A stretch of 50,699 nucleotides of DNA from a virus. The stretch is from the IMG/VR virus record IMGVR_UViG_3300032294_001918, positions 1-50,699 of that record. The stretch is one strand, 5' to 3'. Below the pieces are notes generated by a model. The model worked only from the letters and a program-made list of their open reading frames with translations. It ran no database searches and was not told where the DNA came from. Numbering within the stretch: the stretch's first letter is position 1; the number at the start of each line of letters is the position of its first letter. Positions 1-50,699 of the stretch are shown one piece after another. The position numbers were made by a program, and so were the translations under genes.

Positions 1-1
1 T

Positions 2-874
2 TACTATACAAATAAAAAACAAAAACATGAAAAAGCTTATGTCCTTTATGCTGACGATTCCTATTTGGATCTTGTGGATGCTTGTTGTCGTTCCATTAGA
101 AACTTTAGCACTTATCCTATTTATGTTTATATGCTTAATTCGCACAGTAAAATAAAAGTAGAAAACACATTTACCATAAGATGGGAATGTGATGTAATTC
201 ACTTAAAAAAGCGTAATGACTATATAAACAGAGAAGATAAGCAGATATACAAGCTTTTAATTGAAAGACCTAAGATAGTATTAGATGCCTTAAAATACGC
301 TGAAGTAGTTGCATATATTGACACAGATAGCGTAGCTGCAAAAAACGTCAACAAAATCTTTGATTATTTCCCAATAAATTCGCCTTATCCATACTTTACC
401 AAAGGTATTTATGACTTCTTAATTATAAATGGAAGAGGTGGGGCAAGCAATTACGATAATTTAACTAATACATTAGAGGCTCCAGTATGTGAGCTTTTTA
501 GAACAGATCAGAGAAAAAGGCAATTTACGGGATATAGACAGACGGGGTATTTTGTTGCAGGTCAAAAATGCATAGACTTTTTGGAGCTTTGGTCTTATAG
601 ATGCAATCATCCAGCAATATTAAAAGATAACGCATGGTACGCGAGTTTTAATGAAGAAACAATTTTGCAAAGCTGTCTATATGATGAAGCAGCGACTGAA
701 GGTTTACCATACTGCTACATAAACGGATTGCACAAAGAGTTAGAATATAAAGAACAAGAGTATTTTATTGGGGAATGGCTAAAAGTACCTTTGAAGCAAA
801 ACCATCTTTTCTATCATGGAGAAAAAGATATTGAAAAAATTAATAAATTCATAGATGAAAATTTTACTACTTGA
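2..874 (+). CDS. putative GT-A-like glycosyltransferase (5' end cut by window)
   Basis: The reading frame is open from base 2, and the first in-frame initiator-like codon is a TTG at 65 inside sequence that already looks like folded protein (…YVLYADDSYLDLVDACCRSI…). The gene therefore begins left of the window. The visible ~290 residues alternate short strands and helices and carry a hydrophobic strand ending in a DTDS motif (AYIDTDS), the place of a GT-A DxD metal/nucleotide-sugar site. Several Trp/Tyr/His-rich segments follow, ending in an LFYHGEKD-like tail. No membrane segment is visible. It overlaps the next gene by 20 bases, so the two are probably co-translated, and that neighbour is a clear glycosyltransferase, which supports a sugar-transfer role. 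The family assignment rests on the DxD and context only; the substrate is unknown. Confidence 0.55.
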   Translation, partial: YYTNKKQKHEKAYVLYADDSYLDLVDACCRSIRNFSTYPIYVYMLNSHSKIKVENTFTIRWECDVIHLKKRNDYINREDKQIYKLLIERPKIVLDALKYAEVVAYIDTDSVAAKNVNKIFDYFPINSPYPYFTKGIYDFLIINGRGGASNYDNLTNTLEAPVCELFRTDQRKRQFTGYRQTGYFVAGQKCIDFLELWSYRCNHPAILKDNAWYASFNEETILQSCLYDEAATEGLPYCYINGLHKELEYKEQEYFIGEWLKVPLKQNHLFYHGEKDIEKINKFIDENFTT

Positions 875-2906
875 AAACCATTTGAGTACTGGTGGCGCAC
901 CAATGTTTGCCCTTAAAAGAATTGAAAGCTTACTTGCGCATACAAATGTAGAAATATACTGCATTGAGCTTAATTTTCATGGAGCTGACTTTGTGGTGCA
1001 AAGGAATCAAATAATAGATATACTTGGAGATAGGTTTTATGAAGCTGGAGAGGATAAGATGCGAGTAATGGATATTATTAATGAAGTAAAGCCAGACATA
1101 GTACATATTGAAGATGTGGCAGAAAGGTTACCAAGAGAATTGGCTACCGCATTGTATAACAATAGTAGAGAGTATAGAATAGTGGAAACCCCACATGATG
1201 TTATTTTCAATCCTGATACAGATAAGCTTTTTCACCCTGATTTGTACGCCTTTTGTACGCCTTTTCATGAAAATGTTTACGCTGGCATGGATTCCAAATA
1301 CTTTACCATTCAGTACCCAATAGAAGAAAAGAAGGTAACGGCAGAGATGAAATTGGAAGCAAAGAAGAAAGTTGGCTTTTCTTTAGATAGAAAAACTGCT
1401 TTGCATATTGGGCTTTGGACTCCACAGAAGAATCAAAAGGAAACAATTGCCATTGCAAGGAAGTTTCCAGATATTGACTTTGTGGTAGCAGGGAATATGG
1501 CGGGTAACTTTCAGTTTTATTGGGAGGATTTAATTAAGGACTTGCCATCTAATTTTAAAGCACTTGGAGAGCGTAGCGACATTGATACTTTGTTGCAAGC
1601 AGCAGATATTTTTATCTTCCCTTCTACCAATGAATGTTCTCCTTTATCTTTACGCCATGCTATTGAGGTTGGTTTGCCCATTGTAGCCAATAACTTATTA
1701 GCATATGAAGGAACACTAGATAAATATATAAAGCCCCTAGAAACGGATTTAAACACTATTACAAGGGATTACAAGATACCAAATAGCAATAACTCAAGAA
1801 GATTTGCGCTGGATCACGAAAAAATGTACGAAACAATACTAAAGTTTTCTATTAAAAAACAAAATGTGGTCATATCACAAAATTATATATCCAATCCATT
1901 TTTAGAGATTAAAGGCATATCCGATAGCGATTTTAAAGTTCAATTTTTGAATGAAAAAGGTAGTATTGCTTACGAAAACACAATAAAAGCTAACTCTTGG
2001 GTTAAACTAAACCGCCAATACTACACTAGATGGACTGCAAAGGTATTTCAAGATGGGGAGCTTATTTATAGCAATACCTTGAATCTAGAAGGCAAAAGAG
2101 TCTTTATATCCATTGATAGTAAAGCACTTGGAGATACATTGGCTTGGATTGGTTATTGCCTAGAGTTTAAAAAGAAGCATAATTGCGAGGTGGTAGTGTC
2201 CACTTTTTGGAATAAAATACTAGACTATCCTGAACTTGAATTGGTAGAACCCGGTCATGTAACGGGGTGCTACATGATGCTACATTTGGGATGGTTCTGG
2301 GATGCAGACAAAGAACCTGTTTTATGTAACACAATTCCCCTTCAGCAATCAGCTTCCAATATATTGGGGTTAGACTTTGTTGAGTTAAGACCTAAGCTAA
2401 AATTTGATATTAAGGAGAATTTATACGGAGATTACATCACAATCGCAACAAACAGCACTGCGGGGCTGAAATTTTGGCTCAAAAATTCGTGGCAAGTGGT
2501 TATAGACTTTTTGGTAGAAAAGGGCTACAAGGTGATTAATGTATCAAAAGAACGCAATCCATTCAATAACTGCTACCAATTAGAAGATACAAGCATAGAA
2601 AATACCATGTCTGTTATTCATCATTCTGACTTTTTTGTAGGCTTGAGTAGTGGATTATCCCACTTGGCGTGGGCATTAGGCAAAGAAGTAGTTATGATAG
2701 CTGGATTTACCGAACCTGATCATGAATTTAAGTGCATCCGCCCTTATAACCATAAGGTCTGCCATGCTTGTTGGAATAAAAAAGAAGAACGATTTGATGC
2801 TGGGGATTTTCTTTGGTGTCCATCCCATAAAAATACTACTAGAATGTTTGAATGTCAAACCCAAATAACAGCTCAAATGGTCATAGACAAATTACCTATT
2901 TTGTAG
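855..2906 (+). CDS. two-domain glycosyltransferase: GT4-like fused to TibC/Aah-like protein O-glycosyltransferase
   Basis: This 683-residue protein looks bifunctional. Residues ~1-330 look like a GT-B GT4 enzyme: an N-terminal STGGAPMFALKRI loop, an HIGLWTPQKNQK nucleotide-sugar segment, and NECSPLSLRHAIEVGLP. In that last motif the first Glu of EX7E is E260, but the second position appears to be His268, which is unusual. Residues ~410-683 resemble the GT9/heptosyltransferase fold of autotransporter strand-loop-strand O-heptosyltransferases. The domain opens with SIDSKALGDTLAW, has a GLSSGLSHLAWALGK sugar-nucleotide loop, and ends in a four-cysteine finger (CHACW at 636-640, WCPSH with C655, FEC with C667) like the iron finger known in TibC. 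Known members glycosylate Ser on repetitive adhesins. It overlaps the upstream gene start-to-stop and runs convergently, overlapping by 11 bases, into the tail-fibre gene. Its likely targets are the phage's own fibres, which is inference. Confidence 0.75.
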   Translation: MKILLLENHLSTGGAPMFALKRIESLLAHTNVEIYCIELNFHGADFVVQRNQIIDILGDRFYEAGEDKMRVMDIINEVKPDIVHIEDVAERLPRELATALYNNSREYRIVETPHDVIFNPDTDKLFHPDLYAFCTPFHENVYAGMDSKYFTIQYPIEEKKVTAEMKLEAKKKVGFSLDRKTALHIGLWTPQKNQKETIAIARKFPDIDFVVAGNMAGNFQFYWEDLIKDLPSNFKALGERSDIDTLLQAADIFIFPSTNECSPLSLRHAIEVGLPIVANNLLAYEGTLDKYIKPLETDLNTITRDYKIPNSNNSRRFALDHEKMYETILKFSIKKQNVVISQNYISNPFLEIKGISDSDFKVQFLNEKGSIAYENTIKANSWVKLNRQYYTRWTAKVFQDGELIYSNTLNLEGKRVFISIDSKALGDTLAWIGYCLEFKKKHNCEVVVSTFWNKILDYPELELVEPGHVTGCYMMLHLGWFWDADKEPVLCNTIPLQQSASNILGLDFVELRPKLKFDIKENLYGDYITIATNSTAGLKFWLKNSWQVVIDFLVEKGYKVINVSKERNPFNNCYQLEDTSIENTMSVIHHSDFFVGLSSGLSHLAWALGKEVVMIAGFTEPDHEFKCIRPYNHKVCHACWNKKEERFDAGDFLWCPSHKNTTRMFECQTQITAQMVIDKLPIL

Positions 2907-4338
2907 CTACAATTTGTTTTAATTCTTCTATTTGTGCTTGTTGCTCTTCTATTTTAGACATACATTCTTGAAGTACTTTAATTGTTGCGTGATGCAAGTC
3001 AGCAGTATAGATAGATTTTAATGGTTCATCTTCACTTATTATTTCATTGCCATCTTCATCTAATTTAGGTTTACTCCAACCATCTACATCTACAAACTCT
3101 GGTGCTACTTTTTCAACTTGTTGAGCTATTACTCCTATGTTAAAATCATCGTGTGTTTGGTCTTTATATTTAAACTTTACAATTTCAATAGCTTTAAATT
3201 TATCCCAATATGACTCTAAAAGAATAATATCTTTTTTAGTCCTTTCATCAGATAAGTTTACATCGTTAGCTTGAAAGTTTCCAATACCTCCATTTGAGGT
3301 AACATAAAATCTTGCAGTAGTTGTATCATTTGCATATATAAACCAAGCTGAACTGCTATTTGGACTCCAGTTTGAATAAACCATTCTTAACATTTCTTCA
3401 TTACCGGTTGTCCTTGATTGCATTAATTTTAATGCAGGAAGATTTGCATTACTATTAAATTCACTTGTTAAATCAGTTGAACTTGCATAGGAACCTGTAA
3501 TAGTTTGCTTAAAAGCACCCCCCGATGTGATTCTCATTCGTTCGGTATTTACACCGCCCATAGGTCTTGTAGCAAATGATAAATAACCAGCATAATTGTT
3601 AATTGTTGAATTTTCTTTTCTACCTGATATTTGCGCCCATTCTGTTGGTGTTGCTCCAGCTTCCCATCTTCCACCAAAAGTTAAACTTCCACCTAAATCT
3701 GCTGCTTGACTATTTGTAGTATTTATTTGTAATATACCATCGTTAGAAACTAAACGATTCGCTGCTCTTACTTCTAAAGGACCTAAAGGACTATTTGTTC
3801 CAATTCCAAGATTGTTCAAAAACCAAGAACTGCCACCCGCTTGAAAACCAATGTCAGCAGCTCCTGCACTATAAATATACATTCTACCATTGTTGGCTGC
3901 GCCACTTGTTATGATAGCGTTTAAATTTGCTCCATTATAATAAGAAATATCACCTCCTGCCGTTACACTACTTGAGAATGTAGCAGCACCAGTAGAAGCT
4001 AATATTAAAGCTCCATTTGAAACTGAAACACCATCACTTGCAGTACTTTCTATTAATGGTATGTTTGCAGTATTAGCAACGTTTCTTGCTCTAATAGCTA
4101 CTTGTGTGCCTAATCTTAAACCACCACTTGTAGCAGCAGTTGTACCAACAACTAAAAAATCACCTTGAACTGCACCACTAAACGTAGCACTTGTACCACT
4201 TAAAGCACCAGTAAGGTTAGTAGTTCCTGTTACTTGTAGTTTAAATGAGGCATTGGCTGATCCTCCTATACCTATATTATTGGATGAGTCTTGTGCTAAT
4301 GCATTTGTAAGATTACCCGTACTCTGTGGCTTGCCCAT
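2896..4338 (-). CDS. tail fibre/spike with S74 intramolecular chaperone, 480 aa
   Basis: This is a tail-fibre protein. Residues 1-360 are built of short Ser/Thr/Gly-rich beta repeats, including FKLQVTG, AATFSSSVTAG and TERMRITSGG, typical of Bacteroidota phage fibres. The last ~110 residues form a peptidase S74 chaperone: SDERTKKDI carries the Ser and the Lys five residues later that make the self-cleavage dyad, followed by FNIGVIAQQVEKVAPEFV and a C-terminal coiled coil (EEQQAQIEELKQ). In known members this domain trimerises the fibre and then cuts itself off. It is the last of three consecutive fibre genes on this strand. Its stop region overlaps the convergent glycosyltransferase gene, and the overlap contains a TGTAGCTACA palindrome. 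A second copy lies just upstream of its start, next to a -7 promoter box, so it may be transcribed separately from the other fibres. Confidence 0.8.
   Translation of the reverse strand: MGKPQSTGNLTNALAQDSSNNIGIGGSANASFKLQVTGTTNLTGALSGTSATFSGAVQGDFLVVGTTAATSGGLRLGTQVAIRARNVANTANIPLIESTASDGVSVSNGALILASTGAATFSSSVTAGGDISYYNGANLNAIITSGAANNGRMYIYSAGAADIGFQAGGSSWFLNNLGIGTNSPLGPLEVRAANRLVSNDGILQINTTNSQAADLGGSLTFGGRWEAGATPTEWAQISGRKENSTINNYAGYLSFATRPMGGVNTERMRITSGGAFKQTITGSYASSTDLTSEFNSNANLPALKLMQSRTTGNEEMLRMVYSNWSPNSSSAWFIYANDTTTARFYVTSNGGIGNFQANDVNLSDERTKKDIILLESYWDKFKAIEIVKFKYKDQTHDDFNIGVIAQQVEKVAPEFVDVDGWSKPKLDEDGNEIISEDEPLKSIYTADLHHATIKVLQECMSKIEEQQAQIEELKQIVATK
3516..3547. repeat. 32-bp fibre repeat, copy 1
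   Basis: This 32-bp block begins CACCCCCCGATGTG and ends GTTCGGTA, and it is identical to blocks at 4897-4928 and 6683-6714. On the minus strand it encodes the fibre motif TERMRITSGG. Exact DNA identity, rather than protein identity alone, suggests recent recombination or gene conversion among the fibre genes. Confidence 0.9.
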
Positions 4339-4356
4339 GTTCTTTATTTTTTATTT

Positions 4357-4372
4357 TGTAGCTACAAATTTA
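4357..4372 (-). promoter_or_regulatory. putative minus-strand promoter with TGTAGCTACA operator-like palindrome
   Basis: Read on the minus strand, TAAATTTG (4372-4365) is a perfect TAnnTTTG box of the Bacteroidota sigma factor. It is followed by the perfect palindrome TGTAGCTACA (4366-4357) at the expected transcription start, 19 bases before the ATG of the 480-residue fibre gene. The same palindrome occurs at 2902-2911 and three times at 50484-50558. No convincing -33 TTTG is seen. A promoter under operator control is a reasonable reading but unproven. Confidence 0.45.
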
Positions 4373-4402
4373 TATAATTGATTAATGTACCAGTATTTCA
4401 TA

Positions 4403-6007
4403 TTATTTATTTTTAATTAATTCTTTAAGTTCTTCTATTTGTGCTTGTTGTTCTTGGATTGCTTTTACTAAAATTGGAACTAATTTAGAGTAATCAACAG
4501 ATTGCATTTCTTCTGCATCTTTTTTTCCTGTTACTGCATAAGGTAGTACTTCTGCTAATTCGTGAGCAATAACTCCAAACATTCTTGTTTTATCTGACTT
4601 CCACTCATAATCATAAGTTTTAATTTTAGATATTAATCTTAACCCATTATAATCCTGAAAATCTTGTTTTAAACGATAATCAGAAGTTGTATTATATACA
4701 GTTGAATTACCAGATGTTGCTATACTTCCTGTATTAGTAACACTTCCTGCTCCATCTGATTTATAAAAATAAATTAAACCAGTATCAAAAGTTACTCCTG
4801 TTGAAATTTGAACATATTTACCTGTATTATTTCTAAATAATACACCACCTGTATTTAAGCTGCCACCTGATGTACCTGTTAAATTCCAATATAACTCACC
4901 CCCCGATGTGATTCTCATTCGTTCGGTATCACTTGTTCTAAATGTTAATGGTATAGCAGTTGCAGCTATTAATGAAAATTCAGTACCGCTTGCCAATAAT
5001 AAAACACCTTCTCTTGTACCTCCACTTGTTCTAAAATCTAAATTAACTCCACTTGCACCAGTTGCTTGTAATGTCGTGTTAAGATACCCACCAAAACTAC
5101 TTGGACTACTCGTTCCGATTCCAACGTTACCACCGCTTGATATAAACATTCTTGTAGATGTAACACCATTAGTCCAAAAATTTATACCTCTACCAGTCGC
5201 AGCCGCTATATATAAATCATCACTTGTTCCAGCAAATATTCTATGTGTACCATCGGTATTACCAGTTAAACCTAAAGTCTTGTAAGTTGAGCCATAAGTT
5301 CCATCATTTCCTAAAGACATAACTCCATTAGCAGCAACACTACTTGAGAATGTAGCAGCACCAGTAAATACATTATTAGTACCATTCCATTGGTATCTTA
5401 CGTTACCTGCTCCGTCTGCTAAGACGATGTTATTTGCTAATGCAGAAGTACCTGCAAAATTACCAATGATTGTATTATTTGAACCTGTTGTAATACTTAA
5501 ACCACTTCCATTGCCTATATAAGTATTATTTGAGCCTGTTGTATTAGCAGTACCGGCTTGTTGACCAACTGCAGTGTTATATGAACCTGTTGTGTTAGCA
5601 TACAATGCTGCAGTTCCTAATGCGTTATTATATGTTCCTGTTGTGTTAGATAGTAATGCGTTTACACCAACGCCTACATTAAAAAATCCTGTTGTATTAT
5701 AACCTATGGCACTATAACCAACAGATGTATTTCCATAACCTGTTGTATTTGTTAACAAAGCTAAATTACCAATTGCAGTATTTAAAGTACCTGTTGTATT
5801 TACTGGTAATGCACTTACCCCAACAACAGTATTACTTGCTATTGAAGCAGCCCCTTTACCTATTGTTAGCCCATTAACTAATATATCACTTCCGGTAACT
5901 TGTAATTTAACACTACCAGAAGCTGCTCCTCCTATACCTACATTATAAGATGAATTAACTGCTATTGCATTTGATAATATTGCGTTACCTGTATTTAATG
6001 ATGGCAT
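4403..6007 (-). CDS. tail fibre with YadA-like beta-roll and S74 chaperone, 534 aa
   Basis: After an N-terminal segment shared with the 480-residue fibre (SYNVGIGG, KLQVTG), residues ~60-190 are a run of about six degenerate ~20-24-residue repeats such as NTTGTYNNALGTAALYA and NTTGSYNTAVGQQAG. This is the left-handed parallel beta-roll pattern of trimeric autotransporter heads (YadA/Hep_Hag type). A middle beta-rich part contains NVGIGTSSP and TERMRITSGG. The C-terminus is an S74 chaperone: SDYRLKQD with the Ser/Lys dyad five residues apart, then MFGVIAHELAEVLP and a coiled coil (QEQQAQIEELKELI). It is co-oriented with the collagen-like fibre gene, with one intervening base. The strand-loop-strand repeats are the kind of substrate used by TibC-like transferases, one of which is encoded nearby. 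Confidence 0.8.
   Translation of the reverse strand: MPSLNTGNAILSNAIAVNSSYNVGIGGAASGSVKLQVTGSDILVNGLTIGKGAASIASNTVVGVSALPVNTTGTLNTAIGNLALLTNTTGYGNTSVGYSAIGYNTTGFFNVGVGVNALLSNTTGTYNNALGTAALYANTTGSYNTAVGQQAGTANTTGSNNTYIGNGSGLSITTGSNNTIIGNFAGTSALANNIVLADGAGNVRYQWNGTNNVFTGAATFSSSVAANGVMSLGNDGTYGSTYKTLGLTGNTDGTHRIFAGTSDDLYIAAATGRGINFWTNGVTSTRMFISSGGNVGIGTSSPSSFGGYLNTTLQATGASGVNLDFRTSGGTREGVLLLASGTEFSLIAATAIPLTFRTSDTERMRITSGGELYWNLTGTSGGSLNTGGVLFRNNTGKYVQISTGVTFDTGLIYFYKSDGAGSVTNTGSIATSGNSTVYNTTSDYRLKQDFQDYNGLRLISKIKTYDYEWKSDKTRMFGVIAHELAEVLPYAVTGKKDAEEMQSVDYSKLVPILVKAIQEQQAQIEELKELIKNK
4897..4928. repeat. 32-bp fibre repeat, copy 2
   Basis: This is identical to the blocks at 3516-3547 and 6683-6714. 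With copy 3 the identity extends two bases further on the left (CT). It encodes the TERMRITSGG motif of the 534-residue fibre. Confidence 0.9.
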
Positions 6008-6008
6008 T

Positions 6009-9000
6009 TTACTTTTGTTTTAATTGTTCTATTTCGGCTTTAAGTTCTTGGATGGCTTTTACTAATACGGCAGTCAATTTAGGATAATCAATACTTTTGT
6101 ATTCATTTCCGCATACAATTTCAGGTATTAAAGTTTCTAATTCTTGTGCAATAAATCCAATAGACTTTCCTTCACCCATTTGTATAGACTCCTCCCAATT
6201 ATGCTTAATAGGTCTTAATTGCATTATTGTTTCTAATCCATATTGTAAATCTTCAACATTAGTTTTTAAGTTTACATCTGATGGAGTTCTTATGATATTT
6301 CCACTTGCATCTACGCTTAATGTTGTAGCACCGCCAGTTAAATTAGCTAAATATAATAATTGAGAATTACCGTTAAAAGAAAGTACGGCTGCTTCCGAAG
6401 AATTACAAATTTGAAAACCGGGATTACCTCCGCTATAATTTTTATAGAAATTAAATGAATTTGCACCACTTATAGTAGCACCAAAATATACGTCTCCACC
6501 ACTTGTTATTGATAATCTATCAGCAGTTCCAGTATAATCTCTTATAGTAAATATACCAGCAGATGAAATTTGAAATCCATATTCTTTAGCTGCTGCTGGT
6601 CTTGATATTGATAATAAATTAGCATTACCTTCAATTGTTACTTTATTACTAAAGGTATTAGATGTACCACCTATTAACACCTCACCCCCCGATGTGATTC
6701 TCATTCGTTCGGTACCACCTATATTAAAAACATATCCTTGTCCTGCTGTTGTTTGAAAGAAATTAAATCCATTAGTAATACCTATTGATAAAAAGTGACT
6801 ATTAGCTGTTTGTGATAATTGTAATTCAGCATTATTTGCACTTGCAATTGTTAGATTTTTTTCAAAACCATAATTAGAAGTTGGACTACTCGTTCCGATT
6901 CCAACATTACCACCGCTTGTGATACGCATACGTTCAACTAATGTTAGTGCTGCATCTGCTCCGCTTGTATTGTTTGAAGCAGATTCCCATATATGCTGAC
7001 CTGAAGTTTGTATATATCTTGAAGCAAAACCATTTCCAATATAATTATCGCCTGAATTAGTAAAATAAGCATTTGTACTTAAATATGTATTATTATTATA
7101 TGCTAATAAAGATGAATTTTTTACTTGAAAAACACCACTTGAAAATATACTTCCCCAAGCGCTTGGAGTTGTTCCGATTCCAACATTGCCGGCAGAAGTT
7201 ATTGTAAGTCTTACCGCATTATTAGTACCAAATAATAAACCTCCATTTTCAAAGTTATATAAGTATCCATCTAATTGGTCGTCATAACTAAGCATTAGAC
7301 CATCTGTACCAGTTGCACCAGAAACACTATTAGTTAATTTAATTTGCGCTCTATTGCCAGTTCCAGCACCAACGATTTGTAAAGCAGTATTATTTGATGC
7401 TTGGCCAGTTGGTGATGCTGTATTTATACCAACACTTGTGCCATTATCAAATATTAAGCTATTGCCTATTACGCTTGATGCTGTAAACTTTGGTACATAG
7501 TTTGTTGTACCACTTCCACCAATACCACTATAAGCTCCTACTGCATAAGAATAAGCATATACTACTACTATATCATTTAATTGACAAGCAGTAGCTAATA
7601 TTATACTTGTACCATTGGTCGCAGTATATTCTGATTGAGCTAAATTTGAACCATTATAAAATACATCTATTAACCCTTGTGTATATGTAACTGCAAATGT
7701 GGTCTGACCAGCAGTCGCAGTAAATGTAGTTATTGTTCTAAGCGCATTGGTTGGTAAAAATGCAGTTAAGTAGTTATCAATTTCAACAATCTGACCAACT
7801 GTTAAAGCATCTGTTAATACCACAGTGGTACCATTGGTTGCCGTATAATCCACGCCATTAACCAATTTAACTCCATTAACAAACACATCTACCATCCCTA
7901 AATTATATCCATTAGCTACAGTAAATGTCGTTTGACCTGCTGTTGAAGTAAACACTTGAACCGCCCTCGCTGAAGTCGTTGCGTTACCACTTGTACCCGA
8001 AGATCCTGAAGTACCTGTGGTACCTGAAGTCGCTGACGTTCCAGAAGTTCCTGTCGTTCCTGAAGAACCTGAAGAACCTGAAGAACCTGAAGTGCCTGAT
8101 GATCCCGAAGTCCCTGACGAGCCTGAAGTGCCTGTAGTACCTGACGAGCCTGAAGTACCCGATGACCCCGCCGAACCTGAAGAACCCGTAGAACCATCAA
8201 GACCTGAAGTACCTGAAGTACCGCTAGATCCTGCCGATCCTGAGCTACCTGTATTTCCACTAGAACCGTTAATGCCCGATGTACCGCTCGTACCAGAAGT
8301 TGTACCTACAGCTATACCAATTTGTTTTATGTTGGTAATTATTGAAGGGGCTGCTGGTATTGTTCCTGTTGCTGCGACTGCTGTTACTTGGACATCAGAT
8401 GCATTTGCTTGAAAATAAACTTCATAATAATCATTAGCATTTGCACTATCAATAATAGAAACGAATGGTAACTGCTTTGCACTTTGGCTTCTTAAACCTA
8501 AGATAGAATCAGTTCTAATAATATTAGCTCCATTTTTCCTTAACCAAATATTAACATCTGCACCACCACCACCTGTATGTTCTATCTGTAATGAATATGC
8601 AATTTCATAGATACCAGTATGTTGAACAGTAAGTTGAGAACCACTGAAAACAATACCATTACTATATTCATCATTTGTATATGTAATTGGAGTTGGTGTA
8701 TTTGCCGCAGTTACCACTTGAGTAGCTGTACTTGTAAACGCACCATACCAGTTAGCAATAGAAGCTCCTGAAGAACCATCTACACCATTACGACCACTAG
8801 TGCCAGAAGTACCTGATGTTGCTGAAGTTCCCGAAGTTCCTGTGGTACCTGACGATCCTGATGAACCCGAAGTTCCTGTAGTACCCGATGTCCCCGCCGA
8901 ACCTGAAGTTCCCGAAGTACCCGAGCTACCATCACCACCACTCGCACCATCCAAGTTAATTGTCCATGATGAATAAGTTCCACCACCTACTGTTCTAAAA

Positions 9001-9731
9001 GGCGCGCCAAAAGATAAAGAACCTGTTGCTGGATTATAAGCTGTAACCTCACACTCTTGGAAGTTATTAGCGTCATAAACCACAATAATAGATTGAGCTA
9101 CTGTATATGCTAATTGAGTACCTACAGTTATTGTTCCTGCATTACCCAATGTAAATGTTGTTGTTGATGTTGTGGCATATCTATCTCCTTGAACACCACT
9201 TGTACCTGAAGTTCCCGCCGTAGCTGAAGTTCCAGAAGTACCTGCCGTTCCTGAAGTCGCAGATGTGCCTGATGTTCCTGAAGTCGCCGATGTACCTGAA
9301 GTACCCGATGTGCCTCCCGTTCCGTCTGTTGCTGATGTACCTGAACTTCCTGATGAACCTGATGATCCTGATGTACCTGTACTACCCGATGTGCCTGAAG
9401 TGCCTGATGTTGCTGACGATCCCGATGTACCTGAAGTCGCAGATGAACCCGATGTACCTGCTGTTGCAGATGTGCCTGAAGTACCTGAAGAACCTGTGGT
9501 ACCTGAAGTGCCTGACGAACCCGATGTACCCGTAGTACCCGCCGTTCCTGAAGTTGCTGATGTACCCGAAGTACCAGAGCTACCCGCCGTTCCTGACGAT
9601 CCTGAAGAACCTGAAGTTCCAGAACTGCCTGAAGAAAAGCTAGTAGCAGTAACAATACCGTCATTGGCAACAAGCACCCCATTGAGTCCTCTTACCTTCA
9701 AATCACCGCTGAAAAGACCTTGTATTGCCAT
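6009..9731 (-). CDS. collagen-like tail fibre with C1q-like, tandem fibre modules and S74 chaperone, 1240 aa
   Basis: The N-terminal ~30 residues (MAIQGLFSGDLKVRGLNG) probably dock to the tail. Three long Gly-X-Y stretches made almost only of GSS, GTS and GTT triplets follow (DNA about 9630-9180, 8935-8760 and 8290-7990), with almost no proline. Between them lie a beta domain and a C1q/TNF-like jelly roll (GIYEIAYSLQIEHTGGG…WLRKNG, about 8755-8300). Next come two tandem modules of the phage type TAGQTTFTV…VDVFVNG and TAGQTTFAV…IDVFYNG, then NVGIGTT-type repeats. A C-terminal S74 chaperone has SDVNLKTN (Ser/Lys dyad), KSIGFIAQELETLIPEIV and a coiled coil. Thr/Ser-only collagen triplets lack the proline that normally stabilises the triple helix. 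In some animal collagens glycosylated Thr does this job, which makes this a candidate substrate of the phage glycosyltransferases (inference). Confidence 0.85.
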   Translation of the reverse strand: MAIQGLFSGDLKVRGLNGVLVANDGIVTATSFSSGSSGTSGSSGSSGTAGSSGTSGTSATSGTAGTTGTSGSSGTSGTTGSSGTSGTSATAGTSGSSATSGTSGSSATSGTSGTSGSTGTSGSSGSSGSSGTSATDGTGGTSGTSGTSATSGTSGTSATSGTAGTSGTSATAGTSGTSGVQGDRYATTSTTTFTLGNAGTITVGTQLAYTVAQSIIVVYDANNFQECEVTAYNPATGSLSFGAPFRTVGGGTYSSWTINLDGASGGDGSSGTSGTSGSAGTSGTTGTSGSSGSSGTTGTSGTSATSGTSGTSGRNGVDGSSGASIANWYGAFTSTATQVVTAANTPTPITYTNDEYSNGIVFSGSQLTVQHTGIYEIAYSLQIEHTGGGGADVNIWLRKNGANIIRTDSILGLRSQSAKQLPFVSIIDSANANDYYEVYFQANASDVQVTAVAATGTIPAAPSIITNIKQIGIAVGTTSGTSGTSGINGSSGNTGSSGSAGSSGTSGTSGLDGSTGSSGSAGSSGTSGSSGTTGTSGSSGTSGSSGTSGSSGSSGSSGTTGTSGTSATSGTTGTSGSSGTSGNATTSARAVQVFTSTAGQTTFTVANGYNLGMVDVFVNGVKLVNGVDYTATNGTTVVLTDALTVGQIVEIDNYLTAFLPTNALRTITTFTATAGQTTFAVTYTQGLIDVFYNGSNLAQSEYTATNGTSIILATACQLNDIVVVYAYSYAVGAYSGIGGSGTTNYVPKFTASSVIGNSLIFDNGTSVGINTASPTGQASNNTALQIVGAGTGNRAQIKLTNSVSGATGTDGLMLSYDDQLDGYLYNFENGGLLFGTNNAVRLTITSAGNVGIGTTPSAWGSIFSSGVFQVKNSSLLAYNNNTYLSTNAYFTNSGDNYIGNGFASRYIQTSGQHIWESASNNTSGADAALTLVERMRITSGGNVGIGTSSPTSNYGFEKNLTIASANNAELQLSQTANSHFLSIGITNGFNFFQTTAGQGYVFNIGGTERMRITSGGEVLIGGTSNTFSNKVTIEGNANLLSISRPAAAKEYGFQISSAGIFTIRDYTGTADRLSITSGGDVYFGATISGANSFNFYKNYSGGNPGFQICNSSEAAVLSFNGNSQLLYLANLTGGATTLSVDASGNIIRTPSDVNLKTNVEDLQYGLETIMQLRPIKHNWEESIQMGEGKSIGFIAQELETLIPEIVCGNEYKSIDYPKLTAVLVKAIQELKAEIEQLKQK
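6683..6714. repeat. 32-bp fibre repeat, copy 3
   Basis: This is identical to the blocks at 3516-3547 and 4897-4928, and it lies in the collagen-like fibre gene. The same pair of genes also shares a second near-identical DNA block encoding NVGIGTSSP (about 5097-5135 and 6882-6920). Confidence 0.9.
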
Positions 9732-9733
9732 CT

Positions 9734-10249
9734 TTAAACGTATTTAAATTTTGTTGTGTTTTTTAATTCTCCACTTAATTTTCTGTATAAGTGCTTCTTT
9801 GTAACACCAATAGTATCTGCTGCATCTTGAACTCCTTCGTAAAAAATACCTGTTTCAGTATCTAATACAATTTTCTTAACTACATATCCCGTATGCCCAC
9901 CATAATTTTTAGCTAATAATCTGCCACTTGCTCTTACTGCATCCGTAATTTTTCTAAACCCATTCTCACAAGAATGATTTATGTTTTCTTGACGGGTAAC
10001 CCATTCAAGATTACATAACATATTATTCGTCTTATCTCCATCCATATGATTTACTTGAGCCTTATTTTCTGGGTTTGGCAAATATGTTTGAGCAACTAAC
10101 CTATGTACAAAATAAAATTTATTTTTTATATGAACTCTTAAATAATTCCCAGAATTATAATGCAACTTTAAAAAATTCATAGTTTTCAATGAGAAAACTC
10201 TCCCATCTACAGTTATTAAATAATCAGGATGTTCTTTTAGTTGGCGCAT
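9734..10249 (-). CDS. NUMOD4-HNH homing endonuclease, 171 aa
   Basis: Order of parts: an N-terminal NUMOD4-like beta segment ([17 protein letters not shown]), an HNH_3 core ([35 protein letters not shown]) with the typical H…N…H arrangement, and a C-terminal NUMOD1/helix-turn-helix-like DNA-binding part ([22 protein letters not shown]). Free-standing enzymes of this family cut DNA at or near their own insertion site and spread by repair. The gene sits in a tight gap between the collagen-like fibre gene and a small tail gene, so it looks like a mobile insertion into an existing tail-gene array. Length is normal for the family and the reading frame is intact, so it may be active. Confidence 0.88.
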
Positions 10250-10253
10250 ATTT

Positions 10254-10805
10254 TTATTTTACTAATATTCTTACAAATTCATTTAGGTAGAACGCAACAT
10301 CTGAAGATACTGTTAAAGTACCTGTAGATGAATTCCAAGATACTTGATTTCCAGATGGAACACCTGATGTGATAATTGTACCAACATCAATACCACCTCT
10401 TGATGCATAAAGTAAAGTTGTATTTATTGCTTCAGAGAATGTGATACTTGCTGTTCCTTCTACTGCAAACTTAGAGTACTCGCGTACACCTTGTCCACCA
10501 CCGCCCGGTACAACGCTACCACCAGAGCTACCATTAGCTAATATTTCTTGTGCTACACCAATTTTAGATCCACATAAAGCATAAACATAATTTGCTACGC
10601 CTTGTAATGTTTGTGGATTATCACCTGTGCCATTTGTTAAGTTTTGATCATTACCATATTCTAATGCTTTCCATTCCATATAAAGCTGAACTGGTTTACG
10701 AGGATCAATGGTGCCATTAAAAAAAACCCTTTCCTTTGGGATACTACTATTCCAAAGGTATTCAGATATTTTTGCTAAAGATATTACTTCTGCTGGTGTT
10801 GCCAT
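10254..10805 (-). CDS. tail-associated protein of unknown function, 183 aa
   Basis: I do not recognise a family. The N-terminal ~100 residues are mostly helical ([18 protein letters not shown]…[21 protein letters not shown]), followed by a Gly/Ser linker ([16 protein letters not shown]). The C-terminal ~75 residues are a beta-rich domain ([27 protein letters not shown]…[11 protein letters not shown]) like small fibre or baseplate domains. It is one base out of phase with, and overlaps at its start, the preceding small beta protein, forming a pair upstream of the fibre genes. The homing endonuclease separates it from the collagen-like fibre. A role in linking fibres to the tail is plausible but inferred only from position and composition. 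Confidence 0.5.
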
Positions 10806-11323
10806 TAGAAAAAGTATGATGAGTTAGTAGATATAAATGTTGCTCTATTCAATGCAGATTGTGCGCTGAATATATCTGAAGCAAATGAAATTGCTTGATA
10901 TGCGCTATCCAATTCTACTCTTAAAATCATTTTTGTTTGATACCAATTCGTACTAGCAGTCAAATTAGAATTTGCCACCTGACTTTCAGTTAGACCATAA
11001 TAAAATGTTTCATTATATGCAGTAAATGCGTATGATGTAGTTTTATTCGCAACAAGAACATTACTTGATGTTAACCATTGAACAGTTATACTTAATGCAG
11101 AATCTTGTGTTAAAACATTTAAACTAATACTTACGTCTGCTAAAGCCCAATCAATATAATCTGTAGTTGTTCCAGTAGGAACTAGATAAGTACCATTTGA
11201 TTGTAATAAATATACTCTACGCTTCGCAATGGTTACGTCTGAACCAGTTGAAGTATCTGTAAGAGTTATAATATTAGGCGTGCCACTATTTTGGCTTGCT
11301 GTGAAATTTGGAGAAATTGGCAT
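10805..11323 (-). CDS. small beta-rich tail protein, unknown function, 172 aa
   Basis: I chose the ATG at 11323 (MPISPNFTASQ) over the longer frame starting at 11341, because the extension would lie on a perfect TAnnTTTG promoter box (11346-11339). The protein is rich in Thr, Ser, Asn and aromatic residues, with alternating strands (NIITLTDTSTGSDVTIAKRRVYLL, SITVQWLTSSNVLVANKTTSYAF), consistent with an immunoglobulin-like or fibre-attachment fold. It has no signal peptide or membrane segment. Its stop overlaps the start of the 183-residue gene, so the two are translationally coupled. Function unknown; a structural tail role is suggested by neighbours. Confidence 0.5.
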   Translation of the reverse strand: MPISPNFTASQNSGTPNIITLTDTSTGSDVTIAKRRVYLLQSNGTYLVPTGTTTDYIDWALADVSISLNVLTQDSALSITVQWLTSSNVLVANKTTSYAFTAYNETFYYGLTESQVANSNLTASTNWYQTKMILRVELDSAYQAISFASDIFSAQSALNRATFISTNSSYFF

Positions 11324-11338
11324 TACTAAAAATTTACC

Positions 11339-11346
11339 CAAATATA
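11339..11346 (-). promoter_or_regulatory. putative -7 promoter box (TATATTTG)
   Basis: The minus-strand sequence TATATTTG matches the Bacteroidota -7 consensus TAnnTTTG. It lies in the short gap between a 54-residue gene and the tail/fibre cluster. Transcription would start around 11333, about ten bases before the ATG at 11323. No clear -33 TTTG was found at the usual distance. Confidence 0.45.
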
Positions 11347-11363
11347 AGAAATTTATAGGAATT

Positions 11364-11528
11364 CTACCCCATTTTTCTTTTCTTCATGGCTTTTAGCTTG
11401 CTTACCTTAGCTGGTAGTTTCTTCCCTTTACTAGCTTGGTTCCATTCGTTAACATCCACCCCTTGTTTTTCAAGTTCTTTTTTGTGGATATTGAAGTATG
11501 CTTGTTGTGCTTTTGACTTGTATGGCAT
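11364..11528 (-). CDS. small basic protein, 54 aa
   Basis: A short intact frame, MPYKSKAQQAYFNIHKKELE…KVSKLKAMKKRKMG, starts with ATG after an A/T-rich leader. Its N-terminus (PYKSKAQQAYF) is a pattern I know from many small phage proteins annotated as hypothetical, often near structural genes. It is strongly basic, especially at the C-terminus (KKRKM), which suggests contact with nucleic acid. It fills the gap between the 1013-residue protein and the tail cluster and shares their strand. Function unknown. Confidence 0.6.
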   Translation of the reverse strand: MPYKSKAQQAYFNIHKKELEKQGVDVNEWNQASKGKKLPAKVSKLKAMKKRKMG

Positions 11529-11538
11529 AATTTTAATT

Positions 11539-14500
11539 TTATTGATCTTCTTCTAGACCTAATAGATCTTCCCAAGTTAGTTTTAAATCTTCTTGCAAAT
11601 ATTCTTCTGGTTCTGGCTTTTCACCAAATAAATCCTTTTTAACCTTTTTAGTTGCAATTGTTTTTATTTTACTAATGGCTTTCATTAATTCCTCTTTTGG
11701 AACATCTTTAATTGGCTTTAACACTGTATTTTCACCTTCCAGAACTGGAACCCCTTTTTCGTATATTTTGGTAACATATGTACCAATTAGTTCATCTCTT
11801 TGCTTAACAAACTTCTGAAACTCTTCTTTTGTTATCGGCTTTCCAGCTACCGCATCTTCTTTATAGCTAACCATAAGGTTTTTATCCATTGTGCTAGATA
11901 CTTGAGTGTCTTTTAAAAGCGATTCTAAGTCCCTTTTATCGTACATTTTTTCATTTACCACTTTAATACCCATAAACGATGGTATAGCCCTAGTTAAAAT
12001 AGCATCTGTCCCATCTATCTTCATTTGTTCTCTTAATTCTTTGATAAATAATGGCTCAAATAAATCACTAATAATTTGCCCTTTATCATCTAAATCATAT
12101 TTTTTGCCTTGAAAATTCTGTGAAAAAGCCAAGTCAGCTGCTACACCCGTAAAAGGAGCGGCTTTACCCCTGAAAAATTTGTATGTTTCTGCTTTAGCAT
12201 CAAATTTAACTGGCTTATCATTTATCATCTTACCCCTTAAAGTCATCATGGCTAAATATCTTACATAAGGCGTAAATCTACCAAATAAATTATATGACCA
12301 TCCGTTTTTAGTATCTTTTACTTGACCGAATGTTACACTTGTTGGATCAGAATCTACTTCTTTATCAGGATCAAGAGCCATTGCAGCCATAATTAAAGCT
12401 CCCATTGCGATACCATATGCTGTTTCTTTTAATGCATAACTTCTAACTTCTGGAGTCATAGACCTATAATAGCCTTTGTTTTTACCTAAATTAACGACAT
12501 CGCCAAGACCCATAATATTTAAAGACGATGACATAAGACCGGGCGCCCATACTAATGAAGATATAATCGGATCTGCTGGCCTTAATTCAGCTTTTAATTT
12601 TCCTCTACCAGTAATATTATTTGCATAACTTGCCAAACTTTTAAAATCTTCAATGTTTTTATCTATTGTTTTTCCTTTAGCCATCAATTGCTGCGCGCCT
12701 CTTATAAATATTTGCAATCTAAATTCATTACTAAATGCAGCAAAAATTCTTTCAAATGGTGCGGTTATGTCTGATACTTTATAATCCTTGCCTTTTATTT
12801 TAAATTTTATCTTATCTAGCCAATTTTGACCACCAAATTGTTCATTTTCAATTGATTGTCTAAATCCTTTTGGATCAATTAAATCTAAGCCAGATCTAGT
12901 AACCATATCAAGTAATGGCTTATTTTCATAAATTTCAATTAATCTTCTTCTAAAATTATTTTCGCTAGCAAAAACATCTATTTGTGCTTTTAATCCTTTT
13001 GCCGTAGCCTTAATATTCATTGGATTTAAAACAGCAAGTCCATTTTGTATAAAAACAACAGAGTTATCTATACCCGCTTTAAGCGCCTTTACAGTATTAA
13101 AACCTTCTTTAGCAAACTTACCAGTTTCAGCTACAGCTCTGCTTAATCCTTTCTTAGAATTCATTTCCTCTCTAGCCATTTTTTGAGTATACTCAAATTT
13201 TATATTGTCTAGCTTATCTCTTGCATCTAATAGCTTATTAAATAATTCTGGATTTTTCTTTTTTAATTCAGTATCATCTAATATATTTATTCGTTTTGGC
13301 TTTTCTGAATAATCACCTTCTTTAATTCTTCTTTCAAATTCAGCTATTTGAGCTTCAACATTTTTAACAGAGCTTTCTAACTTTGCTTGGTCTTTATCTT
13401 TAACAGGTTGATTTGCTTTATCATAATATCCAGCCTTTCTTTTAGCTTCAATTAATTGCTTATTTAAATCTGCAATTCTTTGATTCTTTCTTATTTGTTC
13501 TTTTTCGGTTTTAGGCTTGCCCGCTTTTACCGCTTCAATTTCATTAAGCAACTTTGCTTCTTTTCTTAAACTTTCAACTTTGTATTGTAATTCTGATTTG
13601 GTTGGTCTTGGCTCGTTGTATTTGCCAGCAATCATGTCTTGCACATCTTGCTTAGTCAATCCAGCCAAATCTGTTCTTAATACATCATGTATTTTAGTAA
13701 CTAAATCTCCAAGATTTTCAACTCCTTCTTGAACATATAATCTTGCTAGCTTTGCTACATCTGGCGCAATTTCAATAAATTCTTGTACTCCCGGCAATGG
13801 AACGGCATTAATACCGCTTCTTCCTTGTCTAATATCTTTTAACTTCTGCCTAATATCACTAATTACCTTGTTTCTTTCTGCGACATAATCTACTTTTTTA
13901 GTGCTACTTTTTCTGGTTTTCTTTGTTTCATTTATATCTCTTTGAGTCAACTCTTTTGCAGCCGCTTTGTTTACTTGCTCTCTCAAATCCTCTACCTCTT
14001 TCTCAAGTTTTGATATTTTTTCAAAATCTGCTTTAGCTTCTTTTTTTTGAGATTCAGTTAATACTTCTACTCCATTTTTATTCATTTTATCAATGTAATA
14101 ATCAGAAATAGTTGTCATTGGTGCTGGCATACCTTTTCTTTGTTGCAAAAGCCTAGCTGCATCTGTACCTATTAAGTCATTTATTCTTGTTAATCTTCTT
14201 TGTTTCGCAAGTAATTCGTCTGTTGGATTTTCTGCAATTTTAGCATCTAATTCCATATTTAAAATCTTTACTACTTCTTGCTGTTCTGAACTAACAGGTT
14301 CACCACTTTCCATATCAGAAAGCAATTTATTTACATCTCCACCATTTTTTAGCCATTCTTCTGCTCTTTTATTTGCTTCAAAATTGGTTATTACATCTGG
14401 ATCATAGCTTTCCATGTTAAGGTATTGCCTTCTCATTTCATTAGCGGCTTTATTGATACCTCTAACTTCTGATTCTATACCAGCTAATTCAGCAGAAAAT

Positions 14501-14580
14501 GCTTCTAAATTATTAGCTAAGTATTCTTTAAGCTGTGCTTCGTTGTACTCAACTCCATCTATAACGTAAATGCAACCCAT
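11539..14580 (-). CDS. large putative internal virion/ejection protein, 1013 aa
   Basis: The N-terminal half (~1-500) is highly charged and helical, with long coiled-coil stretches (KISKLEKEVEDLREQVNKAAAKEL, AQIAEFERRIKEGDY). The second half is less charged and contains moderately hydrophobic helices (YGIAMGALIMAAMAL near residue 730; GLMSSSLNIMGLGDVV) and a Lys/Glu-rich tail (EDLKLTWEDLLGLEEDQ). This architecture resembles podovirus inner-core and ejection proteins and the large 'polyvalent' phage proteins that are injected with DNA. No enzyme motif could be named with confidence. It lies immediately downstream of the ferritin-like and ART-containing genes, which form one tightly spaced group. 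Assignment is by length, composition and position. Confidence 0.5.
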   Translation of the reverse strand: MGCIYVIDGVEYNEAQLKEYLANNLEAFSAELAGIESEVRGINKAANEMRRQYLNMESYDPDVITNFEANKRAEEWLKNGGDVNKLLSDMESGEPVSSEQQEVVKILNMELDAKIAENPTDELLAKQRRLTRINDLIGTDAARLLQQRKGMPAPMTTISDYYIDKMNKNGVEVLTESQKKEAKADFEKISKLEKEVEDLREQVNKAAAKELTQRDINETKKTRKSSTKKVDYVAERNKVISDIRQKLKDIRQGRSGINAVPLPGVQEFIEIAPDVAKLARLYVQEGVENLGDLVTKIHDVLRTDLAGLTKQDVQDMIAGKYNEPRPTKSELQYKVESLRKEAKLLNEIEAVKAGKPKTEKEQIRKNQRIADLNKQLIEAKRKAGYYDKANQPVKDKDQAKLESSVKNVEAQIAEFERRIKEGDYSEKPKRINILDDTELKKKNPELFNKLLDARDKLDNIKFEYTQKMAREEMNSKKGLSRAVAETGKFAKEGFNTVKALKAGIDNSVVFIQNGLAVLNPMNIKATAKGLKAQIDVFASENNFRRRLIEIYENKPLLDMVTRSGLDLIDPKGFRQSIENEQFGGQNWLDKIKFKIKGKDYKVSDITAPFERIFAAFSNEFRLQIFIRGAQQLMAKGKTIDKNIEDFKSLASYANNITGRGKLKAELRPADPIISSLVWAPGLMSSSLNIMGLGDVVNLGKNKGYYRSMTPEVRSYALKETAYGIAMGALIMAAMALDPDKEVDSDPTSVTFGQVKDTKNGWSYNLFGRFTPYVRYLAMMTLRGKMINDKPVKFDAKAETYKFFRGKAAPFTGVAADLAFSQNFQGKKYDLDDKGQIISDLFEPLFIKELREQMKIDGTDAILTRAIPSFMGIKVVNEKMYDKRDLESLLKDTQVSSTMDKNLMVSYKEDAVAGKPITKEEFQKFVKQRDELIGTYVTKIYEKGVPVLEGENTVLKPIKDVPKEELMKAISKIKTIATKKVKKDLFGEKPEPEEYLQEDLKLTWEDLLGLEEDQ

Positions 14581-14590
14581 TATTTATATA

Positions 14591-15091
14591 TTATTGTTTT
14601 GACAAATATCTATCAAATTCTAAAATAGCTGCTTCATTTGTACCACATCTATTGTAACGACTAATTAAATCACCATAAGCTCCTACCGCTTTTAATTGGA
14701 TAGTAACAAACTGCTGTAAGAATATACCTACTGCGCAATCTTCTTCATCGGCTTCTTCATATAACTTTTTGTATTGGTTATATACGTCTAATTCCATATC
14801 ATAAGCTACTTGCAAAGCTGCTGCCATTGAGTCAATTTCATCTTCAATTGCATCTATTTTAGGTACTTCTGCTACATCCCCCATATCATTGATAAAATCA
14901 ACAAATACTTGGTAATGAGTAAGCTCTTCTGCGCTTTCTGCTAGGAAGTACTTTTGGCCTCCAAAAAAGCCTAATCTCTGTAATTGGTTAGCAATATGCT
15001 TCCAAAGGTTAGACTGGTACAATTCGGCGTATATAGCCTTTTGCAAGCCCTTTTTCATACTAGGGCTTAATAAATTTTTTACGTTGGGCAT
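14591..15091 (-). CDS. ferritin-like diiron-fold protein with altered ferroxidase site, 166 aa
   Basis: The sequence fits the four-helix ferritin pattern: helix A with E23 (LQKAIYAELYQSNLW), helix B with E56 and H59 (ESAEELTHYQVF), a long BC crossover, helix C with E100 (AYDMELDVYNQYKK), and helix D with FLQQFVTIQLKAV. The spacing E23-E56-H59-E100 equals that of the ferroxidase ligands of bacterial ferritin A as I recall them, and Q132 falls near the conserved Gln. The helix D glutamates that complete the second iron site are replaced by Ile, Lys and Ala. Length is normal for a ferritin. It overlaps the end of the upstream 1236-residue gene by 13 bases, so it belongs to the ejection-protein group. 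It could store or handle iron, or be a purely structural derivative. Confidence 0.72.
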   Translation of the reverse strand: MPNVKNLLSPSMKKGLQKAIYAELYQSNLWKHIANQLQRLGFFGGQKYFLAESAEELTHYQVFVDFINDMGDVAEVPKIDAIEDEIDSMAAALQVAYDMELDVYNQYKKLYEEADEEDCAVGIFLQQFVTIQLKAVGAYGDLISRYNRCGTNEAAILEFDRYLSKQ

Positions 15092-18000
15092 TTTATTTGA
15101 ATTTTTAATTTTTCTACTATGTTATCAAAGTTACGATCTACAAAGTCTTTTTTAGCATTTTCTTTAGCTTTTTTACTAGCCTTACCTATTACTTCTTTGT
15201 ATTCTTTTGCTAATCTTTCTTCTGTTTTTGGGGGTTTTTCTGATTCTTTAGTTGTAGGACGATTACTTTCTTCTGCAAGTCGGTCAGCTTCTTCTGAGGC
15301 TTTCCAGTAGTCTGCTTCAAGTTGTTCTCTTGTTTCATATTCTTGTTTTATTAATTCTTGCTCAAATGCTTCAGCTTTTGCCATTTCTGCATCTATAATC
15401 TTATTAGCCAAAGTGTTATCTAAATTTAATCCAGTCAATTCCTTGAATCTTTCAGCTGCTCTTTGCGCTACTCTTGATTCTCCTTCTCTTAATGCCGCAT
15501 CAGATCCGCGAGGATGATTAATCATAAAATTTCCTATATCTTCTGGAGTTATTTCAACACCGTAATGCCTGCTCATTTCAGAAGCTATACCATCTAAAGT
15601 CATGCCCCCTTTTCTAAAATAAGAAAATGCCATACCGCCAGTTATAAAATTTTTATCTATTTCGGCACCAAATGACTTTTGATCTACGGTTCCAATACCA
15701 AATTCAGCAATCATTTGCTCTTTACCAGAAAGCTTCATTTCTTTAGGCTCTGAGGAGTGAAGCATTGCTAATTCTAATGGGTTAGAACTATTGTCTGCAA
15801 TAAAAATTTTTCCTTCTTCTTCGCTAAGATTATTAGGTAATTCAATATCTAATTCTTCAACTGTTTTACCTTTAGAAAAATCAAATTTGTCAATATACTC
15901 GTCTAATGCTTTTTTTCTAGTAGAAGGCGACACTTCCTTACCTGTTTTAATATCTCTTACTATTAATTGTCCTTTCTCATATTCAACTTTTTGTCTGCCT
16001 GATTTAGTAGTAAATGATTCTTTTTTTTCTTTTACTCCTTCTTGGTATGTTTTTTTAGGAGCTTCTCCGTTGATTATTTTCTGCAATCTTTCCTTACCGC
16101 CATGCAAATCATCTACAACCTCTACAATGTCAAGGTCGTTTTCTAAATATTGCTTTGCTATTTCTCTATACGAATCTTCTGCCGACTCAACATACCCTTC
16201 CGTTCCCGGCTTACCCTGTGTTTTTACGGTCAAATCATCACCCCTGTAATTAACTCTTAGCAATTCTTTTGTAAGATTATTTATTTGTTCTTTAGTCGGT
16301 TTTGTTTTTGATTTAAATCTACTTCCTTTAAATTCTGATTCATTCGGTCTAATTCCCTTATCCCAGTCAGATTTTAGTAAAGCCAAATCATTGCCTAACC
16401 TTTGAATTTCAGAAGCCGAAGATGTTTCTTTAGATCCTTTACTTTTAAATGTTACAATACCATTATCAATAGAAACAATAGTTCGTTCACTACCATCTCT
16501 ATCAGTTGCAAAAACAAACTTATCGCCCACTTTAAATTCTAAAAGCGGTTTTACTTGTGGAGTTCTACCTTCTACAGGAGCTAATTTAGGTTGAGCTACT
16601 TTAGCTTTAACTTTTTCTTTTACTTCAGTTGGTTTAACTTCTTCAGTTAATAGTTTTTGTGATTTAATTTGACTTTTATCAAATACAATTGTTTCATCAT
16701 ATTTTGAATATGCCTTGTCAGGTGCTTTATACTGCACAGCATCGTATCCCTTTTCTTTTAAAAATTTAATATCTTCTTTAGATAATGATTGCACATTAAT
16801 TTTTCTACCATCAACAATGATATATGCATTGTCAGATATTAATGGATTTTTAATATCTAATTCTACTTTTATTGCATTTTTACCATATCTATCGGTCAGA
16901 AATTCTTTGTCTTTTCCAAAATAAATACCCTCACCCACTACATTAGCACCTTCTCTTTTCTTGTACCCTTTTTCAGATGGTGCAATTATTTCAGTTGCAT
17001 CTGTAGCGTGATAATATTCATTTTCCTTTAATGGCTCAACCTCTTCAGTTACTTTAACTTCAGTAGGCTTAACTTCTGCTTTAATAATTTCCTTTGTACC
17101 TACTGGCTTACCTTGCAATGCTTCAAATTCAGCTTGACTTACTTCTTCTCCATCTACTATATATTTTTTACCACCAAATTCTTTTGATGGCTTCTTTGCA
17201 ATATTATATACTTCTGCATCTATTTTTTTAATTCTTTCTTCGTTGGTTTTTATTTCTTGATCTATACCTGCATGATAAGCTACATCTGTTGCTTGTTTTT
17301 GCTGCATTAGATTTTGATTAGCTTGGTTTATGTCATTTCTTTCAACCAATAGCTCAATTGATTTTGCTCTGCTTTCGCCCGTTACTGTTTCAGGAATTTT
17401 ATCTGCAACTTGTGCTGCTTTTTCTGCAAAAACAATACCTTCTTGGTACTGTTCAGGAGTAATAACATTATTAGCTAAATCCCTATCTAAATTTTTAACT
17501 GCTTTTTGGGTACCCACTTCAACTCCTTGTGTAACGATATCTTTTGCAGATACTTTATTACCAGAAGTAACTTTAGGGTTTTCTAAGTTATCTTCATATT
17601 GCTTAACTTGATTCTCTAAAGCATCTGCTTCTTTTACTTTACCTTGCTTTCTTAATATCTTAGCATTAGCACCCATTGCGTTTAGTACAAAACCAACGCC
17701 AAAACCAATTCCGCCAGACGTACCTACGCCGTCTAATATCTCTTGGTTAATATTATATATATCTTTTGCTGTCTTATTAGAATAAATCTGCTGCAATACC
17801 TCTGTGGTCATTTCCTCAATACCACCCGTAAGACCAGCAACACCTTTTGTTTTAATATAATTAGCTACGCTTCCTCCTGTTGTATTATTAAATCTTTTAA
17901 AGAATTGCATAACAGGAATGGTTTCTAACACTGAACCAACTGCTGCATTTTTATAAAATGCCTCAAAAGCTTGATCATCATTAGCACCTGCTTCTATGGC

Positions 18001-18789
18001 TCTATCAAATTCAGCTTGCCCCATAGCCAACCCTGCACTTACAGCCGTAGGTGAAGCTAATTGAGATCCAAGCGTTTTTGCTGCCGTTGCAGCTGCTGAA
18101 CCTTTAGGAACTTGACTAACTAATGCTGCGCCTTTTCCTACTGCGCCAGTAACACCTCCTGTAAAAATTAAAGAGCCTACTTGCCCAAAAGCTTGAGCAA
18201 CTTGATCCATAAGTGTACCTTTAAATTCTTCATCTTGAGGTGTTAATTCATCTATTGTTTTATCAAGATAATCGCCGAATTTAATCAAATTATCACTAAC
18301 AACACCCCTTCCAGTGCCACCCATGACCTTTTTGGTAACACCTTGTAGAGCTGTACCAAATGCCTTTATAGGGCTACTGATAAGATTTTTTGCAAATGAT
18401 TTGTCTAATGAAGAGATCGTATTTAATATCAAACCTTGATTTTCAACAGGCTCTATTTTTACTTCTTGTTCTTTTGGAGCTTTTGTACCCTCCGGCTGCA
18501 TTAAAAAACCTTTTTCAGCAAATGCTTTACCTTTTTTAAAGTCTGGCGATAGTGATTGAGTAGGAGAAGAAACGGAAAGTGAAACTGCTTGGTCTTTTTT
18601 TTTTAAGTATTTATCATAGAACTTTGTATCATCTAAATCTGTTAACTTATTAGAAACCATAAAGCTATGTATTTCTTTAGCTTTTTCTGGCGCAGAATAT
18701 TTATCCAAGAAAGTTTTTTCATCTAATTGAGTTAGATTATTAGACTTCATGAATTTATATATAGGATTATCTTGTACTTGCTCTGCCAT
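15079..18789 (-). CDS. large polyvalent-like ejection protein with ADP-ribosyltransferase-like domain, 1236 aa
   Basis: Residues ~8-62 hold two ~30-residue repeats (YKFMKSNNLTQLDEKTFLDKY / HSFMVSNKLTDLDDTKFYDKY). Residues ~120-390 are Gly/Ala-rich with hydrophobic stretches (GGIGFGVGFVLNAMGA), compatible with membrane insertion. Near residue 590 begins a domain like the ART-PolyVal family: YYHATDATEI, GEGIYFGKDKEFLTDRYG, VELDIKNPLI, GYDAVQYK and ETIVFDKSQI. These are the usual H-, G-IYF- and C-terminal elements of a compact ADP-ribosyltransferase. Further C-terminal are an SH3-like segment (FKVGDKFVFATDRDGSERT) and a helical domain (GGMTLDGIASEMSRHYG). Such multi-domain proteins are thought to enter the cell with phage DNA and modify host targets. 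Catalytic activity is not demonstrated by the sequence. Confidence 0.65.
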   Translation of the reverse strand: MAEQVQDNPIYKFMKSNNLTQLDEKTFLDKYSAPEKAKEIHSFMVSNKLTDLDDTKFYDKYLKKKDQAVSLSVSSPTQSLSPDFKKGKAFAEKGFLMQPEGTKAPKEQEVKIEPVENQGLILNTISSLDKSFAKNLISSPIKAFGTALQGVTKKVMGGTGRGVVSDNLIKFGDYLDKTIDELTPQDEEFKGTLMDQVAQAFGQVGSLIFTGGVTGAVGKGAALVSQVPKGSAAATAAKTLGSQLASPTAVSAGLAMGQAEFDRAIEAGANDDQAFEAFYKNAAVGSVLETIPVMQFFKRFNNTTGGSVANYIKTKGVAGLTGGIEEMTTEVLQQIYSNKTAKDIYNINQEILDGVGTSGGIGFGVGFVLNAMGANAKILRKQGKVKEADALENQVKQYEDNLENPKVTSGNKVSAKDIVTQGVEVGTQKAVKNLDRDLANNVITPEQYQEGIVFAEKAAQVADKIPETVTGESRAKSIELLVERNDINQANQNLMQQKQATDVAYHAGIDQEIKTNEERIKKIDAEVYNIAKKPSKEFGGKKYIVDGEEVSQAEFEALQGKPVGTKEIIKAEVKPTEVKVTEEVEPLKENEYYHATDATEIIAPSEKGYKKREGANVVGEGIYFGKDKEFLTDRYGKNAIKVELDIKNPLISDNAYIIVDGRKINVQSLSKEDIKFLKEKGYDAVQYKAPDKAYSKYDETIVFDKSQIKSQKLLTEEVKPTEVKEKVKAKVAQPKLAPVEGRTPQVKPLLEFKVGDKFVFATDRDGSERTIVSIDNGIVTFKSKGSKETSSASEIQRLGNDLALLKSDWDKGIRPNESEFKGSRFKSKTKPTKEQINNLTKELLRVNYRGDDLTVKTQGKPGTEGYVESAEDSYREIAKQYLENDLDIVEVVDDLHGGKERLQKIINGEAPKKTYQEGVKEKKESFTTKSGRQKVEYEKGQLIVRDIKTGKEVSPSTRKKALDEYIDKFDFSKGKTVEELDIELPNNLSEEEGKIFIADNSSNPLELAMLHSSEPKEMKLSGKEQMIAEFGIGTVDQKSFGAEIDKNFITGGMAFSYFRKGGMTLDGIASEMSRHYGVEITPEDIGNFMINHPRGSDAALREGESRVAQRAAERFKELTGLNLDNTLANKIIDAEMAKAEAFEQELIKQEYETREQLEADYWKASEEADRLAEESNRPTTKESEKPPKTEERLAKEYKEVIGKASKKAKENAKKDFVDRNFDNIVEKLKIQIKCPT

Positions 18790-18803
18790 AATTTTATTTT
18801 TTT

Positions 18804-20084
18804 TTAAAATCCGCCTTTAGGAACTCCAATGAAACCACTTTTAACTTGATTCTTTATTGCCTTACCCCACCCTTTTACTTTAGATGATATATCTGGATTG
18901 TTTACAATAATTTTTGTTTTAAAAGCTTCTGGTGTCAAATATTCAGGTTCCTGATTTTTTGAAGGACCTTTTACATAAAATCTATCATTAGCTTTATCGT
19001 AAACAACATTTTTCGCAGGTGCTATTACAACTCCGTCTTTAGTATTAGTTTTAAATAAATTATATCCACCAAATTGACTTGTTACATCTACTAAATTTGG
19101 ATTTTTGGTATCTATACCACCAACTAAATAATTTGGATTACCAACTCTAATTTCTTCTACTAAATTACTAGGATGCAATGGATTATTTTCTCCCGATGTA
19201 TCTTCTGGTTTTGGTCCAACTGGTTTAAATACAGGTGTTGATTCAGTAGTTTTTCCAAGTTGTTTTAAACTTAATGCAAAAGCTGCCGCTACATCAGCTG
19301 GATCAGCATTATCTATTGACATTTTTGGATTAAGCATTTGATAGTAAGGTTGCAAATCTAAATACTCACCTGTTTTAATTAATCTATTAACCTCTCTAGT
19401 TACACTAGGATTTGTTCTGTATTGAGATGCTGCTCTGTTTTGAAATGATTTTAAGCTTGCATTATCAAATTCATTTTTATATATATTTATTATCTGCCCT
19501 TCTTTATTTACCCTACTACCTACATTTTTTTTATCAGGTTCAATACCAGCAAATATATCTCTTTGAAATTTTTCTGTACTAAATGGTTTATTAAAATCAA
19601 ATTTAAATAAATCTACTGGTTGATAACCTGCGTAAATTGGTTTTTGGCTTGTTTGAATAGCCTCCATAAAACCATCTGGTATTTCCAAATTAGACGTTTT
19701 TGCTTTTTGGTAAAAATTCATTGCTACCTTATCTTCGGCTGATGCTTGTTTTGACTTAGATATATCAGATAAAATATCTTTAAACCCAGCCATATATTGA
19801 GATTGAGCTTCTGCACCATATTTAGAAGGATTCAAAATACGATCTCTATTTTGTAGATAAAATTGTTTATTTTGATTCAATTTTTTTAATACAATATCTT
19901 GATCTTGAGAACGCATACCAGCCGGATTAATTGATTTCTCATAATCCATAAAATATCTATCTAGAGCTTCTCTTTTAGCTTGATTTTTTTGCTCAAGTTG
20001 AATAGCTAAATTAACTGGCTTAGATGTATCTATTTTTACACCTTTAAAGTATGGGTTTATTCCTAGTAATCCTGTAGCTGCCAC
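18804..20084 (-). CDS. putative internal virion protein, 426 aa
   Basis: I recognise no family. The N-terminal ~130 residues are helical, with many Gln, Lys and Asn (NLAIQLEQKNQAKREALDRYFMDYEKSI). The remainder is Asn/Lys/Pro-rich with short strands (YLVGGIDTKNPNLVDVTSQFGGYNLFKT). The C-terminus is basic and Gly-rich (KSGFIGVPKGGF). There are no transmembrane segments. It lies between an Ala/Gln-rich putative ejection protein and the ART-domain protein, all on the minus strand with gaps of 14-23 bases, so it is most likely part of the internal core or ejection set. Function otherwise unknown. Confidence 0.45.
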   Translation of the reverse strand: MAATGLLGINPYFKGVKIDTSKPVNLAIQLEQKNQAKREALDRYFMDYEKSINPAGMRSQDQDIVLKKLNQNKQFYLQNRDRILNPSKYGAEAQSQYMAGFKDILSDISKSKQASAEDKVAMNFYQKAKTSNLEIPDGFMEAIQTSQKPIYAGYQPVDLFKFDFNKPFSTEKFQRDIFAGIEPDKKNVGSRVNKEGQIINIYKNEFDNASLKSFQNRAASQYRTNPSVTREVNRLIKTGEYLDLQPYYQMLNPKMSIDNADPADVAAAFALSLKQLGKTTESTPVFKPVGPKPEDTSGENNPLHPSNLVEEIRVGNPNYLVGGIDTKNPNLVDVTSQFGGYNLFKTNTKDGVVIAPAKNVVYDKANDRFYVKGPSKNQEPEYLTPEAFKTKIIVNNPDISSKVKGWGKAIKNQVKSGFIGVPKGGF

Positions 20085-20107
20085 TTTGTATATTTTTTAT
20101 TTTTAAA

Positions 20108-20776
20108 TTAACCCCAATTGCTATAATCAGGTATATAACTATCTTTTACTATTCCGCCAGTATTTGAATTCTTTCCAGCCATCATACCAACAGAAGCCAA
20201 ATTACCTAATGCCCCAAATGTATTTTGAACATCTTGAGCATATTGCTGATTAGCGGCTTGAGCTTTCATTTGTTTTAATCCTAACTGACGATTATAAGGA
20301 GTCATTTTATTAATATCAAATTGTTGCATCAAATCTGCATTTTTTAGTTGAGTAGCACTTCCTAATTGACCAAATCTTGCATTTCTTTGCGCTTCTGCTT
20401 GTGCGCCTAGATTTTGCATGGCATAATTTTGCCCCGCTTGCAATCTGCTAATACCACCTATTGCTGCCCTTCTGTCTTGCAATGCACCTAACGCTTGAGC
20501 AGTTGCTCTTCTTGCATTCATAGCTCCCATTTGATATTGTTGAGATTGATAAACATTCTCATTAGCTCTATTCAATGCTTGTTGGTAATATTCACTAATA
20601 GGTTTACTCCCTTCATATAAAGGGCTTTGTTTAGCGTATTCGTCTAATTCTCTTTCTCTTTTTTTTCTTTGTCGGTTAGACCCAATAGCTAATATGCCAC
20701 TAGTAGCTGCTCCAGCGCCTGCGGTTACTAAGCCTATGGTTGCTGCTGTACTTAATCCTGCGATTGCGAAAGCCAT
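20108..20776 (-). CDS. Ala/Gln-rich putative DNA-ejection protein, 222 aa
   Basis: The N-terminus is a hydrophobic Ala/Gly segment (residues ~3-30, AIAGLSTAATIGLVTAGAGAAT), which could span or insert into a membrane. A basic patch (NRQRKKRERELDEY) and then a long Ala/Gln/Arg-rich helical region (residues ~60-200) follow. The C-terminus is short and Tyr/Asp-containing (DSYIPDYSNWG). The layout is that of the small ejection proteins of podoviruses (T7 gp14 type), although sequence similarity is not something I can assert. It overlaps the upstream cupin-like gene by 25 bases and leads the run of large internal proteins, which fits an ejection complex component. Confidence 0.5.
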   Translation of the reverse strand: MAFAIAGLSTAATIGLVTAGAGAATSGILAIGSNRQRKKRERELDEYAKQSPLYEGSKPISEYYQQALNRANENVYQSQQYQMGAMNARRATAQALGALQDRRAAIGGISRLQAGQNYAMQNLGAQAEAQRNARFGQLGSATQLKNADLMQQFDINKMTPYNRQLGLKQMKAQAANQQYAQDVQNTFGALGNLASVGMMAGKNSNTGGIVKDSYIPDYSNWG

Positions 20777-21267
20777 AATTCCTGATTTTTATTTTTTAAA
20801 ATTTCTCTATATTCTTTACCTACATCTGAACCAGTAATCTGATTAATATGAGGCTCTAATATTTTATCTTCTATTGATTCAACTATCTTCTCAATTTCCT
20901 CTTCACTTAAATCATTGTATTCAGATTTCATTCCATCTATTCTGTGAAATGTTGTCCAAATACAATCTTCTATTATATATAAAACTCTTCTTGTTCCCGG
21001 TTTTGTGATGCCAGTATAAGGAGCTGTTATTTCATACCATTCTTGCGCATCAATAGATACAGCAGCTTTTCCATAAGAAACAACATATGGATGTTCTGTT
21101 TTGTGTATCTTACTTGTCCATAAAGATCCAGCAGGCATGAAGATTTCTCTTATATACATTCCTTCTGTAAATTTATGAACTAAAGGACCCTCTATTAATT
21201 CATCAGGAAATTGCATCATTGCAGCTTCAATGTTATCTACAATATCATCATTTTCCCTAATAATCAT
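20752..21267 (-). CDS. cupin-like phage protein, 171 aa
   Basis: Residues ~25-115 read as a single cupin beta-barrel: LVHKFTEGMYIREIFMPAGSLW, then KIHKTEHPYVVSYGKAAVSI (His residues at the usual first cupin motif), then YTGITKPGTRRVLYIIEDCIWTTFHRI as the second motif. Similar proteins with a TSKIHKTEHP-type motif are widespread in tailed phages and are mostly annotated only as cupin-domain proteins. The C-terminal ~50 residues are acidic and helical (SEEEIEKIVESIEDKI). The start codon overlaps the stop of the upstream 183-residue gene. The His residues could bind a metal, but no substrate is known; in this position a structural role in the tail is equally possible. Confidence 0.6.
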   Translation of the reverse strand: MIIRENDDIVDNIEAAMMQFPDELIEGPLVHKFTEGMYIREIFMPAGSLWTSKIHKTEHPYVVSYGKAAVSIDAQEWYEITAPYTGITKPGTRRVLYIIEDCIWTTFHRIDGMKSEYNDLSEEEIEKIVESIEDKILEPHINQITGSDVGKEYREILKNKNQELWLSQSQD

Positions 21268-21818
21268 TATCTATTATTCAATGGTGAATTAATATATTTA
21301 GTCGTTGCGCTGTTCAAATATACGAAAGAATTTGCACTTGCTTTCTCAAATTTTATAACCATATAATTACCCTTTAGGCTATCCCCTTCTATTAGCCCTC
21401 CCGGACTGCTAGCATCCCTAAAAAACGATGCTTGGTACTCTGACTCCAAAGACACAAAATCAGACTCTAAAAGCAGACTTGACTGCTTTACGCTTGTACT
21501 TCCGCCTGTTTCCATTTGGGTATATATAACCGGGCAAGCCCATATAGTATTGCCTGTTTCCATTATTGAAATCCATGTCTTTTTATCCAATGAATTTGAG
21601 TTAAATACGTTGGTTATTGATGCATTATACTGAACCCCATAGAAATTACAGAAAGGAGTCGTCCCATGCTTCCAAATTTGACCATTTTTAAAGGTAAACA
21701 TGGTAACATTAACAACGCCCATAAATTCAGGGAAATATGAATAAAAAGCCTCAAATGCATTAGCATTTTCATCAAATGATATTGTATATGGGTCTTGGTG
21801 ATATGTTAAAATTGCCAT
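21267..21818 (-). CDS. tail-associated protein of unknown function, 183 aa
   Basis: No family is recognised. The first ~90 residues are aromatic-rich beta sequence (DPYTISFDENANAFEAFYSYFPEFM, FKNGQIWKHGTTPFCNFYG), resembling the kind of domain seen in tail-hub or ring-associated proteins of crAss-like phages. The C-terminal half contains SSLLLESDFVSLESEYQASFFRD and a final strand region (NYMVIKFEKASANSFVYLN). It is co-directional with the giant tail protein (21-base gap) and start/stop-overlapped with the cupin-like gene. A tail component is the best guess from position. Confidence 0.45.
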   Translation of the reverse strand: MAILTYHQDPYTISFDENANAFEAFYSYFPEFMGVVNVTMFTFKNGQIWKHGTTPFCNFYGVQYNASITNVFNSNSLDKKTWISIMETGNTIWACPVIYTQMETGGSTSVKQSSLLLESDFVSLESEYQASFFRDASSPGGLIEGDSLKGNYMVIKFEKASANSFVYLNSATTKYINSPLNNR

Positions 21819-21839
21819 TTTATTTAAATTTTATTTTTA

Positions 21840-24800
21840 CTAACAGCTTCCGTCAAACATTATAACGCTTAATGTACCGCCGTCTGCTACAACTTGTGCG
21901 CTAAACGTTCTACTTGTTGATGTTGCACTTATACAAGTTAGGTTAGAGGCGGTATCAATTACTTCAACAGAGTCATTGCTTACGTTTGTATAAGATACAA
22001 CAATTGTTCTAGATGCACCAGTCTGCGTTGTTGAAGCAGATGCTCCATCACCAGCAACTATTGGGAATACTACACCATCTACTTGAACTCCATTTACAGT
22101 AATATTAGTAATATCAGTACCAGCAGTACTATTAGTGATATCAACAAGCGCATAACCTAAAGTAGTCGTTGTAGTAGTAGGCGCAGCGGTTGTCGTAGTT
22201 GTAGTCGGAGCCGGTGTCGTTGTTGTTGTGGTCGGAGCCGGTGTAGTAGTAGTAGTTGTAGGTGCAGCAGTTGTAGTTGTTGTGGTTGGCGCAGCAGTCG
22301 TAGTTGTAGTAGTATTACCACAAGCTGCGTTACAATTTGTGTATGAAGGCAATGCTAATGCTACCGCGCCTCCAGCTGTTGTTACTTCTTTTACGAGATA
22401 TGTAAAGTCATTTGCAAATCCAACATATCTATAATATCTGTTTAATGTTACAACTGTACCTGTTGGGAATGCAACCCTTTGATTTGATGCTACTACTGAA
22501 CAATTTGAACAATCAATTTCATCTGCAAGATAGTAATCAAATGGATCTGCAGTGGTAGTAGTTGTTGTCGGAGCCGGAGTTGTTGTTGTTGTCGTTGGCG
22601 CTGCGGTTGTAGTTGTCGTACTGGTTGTTGTTGTCGTAGGTGCAGCAGTTGTAGTTGTGGTAGGCGCAGCAGTTGTTGTTGTTGTTGTTGCTGGACAGCT
22701 AGTTAAATTAGTTGCATATCCAAAATCATCAATTTGAACTGCAGATACCCCATCACTTTTCCATCTATTATCTCCTGTAAATGTTACAAGAGGCAATGTA
22801 GGAGCAGTAATAGTACCTTCGTAATAAGTCACTAAGTCTACAAATGCATCAGCATAAGACCATAAATAAATGTTTTTGGTTGTACTACAAGCAATTGTTG
22901 AACTAACTGAAGGAGAACCATTTACTAAATATTTATAAGTAGGTGGTGCAACTGTAGTTGTAGTCGTTGTCGGCGCAACAGTTGTAGTTGTTGTTGTAGT
23001 CGTAGTCGCTACAGTTGTAGTTGTAGTGGTTGGAGCAATCGTTGTTGTCGTAGTAGTGGTTGGAGCAATCGTTGTTGTCGTAGTCGGTGCCGCAGTCGTG
23101 GTTGTAGTTGGAGCAATAGTTGTAGTAGTCGTAGTGGTTGAAGGAGGCGGACAAGAAGCTGTTTTGCAATTTCCAACCGGAATCACAGTACCAGTACCCA
23201 CTACAATTTCAGCTTGCAACAAACCGCCTACTACTGCTGCACAAATATATCTAATTCCAGCGGTTGCATAAACATAGTTTTCACTTACCCCATAACAATT
23301 AAATGTAGCAACCTCTCCGCCAACAGAAGTAATATTTACCTCTACGCAATTACAAGGATCTGGACTAAATGTTGTAGTCGTTGTAGTTGGCGCAATCGTT
23401 GTCGTTGTCGTTGTAGGAGCGGCAGTTGTTGTTGTAGTTGTTGTTGTTGCTGGACAACTAGTTAAATTGGTAGCATAACCAGTATCATCAATTTGAATCG
23501 CAGATACCCCGTTGCTTTTCCATCTATCACCTCCAGCATATGCAACAAGTGGTATTGTAGGAGCAGTAATATTACCTTCATAATAAGTTTCCGAATCTAT
23601 AAATGTATCAGAATAAGACCATAAATAAATGTTTTTTACTGCCGCACAAGCTGCATTTGAACTAACTGATGCAGAACCATTTACTAAATATTTATAGTTA
23701 GGTTGTGAAATTGTAGTTGTAGTTGAAACATTTGGACAAGGTGCTGTTTTACAATTTCCTACAGGCGTTAAGGTTCCTGTACCTGAAACAATTTCAGCTT
23801 GTAGCACTCCACCAATTACTGAAGCGCATACATATCTAATGCCCGCTGTGGCATACACATAGTTTACATTTACACCAAAACAATCAAATGTTGTTACTTC
23901 CCCACCAACCGATGTAATATTTACTTCAACACAATTACAAGGATTTGGACTAAATGTAGTTGTAGTTGTAGTTGGTGCTGATGTAGTTGTAGTCGTTGGT
24001 GAGGCTGTTGTAGTCGTTGTTGGTGCAGCAGTCGTTGTAGTTGTCGTAGTCGTAATATATCTATTAATTTCCTCCATTGCAATAATATACTTATTGGTAT
24101 TTGCATCAAATACGCCATAAATACATGGATCACCAGTATAAACGCCACCATCAGATATTGAATTATTTAAATTTTTTCTATAAGCTGCTGTATTGGCAAC
24201 AAAGAAAGCATTAGTTTTATAAAGAATACTTAGCGGCTCAATCCCATTTTGGCTTAATCTACAAACTACACCTCTATAATTGTCTACAAAGTAGTCTGCG
24301 AAGTTATTCCATGCAAGGCTTGTTGCAGCATCACCAATACCATAATCACCTGCGTAATATTGTATTTTATTAATTAATTGGTCACTATTTGCTTGTAATG
24401 GGTTTCCTGTTACATCTTTTACAATTTGAGTTAAAATAGGCACATTACCTACCTTAAATTGCTGATAAACCTTTAAGTATCTATCCCTAACATGCAATCT
24501 TAATACATCCCCAAACGTTCTATCATATTCGTCAAAATCTTCATAAAAGAACCTATTAGTAGCATTAATATTTGTATTTGATTGATATGCTTGACCAAAT
24601 CTGATTAAAGTTGGAAAATATGTTTGTCTTGCATTTTCATCAATAACAGACGGTCTGCCATTGCTATTAGTAATTAAATTATAAGTATCGTTAAAACTTG
24701 ATTCAATAATTCCAATTTGTTTTTCCTTTATAATTTGAAAATCAAAATTAAATGGCTGAACAATTATTTTATTAGCTCCCACATTATCATTTGTAGATTT

Positions 24801-27539
24801 AGCTACTATCCATAATTTTCCTGTTGCAGGAACGCTAAATCTTTTATTAATTGTAAATGTTGTAGATACATTTTGAGTTAAATTATTAACTTCTATAGGC
24901 AATAAAGAAATTGTATATTTTGCAGATGGATTTCCCGTTGAAGTACAAATAATAGCATAAACAGAAAAAGTAGAAGTACCATCTGATGCTACATTAAAAG
25001 AACCATTAATTGATATAATTTTTTCAGAAATATTTGATTTATTATAGAAAAAATAACCCGTACTAACCCAAATAGGGAAACCGGAATTAAAAAATGCTTG
25101 AGCATTTGGCTGTGTTTGTATTCTATATGATATGTTATCAACTGCGATATTAACTGTAATTGGGAATGTTTCACTTCGTGTTATAGCATCTTGGTCAGTT
25201 TCAATATCAAATACAGTAGAAGAATAAGAAAAATTATCGCTATATGGAACTGTTCTAATCCTATAAAATAAATCGCCATTTGTAACAGGAACAATAGCTG
25301 GCACACCTTCTGGGTTTACGCTAGATTGTGTTTGCAAACCCATGTGATATCTTGTAGCTGTTCCCGGATTTCCAATACCATATTCTTTACCAAATTCATA
25401 AAAAAATCTTTGATTTGAATCAGCATTTGTAGAATAATTATATAATAAGATTTCATAATGTTGAAAATCAGGAGTACCCGGAAATTGAAAATTGCCACCT
25501 ATGTCATCATTAGGATATCTTACTTTTAAGAAGTTTCCAGTAGCTGTATATGTATTATTATCTGGTAGTAATGGAACTGGATATGTTATATTATATTCAA
25601 AAGAAGTAACAGTACCAATTATTTCATAATCAAATTGCTCGGTTATATAATTAATGTCATTAGTAACATTATATCTAGCAATAAACCTAATTCTATCTCC
25701 TTCTGTATAATTATATGAAACAACATTTTGTGTTGAACTTATGGCTTCATTATAAGCTGCAATATTCCCAATACCAATGTAAAAAAATCTTGAATTATCT
25801 ACATTATTAGTTATGCCTGCAAATGCTGATTCACTAATCCAACATAATCTTTTATTATAAGTTGTATTATTTGATCTTAAAACTTGATAATATCTAGCAT
25901 ATAATGGTGGTCTATTAAAAATATTTAAACTTACTTGAGGATATCTTATAAGAGGTTGGTCATTTGGTAAATTTGTAAAACTAGGAGTATTAATAGTGGC
26001 ATTAATTGATGTTTGTGCGCCTATTGTTTTTCCTTGTGCATCAAAATATTGAATTGCATATTGATAACCAGAATCCCATACATATGCAAAACGAGTATTA
26101 TTATTACTTAATAGAGTTGTTGTTTTAAATCCAACAGAAGTCAAAACAAACCCACTTGCATAGCTCATAACTAATTTATTGCCAACTAATGACACTTGGG
26201 TATATCCTTCAGAAACCATTGCAGCAGAAATACCAGCTAGTATATCACTAACCAAATAAGAGGTTGACGTACCCGGTGTTGTAAAAGATGTACTTAAATC
26301 TGTACCACTTGAAGAAAATGAATTAATATAATAACCACCATCTGCATTGTTTAATGTTGTAACTTCTCCATTTGTATTTGTACCAGTTCCGTAAAGATAA
26401 ATACTCATTTGCGTTCCAGAACCGCTATCTGTACCATTTACTGTAGCAAGTAATAATACCCCAGCTTGATCATAAAAATAAGTATATGCGTTTGGGGTTA
26501 AATCAACACTTAAATTCATAGTTGTTTTATCATAACCCTCTAAAATACCAGCATATAACAAAACATTTCCATTAGCTAGTTCAGCAGCATTAGCTCTTTG
26601 CGGAACCCAATCTTGTAATTGATTTGTTTCTAATACATCTAATTGAGTATAAATTGAATCATTAAAAAACTTTGTAATGTAAATTACATTGTCTGCTATA
26701 TTAAGACTTGCCTTATCAAAAGATTCTATTAAAAACCAATCGCTAGTTAAACCGTTTGTTGTTTCTCTAAAACAAAGCTCAATAGCTTTTACATCTGGCC
26801 CACCAGTTGAAAATAATACAGCTATTCTTGCATTATCTGTAGTATTAAAATCAGTAAGTGTTTCAGAAGGCTGTTGAGGTAATGGAACAATACTTTTTGA
26901 ACTCCATACAGATTTTTCATTGTTATCATAAACATATCTGTACGAAAATTGAAACAATTTGTTTCTTAAATTATTAATAGTTATAGTAGTATCATTTTCA
27001 TAAACTACTTTTGGAGGCATTATTGGAGGCGCTTTTGCAACCAACAAATATTCCAATTCCCAGTCATTGCCATATAAATTAATTACATTTATACTTTTTG
27101 GTGGGTTATATCCATCATTAAAAAATAAAATATCACCTTCATCATCTCTATAAAATATATTTATTGATAATACCTTATAAGATGGATTAAAATTCAAAAT
27201 ATCAACACCATTACTTTGTGTTTTACTTATTAAAACAGGAACTACTGCATTTGTATTTAAATCATAATATAATATTGTATTAAATCCATTGCTATTCCAT
27301 AAAAAGTAATAAGCTCTATTTCTAACCTTGTCTGAATAAAAACCAATAACCTTATTTGTACCATTAGGTGCCGTATATGGTATTAAAGTATTTCCTTGTA
27401 TATTGGAAACAACTTTATCTTTAGCTTGCCCTTGAGCATCTTTTGTTATATTTAAGGCATCAATATAGTCATTATTACTAATTCTATAATCAGCATCATC
27501 TAAGTTTAATTTTCCGCTAAAAGGAGTATTTATTATCAT
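21840..27539 (-). CDS. giant tail hub/muzzle-like protein with mucin-like modular C-terminus, 1899 aa
   Basis: The N-terminus (INTPFSGKLNLDDADYRISNNDYIDALNI) and the following ~1100 residues of regularly spaced strands resemble the large hub or tip proteins of crAss-like and other podoviruses, which close the tail and carry beta-propeller-like folds. From about residue 1160 the protein changes character. Six to seven Thr/Ala/Pro linkers of the type TTTTTTAAPTTTTTT separate compact modules. Module A (NPCNCVEVNITSVGGEV…GNCKTAPCP) occurs twice, module B (YKYLVNGS…NLTSCPA) occurs twice, and two further modules (YYLADEIDCSNCSVV…NAACGN; YALVDITNSTAG…MFDGSC) occur once. The Cys-containing modules look like small surface-exposed adhesion domains on stiff, possibly glycosylated stalks. 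The frame is intact through the low-complexity DNA. Confidence 0.65.
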   Translation of the reverse strand: MIINTPFSGKLNLDDADYRISNNDYIDALNITKDAQGQAKDKVVSNIQGNTLIPYTAPNGTNKVIGFYSDKVRNRAYYFLWNSNGFNTILYYDLNTNAVVPVLISKTQSNGVDILNFNPSYKVLSINIFYRDDEGDILFFNDGYNPPKSINVINLYGNDWELEYLLVAKAPPIMPPKVVYENDTTITINNLRNKLFQFSYRYVYDNNEKSVWSSKSIVPLPQQPSETLTDFNTTDNARIAVLFSTGGPDVKAIELCFRETTNGLTSDWFLIESFDKASLNIADNVIYITKFFNDSIYTQLDVLETNQLQDWVPQRANAAELANGNVLLYAGILEGYDKTTMNLSVDLTPNAYTYFYDQAGVLLLATVNGTDSGSGTQMSIYLYGTGTNTNGEVTTLNNADGGYYINSFSSSGTDLSTSFTTPGTSTSYLVSDILAGISAAMVSEGYTQVSLVGNKLVMSYASGFVLTSVGFKTTTLLSNNNTRFAYVWDSGYQYAIQYFDAQGKTIGAQTSINATINTPSFTNLPNDQPLIRYPQVSLNIFNRPPLYARYYQVLRSNNTTYNKRLCWISESAFAGITNNVDNSRFFYIGIGNIAAYNEAISSTQNVVSYNYTEGDRIRFIARYNVTNDINYITEQFDYEIIGTVTSFEYNITYPVPLLPDNNTYTATGNFLKVRYPNDDIGGNFQFPGTPDFQHYEILLYNYSTNADSNQRFFYEFGKEYGIGNPGTATRYHMGLQTQSSVNPEGVPAIVPVTNGDLFYRIRTVPYSDNFSYSSTVFDIETDQDAITRSETFPITVNIAVDNISYRIQTQPNAQAFFNSGFPIWVSTGYFFYNKSNISEKIISINGSFNVASDGTSTFSVYAIICTSTGNPSAKYTISLLPIEVNNLTQNVSTTFTINKRFSVPATGKLWIVAKSTNDNVGANKIIVQPFNFDFQIIKEKQIGIIESSFNDTYNLITNSNGRPSVIDENARQTYFPTLIRFGQAYQSNTNINATNRFFYEDFDEYDRTFGDVLRLHVRDRYLKVYQQFKVGNVPILTQIVKDVTGNPLQANSDQLINKIQYYAGDYGIGDAATSLAWNNFADYFVDNYRGVVCRLSQNGIEPLSILYKTNAFFVANTAAYRKNLNNSISDGGVYTGDPCIYGVFDANTNKYIIAMEEINRYITTTTTTTTAAPTTTTTASPTTTTTSAPTTTTTTFSPNPCNCVEVNITSVGGEVTTFDCFGVNVNYVYATAGIRYVCASVIGGVLQAEIVSGTGTLTPVGNCKTAPCPNVSTTTTISQPNYKYLVNGSASVSSNAACAAVKNIYLWSYSDTFIDSETYYEGNITAPTIPLVAYAGGDRWKSNGVSAIQIDDTGYATNLTSCPATTTTTTTTAAPTTTTTTIAPTTTTTTFSPDPCNCVEVNITSVGGEVATFNCYGVSENYVYATAGIRYICAAVVGGLLQAEIVVGTGTVIPVGNCKTASCPPPSTTTTTTTIAPTTTTTAAPTTTTTIAPTTTTTTTIAPTTTTTTVATTTTTTTTTVAPTTTTTTVAPPTYKYLVNGSPSVSSTIACSTTKNIYLWSYADAFVDLVTYYEGTITAPTLPLVTFTGDNRWKSDGVSAVQIDDFGYATNLTSCPATTTTTTAAPTTTTTAAPTTTTTSTTTTTAAPTTTTTTPAPTTTTTTADPFDYYLADEIDCSNCSVVASNQRVAFPTGTVVTLNRYYRYVGFANDFTYLVKEVTTAGGAVALALPSYTNCNAACGNTTTTTTAAPTTTTTTAAPTTTTTTPAPTTTTTTPAPTTTTTTAAPTTTTTTLGYALVDITNSTAGTDITNITVNGVQVDGVVFPIVAGDGASASTTQTGASRTIVVSYTNVSNDSVEVIDTASNLTCISATSTSRTFSAQVVADGGTLSVIMFDGSC
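22165..24054 (-). repeat. Thr-linker and duplicated-module region in the tail hub gene
   Basis: Six to seven Thr-codon-rich blocks (plus strand GTN triplets) lie near 23955-24054, 23711-23730, 23370-23453, 22945-23143, 22555-22692 and 22165-22311. They separate protein modules: A near 23730-23950 and 23150-23365, B near 23455-23700 and 22695-22945. The two copies of each module are similar but not identical in DNA. Triplet phase is kept throughout, so changes in repeat number would alter linker length without breaking the frame. Confidence 0.85.
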
Positions 27540-27542
27540 TTT

Positions 27543-28313
27543 TTATGCCTTAACAGTCATTCTTTGAGTGTCTAAATTTTGTTCGTAAGCTTGCATTAAG
27601 TATAATGGCTTAAATTGAGCATTAGCAATTCTTCTTTGATTATAGAATTCTTGCTTTCTATCTCTCTTGTCACCCAAATTGCCTTTTCTTGTACTTGGCA
27701 TACTAGCTATATCTCTCCAAGCTATAAAAGAAAGCAAAGCTTCTCTAAATTGAATTGGGATAGAATATGTTTCTTCAGGATTACCACTAGATAAATATTC
27801 AATCATCAAATAAGAGTAATAAAAATACTGGTTTAAAAGAACTACACCATTTGAATCATCAATGTTAAATTGACCTACAAATGGCGAACCACTTGGTAAT
27901 CCATAAATATTTTGAAAACCATATCCATCCCAATAATTAAACCATAATGGTAAATCTTGTTGATACCATGTAGCTAAAGTATTATCTTGAGTCAACTCCA
28001 ATCTATCTGGCTGCTGGTCTGCATAATATGTCATTTTGTTATTAAACTTCAATGGGATTATTTCTCCTACTGAATTTAATACACCTATTTTAGTATAGCT
28101 AATATAATCATTAGGCAATTGTGCCGTATAATTTGTTGTATCAATAGGGATTTTTACACTTCTTATTTTGTAAAAAAAGTCTAGTCCTAGTTTTTCCATA
28201 CCCCTTACAGCTATATTGTATAATTTAGCGTATTTGTGTACGGATTGCTCACTTTCATCAATATAATCATTGATTACAGAGTCTATTGTTATATAATTTC
28301 TAACTTGTGACAT
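27543..28313 (-). CDS. putative tail ring/adaptor protein, 256 aa
   Basis: The N-terminal half is helical (VINDYIDESEQSVHKYAKLYNIAVRGMEKLG), followed by a beta segment (VKIPIDTTNYTAQLPNDYISYTKIGVLNSVGEIIPL). This 'LP-x-DY…KIG' arrangement is one I associate with neck or ring proteins of crAss-like and related podoviruses. The C-terminal part contains REALLSFIAWRDIASMPSTRKGN, and a basic stretch (KRDRKQEFYNQRRI). The gene is three bases downstream of the GroES-like gene and three upstream of the hub gene. Its position between head-completion candidates and the hub supports an adaptor in the portal-tail stack. Confidence is moderate because no decisive motif is visible. Confidence 0.5.
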   Translation of the reverse strand: MSQVRNYITIDSVINDYIDESEQSVHKYAKLYNIAVRGMEKLGLDFFYKIRSVKIPIDTTNYTAQLPNDYISYTKIGVLNSVGEIIPLKFNNKMTYYADQQPDRLELTQDNTLATWYQQDLPLWFNYWDGYGFQNIYGLPSGSPFVGQFNIDDSNGVVLLNQYFYYSYLMIEYLSSGNPEETYSIPIQFREALLSFIAWRDIASMPSTRKGNLGDKRDRKQEFYNQRRIANAQFKPLYLMQAYEQNLDTQRMTVKA

Positions 28314-28315
28314 AT

Positions 28316-28588
28316 TTAATTATTTGATGCGTAAGCTAATATATCGTTCTGACGAATTAAGAAAACAAGTTCATTATCTAAAATAATTGGTTCCCCTGCT
28401 CCTTTGATATGGAAAACAATGTCATCTTTTTTAGCTTCCATTTTAATCTTAGCCGTACCTTTTCCTACAGAAATAACTTTTGCCTTGCAATTTCTTTCTC
28501 TGTACCCTTCAGGCAATAATAAACCGCCTTCGGTAACTTCTTCTGCTGCGAATGGTTTTACTAAAACAAAATCTCTAATTGGTTTCAT
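28316..28588 (-). CDS. GroES-like co-chaperonin, 90 aa
   Basis: The sequence has the Cpn10 layout: RDFVLVKPFAAEEVTEGGLLLP (first strands and mobile loop), AKVISVGKGTAKI (the V-x-V/A-VG-x-G element), DDIVFHIKGAGEPI and a closing LIRQNDILAY, equivalent to the LRExDILA end of GroES. Length is close to the usual ~95 residues. The mobile loop, which would contact GroEL, is short (KPFAAEEVTEGG). Phage co-chaperonins such as T4 gp31 replace GroES so that host GroEL can fold the capsid protein. Here the gene lies among neck and tail genes rather than next to the capsid gene, so its client may be one of these. Confidence 0.82.
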   Translation of the reverse strand: MKPIRDFVLVKPFAAEEVTEGGLLLPEGYRERNCKAKVISVGKGTAKIKMEAKKDDIVFHIKGAGEPIILDNELVFLIRQNDILAYASNN

Positions 28589-28595
28589 ATATTAT

Positions 28596-29222
28596 TTAGT
28601 TGTTGTTATCTACTCCGTCATTACTTGTATCTATTGGTCTTGATCTTTCAAATGCTAATTGAGCTTTAATATACTCAATAATCATCGGAACATAATCATC
28701 TGGTATAATTAATGTAGATTGTAAATTAGTAGAATCACCTCCACTAATCATTCTTACATTTGCAGTATATTGAGATAACAATATAGATGATTTTACATAT
28801 ATATTTTTACCTTCAATCCAATATAATAATTTATTCTGAATTGGTCTAAGACTATCTATATAACCAACTTGATTTATGCTTAATGGTATAGCTGTTTGAG
28901 AAATCTTCCCTTCACCTACAAATTGCAATGTTGCAACACCTTCATTTTTTCCTAATGCAACAGGTATTGCTGGCAATGAGATTGAATAAGTTGTAACGTT
29001 TTCATTTAAAACTGGCAACGCTTTAAAAGTAGTGTAAAATGAATTATTTACATAAGCCACACCATCTATTTGAATACTATCTGTATAATTCTTTCTAGCA
29101 GCTAATGCAATAGCATCGTTAAGCCACTGATTAACTTGATTGTATGTAATACTTGAATCATCGGATGGCTGTCCGTTATATATTTGTCTTAATATTCTTT
29201 CTATAAATGCGTATCTAGTCAT
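28596..29222 (-). CDS. putative head-tail connector/ring protein, 208 aa
   Basis: An N-terminal helical part (FIERILRQIYNG, YNQVNQWLNDAIALAARKNYTD) is followed by a beta domain with IDGVAYVNNSFYTTFKALPV and SLPAIPVALGKNEGVATLQFVG. The C-terminus returns to helix (DDYVPMIIEYIKAQLAFERSRP). This helix-beta-helix plan matches small connector proteins seen in podoviruses. The start codon overlaps the stop of the upstream 221-residue gene (TAATG arrangement), and the GroES-like gene follows after seven bases. No named family can be asserted. Confidence 0.45.
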   Translation of the reverse strand: MTRYAFIERILRQIYNGQPSDDSSITYNQVNQWLNDAIALAARKNYTDSIQIDGVAYVNNSFYTTFKALPVLNENVTTYSISLPAIPVALGKNEGVATLQFVGEGKISQTAIPLSINQVGYIDSLRPIQNKLLYWIEGKNIYVKSSILLSQYTANVRMISGGDSTNLQSTLIIPDDYVPMIIEYIKAQLAFERSRPIDTSNDGVDNNN

Positions 29223-29887
29223 TATTGCCCAGTTTGTGTTACTTGATTAGCATATTGCTGTACTTGTCCGTCTTGTAAATTTAAGCCAATTAATTTTAAT
29301 GCCCTAGCTATTATTTCTAATAAATCTACATTATCCCAAACAGGCTGAACACTTGTGCCAGAACTATAAACAGGTCTGCCATTAACAGTGGTATAAGCCC
29401 AAACAATTTCAGGTGCATCTTTTACATAAGTTAAAATTGCACTTCCAAGTGTTACAGGATAAAATTGGAATCCAGTAGGCTCTAATAAATAAATAGGATT
29501 AGTTGCAATAGGATCAATTTGGCTATTATAAAAAGAATACAAAGCATCTTGCTGTACATATCTTACTCTATTAAATGATGATGTCATTACTGTATCCGTT
29601 TGAACATAATCAGGTGGATAAGGTGATTGTCCAGTTGTGTTATTAATAGTTAATGTAGTTTCTACAAGTAATGGAGTTAGTCTTTGTCTAATATTTTGAT
29701 TTTGGCTATAATTTATTCTAGCCTGTGGTCTGCCATATTGATATTGCTGAAACTCTCCCAACAAGTAATCTTGATATGAAACTTGCGCTTGGTTTATAGT
29801 CAAATTAAATTCAGATGGAGTCAAATAGCCATTTTGCGCCTTATTAACTGCAAACTGACAAATACGATACATATCATTAACATTCAT
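29222..29887 (-). CDS. putative ring/neck protein, 221 aa
   Basis: The N-terminal motif MYRICQFAVNKAQNGYLTPSEFN, followed by a Gln/Tyr-rich helix (QAQVSYQDYLLGEFQQYQYG), is a pattern I know from ring proteins of Bacteroidota podoviruses, including crAss-like ones. The middle is beta-rich (LLVETTLTINNTTG, VMTSSFNRVRYVQQDALY), with a YVKDAPEIVWAYTT segment. The C-terminal helix (VDLLEIIARALKLIGLNLQDGQV) probably packs against the portal or next ring. It is the first gene after a terminator and a TATATTTG box, so it opens the neck/tail transcription unit. Confidence 0.5.
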   Translation of the reverse strand: MNVNDMYRICQFAVNKAQNGYLTPSEFNLTINQAQVSYQDYLLGEFQQYQYGRPQARINYSQNQNIRQRLTPLLVETTLTINNTTGQSPYPPDYVQTDTVMTSSFNRVRYVQQDALYSFYNSQIDPIATNPIYLLEPTGFQFYPVTLGSAILTYVKDAPEIVWAYTTVNGRPVYSSGTSVQPVWDNVDLLEIIARALKLIGLNLQDGQVQQYANQVTQTGQ

Positions 29888-29904
29888 TGGAATAAGTTAT
29901 ACAA

Positions 29905-29912
29905 CAAATATA
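29905..29912 (-). promoter_or_regulatory. putative -7 promoter box for the neck/tail operon
   Basis: TATATTTG on the minus strand matches TAnnTTTG and lies 18 bases ahead of the ATG at 29887. It sits directly downstream of the terminator hairpin at 29922-29955, a terminator-then-promoter arrangement that separates head from tail transcription. Confidence 0.5.
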
Positions 29913-29921
29913 CGAAAAAGT

Positions 29922-29955
29922 AATAAAAAAACCCCGTAATTTTTAGGTTACAGGG
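29922..29955 (-). terminator. rho-independent terminator after the capsid-side operon
   Basis: On the minus strand an 8-bp stem (CCCTGTAA pairing with TTACGGGG, one G-T pair; 29955-29948 with 29939-29932) encloses an 8-base loop. It is followed by a T-rich tract (TTTTTTTATTA). It ends transcripts coming through the capsid gene and the 297-residue gene. Confidence 0.75.
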
Positions 29956-29980
29956 CTTCTTTTATTTAGAGGGGAAAGAA

Positions 29981-30874
29981 CTACATTAATTTCTTTAATT
30001 GCTCTAAAAATGCTCTACACTCGTCTTGAGGGTACATGGCATATTCAACTAAATAGCTTTCAGGTCTTTTATCCGATGGTATTTTACAAATAAAACCACC
30101 ATCATTAGCCCAATAAGCAGAACCTTTTTTGCTATTAACATCAATTCTATTATCAATTAAAGCCTTTTTAATTATAAAAGCTATTTCAACTTCCTTAGAA
30201 CCAGCACTTTCCATAAACTTGTTAGGTTGTGCTTCAGCATACAATTCGTAATCATTTCTTAGTGCTTCATTAGATTTAGGCATACCTAATTCATCTGTGA
30301 ATAAAATACCAAGATAATTACAATGTTTACGCATTTCTTCATCAGTAGCTAAAGAAGCATGTTTAATAGCTTTAACCTTAGCAACTCTCTTTTCTCTTTC
30401 TAATTCAGCTGTTCTTTGAGGATTCCATTGAAAGAAAGTAATCTTTCTAGTCCCCTTTTTGTTTGGATTATCTAAATTTGCATTACAAAGACCTAAAAAT
30501 TCAAGTGCTGTTGTATCGTAATCGGGGATTCTTAAAACCCTTCTGTCAAATATTAAACTCCTTCTGTTTTTTTCAACAAAACTTTTTTCTAAACCTTTTT
30601 GATCTTCTACCCAAATACTAGGATAACCTGTTAAAAGTCTAATCCTTTCCATCCTTTTTTTCTCTGGATTCCAAACATCATCAATACCTTCCATATGGTA
30701 TTTACCATTCTTTTTAGTATCTGATAATTTAAAAATCTTATAAGTAACTCCTTCATTTGCAACAGAAGCTTCCGTCATTGCAATGGCTGCTTCTTCATGT
30801 TGTCTTACATTAGTAAATTCTCCTTGTTGAGATAAATTAAATTCATTTATCCCTATTGCCTTTAACTTTGCCAT
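29981..30874 (-). CDS. virion-associated protein of unknown function, 297 aa
   Basis: I chose the ATG at 30874 (MAKLKAIGINEF) because the longer frame to 30910 would begin inside a hairpin. The protein mixes charged helices (FQWNPQRTAELEREKRVAKVKAIKHASLATDEEMRKH) with short strands (RSLIFDRRVLRIPDYDTTALEFLGL). Its C-terminal part (KEVEIAFIIKKALIDNRIDVN…WANDGGFICKIPSD…LVEYAMYPQDECRAFLEQLKKLM) looks like a compact alpha/beta domain. No signal peptide or enzyme motif is seen. It lies between the capsid gene and the terminator, so a head-related role is likely; some crAss-like phages have an unassigned gene at this place. Confidence 0.5.
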   Translation of the reverse strand: MAKLKAIGINEFNLSQQGEFTNVRQHEEAAIAMTEASVANEGVTYKIFKLSDTKKNGKYHMEGIDDVWNPEKKRMERIRLLTGYPSIWVEDQKGLEKSFVEKNRRSLIFDRRVLRIPDYDTTALEFLGLCNANLDNPNKKGTRKITFFQWNPQRTAELEREKRVAKVKAIKHASLATDEEMRKHCNYLGILFTDELGMPKSNEALRNDYELYAEAQPNKFMESAGSKEVEIAFIIKKALIDNRIDVNSKKGSAYWANDGGFICKIPSDKRPESYLVEYAMYPQDECRAFLEQLKKLM

Positions 30875-30899
30875 AAAATGGTTTTTAAATGTTAAAATA

Positions 30900-30930
30900 G
30901 GTAGAGGCAATCAATAAAGTTGCCCCTACC
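30900..30930 (-). terminator. hairpin (partial terminator/attenuator) after the major capsid gene
   Basis: The minus-strand arms GGTAGGGGCAA and TTGCCTCTACC (30930-30920 and 30910-30900) pair over 11 positions with one mismatch, around a 9-base loop. They are followed by TATTTTAACATTT. The weak T-tract suggests partial termination, which would make capsid mRNA more abundant than that of the following gene, or an RNA processing site. Confidence 0.55.
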
Positions 30931-30955
30931 ATAATTATAAGTTCTAAATAACTAA

Positions 30956-32365
30956 TTAGTTACCTTGAACGATGATGAATTGGTTTGCTGCACAAACACG
31001 AGTACCACGATAAGTGATCATCGCAATTTGATTAGTCATTGTGCCATCTGTTGGATTAGGAGATCCACCACCATATTGCCATACACGAATACCATTACCA
31101 ACTGTTCCACCTTGAGGAGGTTGTTGATACATAATAGTAATGTTCTTGTAAGCTTGAGCAGTTTTTGCATCCTTAGTTTCACCCATTGGATAGATTAAAC
31201 CGAAATTACGGAAGTAATCAACGTTTGGAGTTAAACCAGTTGTAACCTCTGTGTTGAATTGAGGATACTTCTTAACAGACAATAAATATCCATCAATGAA
31301 GATTTCTTGGAAACCATAAGCAACAGAAGCTTCTTTAGACTTCTCGCCTTGTCCATAAACGAAAGCACCAGCTGGGTAAGCAGCGAAGATACCATCAGAG
31401 AAATCTTGTCTTTGGAAGATATCAGTTAGCCATGCAGATTGTTTAGCACAACCATTAACATCCATAATACGAGTAATCTCGTGTAATTTTTGGATATCTA
31501 AAGTACCCGGAGTGTAACCAACAGTTTCACCGTCAGCAACTACTTTAGGGATAATACCTTCAGAACCAGTTGAATTGTTAATTGCTGAATTATTTTGGTA
31601 ATTACCACGCATTAACTTAGCTTCTACGTTGTTCTTGAAACGAACAAGAGTCTTATACATACCCTTGTAAGTAAATGCAGTTACGCCATTTGCAGCCATA
31701 TCTGGAGATACTGGGAACTCATAATATGTTTCAGCCATTTGCGCTAAGTCAGTGTTAGACCAACCATCACGAATTTCTGTTACATAGTTATCATATCTTT
31801 GATCCAATTGGATTAAAGGATTGATTGGACCAGAAGCTTCACCAGCATCTGCATCACCACCAAACAATAGAACCTCACCTGCTAATAAGCTAGTTGAACC
31901 AGCAGAAGCAAATCTTTGAGTAGTTTGTTTTGGAGCAACTGTAAAAGTCCATGCATATGCAGTAGAGCTATTAATTGACAAGATAACCCCTTCAATGTTT
32001 GAAGAAGCCACACGCAAAGTTTCACCAACTCTTAAAGGAGTTTGAGTACCATTGTTAAAGTAAGCCTCTTGTCCTAAAGTTAAAGTAATTGTAGCACCAA
32101 CGCCAGCAGAAACTGAGCTAGTATTTGTAACACCCGGCATTAATTTACCGCGGTTTTCAAACCAGAAGTAGTTTAAGTTTTTAACTTCTTCCATGCCGCT
32201 ATGAGCAGCTAACCACCAAGTAAAATCTTCATTGCCATACTTTTGAGTGTATTGCTTGTAATACTGTGGAGTTAATAATTGTAGATCAACCATCAGTTGT
32301 CTATTCTGGGATTGCAACGAGATTGAACCCGGCTGCAAAATATTTGAGGTAGGTATTCCTGCCAT
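30956..32365 (-). CDS. major capsid protein (putative, HK97-type), 469 aa
   Basis: Its position directly after the scaffold gene and portal, and its length, fit a major capsid protein. The N-terminus (LQPGSISLQSQNRQLMVDLQLLTPQYYKQYTQKYG) forms an N-arm-like helix. The middle has Thr/Val strands (TITLTLGQEAYFNNGTQ), the peptide YKTLVRFKNNVEAKLMRGNYQ, and a P-domain-like helix (LDIQKLHEITRIMDVNG). The C-terminal part ends in strands (ITIMYQQPPQGGTVGNGIRVWQYGGGS; IAMITYRGTRVCAANQFIIVQGN). Codon use leans to C-ending codons more than its neighbours (visible as more GAC/AAC/TTC on the coding strand), in line with a highly expressed gene. I infer the fold; I cannot name the exact family. Confidence 0.75.
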   Translation of the reverse strand: MAGIPTSNILQPGSISLQSQNRQLMVDLQLLTPQYYKQYTQKYGNEDFTWWLAAHSGMEEVKNLNYFWFENRGKLMPGVTNTSSVSAGVGATITLTLGQEAYFNNGTQTPLRVGETLRVASSNIEGVILSINSSTAYAWTFTVAPKQTTQRFASAGSTSLLAGEVLLFGGDADAGEASGPINPLIQLDQRYDNYVTEIRDGWSNTDLAQMAETYYEFPVSPDMAANGVTAFTYKGMYKTLVRFKNNVEAKLMRGNYQNNSAINNSTGSEGIIPKVVADGETVGYTPGTLDIQKLHEITRIMDVNGCAKQSAWLTDIFQRQDFSDGIFAAYPAGAFVYGQGEKSKEASVAYGFQEIFIDGYLLSVKKYPQFNTEVTTGLTPNVDYFRNFGLIYPMGETKDAKTAQAYKNITIMYQQPPQGGTVGNGIRVWQYGGGSPNPTDGTMTNQIAMITYRGTRVCAANQFIIVQGN

Positions 32366-32411
32366 AATATTGAATTTATTTTTTTACGCCTCCTCCAAAG
32401 GCAATAACAAG

Positions 32412-33578
32412 TTACGAACTAAATGCCCATTCTGCCATTCTTAGCCTTTCAGCTTCTATGCCATTAAGATCTGGTTTCGCTCCTTGTGGAGTTGGTGTTT
32501 GGTTGATATTAATATTCCCGTTCTTTTTTAAATGAGCTAACAATCTTTGGGATGCAGCTTCATTTGCTATTTTTGAAAAGATTTTTTCACGATTTTCAAG
32601 CAAATATTTATCTGCCATTATTTGTTGAACATTTGGTTTCCCTTCCTTGTTAAACCACCTATTCTCAAAATATAAATCTGTATCAAAATCCTCCAAATCA
32701 TTCTTCATTGCCAATCTTTCTTCTTCAGCTACATTAAATGAAATCGGTATTTCAACATCCTCGTCTTTTACCGAAACATTAAATCCATTGAAGGACTGGA
32801 AGTCAGAATCTAAAGTTCTTTCATAAATTGATCTAGCTTCTTGCATTATCTCAAATTCTGCTTGAGATTCAGCCTCTCTGCCACTTTCATTATAAATATC
32901 TGGCAAAGTTATTTCGCTTCTTAATTTTTCAATTTCTGGCTTTAAAACTTTTGCCTCAATCATCAATCTTCTTTCAGTGTAATCAACTTGTGATTGCCAT
33001 TGACTTACTTTTGCAGCATAATCATCATCTGATTCATCATAACCTTGTTCAGGTTTTAAAGGTACGAAAAATTGATCATAAAACAAAAGCTCAACATCTT
33101 CGTTTGATAAACTCTTATGTTTATTTTTAATATTTGTTTTTACAATCTCGGCAGCAATTTCAGAATTTAATTCTGAATTTATTAATTTTTCTAACCTTTT
33201 TTGTTGATTTAAAACTTCATAAACATCATCTGCTTTTCCTTCTTTAATAGCATCAAACAATGTTTTACTTACATCGTCTTTGAATTCAAAGCTTGGCGTT
33301 TCTTTTAGTTTTTTAAATTCTTGTTCTGCTTGTTCAACACTTTCAAAACCAAATCTTTCTCTAACGAATTCGTTTGGATCAAAAGATTGTGATGAAACCT
33401 GTTGTTCTTGATTTTGTTCATCATTTTGAACTGCTTGAGGCTGTTGCTCATTTGGCTCATTTGTTGCAGTAGGGGCTACTTCTACTTGCTGTTGCACTTG
33501 TGGTGCATTTTCATCCGAAAACGGATTGTAACCTTCTGCTAGCGTAATTGGCGCTGACATGTCTGTATTCTCTGGCAT
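32412..33578 (-). CDS. putative capsid scaffolding protein, 388 aa
   Basis: The first ~70 residues are disordered and Gln/Glu/Pro/Asn-rich (QVQQQVEVAPTATNEPNEQQ). They are followed by acidic helical segments (FESVEQAEQEFKKLKE; TLFDAIKEGKADDVYEVLNQQKRLEKLIN; YTERRLMIEAKVLKPEIEKLRSEI) and a short basic C-terminus with NINQTPTPQGAKPDLNG. A strongly acidic helical protein immediately upstream of the capsid gene is the standard place and composition of a scaffold. No protease motif is seen. The alternative is a minor head protein, but scaffold is the best fit. Confidence 0.65.
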   Translation of the reverse strand: MPENTDMSAPITLAEGYNPFSDENAPQVQQQVEVAPTATNEPNEQQPQAVQNDEQNQEQQVSSQSFDPNEFVRERFGFESVEQAEQEFKKLKETPSFEFKDDVSKTLFDAIKEGKADDVYEVLNQQKRLEKLINSELNSEIAAEIVKTNIKNKHKSLSNEDVELLFYDQFFVPLKPEQGYDESDDDYAAKVSQWQSQVDYTERRLMIEAKVLKPEIEKLRSEITLPDIYNESGREAESQAEFEIMQEARSIYERTLDSDFQSFNGFNVSVKDEDVEIPISFNVAEEERLAMKNDLEDFDTDLYFENRWFNKEGKPNVQQIMADKYLLENREKIFSKIANEAASQRLLAHLKKNGNININQTPTPQGAKPDLNGIEAERLRMAEWAFSS

Positions 33579-33604
33579 AAATGCTGATTTGGTTTCTATT
33601 TTTT

Positions 33605-33931
33605 TTAAGCCGCTGTTGTAGTCGTGGTTGTTGGAGCTGCGGTTGTGGTTGTGGTTGTAGTCCCAGAACCAATTGCTATTACACCACTAACGCTTATGGT
33701 AATAGGATATACTACAGCAGTATTTGTCAATAATTGCACACCATACCAACTTGTTCCATCACCATAAATAGGTTGTGTTAATCTACTATCGGCAAATAAT
33801 TGATTTGCTGATGTTAGTGTACTTGTTGTTGCATATACAATTTGAGTACCTTGATTAACGCCTATAAGATTTGCCTGATAGGCATCAGGATATGTATTTT
33901 TAGATAATACATATGCTATTGAATTTGCCAT
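33605..33931 (-). CDS. small Thr-tailed virion-surface candidate, 108 aa
   Basis: An ~88-residue beta-rich domain (SIAYVLSKNTYPDAYQANLIG…WYGVQLLTNTAVVYPITISVSGVIAIGSG) ends in a mucin-like tail, TTTTTTTAAPTTTTTTAA. Nearly the same tail closes the 106-residue protein encoded on the opposite strand at 40012-40332, and the same unit fills the linkers of the 1899-residue tail hub. The gene lies between the scaffold gene and another short Thr-tailed gene upstream of the portal, a common place for head decoration proteins. Function is not known; a surface decoration or fibre with a flexible, possibly glycosylated tail is the leading idea. Confidence 0.6.
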   Translation of the reverse strand: MANSIAYVLSKNTYPDAYQANLIGVNQGTQIVYATTSTLTSANQLFADSRLTQPIYGDGTSWYGVQLLTNTAVVYPITISVSGVIAIGSGTTTTTTTAAPTTTTTTAA

Positions 33932-33950
33932 TTTATTTCTATTTTAAATT

Positions 33951-34331
33951 TTAAGGTGCGGCTGTTGTGGTTGTTGCTACTGAACCTTGTAATAATAAAT
34001 AATTACCAATAATGCCAAATGCAACCATACCACTTGCATTAATTGATGACACATCGGCTTTGGTTGTCAAATTAACACCTAATACTGTAACCCAATTAGT
34101 TGGAACCTCTGGTGCTGGCAATAATTGCCCTGTAATAGAACCATTATCATTTGTAGTGCTAAAACTAATTGTTCCAGACGTACCTACAAATTGAACAACA
34201 GCCGAATCCCAACCAGATAAATCTTGATAAAAAGAATTATCTGTATTAAATGATTCAGTTGCATCTACAGTTGTACTAATTTTTGAACTAAATTTTTGTA
34301 GTCTTATTAAAAGCTTACTTACCGTTGCCAT
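33951..34331 (-). CDS. small beta-rich protein with short Thr tail, 126 aa
   Basis: The protein begins with MATVSKLLIRLQKF, then alternating strands (FYQDLSGWDSAVVQFVGTSGTISFSTTNDNGSI). A domain ending GMVAFGIIGNYLLLQGS follows, with a clipped Thr tail (VATTTTAAP) that resembles a truncated form of the long tails elsewhere. The beta pattern with a central W…QFVG…I…TTNDNG resembles decoration or tail-fold domains, but I cannot name a family. It lies 25 bases from the portal gene and 19 bases from the 108-residue Thr-tailed gene. The short tail may be a cut-down repeat, perhaps lost through slippage. Confidence 0.55.
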   Translation of the reverse strand: MATVSKLLIRLQKFSSKISTTVDATESFNTDNSFYQDLSGWDSAVVQFVGTSGTISFSTTNDNGSITGQLLPAPEVPTNWVTVLGVNLTTKADVSSINASGMVAFGIIGNYLLLQGSVATTTTAAP

Positions 34332-34356
34332 TTTTTTTTATTTTAATTTTTTATAA

Positions 34357-36747
34357 TTATTGTTGTTGCATTTGTTGTTCCATCATCATTTGTTCCTCTT
34401 CAGAAAGCTGTTGTTCGCCCATTTGCTCCATTTGCATTTGCTCTTGCTGTTGCGCTTGTTGCTCTAAAGCCATTTGCTGTTCTTCATTTTGCACTTCAAT
34501 TGGCACATTTACATTTTGCAAAGTATCAGCAACTAATTGTTGAAGCTCGGCTGGTACAGGAATATTTGCTTTTGCAAGATCAAAGACACCTTGTAGTATG
34601 ATTTCTTTTTCTCTAGCTAAAGCCTTTTTACCATCAATAATTGTATCAGCTTGCATTTTTGCTTGAATACTAGCTTGTTGTGCTTGAGCATTTTGCTCAC
34701 TATTCATTTGAGCTTTTTCTTGTTCCGTTTTAATGTATCTTTTTTGAGCTTGTCTAAAATATAATTCACCTAAGTCAACATTTTCTTTAGCTATTCTCAT
34801 TACCTTAAATGGATCTAGATACATAACTAATTGAGGATTTGATGCCATAGCATTGTTCATCATTATTTGCAAATTAGCAATTTCTTGAGCTTGTGGCATC
34901 ATTTTAACTGTAGCAACAAAGTTTCTATCTTTTACATCTTCTTCCTTTAATATATCTCTATATTTTTTAGATCCGTAAGTAACACTTTTATTTAATAAAC
35001 AAGCTATCTTTTTGCATGTTTCTTCCATTACATAGATATATGCATCATACATATATTCTGTAGCATTATTTGCTAAAGCTCTTGAAGCTTCAATATTTGA
35101 AGCGGCAACTCTTGGTTGAGCAGCTTGATTCATTAAATTAGGATCTTCTCCTAACTCATCTTTCAATACTTGATAATGGAATTGATATAATTGAATTAAC
35201 GCTTGCAATTGAGGTGCAAAACCAGTATTTGCCAATTCGGTAATTGGAACTGGAATTCTATTTCCTTCAGCATCTCTACCGCGATAATAAAGTTTACCTG
35301 TTTGCTCCCAAATCTTTTGTACCTCCAATGGCTTTACAGAATCACCTAATCCTAAATCTAATTCTTGTAATGCATCTACATCAATTGAAGCTCCCGCTGG
35401 TACCATTTTAGCTACCATTTGTTGTATCTTCAATCTAGCTAAAATCATTTGCTCAATAGGCTCTTCAATTTTTTCAGGTACAGCCACATTACGCATATCG
35501 TAAGGGTCGTACATATAAAAACTATAAGAAAACTCTGCGTTACCTAATTCTTTTGGATCTTGTGGGCGAATCATATTCTTTTTAATACCCCACTTAATCA
35601 TAGTTTGAGTAACTGGACAATATACACCTTCGTATATATTCCATTTTTTCTCTTCTAAATATTCTTGATTTTCATCTATTTTTTCAGGCTTGCCCTTTCT
35701 AATAATCGTGCTGCCATTCTTTTTTGTCTTGGTAACGGTATATCCATCAGAATCTAATGTTCTGATTTCAAATTGTACTAAATCAATATTCCATTCATCA
35801 TAAGGTCTTAACCAAGAAACGTTCCAATCTTGCATCCATTTGATCTTATCTGTTAATTGGTATTCTTTTGATGATTGAGCTAATCTAAAAATATCTTCTT
35901 CGGTTAAAATACCACCAGCAGCAATACTATATCTTGCTCTTATTTCACTAACTTTCATAGACAAAATATGTCCTCTATAAGTGGTATCTCTAAAATCAGG
36001 GAAATCAGAATAAGAATAAATTGCATTTTCAGGTCTAATCCATTGAACATGAACTTCCCCTTCTTCATCCATAAAAGTATAAGTACATACTAATCCTACT
36101 TCCGCAGAATCATGTAATAATCTTTGTTTTAAAACATCATTCCATCCATTAGCCTCTAATACGTTATTACATCCAATACTATATTGTATTTCTTCTGGCA
36201 AATGATTAAATTCACTAATCCATCTATCTAATTCATCTTTATCTTCTGCAATAAATTGATCTTGAGGAATAATTGGAATACCAGACTCTTGTTGTATTTG
36301 CGCTAAAACTTCTTTATTTTGATAAATAAATTCAGCTTCATCTGCTGCATTCTTTTTAAGCATTGCAGATGCGCTATCTGTAGCAGTAACTGTAACCTTT
36401 TCATTTCTACTCATCCATGAGCCTACTAATCTTGCAACAATTGTATTACCAATAATAATTGATTTCCAATTAATATTTACAAAGTTAGCTTTACTATTCA
36501 TCTCCAAACGATCCATAAACACACTCATGTCTATTTTACCGTTTGCGATTTGTCTATTTTTTCTAAATCTATTATTTCTTAACCAAAAATATGTTTGGTT
36601 ACCGTAAATTGTAGAATAGATGCTCTGTGCAACATTTTTACCATATGCATAATCTTTTTTAGATGCTACATCTGTAGTAATTTGAAACTTTTTTAAGGCT
36701 TCTCCATTGCTATTTGCTGCTGATATGAATAACGGACTATCTGCCAA
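34357..36747 (-). CDS. portal protein, 796 aa
   Basis: The gene lies next to the large terminase and upstream of the scaffold and capsid genes. The sequence has the long-portal style known from crAss-like and related Bacteroidota phages: an N-terminal wing (FISAANSNGEALKKFQITTDVASKKDYAYGKNVAQSIYSTIYG), WIRPENAIYSYSDFPDFRDTTYRGH, and a stem/clip region. A helical barrel part follows (QLQALIQLYQFHYQVLKDELGEDPNLMNQA…PRVAASNIEASRALANNATEYMYDAYIYVMEETCKKI). The last ~90 residues are an extreme Gln/Glu/Met stretch, likely disordered or coiled and inside the head. A perfect -7 box lies just upstream. No frameshift is visible. Confidence 0.78.
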   Translation of the reverse strand: MADSPLFISAANSNGEALKKFQITTDVASKKDYAYGKNVAQSIYSTIYGNQTYFWLRNNRFRKNRQIANGKIDMSVFMDRLEMNSKANFVNINWKSIIIGNTIVARLVGSWMSRNEKVTVTATDSASAMLKKNAADEAEFIYQNKEVLAQIQQESGIPIIPQDQFIAEDKDELDRWISEFNHLPEEIQYSIGCNNVLEANGWNDVLKQRLLHDSAEVGLVCTYTFMDEEGEVHVQWIRPENAIYSYSDFPDFRDTTYRGHILSMKVSEIRARYSIAAGGILTEEDIFRLAQSSKEYQLTDKIKWMQDWNVSWLRPYDEWNIDLVQFEIRTLDSDGYTVTKTKKNGSTIIRKGKPEKIDENQEYLEEKKWNIYEGVYCPVTQTMIKWGIKKNMIRPQDPKELGNAEFSYSFYMYDPYDMRNVAVPEKIEEPIEQMILARLKIQQMVAKMVPAGASIDVDALQELDLGLGDSVKPLEVQKIWEQTGKLYYRGRDAEGNRIPVPITELANTGFAPQLQALIQLYQFHYQVLKDELGEDPNLMNQAAQPRVAASNIEASRALANNATEYMYDAYIYVMEETCKKIACLLNKSVTYGSKKYRDILKEEDVKDRNFVATVKMMPQAQEIANLQIMMNNAMASNPQLVMYLDPFKVMRIAKENVDLGELYFRQAQKRYIKTEQEKAQMNSEQNAQAQQASIQAKMQADTIIDGKKALAREKEIILQGVFDLAKANIPVPAELQQLVADTLQNVNVPIEVQNEEQQMALEQQAQQQEQMQMEQMGEQQLSEEEQMMMEQQMQQQ

Positions 36748-36765
36748 TGTGATTGTATTTTACGT

Positions 36766-36793
36766 CAAATATACTAAATATTAAGAATTTAGT
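36766..36793 (-). promoter_or_regulatory. putative promoter with inverted repeat ahead of the portal gene
   Basis: TATATTTG (36773-36766 on the minus strand) matches the TAnnTTTG box and lies 19 bases before the portal ATG. Immediately upstream is a 7-bp inverted repeat, ACTAAAT…ATTTAGT (36773-36779 with 36787-36793), which overlaps the box by one base. It may be an operator or a weak terminator of the terminase transcript. Confidence 0.45.
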
Positions 36794-36804
36794 AAAATTT
36801 TTAA

Positions 36805-38853
36805 TTAATTGAACTCTGGCTTATAGCTTCTAACCAATGGTTCCCGTTTAATTTGTTTTTGAACTGGTTCCATAAGACATACTATTAACATTAAAAATGA
36901 TACTGTTTGGTCAAAATCAGTTCTATTGTTTGGATCAAACTTTTTGGCATCTTCCAACAAGTTTTCAAAATCTATAGAATCAATATGAGATTCAAAATAC
37001 ATAATTCCAACATCTGTCTGCTTGGTTAAGCTAAACGGAGTTGTTGGGAAACCTTTATATCTTTCTGCTGTTTCTCTTTTAGAAGGATCAATTGTTGAAA
37101 GTGGGTAAGAACCTAAATACCCGACACGCCCTCTATCTCTAAAATATGATAAATAATCATCACTATTATGCTCGTACCACGCTTGATAACCATAAAATTC
37201 AGCCGCTAAAAGAACTTGCTCATGCAATGTTTCTTTAATTTGAGGTCTGCCATACAAATGACCTATTGCCTTACCGGTGGTTTCTGGATTTAATAAATCA
37301 TATCTTCTACCAATCCAAGCTGATGCTTTTGAACCGTATTTACCACCTTGACTATTACTGTATCCGTCAATTGCTATTGCGCCATCAGATACCCTTCCCG
37401 GTTTTCTAGTTTTAACATCAAATGTATGCTTATTCTCTTCGCCTTTTGGTGGGAATTGAGTTATAACCCAATGAAAATCTTCTTCTTTATCATGAATATT
37501 TCTCCACCTTACCGTTTGGTCAATATCTCGGTAAAATATAACATGCCTTTTTAATACAGGATTTTCTTTCAAATACTGCTCCCTTGCTCCTATATTCATT
37601 ACATTAAAAATACACTTATCGGAGTCTGTGCTAAACGCTTCATCAATTGTCAATGGTTCTTTTCTAACACGAGCAGACAATGCTCTTGGGTTGTTTTTAA
37701 CCGTTTCTCTATCTGCTAAAATTTGGTCTAAAGTCTTATTTTCATCAGGGAAGCCAAAGTCGTCAAAGTTTCTAGTTCGCTTTGCAGACATAAAAAATCT
37801 ATAAAGACCGCTTGAAGTCGTCCCATTATCTTGCCTTTTATCTTGATTACTTTCTTCCCATAATAATTTAAACGCATCTTGAACACCATCTTTTTCTGTA
37901 GTTAATTTTTCTACCGTAGTAGTATATAAAGCCTTTCCGATAATCTTACCTTCATCATCTAGCAAACAATAACGCACAACCTCGTGTCTATCATAAACAT
38001 TAACCTCTGTTGTTTTACCACACTCGTCTGCCACATATCTATGTAATTTTTGTCCATCATAAGCTACTGTGTCTGCCGATTGATGGTCAATAATTGATCC
38101 TAATTCATCTTTGTCAACACTATCTTCAGCTTTTTTACCTCTTACGTTTGTCTTTTGGAATCTCATCTCTGTTTTAGGATTAACACCCAAAGACATATCA
38201 TATTCTGGTCTAAAAAACTTTGGCAATCTTCTGAAAGGATTAACAACTGTCTTAGCAAAGAATTTTTTGGCATCCGAACCTGTTTTAGACTGAATACCGC
38301 CGTTTGTCATCTTAGTCCTAGTAATGTATTCAGAAACAAATAGCCCAGCTACAAATGATTTACCAAAACGTCTTTTAGTTACTTCAAGCATCCCCATACA
38401 TAATGGATCTTGAATACAATAATCCATAAAATAGAACTTTTCCAAATCCGGAATACGAAACTTAGGATAACCAATATCAATAGGCCACCATTGTAAATAT
38501 AAATAATGCAACCCTGTTAAATATGTGGGAGTGCCATTGTTCATATACCAAAATCCATTCAACCTTCTATCCCACTCTTGTTTCTTATATTCTTCTAGTC
38601 TTTCATCATAAAATTCAACCTCGTCATCTTTTTTCTTTTTATCAAACTCATCCCACTTCTTCATTGTATCTTGATACCAATCTGGCATAGGTATTCTTTT
38701 CCAAAATTGCTCACATTCAATTTCAGACCTTTTATATATACCCCTAAATTCTACTTGTTTTGTAATTATATTGTATACATAACCTTCAGGAGGCAAATTA
38801 CACTTTAGCCCTTGAATGTCCACAACACTCCCGCCTTCAATTTTTTCGTACAT
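36805..38853 (-). CDS. terL: terminase large subunit, 682 aa
   Basis: This is the packaging motor. The ATPase has an N-terminal adenine-side region with YLTGLHYLYLQWWPID, a Walker A-like loop TKRRFGKS (about 159-166) and a Walker B YVADE (about 273-277). The nuclease has an RNase H-like fold with acidic residues at D496 (GAIAIDGYSN), E561 (AWYEHNSDD) and D648 (TDFDQTVSF), which fit the three-metal-ligand arrangement. Length (~680) and the divergent Walker A match large terminases of Bacteroidota podoviruses including crAss-like phages. The upstream 128-residue gene is a probable small subunit, two bases away. It cuts and translocates concatemeric DNA into the portal encoded next to it. Confidence 0.88.
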   Translation of the reverse strand: MYEKIEGGSVVDIQGLKCNLPPEGYVYNIITKQVEFRGIYKRSEIECEQFWKRIPMPDWYQDTMKKWDEFDKKKKDDEVEFYDERLEEYKKQEWDRRLNGFWYMNNGTPTYLTGLHYLYLQWWPIDIGYPKFRIPDLEKFYFMDYCIQDPLCMGMLEVTKRRFGKSFVAGLFVSEYITRTKMTNGGIQSKTGSDAKKFFAKTVVNPFRRLPKFFRPEYDMSLGVNPKTEMRFQKTNVRGKKAEDSVDKDELGSIIDHQSADTVAYDGQKLHRYVADECGKTTEVNVYDRHEVVRYCLLDDEGKIIGKALYTTTVEKLTTEKDGVQDAFKLLWEESNQDKRQDNGTTSSGLYRFFMSAKRTRNFDDFGFPDENKTLDQILADRETVKNNPRALSARVRKEPLTIDEAFSTDSDKCIFNVMNIGAREQYLKENPVLKRHVIFYRDIDQTVRWRNIHDKEEDFHWVITQFPPKGEENKHTFDVKTRKPGRVSDGAIAIDGYSNSQGGKYGSKASAWIGRRYDLLNPETTGKAIGHLYGRPQIKETLHEQVLLAAEFYGYQAWYEHNSDDYLSYFRDRGRVGYLGSYPLSTIDPSKRETAERYKGFPTTPFSLTKQTDVGIMYFESHIDSIDFENLLEDAKKFDPNNRTDFDQTVSFLMLIVCLMEPVQKQIKREPLVRSYKPEFN

Positions 38854-38855
38854 AA

Positions 38856-39242
38856 TTAATATCTTTTACCAGCTAATTCGCCTACCGCATCGGCCATGTT
38901 TTCTGGAGAAAATGGCTTTCTATTAACCTGAACTATTTCTTTTTTATCGTTTGTTTCTTGATTAATACCGGCTAATACTTCTAAAGCTTTAATTGAAGCT
39001 GAAATTGTTCCAGCATCTACCCATATCTTTTGTAGTCTTTCAAATGTCTTAATTTTAGGATCGTCAATATCAATTGCAGTAAGACTTGTTTTATTTAACA
39101 ATTCAGCCATTTCATTAGCTTTTCTATTAAGTGCATGATATAGCTTACCTATTCCATCTTGTTGATAATAAGCATTTTTACCCTCTAAATAAGCTATCTG
39201 TTTTTCTAAATCCTTAATTTTATTTTCTAATTCTGCTGACAT
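38856..39242 (-). CDS. probable small terminase subunit or terminase-associated protein, 128 aa
   Basis: The N-terminal ~30 residues are a predicted coiled coil (LENKIKDLEKQIAYLEGKNAYYQQ). Helical segments follow (GKLYHALNRKANEMAELLNKT; KTFERLQKIWVDAGTISASIKALEVLAGI), ending in a basic tail (VNRKPFSPENMADAVGELAGKRY). It sits directly before the large terminase with a two-base gap and overlaps the end of the 221-residue gene by one base. Small terminases have this size and helical character, but no HTH is obvious here, so the assignment is from position and composition only. Confidence 0.5.
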   Translation of the reverse strand: MSAELENKIKDLEKQIAYLEGKNAYYQQDGIGKLYHALNRKANEMAELLNKTSLTAIDIDDPKIKTFERLQKIWVDAGTISASIKALEVLAGINQETNDKKEIVQVNRKPFSPENMADAVGELAGKRY

Positions 39243-39907
39243 TAATTTAATTTTTTAGCATCTGAAATATTATAACCAATCAATAAATCACCTTTTACTA
39301 CTTTTTCAGTCAATTCATGTTCAACTGAAATTACTTCGTTTCTGTCGTTTCCTTCTGGATAATATCTCAATCTTATAATCTTGCCCTCTGTTCCATCATC
39401 GTTTTGATAAATAATTTCATAATCACTTGATATTACAGTACCTACGACATTACCAGATAATTCACCGCTAGTAACATAAATCTTATTTTTAACTAAAGTA
39501 GGTTCAACTCCTTGCAAAAAACCAGTATATGGTTCAAAAACCCTTAGTCCAGTAATAAAATTATTTAAAGGGTTCCACGTAGAACCTTTTTCGCTTCTCC
39601 ACATAAAACATTCTTCAATTGGTATTGAGAAATATTGCATGTCGGAAGATGCTTCTGCTGTTGGTCTTTGATAATTAAAAATTTTATAAGTATCATGAGT
39701 AGCATTATGATGAATTAAAATTTCAGAACCAACGGGTATGCCCGTAGCATCTACTACTTCAGCATTTACTGGCTTAACATAACGCATGTTAAAATTATCA
39801 TATACTCTTTCTAACTTTATCTTTGTTCCATCTTTAAATGTATGGCTATTTTTGCTTTCTAAATCAACCTTAATGATTACTCTATTACTTGGAGCTTTCA
39901 ATTTCAT
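39242..39907 (-). CDS. two-domain beta-rich protein, possibly GroES-like, upstream of terminase
   Basis: Residues ~1-110 follow a Cpn10-like path (NRVIIKVDLESKNSHTFKDGTKIKLERV…NAEVVDATGIPVGSEILIHHNATH…SIPIEECFMW). A related second unit seems to occur at ~130-221 (VKNKIYVTSGELSGNVVGTVISSDYEIIY…ELTEKVVKGDLLIGYNISD). If the resemblance is real, this would be a double GroES-like domain, but the glycine loop and the mobile loop are poorly matched, so it may be only a similar small barrel. It is the first gene of the terminase operon, with a divergent promoter region ahead of it. Function is not known. Confidence 0.42.
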   Translation of the reverse strand: MKLKAPSNRVIIKVDLESKNSHTFKDGTKIKLERVYDNFNMRYVKPVNAEVVDATGIPVGSEILIHHNATHDTYKIFNYQRPTAEASSDMQYFSIPIEECFMWRSEKGSTWNPLNNFITGLRVFEPYTGFLQGVEPTLVKNKIYVTSGELSGNVVGTVISSDYEIIYQNDDGTEGKIIRLRYYPEGNDRNEVISVEHELTEKVVKGDLLIGYNISDAKKLN

Positions 39908-39960
39908 AATTAATTAATTTAATTAAAATTACACGATTTTTTATATCTACCAAAATTTAT

Positions 39961-39968
39961 TATATTTG
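39961..39968 (+). promoter_or_regulatory. putative -7 promoter box for the small plus-strand pair
   Basis: TATATTTG on the plus strand matches TAnnTTTG and lies 44 bases before the ATG at 40012, in the 104-base gap between divergent genes. The leader between them is almost only A and T (AAAAAAAATTTATAACAAAAAAAACAATT). No clear -33 TTTG was found. The minus-strand promoter for the terminase operon must also lie in this gap, but no perfect box was seen. Confidence 0.5.
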
Positions 39969-40011
39969 TATTGCCCAAAAAAAAATTTATAACAAAAAAA
40001 ACAATTAAAAA

Positions 40012-40332
40012 ATGGCAAATCATTTATCAGTTTATGTTTATCGTAGAAACCAATACGATTTAACGAACCCTAACGGCACCCCTGCAACTGGTGGTGTTTT
40101 ATTCTCATTACCTACTATTGATTTACAGGTACAACCAACAACTGTAGTAGCAAATGGCGTACAAATGAATTCATTAATTCTTATGTATCCTAGTGGTCTT
40201 AACCAACCAGCTGAAAAATTATATAGCGCTGCAACTGTTGCGCAGTTAATTTCAGCTATTAATGGCGGTGGTATTGCAACTACTACTACAACCACAGCGG
40301 CTCCAACGACAACTACAACAACAGCAGCTTAA
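40012..40332 (+). CDS. Thr-tailed paralogue 1 of the plus-strand pair, 106 aa
   Basis: The N-terminal ~85 residues (VYVYRRNQYDLTNPNGTPATGG…TTVVANGVQMNSLILMYPSGLNQPAEKLYSAATVAQLI) are homologous by eye to the next gene (RNQYALLNPNGTPATSG…TVANGVTMNSIVEVAPTGLNQ). After a Gly linker (INGGGIA) comes a mucin-like tail of two TTTTTT runs (TTTTTTAAPTTTTTTAA). The tail matches those of minus-strand virion proteins, hinting that this small protein also ends up on the particle. It is isolated on the plus strand with its own promoter and terminator, so expression is independent of the late operon. Function unknown; a decoration or fibre-like subunit is plausible. Confidence 0.6.
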   Translation: MANHLSVYVYRRNQYDLTNPNGTPATGGVLFSLPTIDLQVQPTTVVANGVQMNSLILMYPSGLNQPAEKLYSAATVAQLISAINGGGIATTTTTTAAPTTTTTTAA

Positions 40333-40365
40333 TCAAAAATTAAAAACAATTAAAAATATTAAAAA

Positions 40366-40629
40366 ATGGCAAGTATAGTATCAATTACAGCATATCAAAG
40401 AAACCAATATGCTTTATTAAACCCTAATGGAACTCCTGCAACTTCAGGTATTGCTTACGGATTCCCAGTAAACACAATTATGGCTTACCCTGCTCCTTCA
40501 GGAACAGTAGCAAACGGAGTAACTATGAACTCAATAGTTGAAGTAGCTCCTACTGGCTTAAATCAAGTACCAGTATTGTTTTACACAACTTCTACTGTAG
40601 CGCAAATTAATACAGCCGCAAACGCTTAG
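40366..40629 (+). CDS. paralogue 2 of the plus-strand pair, without Thr tail, 87 aa
   Basis: This is the same domain as its neighbour (YQRNQYALLNPNGTPATSGIAYGF; TVANGVTMNSIVEVAPTGLNQVPVLFYTTSTVAQINTA), but it ends at the conserved core without the Thr tail. It starts 33 bases after the first gene in an A-rich leader and ends just before a strong terminator, so the two form a two-gene unit made by tandem duplication. One copy gained or lost the tail after duplication, a small natural experiment in what the tail does. I do not recognise the domain family. Confidence 0.6.
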   Translation: MASIVSITAYQRNQYALLNPNGTPATSGIAYGFPVNTIMAYPAPSGTVANGVTMNSIVEVAPTGLNQVPVLFYTTSTVAQINTAANA

Positions 40630-40648
40630 TCTTAAAAAAACGTAAATT

Positions 40649-40680
40649 AGCCCCTTTTTAACGAGGGGCTTTTTTATTTT
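40649..40680 (+). terminator. strong rho-independent terminator of the plus-strand pair
   Basis: A 7-bp G+C-rich stem (AGCCCCT at 40649-40655 with AGGGGCT at 40664-40670) encloses an 8-base loop and is followed by TTTTTTATTTT. The minus-strand stop codon of the 46-residue gene lies in its loop (40658-40660), so one stem arm and part of the loop also encode that gene's last residues. On the minus strand no good T-tract follows the hairpin, so it acts mainly on plus transcripts. Confidence 0.85.
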
Positions 40681-40798
40681 CTTTATGTACTGTTTTTAGG
40701 TTTTTGTAAATCCTTTTAGCATCTTCTAATGTCTTACCAGCACCTGATGCCATAAACACAGATAATCTTCTTAATTTTTTAGCTGCTTTGTTGTTCAT
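40658..40798 (-). CDS. small basic phage protein, 46 aa
   Basis: The frame MNNKAAKKLRRLSVFMASG…KNKTLEDA-type basic helix reads fully as MNNKAAKKLRRL, then SVFMASGAGKTLEDAKRIYKNL, then KTVHKENKKAPR. It resembles a class of small basic proteins seen near replication or late genes of Bacteroidota phages. SGAGKT looks like a fragment of a P-loop, but the protein is too short for an ATPase. It overlaps the end of the HNH gene by 20 bases. Its 3' end is shared with the plus-strand terminator. Function unknown. Confidence 0.6.
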   Translation of the reverse strand: MNNKAAKKLRRLSVFMASGAGKTLEDAKRIYKNLKTVHKENKKAPR

Positions 40799-41396
40799 AA
40801 ATTTTATTTCCTTTTTTAATGTTATCAATCAAAAACATAGGCTGCAAATTACTATAATGGCAATATTTTGATGTTTCATATATACAATCCCAATTAACCT
40901 TAGATAAAGGATAAATATGATCTATATTCCATAAAGTGCCATAATTAGACCAGTTCATATTTTTTTGAAATTGTATTTCAATATATTTTTTAAGATATAT
41001 TGAATCACAACCTAGTAAATCAGTGGTTCTAAATTTTTTATCTTTCCCAGCACTTTTTACAGCTTTACTATGCCTATCCCTTAAGCCTCTTAGTAATTTA
41101 AAAGAAAAATCATATAATGCTCTTTTTTTCTTATATAAATTATCATTATGTATTTCTCTCTCTTTATTTAACAAATATTTTTTTCGCCTTCTAATAGATT
41201 CTTTTTCTTTATTTCTTTTGCAATAATCTCTGCTTCTTCTATTAGTGCATATTTTACAAACATTTGATATTAAATCATATGTACTTTTGTTACTTGGATA
41301 TAAATCTTTAGACTTATGCTCTTTACAATCACTACATATTTTTAAACCATTGTCATCATAAGACCTTTTAGGATATGGTTTGCCTTTTGGATACAT
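40779..41396 (-). CDS. HNH endonuclease, 205 aa
   Basis: An N-terminal zinc-ribbon-like part (LKICSDCKEHKSKDLYPSNKST…VCKICTNRR, two CxxC pairs) is followed by a very basic helix (RNKEKESIRRRKKYLL). The C-terminal HNH core has WNIDHIYPLSKVNW, CHYSNLQPMFLIDNIKKGNK with the expected His, Asn and His/Lys positions. This is the arrangement of free-standing HNH endonucleases that invade phage genomes. The stop lies inside the following 46-residue gene (20-base overlap), suggesting the endonuclease is a later insertion beside, and slightly into, that gene. It is intact and could be active. Confidence 0.82.
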   Translation of the reverse strand: MYPKGKPYPKRSYDDNGLKICSDCKEHKSKDLYPSNKSTYDLISNVCKICTNRRSRDYCKRNKEKESIRRRKKYLLNKEREIHNDNLYKKKRALYDFSFKLLRGLRDRHSKAVKSAGKDKKFRTTDLLGCDSIYLKKYIEIQFQKNMNWSNYGTLWNIDHIYPLSKVNWDCIYETSKYCHYSNLQPMFLIDNIKKGNKIYEQQSS

Positions 41397-41403
41397 AATT
41401 TAT

Positions 41404-41526
41404 TTATTTACCTTGCCCCCTATATGCTTTTGGTCGTGGATTGTGCTTGTTATACGATTTCTTTGCACTGCCTGTTTTTCTACTACCAAATGTTACCTTT
41501 CTTGAATCTGTTTTAACTTTTGCCAT
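41404..41526 (-). CDS. small basic protein, 40 aa
   Basis: A complete short frame, MAKVKTDSRKVTFGSRKTGSA…NKHNPRPKAYRGQGK, uses the same AAAATGGCA start context as many genes here. The motif DSRKVTFG followed by Lys/Asn-rich sequence and a YRGQGK ending is one I associate with small hypothetical proteins repeatedly found in Bacteroidota phage genomes. The strong positive charge suggests nucleic-acid contact. It lies one base downstream of the HTH-like gene and directly upstream of the HNH gene. Confidence 0.65.
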   Translation of the reverse strand: MAKVKTDSRKVTFGSRKTGSAKKSYNKHNPRPKAYRGQGK

Positions 41527-41527
41527 T

Positions 41528-41800
41528 TTATGTGTTATTTAGGATTAATTGGTACGAATATAAGCCATTTTCTAAATAATTTTTATTTAGGGTATGCCTA
41601 CCAAACTTTTCTTTCCTAAAATCACGCAAACCAGCCGATACTGATGCTTCAGGTATATGAGTAATGGCTGAAATTTCACTAAGGGTTCTAAACCTTTGAT
41701 CTTGCATAAGCTCTTTTAATTTAAAATGATTCTTAGCTAATCTTTTACCATCTCTTTCATGAACATAATCAGTTCCGTCAAATACTAATTCTTGTTGCAT
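41528..41800 (-). CDS. HTH/winged-helix DNA-binding protein, 90 aa
   Basis: Residues ~25-65 (HFKLKELMQDQRFRTLSEISAITHIPEASVSAGLRDFRKEKFG) form a winged-helix or HTH unit: a helix ending LSEIS, a turn ITHIPEAS, then the recognition helix VSAGLRDFRK. The following RHTLNKNYLENGLYSYQLIL could be the wing. Small HTH proteins of this kind in phages often have regulatory roles or help in replication. It sits between an SH3-like small protein and the 40-residue basic protein in the replication operon. The target is unknown. Confidence 0.6.
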   Translation of the reverse strand: MQQELVFDGTDYVHERDGKRLAKNHFKLKELMQDQRFRTLSEISAITHIPEASVSAGLRDFRKEKFGRHTLNKNYLENGLYSYQLILNNT

Positions 41801-41801
41801 A

Positions 41802-42023
41802 TTATTGGGTTTTAAAATACTTTAAATCTATGTCCCCGCCGTCCATTTTATTTGGATAGATGAGTATGTCTTTATCGTAAAAGTTCCGCACCATACCATT
41901 GTGGTAAAATACGACTTTCCAAACGGTGTTGACTTCTGTTCCGTAGTCAATCCAAGCAATGGCTTTTCCTCTTCCAAGTGGTGTTTCAACTTCTATAGGG
42001 TTTATTAATTCGTGAATATACAT
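41802..42023 (-). CDS. small SH3-like protein, 73 aa
   Basis: The sequence IEVETPLGRGKAIAWIDYGTEVNTVWKVVFYHNGMVRNFYDKDILI has the spacing of a small beta barrel (SH3/KOW-like) as seen in short phage proteins beside SSB. The TPLGRG turn and the final strand before a disordered tail (YPNKMDGGDIDLKYFKTQ) support this. Its start overlaps the stop of the SSB gene, so the two are probably translated together. No function can be named; interaction with replication or RNA components is possible. Confidence 0.5.
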   Translation of the reverse strand: MYIHELINPIEVETPLGRGKAIAWIDYGTEVNTVWKVVFYHNGMVRNFYDKDILIYPNKMDGGDIDLKYFKTQ

Positions 42024-42361
42024 TAGGCATTATTTTCATCATTTTTTGCTGATAAAAGCTGTAAAGACGTAACTCTAGCATGCAACTGCGCAATCACTTC
42101 TTTTGTTTTATCGTTATTGTAAGTCTTTGCTTCTGGCTTACCTTCCATGTAAATCATTGTACCTTTTTTTAGGTAATTTGATACATTCAATTTGTCTGTC
42201 CAATAAGCACATGAAACCCATGTAGTTTTATCTACATCTTCACCTTGTTGGTTTTTGAACTTTTCACTGTAAGCCATTGAAAAATTAATCACTGTTTTAC
42301 CATTCACTGTGTTTACTACTGCATCTTGTCCTAATCTTCCGATTACTGAAATTCTGATCAT
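42023..42361 (-). CDS. ssb: single-stranded DNA-binding protein, 112 aa
   Basis: This is an OB-fold SSB. The N-terminus MIRISVIGRLGQDAVVNTVNGKTVINFSMAYSE matches the SSB start, WVSCAYWTDKLNVSNYLKKGTMIYMEGKPEAKTYNN corresponds to the central W…Y-LKKG…V-G pattern, and VIAQLHARVTSLQLLSAK closes the barrel. The normal acidic tip is replaced by a short NDENNA ending, so binding of host partner proteins may differ. It lies 18 bases after the primase-helicase gene in the replication operon and would protect single-stranded DNA during replication and recombination. Confidence 0.88.
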   Translation of the reverse strand: MIRISVIGRLGQDAVVNTVNGKTVINFSMAYSEKFKNQQGEDVDKTTWVSCAYWTDKLNVSNYLKKGTMIYMEGKPEAKTYNNDKTKEVIAQLHARVTSLQLLSAKNDENNA

Positions 42362-42379
42362 TTTTTTGTTTTTTAATTA

Positions 42380-44242
42380 TTAAAATATTACTTCTCCACC
42401 ATCTTCATCTTTATATGGAAGCCATGATTGATTAGCTTCTTTTCTTTTCCAAAAATCAAGTCCTTTTTTATTCAACATCTCTTGTATAAAATCCCTTCCC
42501 TCAATAAAAAATCTTCTTCTATCCCAAATATACTCAACCATTACAAATCCTTTCCTACCAACACTTTTCTTTTTAATTTTCTTAGAGTGAAATTCTGCAA
42601 CAGGACTTTTTGGATCTGTCTGTGCAAATGGTCTATGGTAAACGGTAATATTGTCCATTTTATTGTTCCACATAGCACCATCATTTATATCAAATACATC
42701 AGGACATTTGTAGTTACCACTCCTATCCCTTTCCATTAATTTTGGATGGGCAATAACCCAAAAATATACATCATTCTTCTTCGCAAATCTTGAAAAGTCA
42801 GCTAATAATGTTTCCAAATACTTATCAGTTCTACCACCAAAACCTTTGTAATCATTGGTCATTTGGTTAAATGGATCAATACAACAAAAGTCAACTTTCT
42901 CTTGCACAATCAATTCCAAAAACTTCTCTTTGATATACTGCGGGGTAGGCGAAAGCATCTCTGCGCTAATATAGAAAATATGTTTAGAAATAAAATCGTA
43001 TGCAGCCTCGTAAATGTCATTGGCTGGTCTATTTGGATTAAATGGAGTACACTCACAACCCAAAAGCATCTCAACATAGTCGTGGAAATATTCTTCAGCA
43101 GGCGTATCTTCAGGAGAAAATGTAGCTATCTTTTCGCCATACATGATAATTCTACTTAGCAATTGCGACTTTTGCCAAGCCGTTTTACCGTAGTTACCAA
43201 TACCGGTAAGCAATGTAATCTCACCCCTTTTAGGCTTAAAAATATGATCAAGCTCTGGTACTCCTACACCCATAACCTTATCAAACCCATTTTGATTGAT
43301 AAGCAAAGCTTTATCCTTTACATCAATTCCATATACCACATCTTCAACCCTGTAATTATCACCCTTTTCATCTACAAATTCATTCTTAACATCAATTTCA
43401 AAATTCGTAGTCTTATTGACCAACTTTTCCTTTTGTATAATAGCCGAACCAGCAATAGCCCTATTTGCCCTATATCCGCTCTTTACAGCCCCTCTCATCT
43501 CCGACATAGTAAAGTCATTACTCACTAAATATTCGGCTGAAATGAGGCTTAAAGCGGCCTCCTCGTTGATGCCAAACCTACAACATGCAGATGCCAACTT
43601 AAAAATGTAAGTATTTCGCTCTCCAGTGACAAAAGCATCATTTTTATTGGTTAGCCATTTTAAGATTCTTCGGAAGTTTTCAGAATCGTCAATTGTTTCA
43701 ATTTCGTTGACAATTTTTTCTATTTTTTTAGCTTTGGTGTAAACCGAAGCTTTATCGTTTATGTAAATATCGGGATCAAAACTTTCGTAACAAACCCTGC
43801 TAACATTAATTCCACTTCGGTCAACTTCTGGAAAAACCTCTTGTAGTGATTGGAAATGCTCTCTATGCTTTTTGCCATCCGCTATTTTAACCAAAGCTTT
43901 TAAACCATTACCTGAAGGACTAACCCAACAAGCATACACAAAATCTTTTTGGATAATTTCTGTTTGCTTATCCCTTAAGTCAGAAATATCATCAAAATCT
44001 AAAACTATAAATCCGCTATGCGCAACCAATTGCTCATCCTTCCTATCTGCTCCAAACTTACCGCTGAAGCAAATTGAAGGTAAATTGAGCTTTAGCTTAT
44101 TAGCCTTTTCCTTGTCCAAAGCCAACCTAATGTCTAAAACCAAAGCTTTACTTGCCCCTAGCTTAATCCTTTCAAGTGCTTTGTCAACGGTTATGAAATG
44201 TGGTTCCTTGCTAAAAATGTTTTTAAAAATAGTAACTTGCAT
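42380..44242 (-). CDS. primase-helicase: BT4734/VirE-like primase domain fused to DnaB/Twinkle-like helicase, 620 aa
   Basis: Residues ~10-170 match the BT4734-like domain found in Bacteroidota mobile elements and phages: FITVDKALERIKLG, VLDFDDI with acidic D82/D84/D85, SPSGNGLKALVKI, and DRSGINVSRVCYESFDPDIY. These look like the three motifs of a prim-pol-type primase. Residues ~190-270 are a small helical linker domain. Residues ~300-600 are a RecA-fold helicase with Walker A GIGNYGKT (347-354), Walker B VDFCCIDPFNQM and a late motif YFWVIAHPKLMERD, followed by the DVFDINDGAMWNNKMDN segment typical of Twinkle/T7 gp4 helicases. A single protein thus probably primes and unwinds. It belongs to the replication operon with SSB and the DUF4373-like protein. 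Confidence 0.85.
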   Translation of the reverse strand: MQVTIFKNIFSKEPHFITVDKALERIKLGASKALVLDIRLALDKEKANKLKLNLPSICFSGKFGADRKDEQLVAHSGFIVLDFDDISDLRDKQTEIIQKDFVYACWVSPSGNGLKALVKIADGKKHREHFQSLQEVFPEVDRSGINVSRVCYESFDPDIYINDKASVYTKAKKIEKIVNEIETIDDSENFRRILKWLTNKNDAFVTGERNTYIFKLASACCRFGINEEAALSLISAEYLVSNDFTMSEMRGAVKSGYRANRAIAGSAIIQKEKLVNKTTNFEIDVKNEFVDEKGDNYRVEDVVYGIDVKDKALLINQNGFDKVMGVGVPELDHIFKPKRGEITLLTGIGNYGKTAWQKSQLLSRIIMYGEKIATFSPEDTPAEEYFHDYVEMLLGCECTPFNPNRPANDIYEAAYDFISKHIFYISAEMLSPTPQYIKEKFLELIVQEKVDFCCIDPFNQMTNDYKGFGGRTDKYLETLLADFSRFAKKNDVYFWVIAHPKLMERDRSGNYKCPDVFDINDGAMWNNKMDNITVYHRPFAQTDPKSPVAEFHSKKIKKKSVGRKGFVMVEYIWDRRRFFIEGRDFIQEMLNKKGLDFWKRKEANQSWLPYKDEDGGEVIF

Positions 44243-44245
44243 CGT

Positions 44246-45028
44246 TTATTTGTTTAGTTGTTCAACTCTTGTTTTGTATTTTATAAAATCTGCATCTTGG
44301 TATAAATGTGAATTATTCTTTGGTGTTTGTGGCGAATTTACTAAACCTATCAATTCATCATTCCAAGATTTGTTATTTAAAAATGTTTGTGGATCTTTTC
44401 TAAACTTTTTATCTGGTTGAGCAATTTTGTATTTTGGAATGTATTCCATAATTAAATTTCTATCAGAATCAGATAGCTTTTCCCACTTATCTAACAATTT
44501 CCCCTTTTCACCTGTTTTCTTGTCATACAAATCCCAAAAAGAATCAAATGGTATATTAATAGTTTTATTTAGTTTAGTTTCTTTTCTTTTAGTTTGCGTA
44601 CTTTCTGGAGCAGAAACTCCGTTACTTGCGGTATTATTATTTACAAATTTACCGTTCACTCGGGGTTGTTGTTCACTTTTACGTTTTAAATCACCTCTTT
44701 TTTCATATACCGGTTTTAACCTTTCATCAAGTGATTCCGAATGAATAAAACCATCATTTAGAAATAACATACCCAATTTGATGCAGTAATCAACCATTTG
44801 TTGAATTTCTGGAGCAGAAACCCCGAAATCACCTGCCATAAGTTCAAATTCTACATCAGAATACTCAAATTCATTACCATCTATACCAGTTAAGTATTCT
44901 AAAGTCATTGACCAAATAGCATAACCTATTGCTCCAAACTTTGTACGAATGGCTTTAACCTTTCTATGGTTTCTCATATCCCTATCATGAGGGAAATAAT
45001 CGCAATAATTCTTTTTAGGGCGAGCCAT
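44246..45028 (-). CDS. DUF4373-like replication protein, 260 aa
   Basis: The first ~110 residues (RPKKNYCDYFPHDRDMRNHRKVKAIRTKFGAIGYAIWSMTLEYL…FELMAGDFGVSAPEIQQMVDYCIKLGMLF…FIHSESLDERLKP) match the Lin1244/Lin1753-like N-terminal domain (DUF4373), a winged-helix-like unit found in replication regions of phages and plasmids. The middle is charged and variable (KRKETKLNKTINI), and the C-terminal ~90 residues form another helical domain with KEKLLDKWEKLSDSDR-like content and FRKDPQTFLNNKSWNDE. Such proteins usually act as initiators or helicase loaders. The gene precedes the primase-helicase by three bases, which fits a loader role. Confidence 0.75.
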   Translation of the reverse strand: MARPKKNYCDYFPHDRDMRNHRKVKAIRTKFGAIGYAIWSMTLEYLTGIDGNEFEYSDVEFELMAGDFGVSAPEIQQMVDYCIKLGMLFLNDGFIHSESLDERLKPVYEKRGDLKRKSEQQPRVNGKFVNNNTASNGVSAPESTQTKRKETKLNKTINIPFDSFWDLYDKKTGEKGKLLDKWEKLSDSDRNLIMEYIPKYKIAQPDKKFRKDPQTFLNNKSWNDELIGLVNSPQTPKNNSHLYQDADFIKYKTRVEQLNK

Positions 45029-45038
45029 TTTTTTATAA

Positions 45039-45236
45039 TTAATCGTTAGTAAAATCAGTTCCCATTGCCTTGTTTATCTTTTCTAGATTTTCATCCGAAA
45101 TATTCATAATCCTATGAATTAATATCCCATACAATGTCCCATATGGTACTCCTGATTTTCTTGCAAGCCAAGCTAGTGGCCTTTCTTCTTGCTCTAGGTG
45201 TAGCAAGATAAGGTCTTTTACATTTTGTTTTTTCAT
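45039..45236 (-). CDS. small HTH regulator, 65 aa
   Basis: The sequence LILLHLEQEERPLAWLARKSGVPYGTLYGILIHRIMNISDENLEKINKAMG is a compact helix-turn-helix of the XRE/Cro type: helix 2 LAWLARKSG, turn VPYG, helix 3 TLYGILIHR. It is the first gene of the minus-strand replication operon and faces the plus-strand recombination operon, the classical position of a Cro-like switch. A 16-bp perfect palindrome (45269-45284) lies 33 bases upstream of its start and could be its operator. Confidence 0.7.
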   Translation of the reverse strand: MKKQNVKDLILLHLEQEERPLAWLARKSGVPYGTLYGILIHRIMNISDENLEKINKAMGTDFTND

Positions 45237-45268
45237 AAAAATTTTGGTTGAAGAACAAAGTAAAGAAG

Positions 45269-45284
45269 TTTTATTTAAATAAAA
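45269..45284. promoter_or_regulatory. 16-bp perfect palindrome, possible operator
   Basis: TTTTATTTAAATAAAA is a perfect inverted repeat in the 120-base gap between the HTH regulator and the plus-strand operon. The A+T-rich background makes such palindromes easy to find by chance, so the position beside a Cro-like gene is the main argument. Confidence 0.35.
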
Positions 45285-45318
45285 AAATATTTTTCCCCAA
45301 TTATTTTTTAAAATTTAT

Positions 45319-45348
45319 TTTGTGTTTTAATTAAATTAATTATCTTTG
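45319..45348 (+). promoter_or_regulatory. near-ideal Bacteroidota promoter for the recombination operon
   Basis: TTTG (45319-45322), an 18-base spacer and TATCTTTG (45341-45348) match the -33 and -7 elements of Bacteroidota promoters. Transcription would start near 45353-45356, almost on the ATG at 45357, so the first small gene would have a nearly leaderless message. Confidence 0.7.
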
Positions 45349-45356
45349 TTAAAAAT

Positions 45357-45527
45357 ATGGAGAATAGAGAATTAATTTACGAATTAGCCAAGAGGTTGGA
45401 TATGGTTATAGAAGTTACAAAAGAAGGAAAATACATAGGTAAATATAGATTCATAAACGACAAATTACACAAACTAAAAGAAGATGAGAAATTCAACAAT
45501 AATAGTGAAGAAGAAAAGATGCGTTAG
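45357..45527 (+). CDS. small protein ahead of NinG, 56 aa
   Basis: The frame MENRELIYELAKRLDMVIEV…GKYRFINDKLHKLKED… ends KFNNNSEEEKMR and overlaps the NinG-like gene by 44 bases in another frame. It starts only about eight bases after the -7 box, so its mRNA would be leaderless or nearly so. The composition is charged and helical; no family is recognised. It could regulate translation of the NinG-like gene through the overlap. The start could also be the inner ATG at 45402. Confidence 0.5.
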   Translation: MENRELIYELAKRLDMVIEVTKEGKYIGKYRFINDKLHKLKEDEKFNNNSEEEKMR

Positions 45528-46020
45528 TTGCGGTAATATTGATTATCATTTTTCTAAAAAGATGTGCAAGCAATGTGCTACAGTGGTTTCTACGCAAAAG
45601 AGAATGGAAGAATTTGAAGATGATTCAGAAAGTTTTCAGAATTTAGTTGCAGATCTTGACCATGTATTTAGCCAGTATTTAAGAAATAAATATGCAGATA
45701 AAACAGGTATGGTAGAATGTTATACTTGTGGTAGTAAACATACTATTGCAGAAATACAATGTGGTCATTTTATGGGTAGAGTAAATTTGGGAACAAGATG
45801 GATGGAAGATAATTGCAGACCACAATGTATGGAATGTAATTACTTTAAGACAGGTAATATTGAAGAATTTGAGAATAAACTAAACGAAGAGAATGGAGCA
45901 TTAGTTGAATACCTTAGAGAAACAGCTAGGCAGACAGTAAGACCAACAAGAGATGAGCTTAAATCTTTGATCCTAGAATACAGGGCAAAGCTGAACTTAG
46001 TAAAAAAGAAATTTATTTAA
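45484..46020 (+). CDS. NinG/Rap-like recombination endonuclease, 178 aa
   Basis: The protein has two N-terminal CxxC pairs (C13/C16 and C28/C31). Its core reads VECYTCGSKHTIAEIQCGHFMGRVNLGTRWMEDNCRPQCMECNYFKTGN, where C79/C82, the CGHF at 93-96 and C111/C115/C118 mark the HNH-like zinc fold of lambda NinG (Rap). In lambda this protein trims branched DNA during Red-type recombination. The match is good over the whole core, and length is close to the family. It is followed by two terminators, so it forms its own short transcription unit with the 56-residue gene. Confidence 0.85.
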   Translation: MRNSTIIVKKKRCVSCGNIDYHFSKKMCKQCATVVSTQKRMEEFEDDSESFQNLVADLDHVFSQYLRNKYADKTGMVECYTCGSKHTIAEIQCGHFMGRVNLGTRWMEDNCRPQCMECNYFKTGNIEEFENKLNEENGALVEYLRETARQTVRPTRDELKSLILEYRAKLNLVKKKFI

Positions 46021-46062
46021 TTTTACAGAAGTAATTGTAGATTGGTGGTTTTAAGCAAATAT

Positions 46063-46095
46063 ACCCTCCTGTATTTCTATACTGGGAGGGTTTTT
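46063..46095 (+). terminator. terminator 1 after the NinG-like gene
   Basis: ACCCTCC (46063-46069) pairs with GGAGGGT (46085-46091), with an inner GTAT/ATAC stem and a TTCT loop, and is followed by TTTTT. It lies 42 bases after the stop of the NinG-like gene. Confidence 0.8.
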
Positions 46096-46100
46096 AAAAT

Positions 46101-46128
46101 GGTAGTATTTTTACTACCTTTTATTTTA
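46101..46128 (+). terminator. terminator 2 after the NinG-like gene
   Basis: GGTAGTA (46101-46107) pairs with TACTACC (46112-46118) around a TTTT loop, followed by TTTTATTTTA. In tandem with terminator 1 it would insulate the following promoter. Confidence 0.65.
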
Positions 46129-46139
46129 ATTAAATTAAT

Positions 46140-46171
46140 TTTGGTTAGTATATTTAATTAAATTAATTTTA
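46140..46171 (+). promoter_or_regulatory. putative promoter for the exonuclease operon
   Basis: TTTG (46140-46143), a 20-base spacer and TAATTTTA (46164-46171, one mismatch to TAnnTTTG) precede the ATG at 46186 by 14 bases. The block TTAATTAAATTAATTTT occurs twice here (about 46126-46142 and 46154-46170). A related TTTTAATTAAATTAATT is found in the spacer of the NinG promoter, so it may be a shared activator or UP-like element. Confidence 0.45.
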
Positions 46172-46185
46172 CAAAAAATTATAAA

Positions 46186-46383
46186 ATGGCAAGAAAAATA
46201 GATCCAGAATCAGTTACAAGTAAAGTAGCAGAATTAGAATTAAACCAAGATTATGTTTTTGACAATCCATACACATCTGTTATGGTTATGGTTTCAAATC
46301 TTAAAAAGAAAAAAGGACATGAAAAAAAATTATTTAAAGTGAAATTTATTGACGAAAAAACAACCGTAACAAGAATAAAATAA
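46186..46383 (+). CDS. small protein of unknown function, 65 aa
   Basis: No family is recognised. The sequence RKIDPESVTSKVAELELNQDYVFDNPYTSVMVMVSNLKKKKGHEKKLFKVKFIDEKTTVTRI looks like a small alpha/beta protein. A basic loop (KKKKGHEKK) sits between strands, suggesting nucleic-acid contact. It opens the exonuclease operon, with five bases to the next gene and the common AAAATGGCA start context. Confidence 0.5.
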   Translation: MARKIDPESVTSKVAELELNQDYVFDNPYTSVMVMVSNLKKKKGHEKKLFKVKFIDEKTTVTRIK

Positions 46384-46388
46384 GTATT

Positions 46389-46748
46389 ATGCACATCCAA
46401 ACCGTTAACTACACTAGAACATTTAATTTAGGTAATTATTCTTCTGAAAAAATTGGTGTTGAATTTTCTCTTAATCAAGGTGAGTCTGCAAACAAAGCTC
46501 TTGACATTGCAAGAGAATTAGTGGAAGAATATCATAAGCAAAATGTAGAAAGATTAAAAAGCTTAGGGTATTATCATGATGAAATTGTTGAAGTAATTCC
46601 CACTCAATCAAAGCAAACATTAGCTGAAAAAACAAAATCATTTATTGATTCTTGCAAAACGAAGGAAGAATTAAAAGCTTGGGAGTTAATGAGCAAAAGC
46701 AATCCTGAACTATTAGAACATTATAACAACAAACTAAACACACTTTAA
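46389..46748 (+). CDS. exonuclease-operon protein of unknown function, 119 aa
   Basis: A beta N-terminus (TVNYTRTFNLGNYSSEKIGVEFSLNQGES) leads into helices (KALDIARELVEEYHKQNVERLKSLGYYHDE). A C-terminal helical hairpin (TKSFIDSCKTKEELKAWELMSKSNPELLEHYN) resembles a structural part of recombination-accessory proteins. Proteins with this N-terminal pattern occur beside YqaJ-type exonucleases in Bacteroidota phages and mobile elements, as far as I recall. Its stop overlaps the start of the exonuclease gene. A role as partner of the exonuclease is possible. Confidence 0.5.
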   Translation: MHIQTVNYTRTFNLGNYSSEKIGVEFSLNQGESANKALDIARELVEEYHKQNVERLKSLGYYHDEIVEVIPTQSKQTLAEKTKSFIDSCKTKEELKAWELMSKSNPELLEHYNNKLNTL

Positions 46749-47476
46749 TGAACTGGAACGAAACACTAATCAGAGCAAGCTCTGTTGGTTATTTAATGAC
46801 CGAACCTGTAACTAAAGCAGATAAAGAAGCTGGAGTATTATCCAAGACTGCACAAAAACATTTAATTGAAGTTTATATCTCTGAAAAATATGGAAGAAAG
46901 CGAGATATACAAACAAAGCAAATGAAGAAGGGTATTGAAGCGGAACAAGATTCTATTGATTTATTATCAATGTATCTTAAATTACCATTTAGCAAAAACG
47001 AAGAACGATTTAAAAATGATTTTATAACAGGATTGCCAGATATTATAAATGGTGATACAATTATTGACATAAAGTCAAGTTATGATCTTTGGACATTCTT
47101 AGGTAACATACCAGACAAGTTAGATAACTTATACTATTGGCAAATGCAGTCTTATATGTGGCTTACAGGCACAAGAAAAGCTACTATTGCGTATTGTTTA
47201 GTTAATACACCAGAAAGCATTATTCAACAAGAGAAATATTATTTGCTTAAAAAGATGGATGTAATTTCAGAAGAAAGTCCAGAGTTTATTAAAGAAGCAA
47301 TGAAGGTGGAATTCAATATGACATTTGATGATATATCAATTAACGAAAGAATACTTACGTTTAATGTAAATAGAAGTGAAGATGATATTTTACGCATTGA
47401 AAATAAAGTTCTAAAAGCTAGAACGTTTTTACAGGAATTAGAACAAACGCATTTAAATTTTAATAATGAGTGCTAA
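46748..47476 (+). CDS. YqaJ/lambda-exonuclease-like nuclease, 242 aa
   Basis: This is a PD-(D/E)XK nuclease. The N-terminal RASSVGYLMTEP and KKGIEAEQDSIDLL (E64/E66) correspond to the first acidic motif. FITGLPDIINGDTIIDIKSS supplies D98 and the D107-I-K109 motif. YYWQMQSYMWLTG matches the conserved QxxxY helix. This set is characteristic of the YqaJ family of viral recombinases, which resect DNA ends for annealing. Length is typical. It overlaps its neighbours on both sides and forms the recombination core together with NinG and SSB; a RecT/Erf-type annealing protein was not recognised in the window. Confidence 0.85.
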   Translation: MNWNETLIRASSVGYLMTEPVTKADKEAGVLSKTAQKHLIEVYISEKYGRKRDIQTKQMKKGIEAEQDSIDLLSMYLKLPFSKNEERFKNDFITGLPDIINGDTIIDIKSSYDLWTFLGNIPDKLDNLYYWQMQSYMWLTGTRKATIAYCLVNTPESIIQQEKYYLLKKMDVISEESPEFIKEAMKVEFNMTFDDISINERILTFNVNRSEDDILRIENKVLKARTFLQELEQTHLNFNNEC

Positions 47477-47819
47477 CATCATAAGTGCTGTTCAAAATTT
47501 AAAATTAGCTCAAGAACAGTTTGAGGATTTTTGTAGGCAATATCCTGAAACAAAAGGAGAAAAATTATTTAAAGTTTACGTTAGTAAAATTAATTGGATG
47601 TTTAATGATATTGTAACCCATCCATTTTTAACTGAAGAAGTAAGATCCGGTATTAAAAAAGAAATAAATAGTGATATATTTGCTATACCAGCAATCCATG
47701 AAAAAGTTGCATTGTTAACTCCAGAGCAAAGAGAAATGATTGAGGCAACATTAGACGCAATGATTAATGGAGAGGAGGTAAAAATAGTAGATATAAAACA
47801 TTTAAATGATGGAGGTTAG
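47466..47819 (+). CDS. operon protein of unknown function, 117 aa
   Basis: The protein is helical throughout (ISAVQNLKLAQEQFEDFCRQYPETKGEKLFKVYVSKINWMFNDI; LLTPEQREMIEATLDAMING) with an acidic tail. No annealing-protein motif is seen, although its place just after the exonuclease is where an annealing protein or exonuclease partner often sits. It overlaps the exonuclease gene by 11 bases and the following small gene at its stop. Function unknown. Confidence 0.5.
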   Translation: MSANIISAVQNLKLAQEQFEDFCRQYPETKGEKLFKVYVSKINWMFNDIVTHPFLTEEVRSGIKKEINSDIFAIPAIHEKVALLTPEQREMIEATLDAMINGEEVKIVDIKHLNDGG

Positions 47820-47985
47820 CGTTGTATATGAAGTAGCTGATATAATTTGTGATGCATGCTTGAATTATCATGTAGCAATTATAGAAACTGATATGATTAA
47901 ATGGTTTGATGAAAGTGTTGAAGTAAGATATTTAGAAGAAGTGCAATGCCCACATTGCGAAAAAATGACAAAAATAAAAAGATAA
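47809..47985 (+). CDS. small CxxC protein, zinc-ribbon-like, 58 aa
   Basis: The frame MEVSVVYEVADIICDACLNYHV…KWFDESVEVRYLEEVQCPHCEKMTKIKR carries two CxxC pairs about 30 residues apart (CDAC, CPHC), the layout of a zinc ribbon. The start ATG overlaps the stop of the preceding gene (an earlier in-frame ATG at 47806 is possible), and its TAA overlaps the next ATG. It is thus tightly coupled in the operon. Zinc ribbons of this size commonly bind nucleic acids or partner proteins. Confidence 0.6.
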   Translation: MEVSVVYEVADIICDACLNYHVAIIETDMIKWFDESVEVRYLEEVQCPHCEKMTKIKR

Positions 47986-48251
47986 TGGCAAAGAAGAAAA
48001 CAGAGATTCCAAAAGAAATACAAGTGTACACAGAAGGATGTGATTTTTGTATGCAATTTGATTATGATGAACCTCATGTAGTAGGCGCAAGTCCTGATGG
48101 TGATGGTGGATTAGAAATAGTATTAAAAGCATACCAAGATGCTGGCATTACTTTTGTATGCCCAAATACTGGTAAAAAACTTAGATTGTTTTCACGACCA
48201 TTATCTGATGCGGGTAGAAAAATATTAGAAGATCAAACTCCAGAGCAATAA
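47985..48251 (+). CDS. small CxxC-containing protein, 88 aa
   Basis: I take the ATG at 47985 (MAKKKTEIPKEIQVYTEG), which shares its A with the preceding stop codon, over the longer frame from 47946 that overlaps the neighbour. The protein has one CDFCMQF motif near its N-terminus and a later VCPNTGKKLRLF, so it may form a loosely built zinc finger. The rest is mixed strand and helix. It ends exactly where the convergent minus-strand gene ends, leaving no intergenic space. Function unknown. Confidence 0.55.
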   Translation: MAKKKTEIPKEIQVYTEGCDFCMQFDYDEPHVVGASPDGDGGLEIVLKAYQDAGITFVCPNTGKKLRLFSRPLSDAGRKILEDQTPEQ

Positions 48252-48536
48252 TTAAGATTTTTTATGTGCGTTAGCAAACTTACGAGCTGCTTCAACACTA
48301 CCAAATCCCCAAGCTTTAAGTGCTAATGCCTTACGAGTAGGTTCACCATTTGGCTTCTTCATAGCACCCGTCATGCCAGAAAAACGAGCTGCAAACGAAA
48401 CTCTACGAGGATTAGTACCTTCTTTAACAGGAGCTTTTAAATTACCACCTGTTTCTGCATTGTAAGATGCACGACCTTTGGCATTTAAGCCACCTTCAGG
48501 GTTTTTACCCTCTTTTCTTTGCCAAGCTCCAGACAT
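48252..48536 (-). CDS. DUF6321-like phage protein, 94 aa
   Basis: The sequence SGAWQRKEGKNPEGGLNAKGRASYNAETGGNLKAPV, with later FAARFSGMTGAMKKPNGEPTRKALALKAWGF, matches a small family (DUF6321) known from cyanophages and many other phages. It is basic and Gly-rich, with no known function. Here it is the last gene of a minus-strand set with a zero-base junction to the convergent plus-strand operon. Its conservation across distant phages argues for a general virion or DNA-related role. Confidence 0.8.
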   Translation of the reverse strand: MSGAWQRKEGKNPEGGLNAKGRASYNAETGGNLKAPVKEGTNPRRVSFAARFSGMTGAMKKPNGEPTRKALALKAWGFGSVEAARKFANAHKKS

Positions 48537-48539
48537 AAG

Positions 48540-48695
48540 TTACTTTTTTTCTTGTGCTTTAATCTTTTTTTCTTGTTTTAACATTTCGGGTGTTGGTTTT
48601 TTACCAGAACCAGCAGCTGCACGAATGTTATCCCATAAACCTCTGCGAGAATAAGAGCCATCTGCTCTTTTCATCATTTTTAATTTACTTTTCAT
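48540..48695 (-). CDS. small basic phage protein, 51 aa
   Basis: The complete short frame MKSKLKMMKRADGSYSRRGLWDNIRAAAGSGKKPTPEM…KKIKAQEKK starts on ATG in an A/T-rich leader. The ADGSYSRRGLWDNIR motif is one I recall from other Bacteroidota phage genomes next to DUF6321 genes, so the two may form a conserved pair. It is very basic. The gap to the DUF6321-like gene is three bases. Confidence 0.65.
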   Translation of the reverse strand: MKSKLKMMKRADGSYSRRGLWDNIRAAAGSGKKPTPEMLKQEKKIKAQEKK

Positions 48696-48698
48696 ACG

Positions 48699-48989
48699 CT
48701 AATTTACAACTTTATTTTTATTTTCAGACTTCCAAATAGCTAAATCTATTCCAGTTAACCCTTCAGGAAACTGCGCATTGCCATTTTTAAGCTCTTTTTG
48801 AGGCACTTGAATAAACTTGGCGTTAATCTTGCCATCAAAAACCTTATGTGGCAAATTTGAGTCGGTTATGTTATAATTATCCATAAAATAATTCACCACT
48901 TGCTGAACAGATGTCAAATTTTGCTCTTTTTGAATCATTTCCAACTTATCTAAGTCAAATCTAACTCCAATTGGTTTGCTTTTTGCCAT
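48699..48989 (-). CDS. ribbon-helix-helix-like protein, 96 aa
   Basis: I chose the ATG at 48989 (MAKSKPIGVRFDLDK) over the upstream frame to 49031, which overlaps the preceding gene. The first ~45 residues read as an RHH unit: strand PIGVRFD, helix DKLEMIQKEQNL, turn TSVQ, helix QVVNYFMDNYN. The C-terminal half (FIQVPQKELKNGNAQFPEGLTGIDLAIWKSENKN) is unassigned. RHH proteins are dimeric DNA binders that typically recognise short palindromes, and the palindromes at 50484-50558 in front of this operon are an obvious candidate site. Confidence 0.6.
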   Translation of the reverse strand: MAKSKPIGVRFDLDKLEMIQKEQNLTSVQQVVNYFMDNYNITDSNLPHKVFDGKINAKFIQVPQKELKNGNAQFPEGLTGIDLAIWKSENKNKVVN

Positions 48990-48999
48990 AATTTTTAAT

Positions 49000-49848
49000 T
49001 TAAAATGCTTCACAGCTTTCAGAACAACCATCTAACGTGTCAAACATTGTTAATTGTCTTATTTCTGCTTGGCTCATTTGAGCTAATTTTCTTATATCAA
49101 GAACAGATTTATTTTCTCTATAAAAATTAAAAGGAGGTACCCTATCGTTATCTCTTGGATTAAAATTTCCATATTTTTTTTCCATTTCCTCCCACCATTC
49201 AAAACTTTTTGGATTTCTTAACATATTGCGAGCTAATCTAGGAAAATCTTTTTTCCAACAATTATCGCAATTGCCTTCATCTGGATGTATGTCTAAATCA
49301 AAAGATTGTTTATCCCACCATTCTTTTACCATCTGCTTGGTAATTGGATAATCTACAAATGGATAAATAACTTTATCATTATTTTTATTTACTCTTTTAG
49401 GTTCATCAATCCTGATACCTAATGCTTTATGATAATCATTCCACCCTATTGATTTTAAATAACTTTCAATTGGCTTAGCTTTAAGTTGATTACTGCAAAA
49501 AGGCACCCCAGAAGCAGGCACGCCCAAAACTGAAATCATTTTTTCAAATGGCTCACCTTTTCTACTTGCTGTTTCATATGTAACAACTTTATGAGAAGTT
49601 TTATACCCTTTTCTTGACAAAAGCTCACCCTCATCAGAAAACCTTTCAGATTCTACCCAAATAATAGGTATATTCCATTCTTGAGAACATTCATCTACAA
49701 AAAATAAAGTTTTTTCTGCTTCTTTTCCGGTATTTGCAAAAACAACAATTTTTTCCCATTGATCTCTTTCTTCCCATTCGTTAAAAAGATACCACAACAT
49801 ATAACCAGAAGTCCGCCCCCCACTAAAAGAAATAAGTAGTTTTTTCAT
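49000..49848 (-). CDS. PAPS-reductase/adenine-nucleotide alpha-hydrolase family protein, 282 aa
   Basis: The N-terminal LLISFSGGRTSGYML contains the SGGRTSG PP-loop (residues 9-15) that binds the phosphates of ATP-like nucleotides. VVFANTGKEAEKTLFFVDEC, GVPFCSNQLKAKPI (with a Cys) and HKALGIRIDEPKR follow as in phage and plasmid PAPS-reductase-like proteins. A cysteine pair (GNCDNCWKKD) and a C-terminal CSESC pair are additional possible metal or sulfur sites. Similar enzymes act in sulfur activation or in modification of tRNA or DNA (for example DndC). The gene lies 10 bases ahead of the RHH gene and three after the 206-residue gene. The substrate is unknown. Confidence 0.78.
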   Translation of the reverse strand: MKKLLISFSGGRTSGYMLWYLFNEWEERDQWEKIVVFANTGKEAEKTLFFVDECSQEWNIPIIWVESERFSDEGELLSRKGYKTSHKVVTYETASRKGEPFEKMISVLGVPASGVPFCSNQLKAKPIESYLKSIGWNDYHKALGIRIDEPKRVNKNNDKVIYPFVDYPITKQMVKEWWDKQSFDLDIHPDEGNCDNCWKKDFPRLARNMLRNPKSFEWWEEMEKKYGNFNPRDNDRVPPFNFYRENKSVLDIRKLAQMSQAEIRQLTMFDTLDGCSESCEAF

Positions 49849-49851
49849 AAA

Positions 49852-50472
49852 TTATTTATTTTCTATGATATCGTAGTAAAATGAATCGGTATCTTCAGTA
49901 ATCCATTTGTCTGATTGATTTTCTACTGACAAAAGCTCGGTATCCACTTTGTATTGCTTCAAATCTTCTGGCAATCTCTTGGTTACCCAATTAGAATCCT
50001 TCCAAAATATCCTATTATTGGGCATACAAAGCAAATAACCATCGTCAGATGCTAAGATATGGCCGCATTTATAATCGGATGGCTCATTGCTGTAGGGATT
50101 ATTATACCAATCAACCGTAAACATATAATTAGCCCATACTTTAGATCCATCTCTAAGTACTACTTGGCATCTATGATAAGCTAAAAAGTCGTATTCAATA
50201 ACAGATACGTTTTCACTAAAGCAATCCCAAAGCTGTTTGTAATAAAATGGCACATCCTTTTCAGGCTTTTGTATGTATATTTCAGAAAGCGGGACTCTGC
50301 TTCTCATCATACCTGAATCGGTCAAAATATGGAATGTAAGCATTTTACCAGCTATGGACTGTACGCCAAATACATAAACGTTATAATACTCATCATTATC
50401 TGCCTCATTTTTTGTAAAGTAAGATTTCTTCACAACAGCCTTAAAACTACTTACGTTTGCATTTAATTTCAT
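49852..50472 (-). CDS. unknown protein leading the PAPS-reductase operon, 206 aa
   Basis: No family is recognised. The sequence is rich in Tyr, Asp and Trp (YFTKNEADNDEYYNVYVFGVQSI; YYKQLWDCFSENVSVIEYDFLAYHRCQVVLRDGSKVWANYMFTVDWYNN) and predicted to be mainly beta with a few helices. It has no CxxC pair or nucleotide motif. It is first in the operon behind the triple-palindrome region and three bases from the PAPS-reductase-like gene, so both are likely made early and together. It may supply or use the product of that enzyme. Confidence 0.55.
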   Translation of the reverse strand: MKLNANVSSFKAVVKKSYFTKNEADNDEYYNVYVFGVQSIAGKMLTFHILTDSGMMRSRVPLSEIYIQKPEKDVPFYYKQLWDCFSENVSVIEYDFLAYHRCQVVLRDGSKVWANYMFTVDWYNNPYSNEPSDYKCGHILASDDGYLLCMPNNRIFWKDSNWVTKRLPEDLKQYKVDTELLSVENQSDKWITEDTDSFYYDIIENK

Positions 50473-50483
50473 GGTTATTTAAT

Positions 50484-50558
50484 TGTAGCTACAAAGTTAA
50501 GTTAATTATTCCAAATGTAGCTACAAAAATTAAATTAATTATAGCAAATGTAGCTACA
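50484..50558 (-). promoter_or_regulatory. three regularly spaced TGTAGCTACA palindromes with -7 boxes
   Basis: Perfect palindromes at 50484-50493, 50516-50525 and 50549-50558 are 32 and 33 bases apart, about three helical turns, with related A+T-rich spacers (TTAAGTTAATTATT / TTAAATTAATTATA). On the minus strand copies 2 and 3 run directly into TACATTTG, a perfect TAnnTTTG box sharing TACA with the palindrome. This is an operator-promoter repeat or an iteron-like array. It is followed by the minus-strand operon starting at 50472. Confidence 0.65.
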
Positions 50559-50699
50559 AATATCCCCACCCAAAGAACATAAAAACAAGAAAGAAACCAC
50601 CCCAACCAACCAACCGCAAGGGATTGCAAGAGCCAGACCAAAGACCACCAACCCAACCACCAAAGCCAAAGCCACAAAGGAAAATGGCACTGCAAGAAA
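50559..50699. other. nearly T-free A/C-rich segment with truncated open frame
   Basis: This stretch of ~140 bases contains very few T residues on the plus strand and much more C than the rest of the window. An open plus-strand frame continues to the edge and would encode a Pro/Lys/Gln-rich peptide (KKPPQPTNRKG, QPPKPKPQRK). An ATG at 50684 (MALQE…) could be the true start of a truncated gene with an unstructured CA-rich leader. The opposite strand has an open frame that is implausibly Trp-rich. I cannot decide which, if either, is expressed. Confidence 0.3.

Follow-up and report, generated by a model that had tools for sequence, protein, structure and literature searches.

A phage-lineage ferritin with an H-type diiron center, encoded beside putative ejection proteins

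The stretch of viral DNA analyzed here (50,699 nucleotides, hereafter the window) encodes a protein that, judged by its sequence profile, predicted fold, and ligand residues, is a true ferritin; chance resemblance is excluded. The reading that best explains the data as a whole, to which we give about an even chance, is that the protein is a phage-lineage-specific, catalytically competent ferritin that would be made late in infection and carried with the ejection apparatus.

Results

The ORF is predicted to encode a 24-mer-class ferritin

The minus-strand ORF runs from ATG to stop (Table 1), and its product scored 58.4 bits against the Pfam family PF00210 (Ferritin), for which the cut-off is 24.5 bits. 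PDB sequence matches were to ferritins, with values down to 7e-14 (A. fulgidus ferritin), and a profile search agreed. We built an AlphaFold2 model with 24 relatives, which reached a pTM of 0.87 and placed helices A to D and a short helix E at residues 10-39, 43-69, 89-116, 119-149, and 153-165. The bundle of four helices, its long crossover between B and C, and the additional helix E together make up the arrangement of 24-mer-class Ftn. Foldseek aligned the model to 24-mer ferritins at TM 0.91-0.93 and 1.1-1.4 Å overall, among them V. cholerae 3qz3 (TM 0.92, 1.2 Å), E. coli FtnA 1eum (TM 0.93, 1.1 Å), and A. fulgidus ferritin 1s3q. An earlier note on this DNA had called the product ferritin-like; the profile, PDB, and fold matches bear this out, since the prediction gave a ferritin fold and not an unrelated helical bundle, with the ligands aligned to known diiron residues. 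Assembly into a 24-subunit cage is probable on the predicted fold, with which helix E is compatible.

Table 1. Genes and diiron-center codons of the window
Feature	Coordinates	Strand	Basis or remark
Ferritin (Ftn-type, H-like diiron center), 166 aa	14591..15091	-	ORF; PF00210 1e-15; AlphaFold2 pLDDT 92.9; Foldseek 3qz3/1eum/1s3q
Codon E23 (HuHF E27 / EcFtnA E17), diiron ligand	15023..15025	-	Alignment; E in 54/54 relatives
Codon W30, second-shell Tyr position (HuHF Y34)	15002..15004	-	W in 46/54, Y in 8/54
Codon E56 (HuHF E62 / EcFtnA E50), bridging diiron ligand	14924..14926	-	54/54
Codon H59 (HuHF H65 / EcFtnA H53), diiron ligand	14915..14917	-	54/54
Codon E100 (HuHF E107 / EcFtnA E94), diiron ligand	14792..14794	-	54/54
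Codon Q132 (HuHF Q141 / EcFtnA Q127), second-shell Gln, helix D	14696..14698	-	54/54
Giant virion-type (ejection/polyvalent) protein, N-terminal half, 1236 aa	15079..18789	-	Weak ART-PolyVal and vRNAP-family matches; fused to downstream half in relatives
Giant protein, C-terminal half, 1013 aa	11539..14580	-	Aligns to C-terminal half of fused giants L031/L042/L151/L116
Upstream virion-module gene	18804..20084	-	Syntenic in window-type loci; positional equivalent of phi38:1 gp100
Portal protein	34357..36747	-	PHROG portal 4e-53; among named phages, nearest to those of Cellulophaga and Flavobacterium

Other members of the superfamily were considered and rejected. Dps was ruled out by the presence of helix E, by an intra-subunit ligand set, and by the best folds being Ftn, with phage Dps models scoring lower. 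Bacterioferritin uses the helix-D ligands E127/H130 (EcBfr) plus a heme Met; the phage helix D carries Q132 and A135 and no E/H pair, which rules out this class. EncFtn was dismissed because the window subunit is a five-helix Ftn and not the short two-helix, annular-decamer type that pairs with encapsulin.

The diiron center is complete in the H-type sense

We aligned the protein with human H ferritin (HuHF) and E. coli FtnA (EcFtnA), both sequences having been checked against the PDB. E23, E56, H59, and E100 fall at the ligand positions of both references (Table 1), just as the earlier note had proposed. Its further claim, that the helix-D glutamates are lost, holds for the third (C) site, where E126/E129/E130 of EcFtnA are replaced by I131/K134/A135. 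The bacterial-type third iron site (E49, E126, E129, E130) is thus not reproduced, E49 alone being kept, as E55. However, the helix-D glutamine, Q132, is retained and invariant, and in HuHF, too, two of the three positions lack glutamate, being K143/A144. Given Q132 and the K143/A144 of HuHF, the alignment indicates a complete H-type diiron center, E23/E56/H59/E100/Q132. The description of a half-retained ferroxidase center therefore has to be withdrawn: five of five H-type residues are present and are invariant in 54/54 relatives, and this also rules out a half-site or degenerate ferritin.

The second-shell tyrosine (EcFtnA Y24 / HuHF Y34) is replaced by W30. Trp occupies this position in the main clade of the phage family and Tyr in its divergent members. 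The tyrosine is common among ferritins and is no obligatory ligand, and the assignment stands despite W30.

The family is conserved and under purifying selection

Relatives of the ferritin were found on 75 viral contigs (73 loci from scans, plus L150/L158 and L152/L157), each encoded by its own ORF of about 160-175 aa. The invariance of the five center residues in the 54 distinct phage sequences reaches down to 40% identity, and the more distant members L157 and L158 have them too. Outside the metal site, the phage-specific residues K31, Y107, Y139, G140, and D141 are invariant as well. Pairwise dN/dS had a median of 0.05 (range 0.008-0.144, 120 pairs), indicating strong purifying selection on the coding sequence and hence selection for function.

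When 84,980 species genomes were scanned twice with family-specific patterns, which would miss distant cellular ferritins, no relative appeared, and hence no host or prophage link. A tblastn search of 50,697 phage records with the window ferritin as query found no close relative and no carrier phage. Its sole match, MT838721 (L009; MT838721.1), was set aside as a bacterial contig and not a phage relative; read by eye, its ORFs are MarC-, ferritin-, aldolase-, phosphoglycerate mutase-, Hsp20-, and sigma-factor-like. An FtnA-like gene is also present in OR845001 (OR845001.1, "Staphylococcus phage SA 1306 Kay"), a record that may be contaminated.

Among phage protein families, residues 8-134 matched phrog_16594 (5e-11), an unannotated PHROGs family listed as "unknown function" that other carriers match too; phrog_16594 thus gains a function and should be annotated as ferritin-like. 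BFVD entry A0A8D9C9X5 is named "putative bacterial non-heme ferritin [uncultured marine phage]".

The ferritin gene lies within the virion module

We observed that the ferritin gene sits among large virion-type genes, in agreement with the earlier note, which had it embedded in an ejection-protein group. The note's overlap with an ART-domain gene was also recovered: the ferritin start overlaps the 3' end of the upstream 1236-aa ORF (15079-18789) by 13 bp, the ART-PolyVal match of that ORF being sub-threshold. On the other side, the second giant gene (11539-14580) begins 10 bp past the ferritin stop. Apart from the weak ART-PolyVal/vRNAP matches, the giant halves matched no informative Pfam or PHROG family. 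A short YxxDGxE motif occurs at the N-terminus of the 11539-14580 product and in the interior of the 15079-18789 product; it may represent a processing or tag motif that phage proteins share.

The portal protein is nearest to portals of Cellulophaga phi38:1-type and Flavobacterium elemo phages, at 24%, and a Bacteroidota host is likely for the window phage on these sequence relationships. The capsid/tail genes follow the order of phi38:1 (g30956 = gp93, g29981 = gp94, g29222 = gp95, g27543 = gp96), with big21840 and g21267 as the counterpart of gp97. The ferritin and its flanking giants occupy the place of gp101 in phi38:1 and of gene 88 in elemoF, each of which carries the annotation "structural protein"; the equivalence is positional, no sequence match having been found between the window giants and either protein. 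No ferritin was found in the virion regions of phi38:1 and elemoF.

Bacterial contamination was ruled out, as the gene is part of a phage virion operon that includes portal, terminase, and fibers, and occupies the same site in many contigs. Its GC3 of 0.28 is inside the range of the other window genes and gives no evidence for recent acquisition. TAnnTTTG motifs, sought as candidate promoters, occur at about chance density. Elsewhere in the window, a 683-aa product of the plus strand (855-2906) combines a GT1 with a GT9/heptosyltransferase glycosyltransferase domain, and the fiber-like proteins at 6009-9731 and 21840-27539 contain long low-complexity repeats (GTSGTSG, TTTTTTAAP).

Ferritin recurs beside portal, MuF, and giant genes

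In window-type loci, the order is giant gene, ferritin, second giant gene. The portal type (37 loci) has the portal gene followed by ferritin and then by genes of ~380 and ~450 aa. In a phage with a tail sheath (L075/L076), TerL, portal, and MuF (PF04233 1e-9) genes precede a ferritin that overlaps the MuF gene by 14 bp. Giant ORFs of 1561, 1745, and 3422 aa lie upstream of ferritin in L083, L084, and L157, respectively, and L158 has a giant, a 106-aa gene, ferritin, and TerL. The order in L080-L082 is a Cpn10-domain protein, ferritin, and a g29222-like head/connector gene; the upstream protein has 287 aa, and its C-terminal part is the Cpn10/GroES domain (e.g., L082:9120-9980). The elemoF phage also carries GroEL/GroES.

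Nearly all of the 73 scored loci have ferritin on the same strand as its upstream gene and in a late virion context, and its start mostly overlaps the upstream stop or follows it by 1-7 bp. Polyvalent and MuF effectors are domains fused to MuF, portal, or giant proteins; the ferritin is a separate, adjacent, and mostly overlapping ORF. The ferritin tree needs at least eight context changes against a minimum of four, at least three to four of them forced by well-supported branches, indicating that ferritin moved between phages and was repeatedly re-placed beside giant, portal, MuF, or Cpn10-like genes.

Ferritin is accessory in window-type phages

Taking the neighboring gene g10805 as a marker independent of ferritin, we found ferritin in 25/38 window-type contigs that cover the site; the other 13 have no ferritin elsewhere on the contig. 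Among portal-type contigs, every one extending to the site carries ferritin. In alignable ferritin-less relatives (including L087, L102, L107, L116, and L121), the two giant halves form one fused ORF of ~1,900-2,700 aa, and in L031/L042/L043 a fused giant is followed by ferritin. Within the window, the split point between the giant ORFs (11539-18789) is the position of ferritin.

Homing-type endonucleases of the HNH and GIY-YIG classes are repeatedly encoded next to the portal, g10254, and giant genes (9734-10249; L025, L027, L041, L112), and may drive module exchange in window-related phages. In L112, which has no ferritin, a GIY-YIG/NUMOD endonuclease follows the giant gene.

Discussion

In the role we propose, a ferritin subunit of canonical build (a four-helix bundle and helix E), its five center residues intact and under strong purifying selection, would be made late, with its translation coupled to that of a giant virion protein or, in other phages, of portal or MuF. 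Late co-expression with the virion genes is highly probable from gene order. From family chemistry, the diiron site would very likely bind Fe(II) and oxidize it with O2 or H2O2, so that Fe(II) oxidation by the phage protein is a well-supported expectation. Oxidized iron would be mineralized should a 24-mer cage form as the fold predicts, and the absence of the third-site Glu would bring the behavior closer to animal H ferritin than to E. coli FtnA. Packaging in the virion is plausible, with about equal weight for and against. As a ~12-nm cage is too large for the tail channel, we propose that subunits or small oligomers would travel with the ejection apparatus. Near the entering genome or the packaged DNA, the carried ferritin would then scavenge Fe(II) and peroxide and lessen Fenton damage.

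The position of ferritin just 3' of portal, MuF, and giant genes in unrelated phages lends circumstantial support to virion carriage. A survey of polyvalent proteins found that MuF, portal, and giant polyvalent proteins carry virion-delivered effector domains (PMC5512222), and the case for carriage rests chiefly on the position of ferritin next to these very carriers, to whose loci it is tied. The structural annotation of the giant last-gene equivalents in phi38:1 and elemoF counts on the same side. Counting against carriage, ferritin is never fused to the carriers, unlike classical polyvalent effectors; its neighbor in L080-L082 is a Cpn10-like gene and not an ejection gene; it is accessory in window-type phages; nearby homing endonucleases could have placed it beside conserved genes without a functional link; and an intact 24-mer is not ejectable. 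The broader proposal, that in several unrelated lineages ferritin forms part of the virion, being packaged along with the portal, MuF, or giant ejection proteins and either delivered or active at genome entry to detoxify iron and peroxide, is more tentative and falls somewhat short of an even chance.

The main rival, nearly as likely as virion carriage, is a late cytoplasmic ferritin. Such an auxiliary metabolic gene would ride the virion transcript, and its product would sequester host iron and blunt oxidative stress in the dying cell while staying out of the particle. A canonical soluble ferritin with a full catalytic center, accessory in the window-type phages, fits this well; NCLDV ferritins (PMC7136201) and Dps/Mn-catalase of gut phages (PMC8008677) have been interpreted likewise, and one host raises its Dps and catalase on phage infection (PMC7354516). 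However, the Dps gene of Lactobacillus phages lies near replication genes (PMC6669764), whereas ferritin of the window family is repeatedly found beside portal, MuF, and giant genes.

That same adjacency to portal and giant genes, together with the invariant phage-specific residues off the metal site (K31, Y107, Y139, G140, D141), could instead reflect a structural use of the fold, as a capsid-core, portal-plug, or scaffold subunit in which the metal site merely stabilizes. We consider this unlikely, as the diiron ligands and the second-shell Gln are invariant to 40% identity, which a purely structural role would not need, and the gene is missing from close relatives with the same virion module. 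Least probable, and very unlikely, is selfish cargo, with homing endonucleases or recombination between mosaic giants placing the gene, so that its position would say nothing about function. The HNH genes that many loci have close to the site, the endonuclease after the giant in ferritin-less L112, and the splitting of the giant gene exactly at ferritin fit such a history, but a dN/dS of 0.05 with invariant ligands speaks for selection on function, and ferritin is present in all portal-type contigs reaching the site. Overall, we favor a competent ferritin carried with the ejection apparatus.

Discussion of phage iron has so far centered on the "Ferrojan horse" idea of tail-bound iron. The present family offers a specific, conserved candidate for an iron-handling enzyme in phage particles; a virion-carried ferritin, if shown, would be the first known to us. 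In the open-access literature, we found nothing on phage ferritin in virions, and the main text of PMC5512222 contains no occurrence of ferritin. The novelty suggested by the earlier note nevertheless has to be narrowed, because ferritin-superfamily proteins are already known in phages (PMC8008677, PMC6669764, and the BFVD marine-phage entry). What is new, from sequence comparison, is a phage-lineage Ftn family that combines an H-type center with Trp in place of the second-shell Tyr and that, in several unrelated phages, is tied to the genes of the delivery machine.

Relation to known systems

The phage protein shares with bacterial and archaeal FtnA (1eum, 3qz3, 1s3q) the whole fold including helix E, the A/B diiron ligands, and Q127, but differs in the third site (E126/E129/E130 to I/K/A), in Trp for the second-shell Tyr, and in its 19-28% identity. 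With HuHF the correspondence extends to E27, E62, H65, E107, Q141, K143, and A144 (phage E23, E56, H59, E100, Q132, K134, and A135), whereas Y34 is W30, E140 is an invariant Ile, the 3-fold-channel residues D131/E134 are I123/Q126, and the phage C-terminus is short. Phage Dps and Mn-catalase (Gratiaviridae, PMC8008677; Lactobacillus phages, PMC6669764) are likewise ferritin-superfamily iron/peroxide proteins in phages, but are not Ftn, and in Lactobacillus phages the genes belong to the replication region. NCLDV ferritin (PMC7136201) is also virus-encoded, with a proposed part in iron management, yet belongs to eukaryotic giant viruses and has no ejection-gene link. Polyvalent and MuF effectors (PMC5512222) share the portal, MuF, and giant polyvalent carriers but are fused domains, whereas the ferritin is a separate ORF. 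Encapsulin, finally, holds ferritin-like cargo, and the proposed analog would be an iron-handling cargo in a phage capsid.
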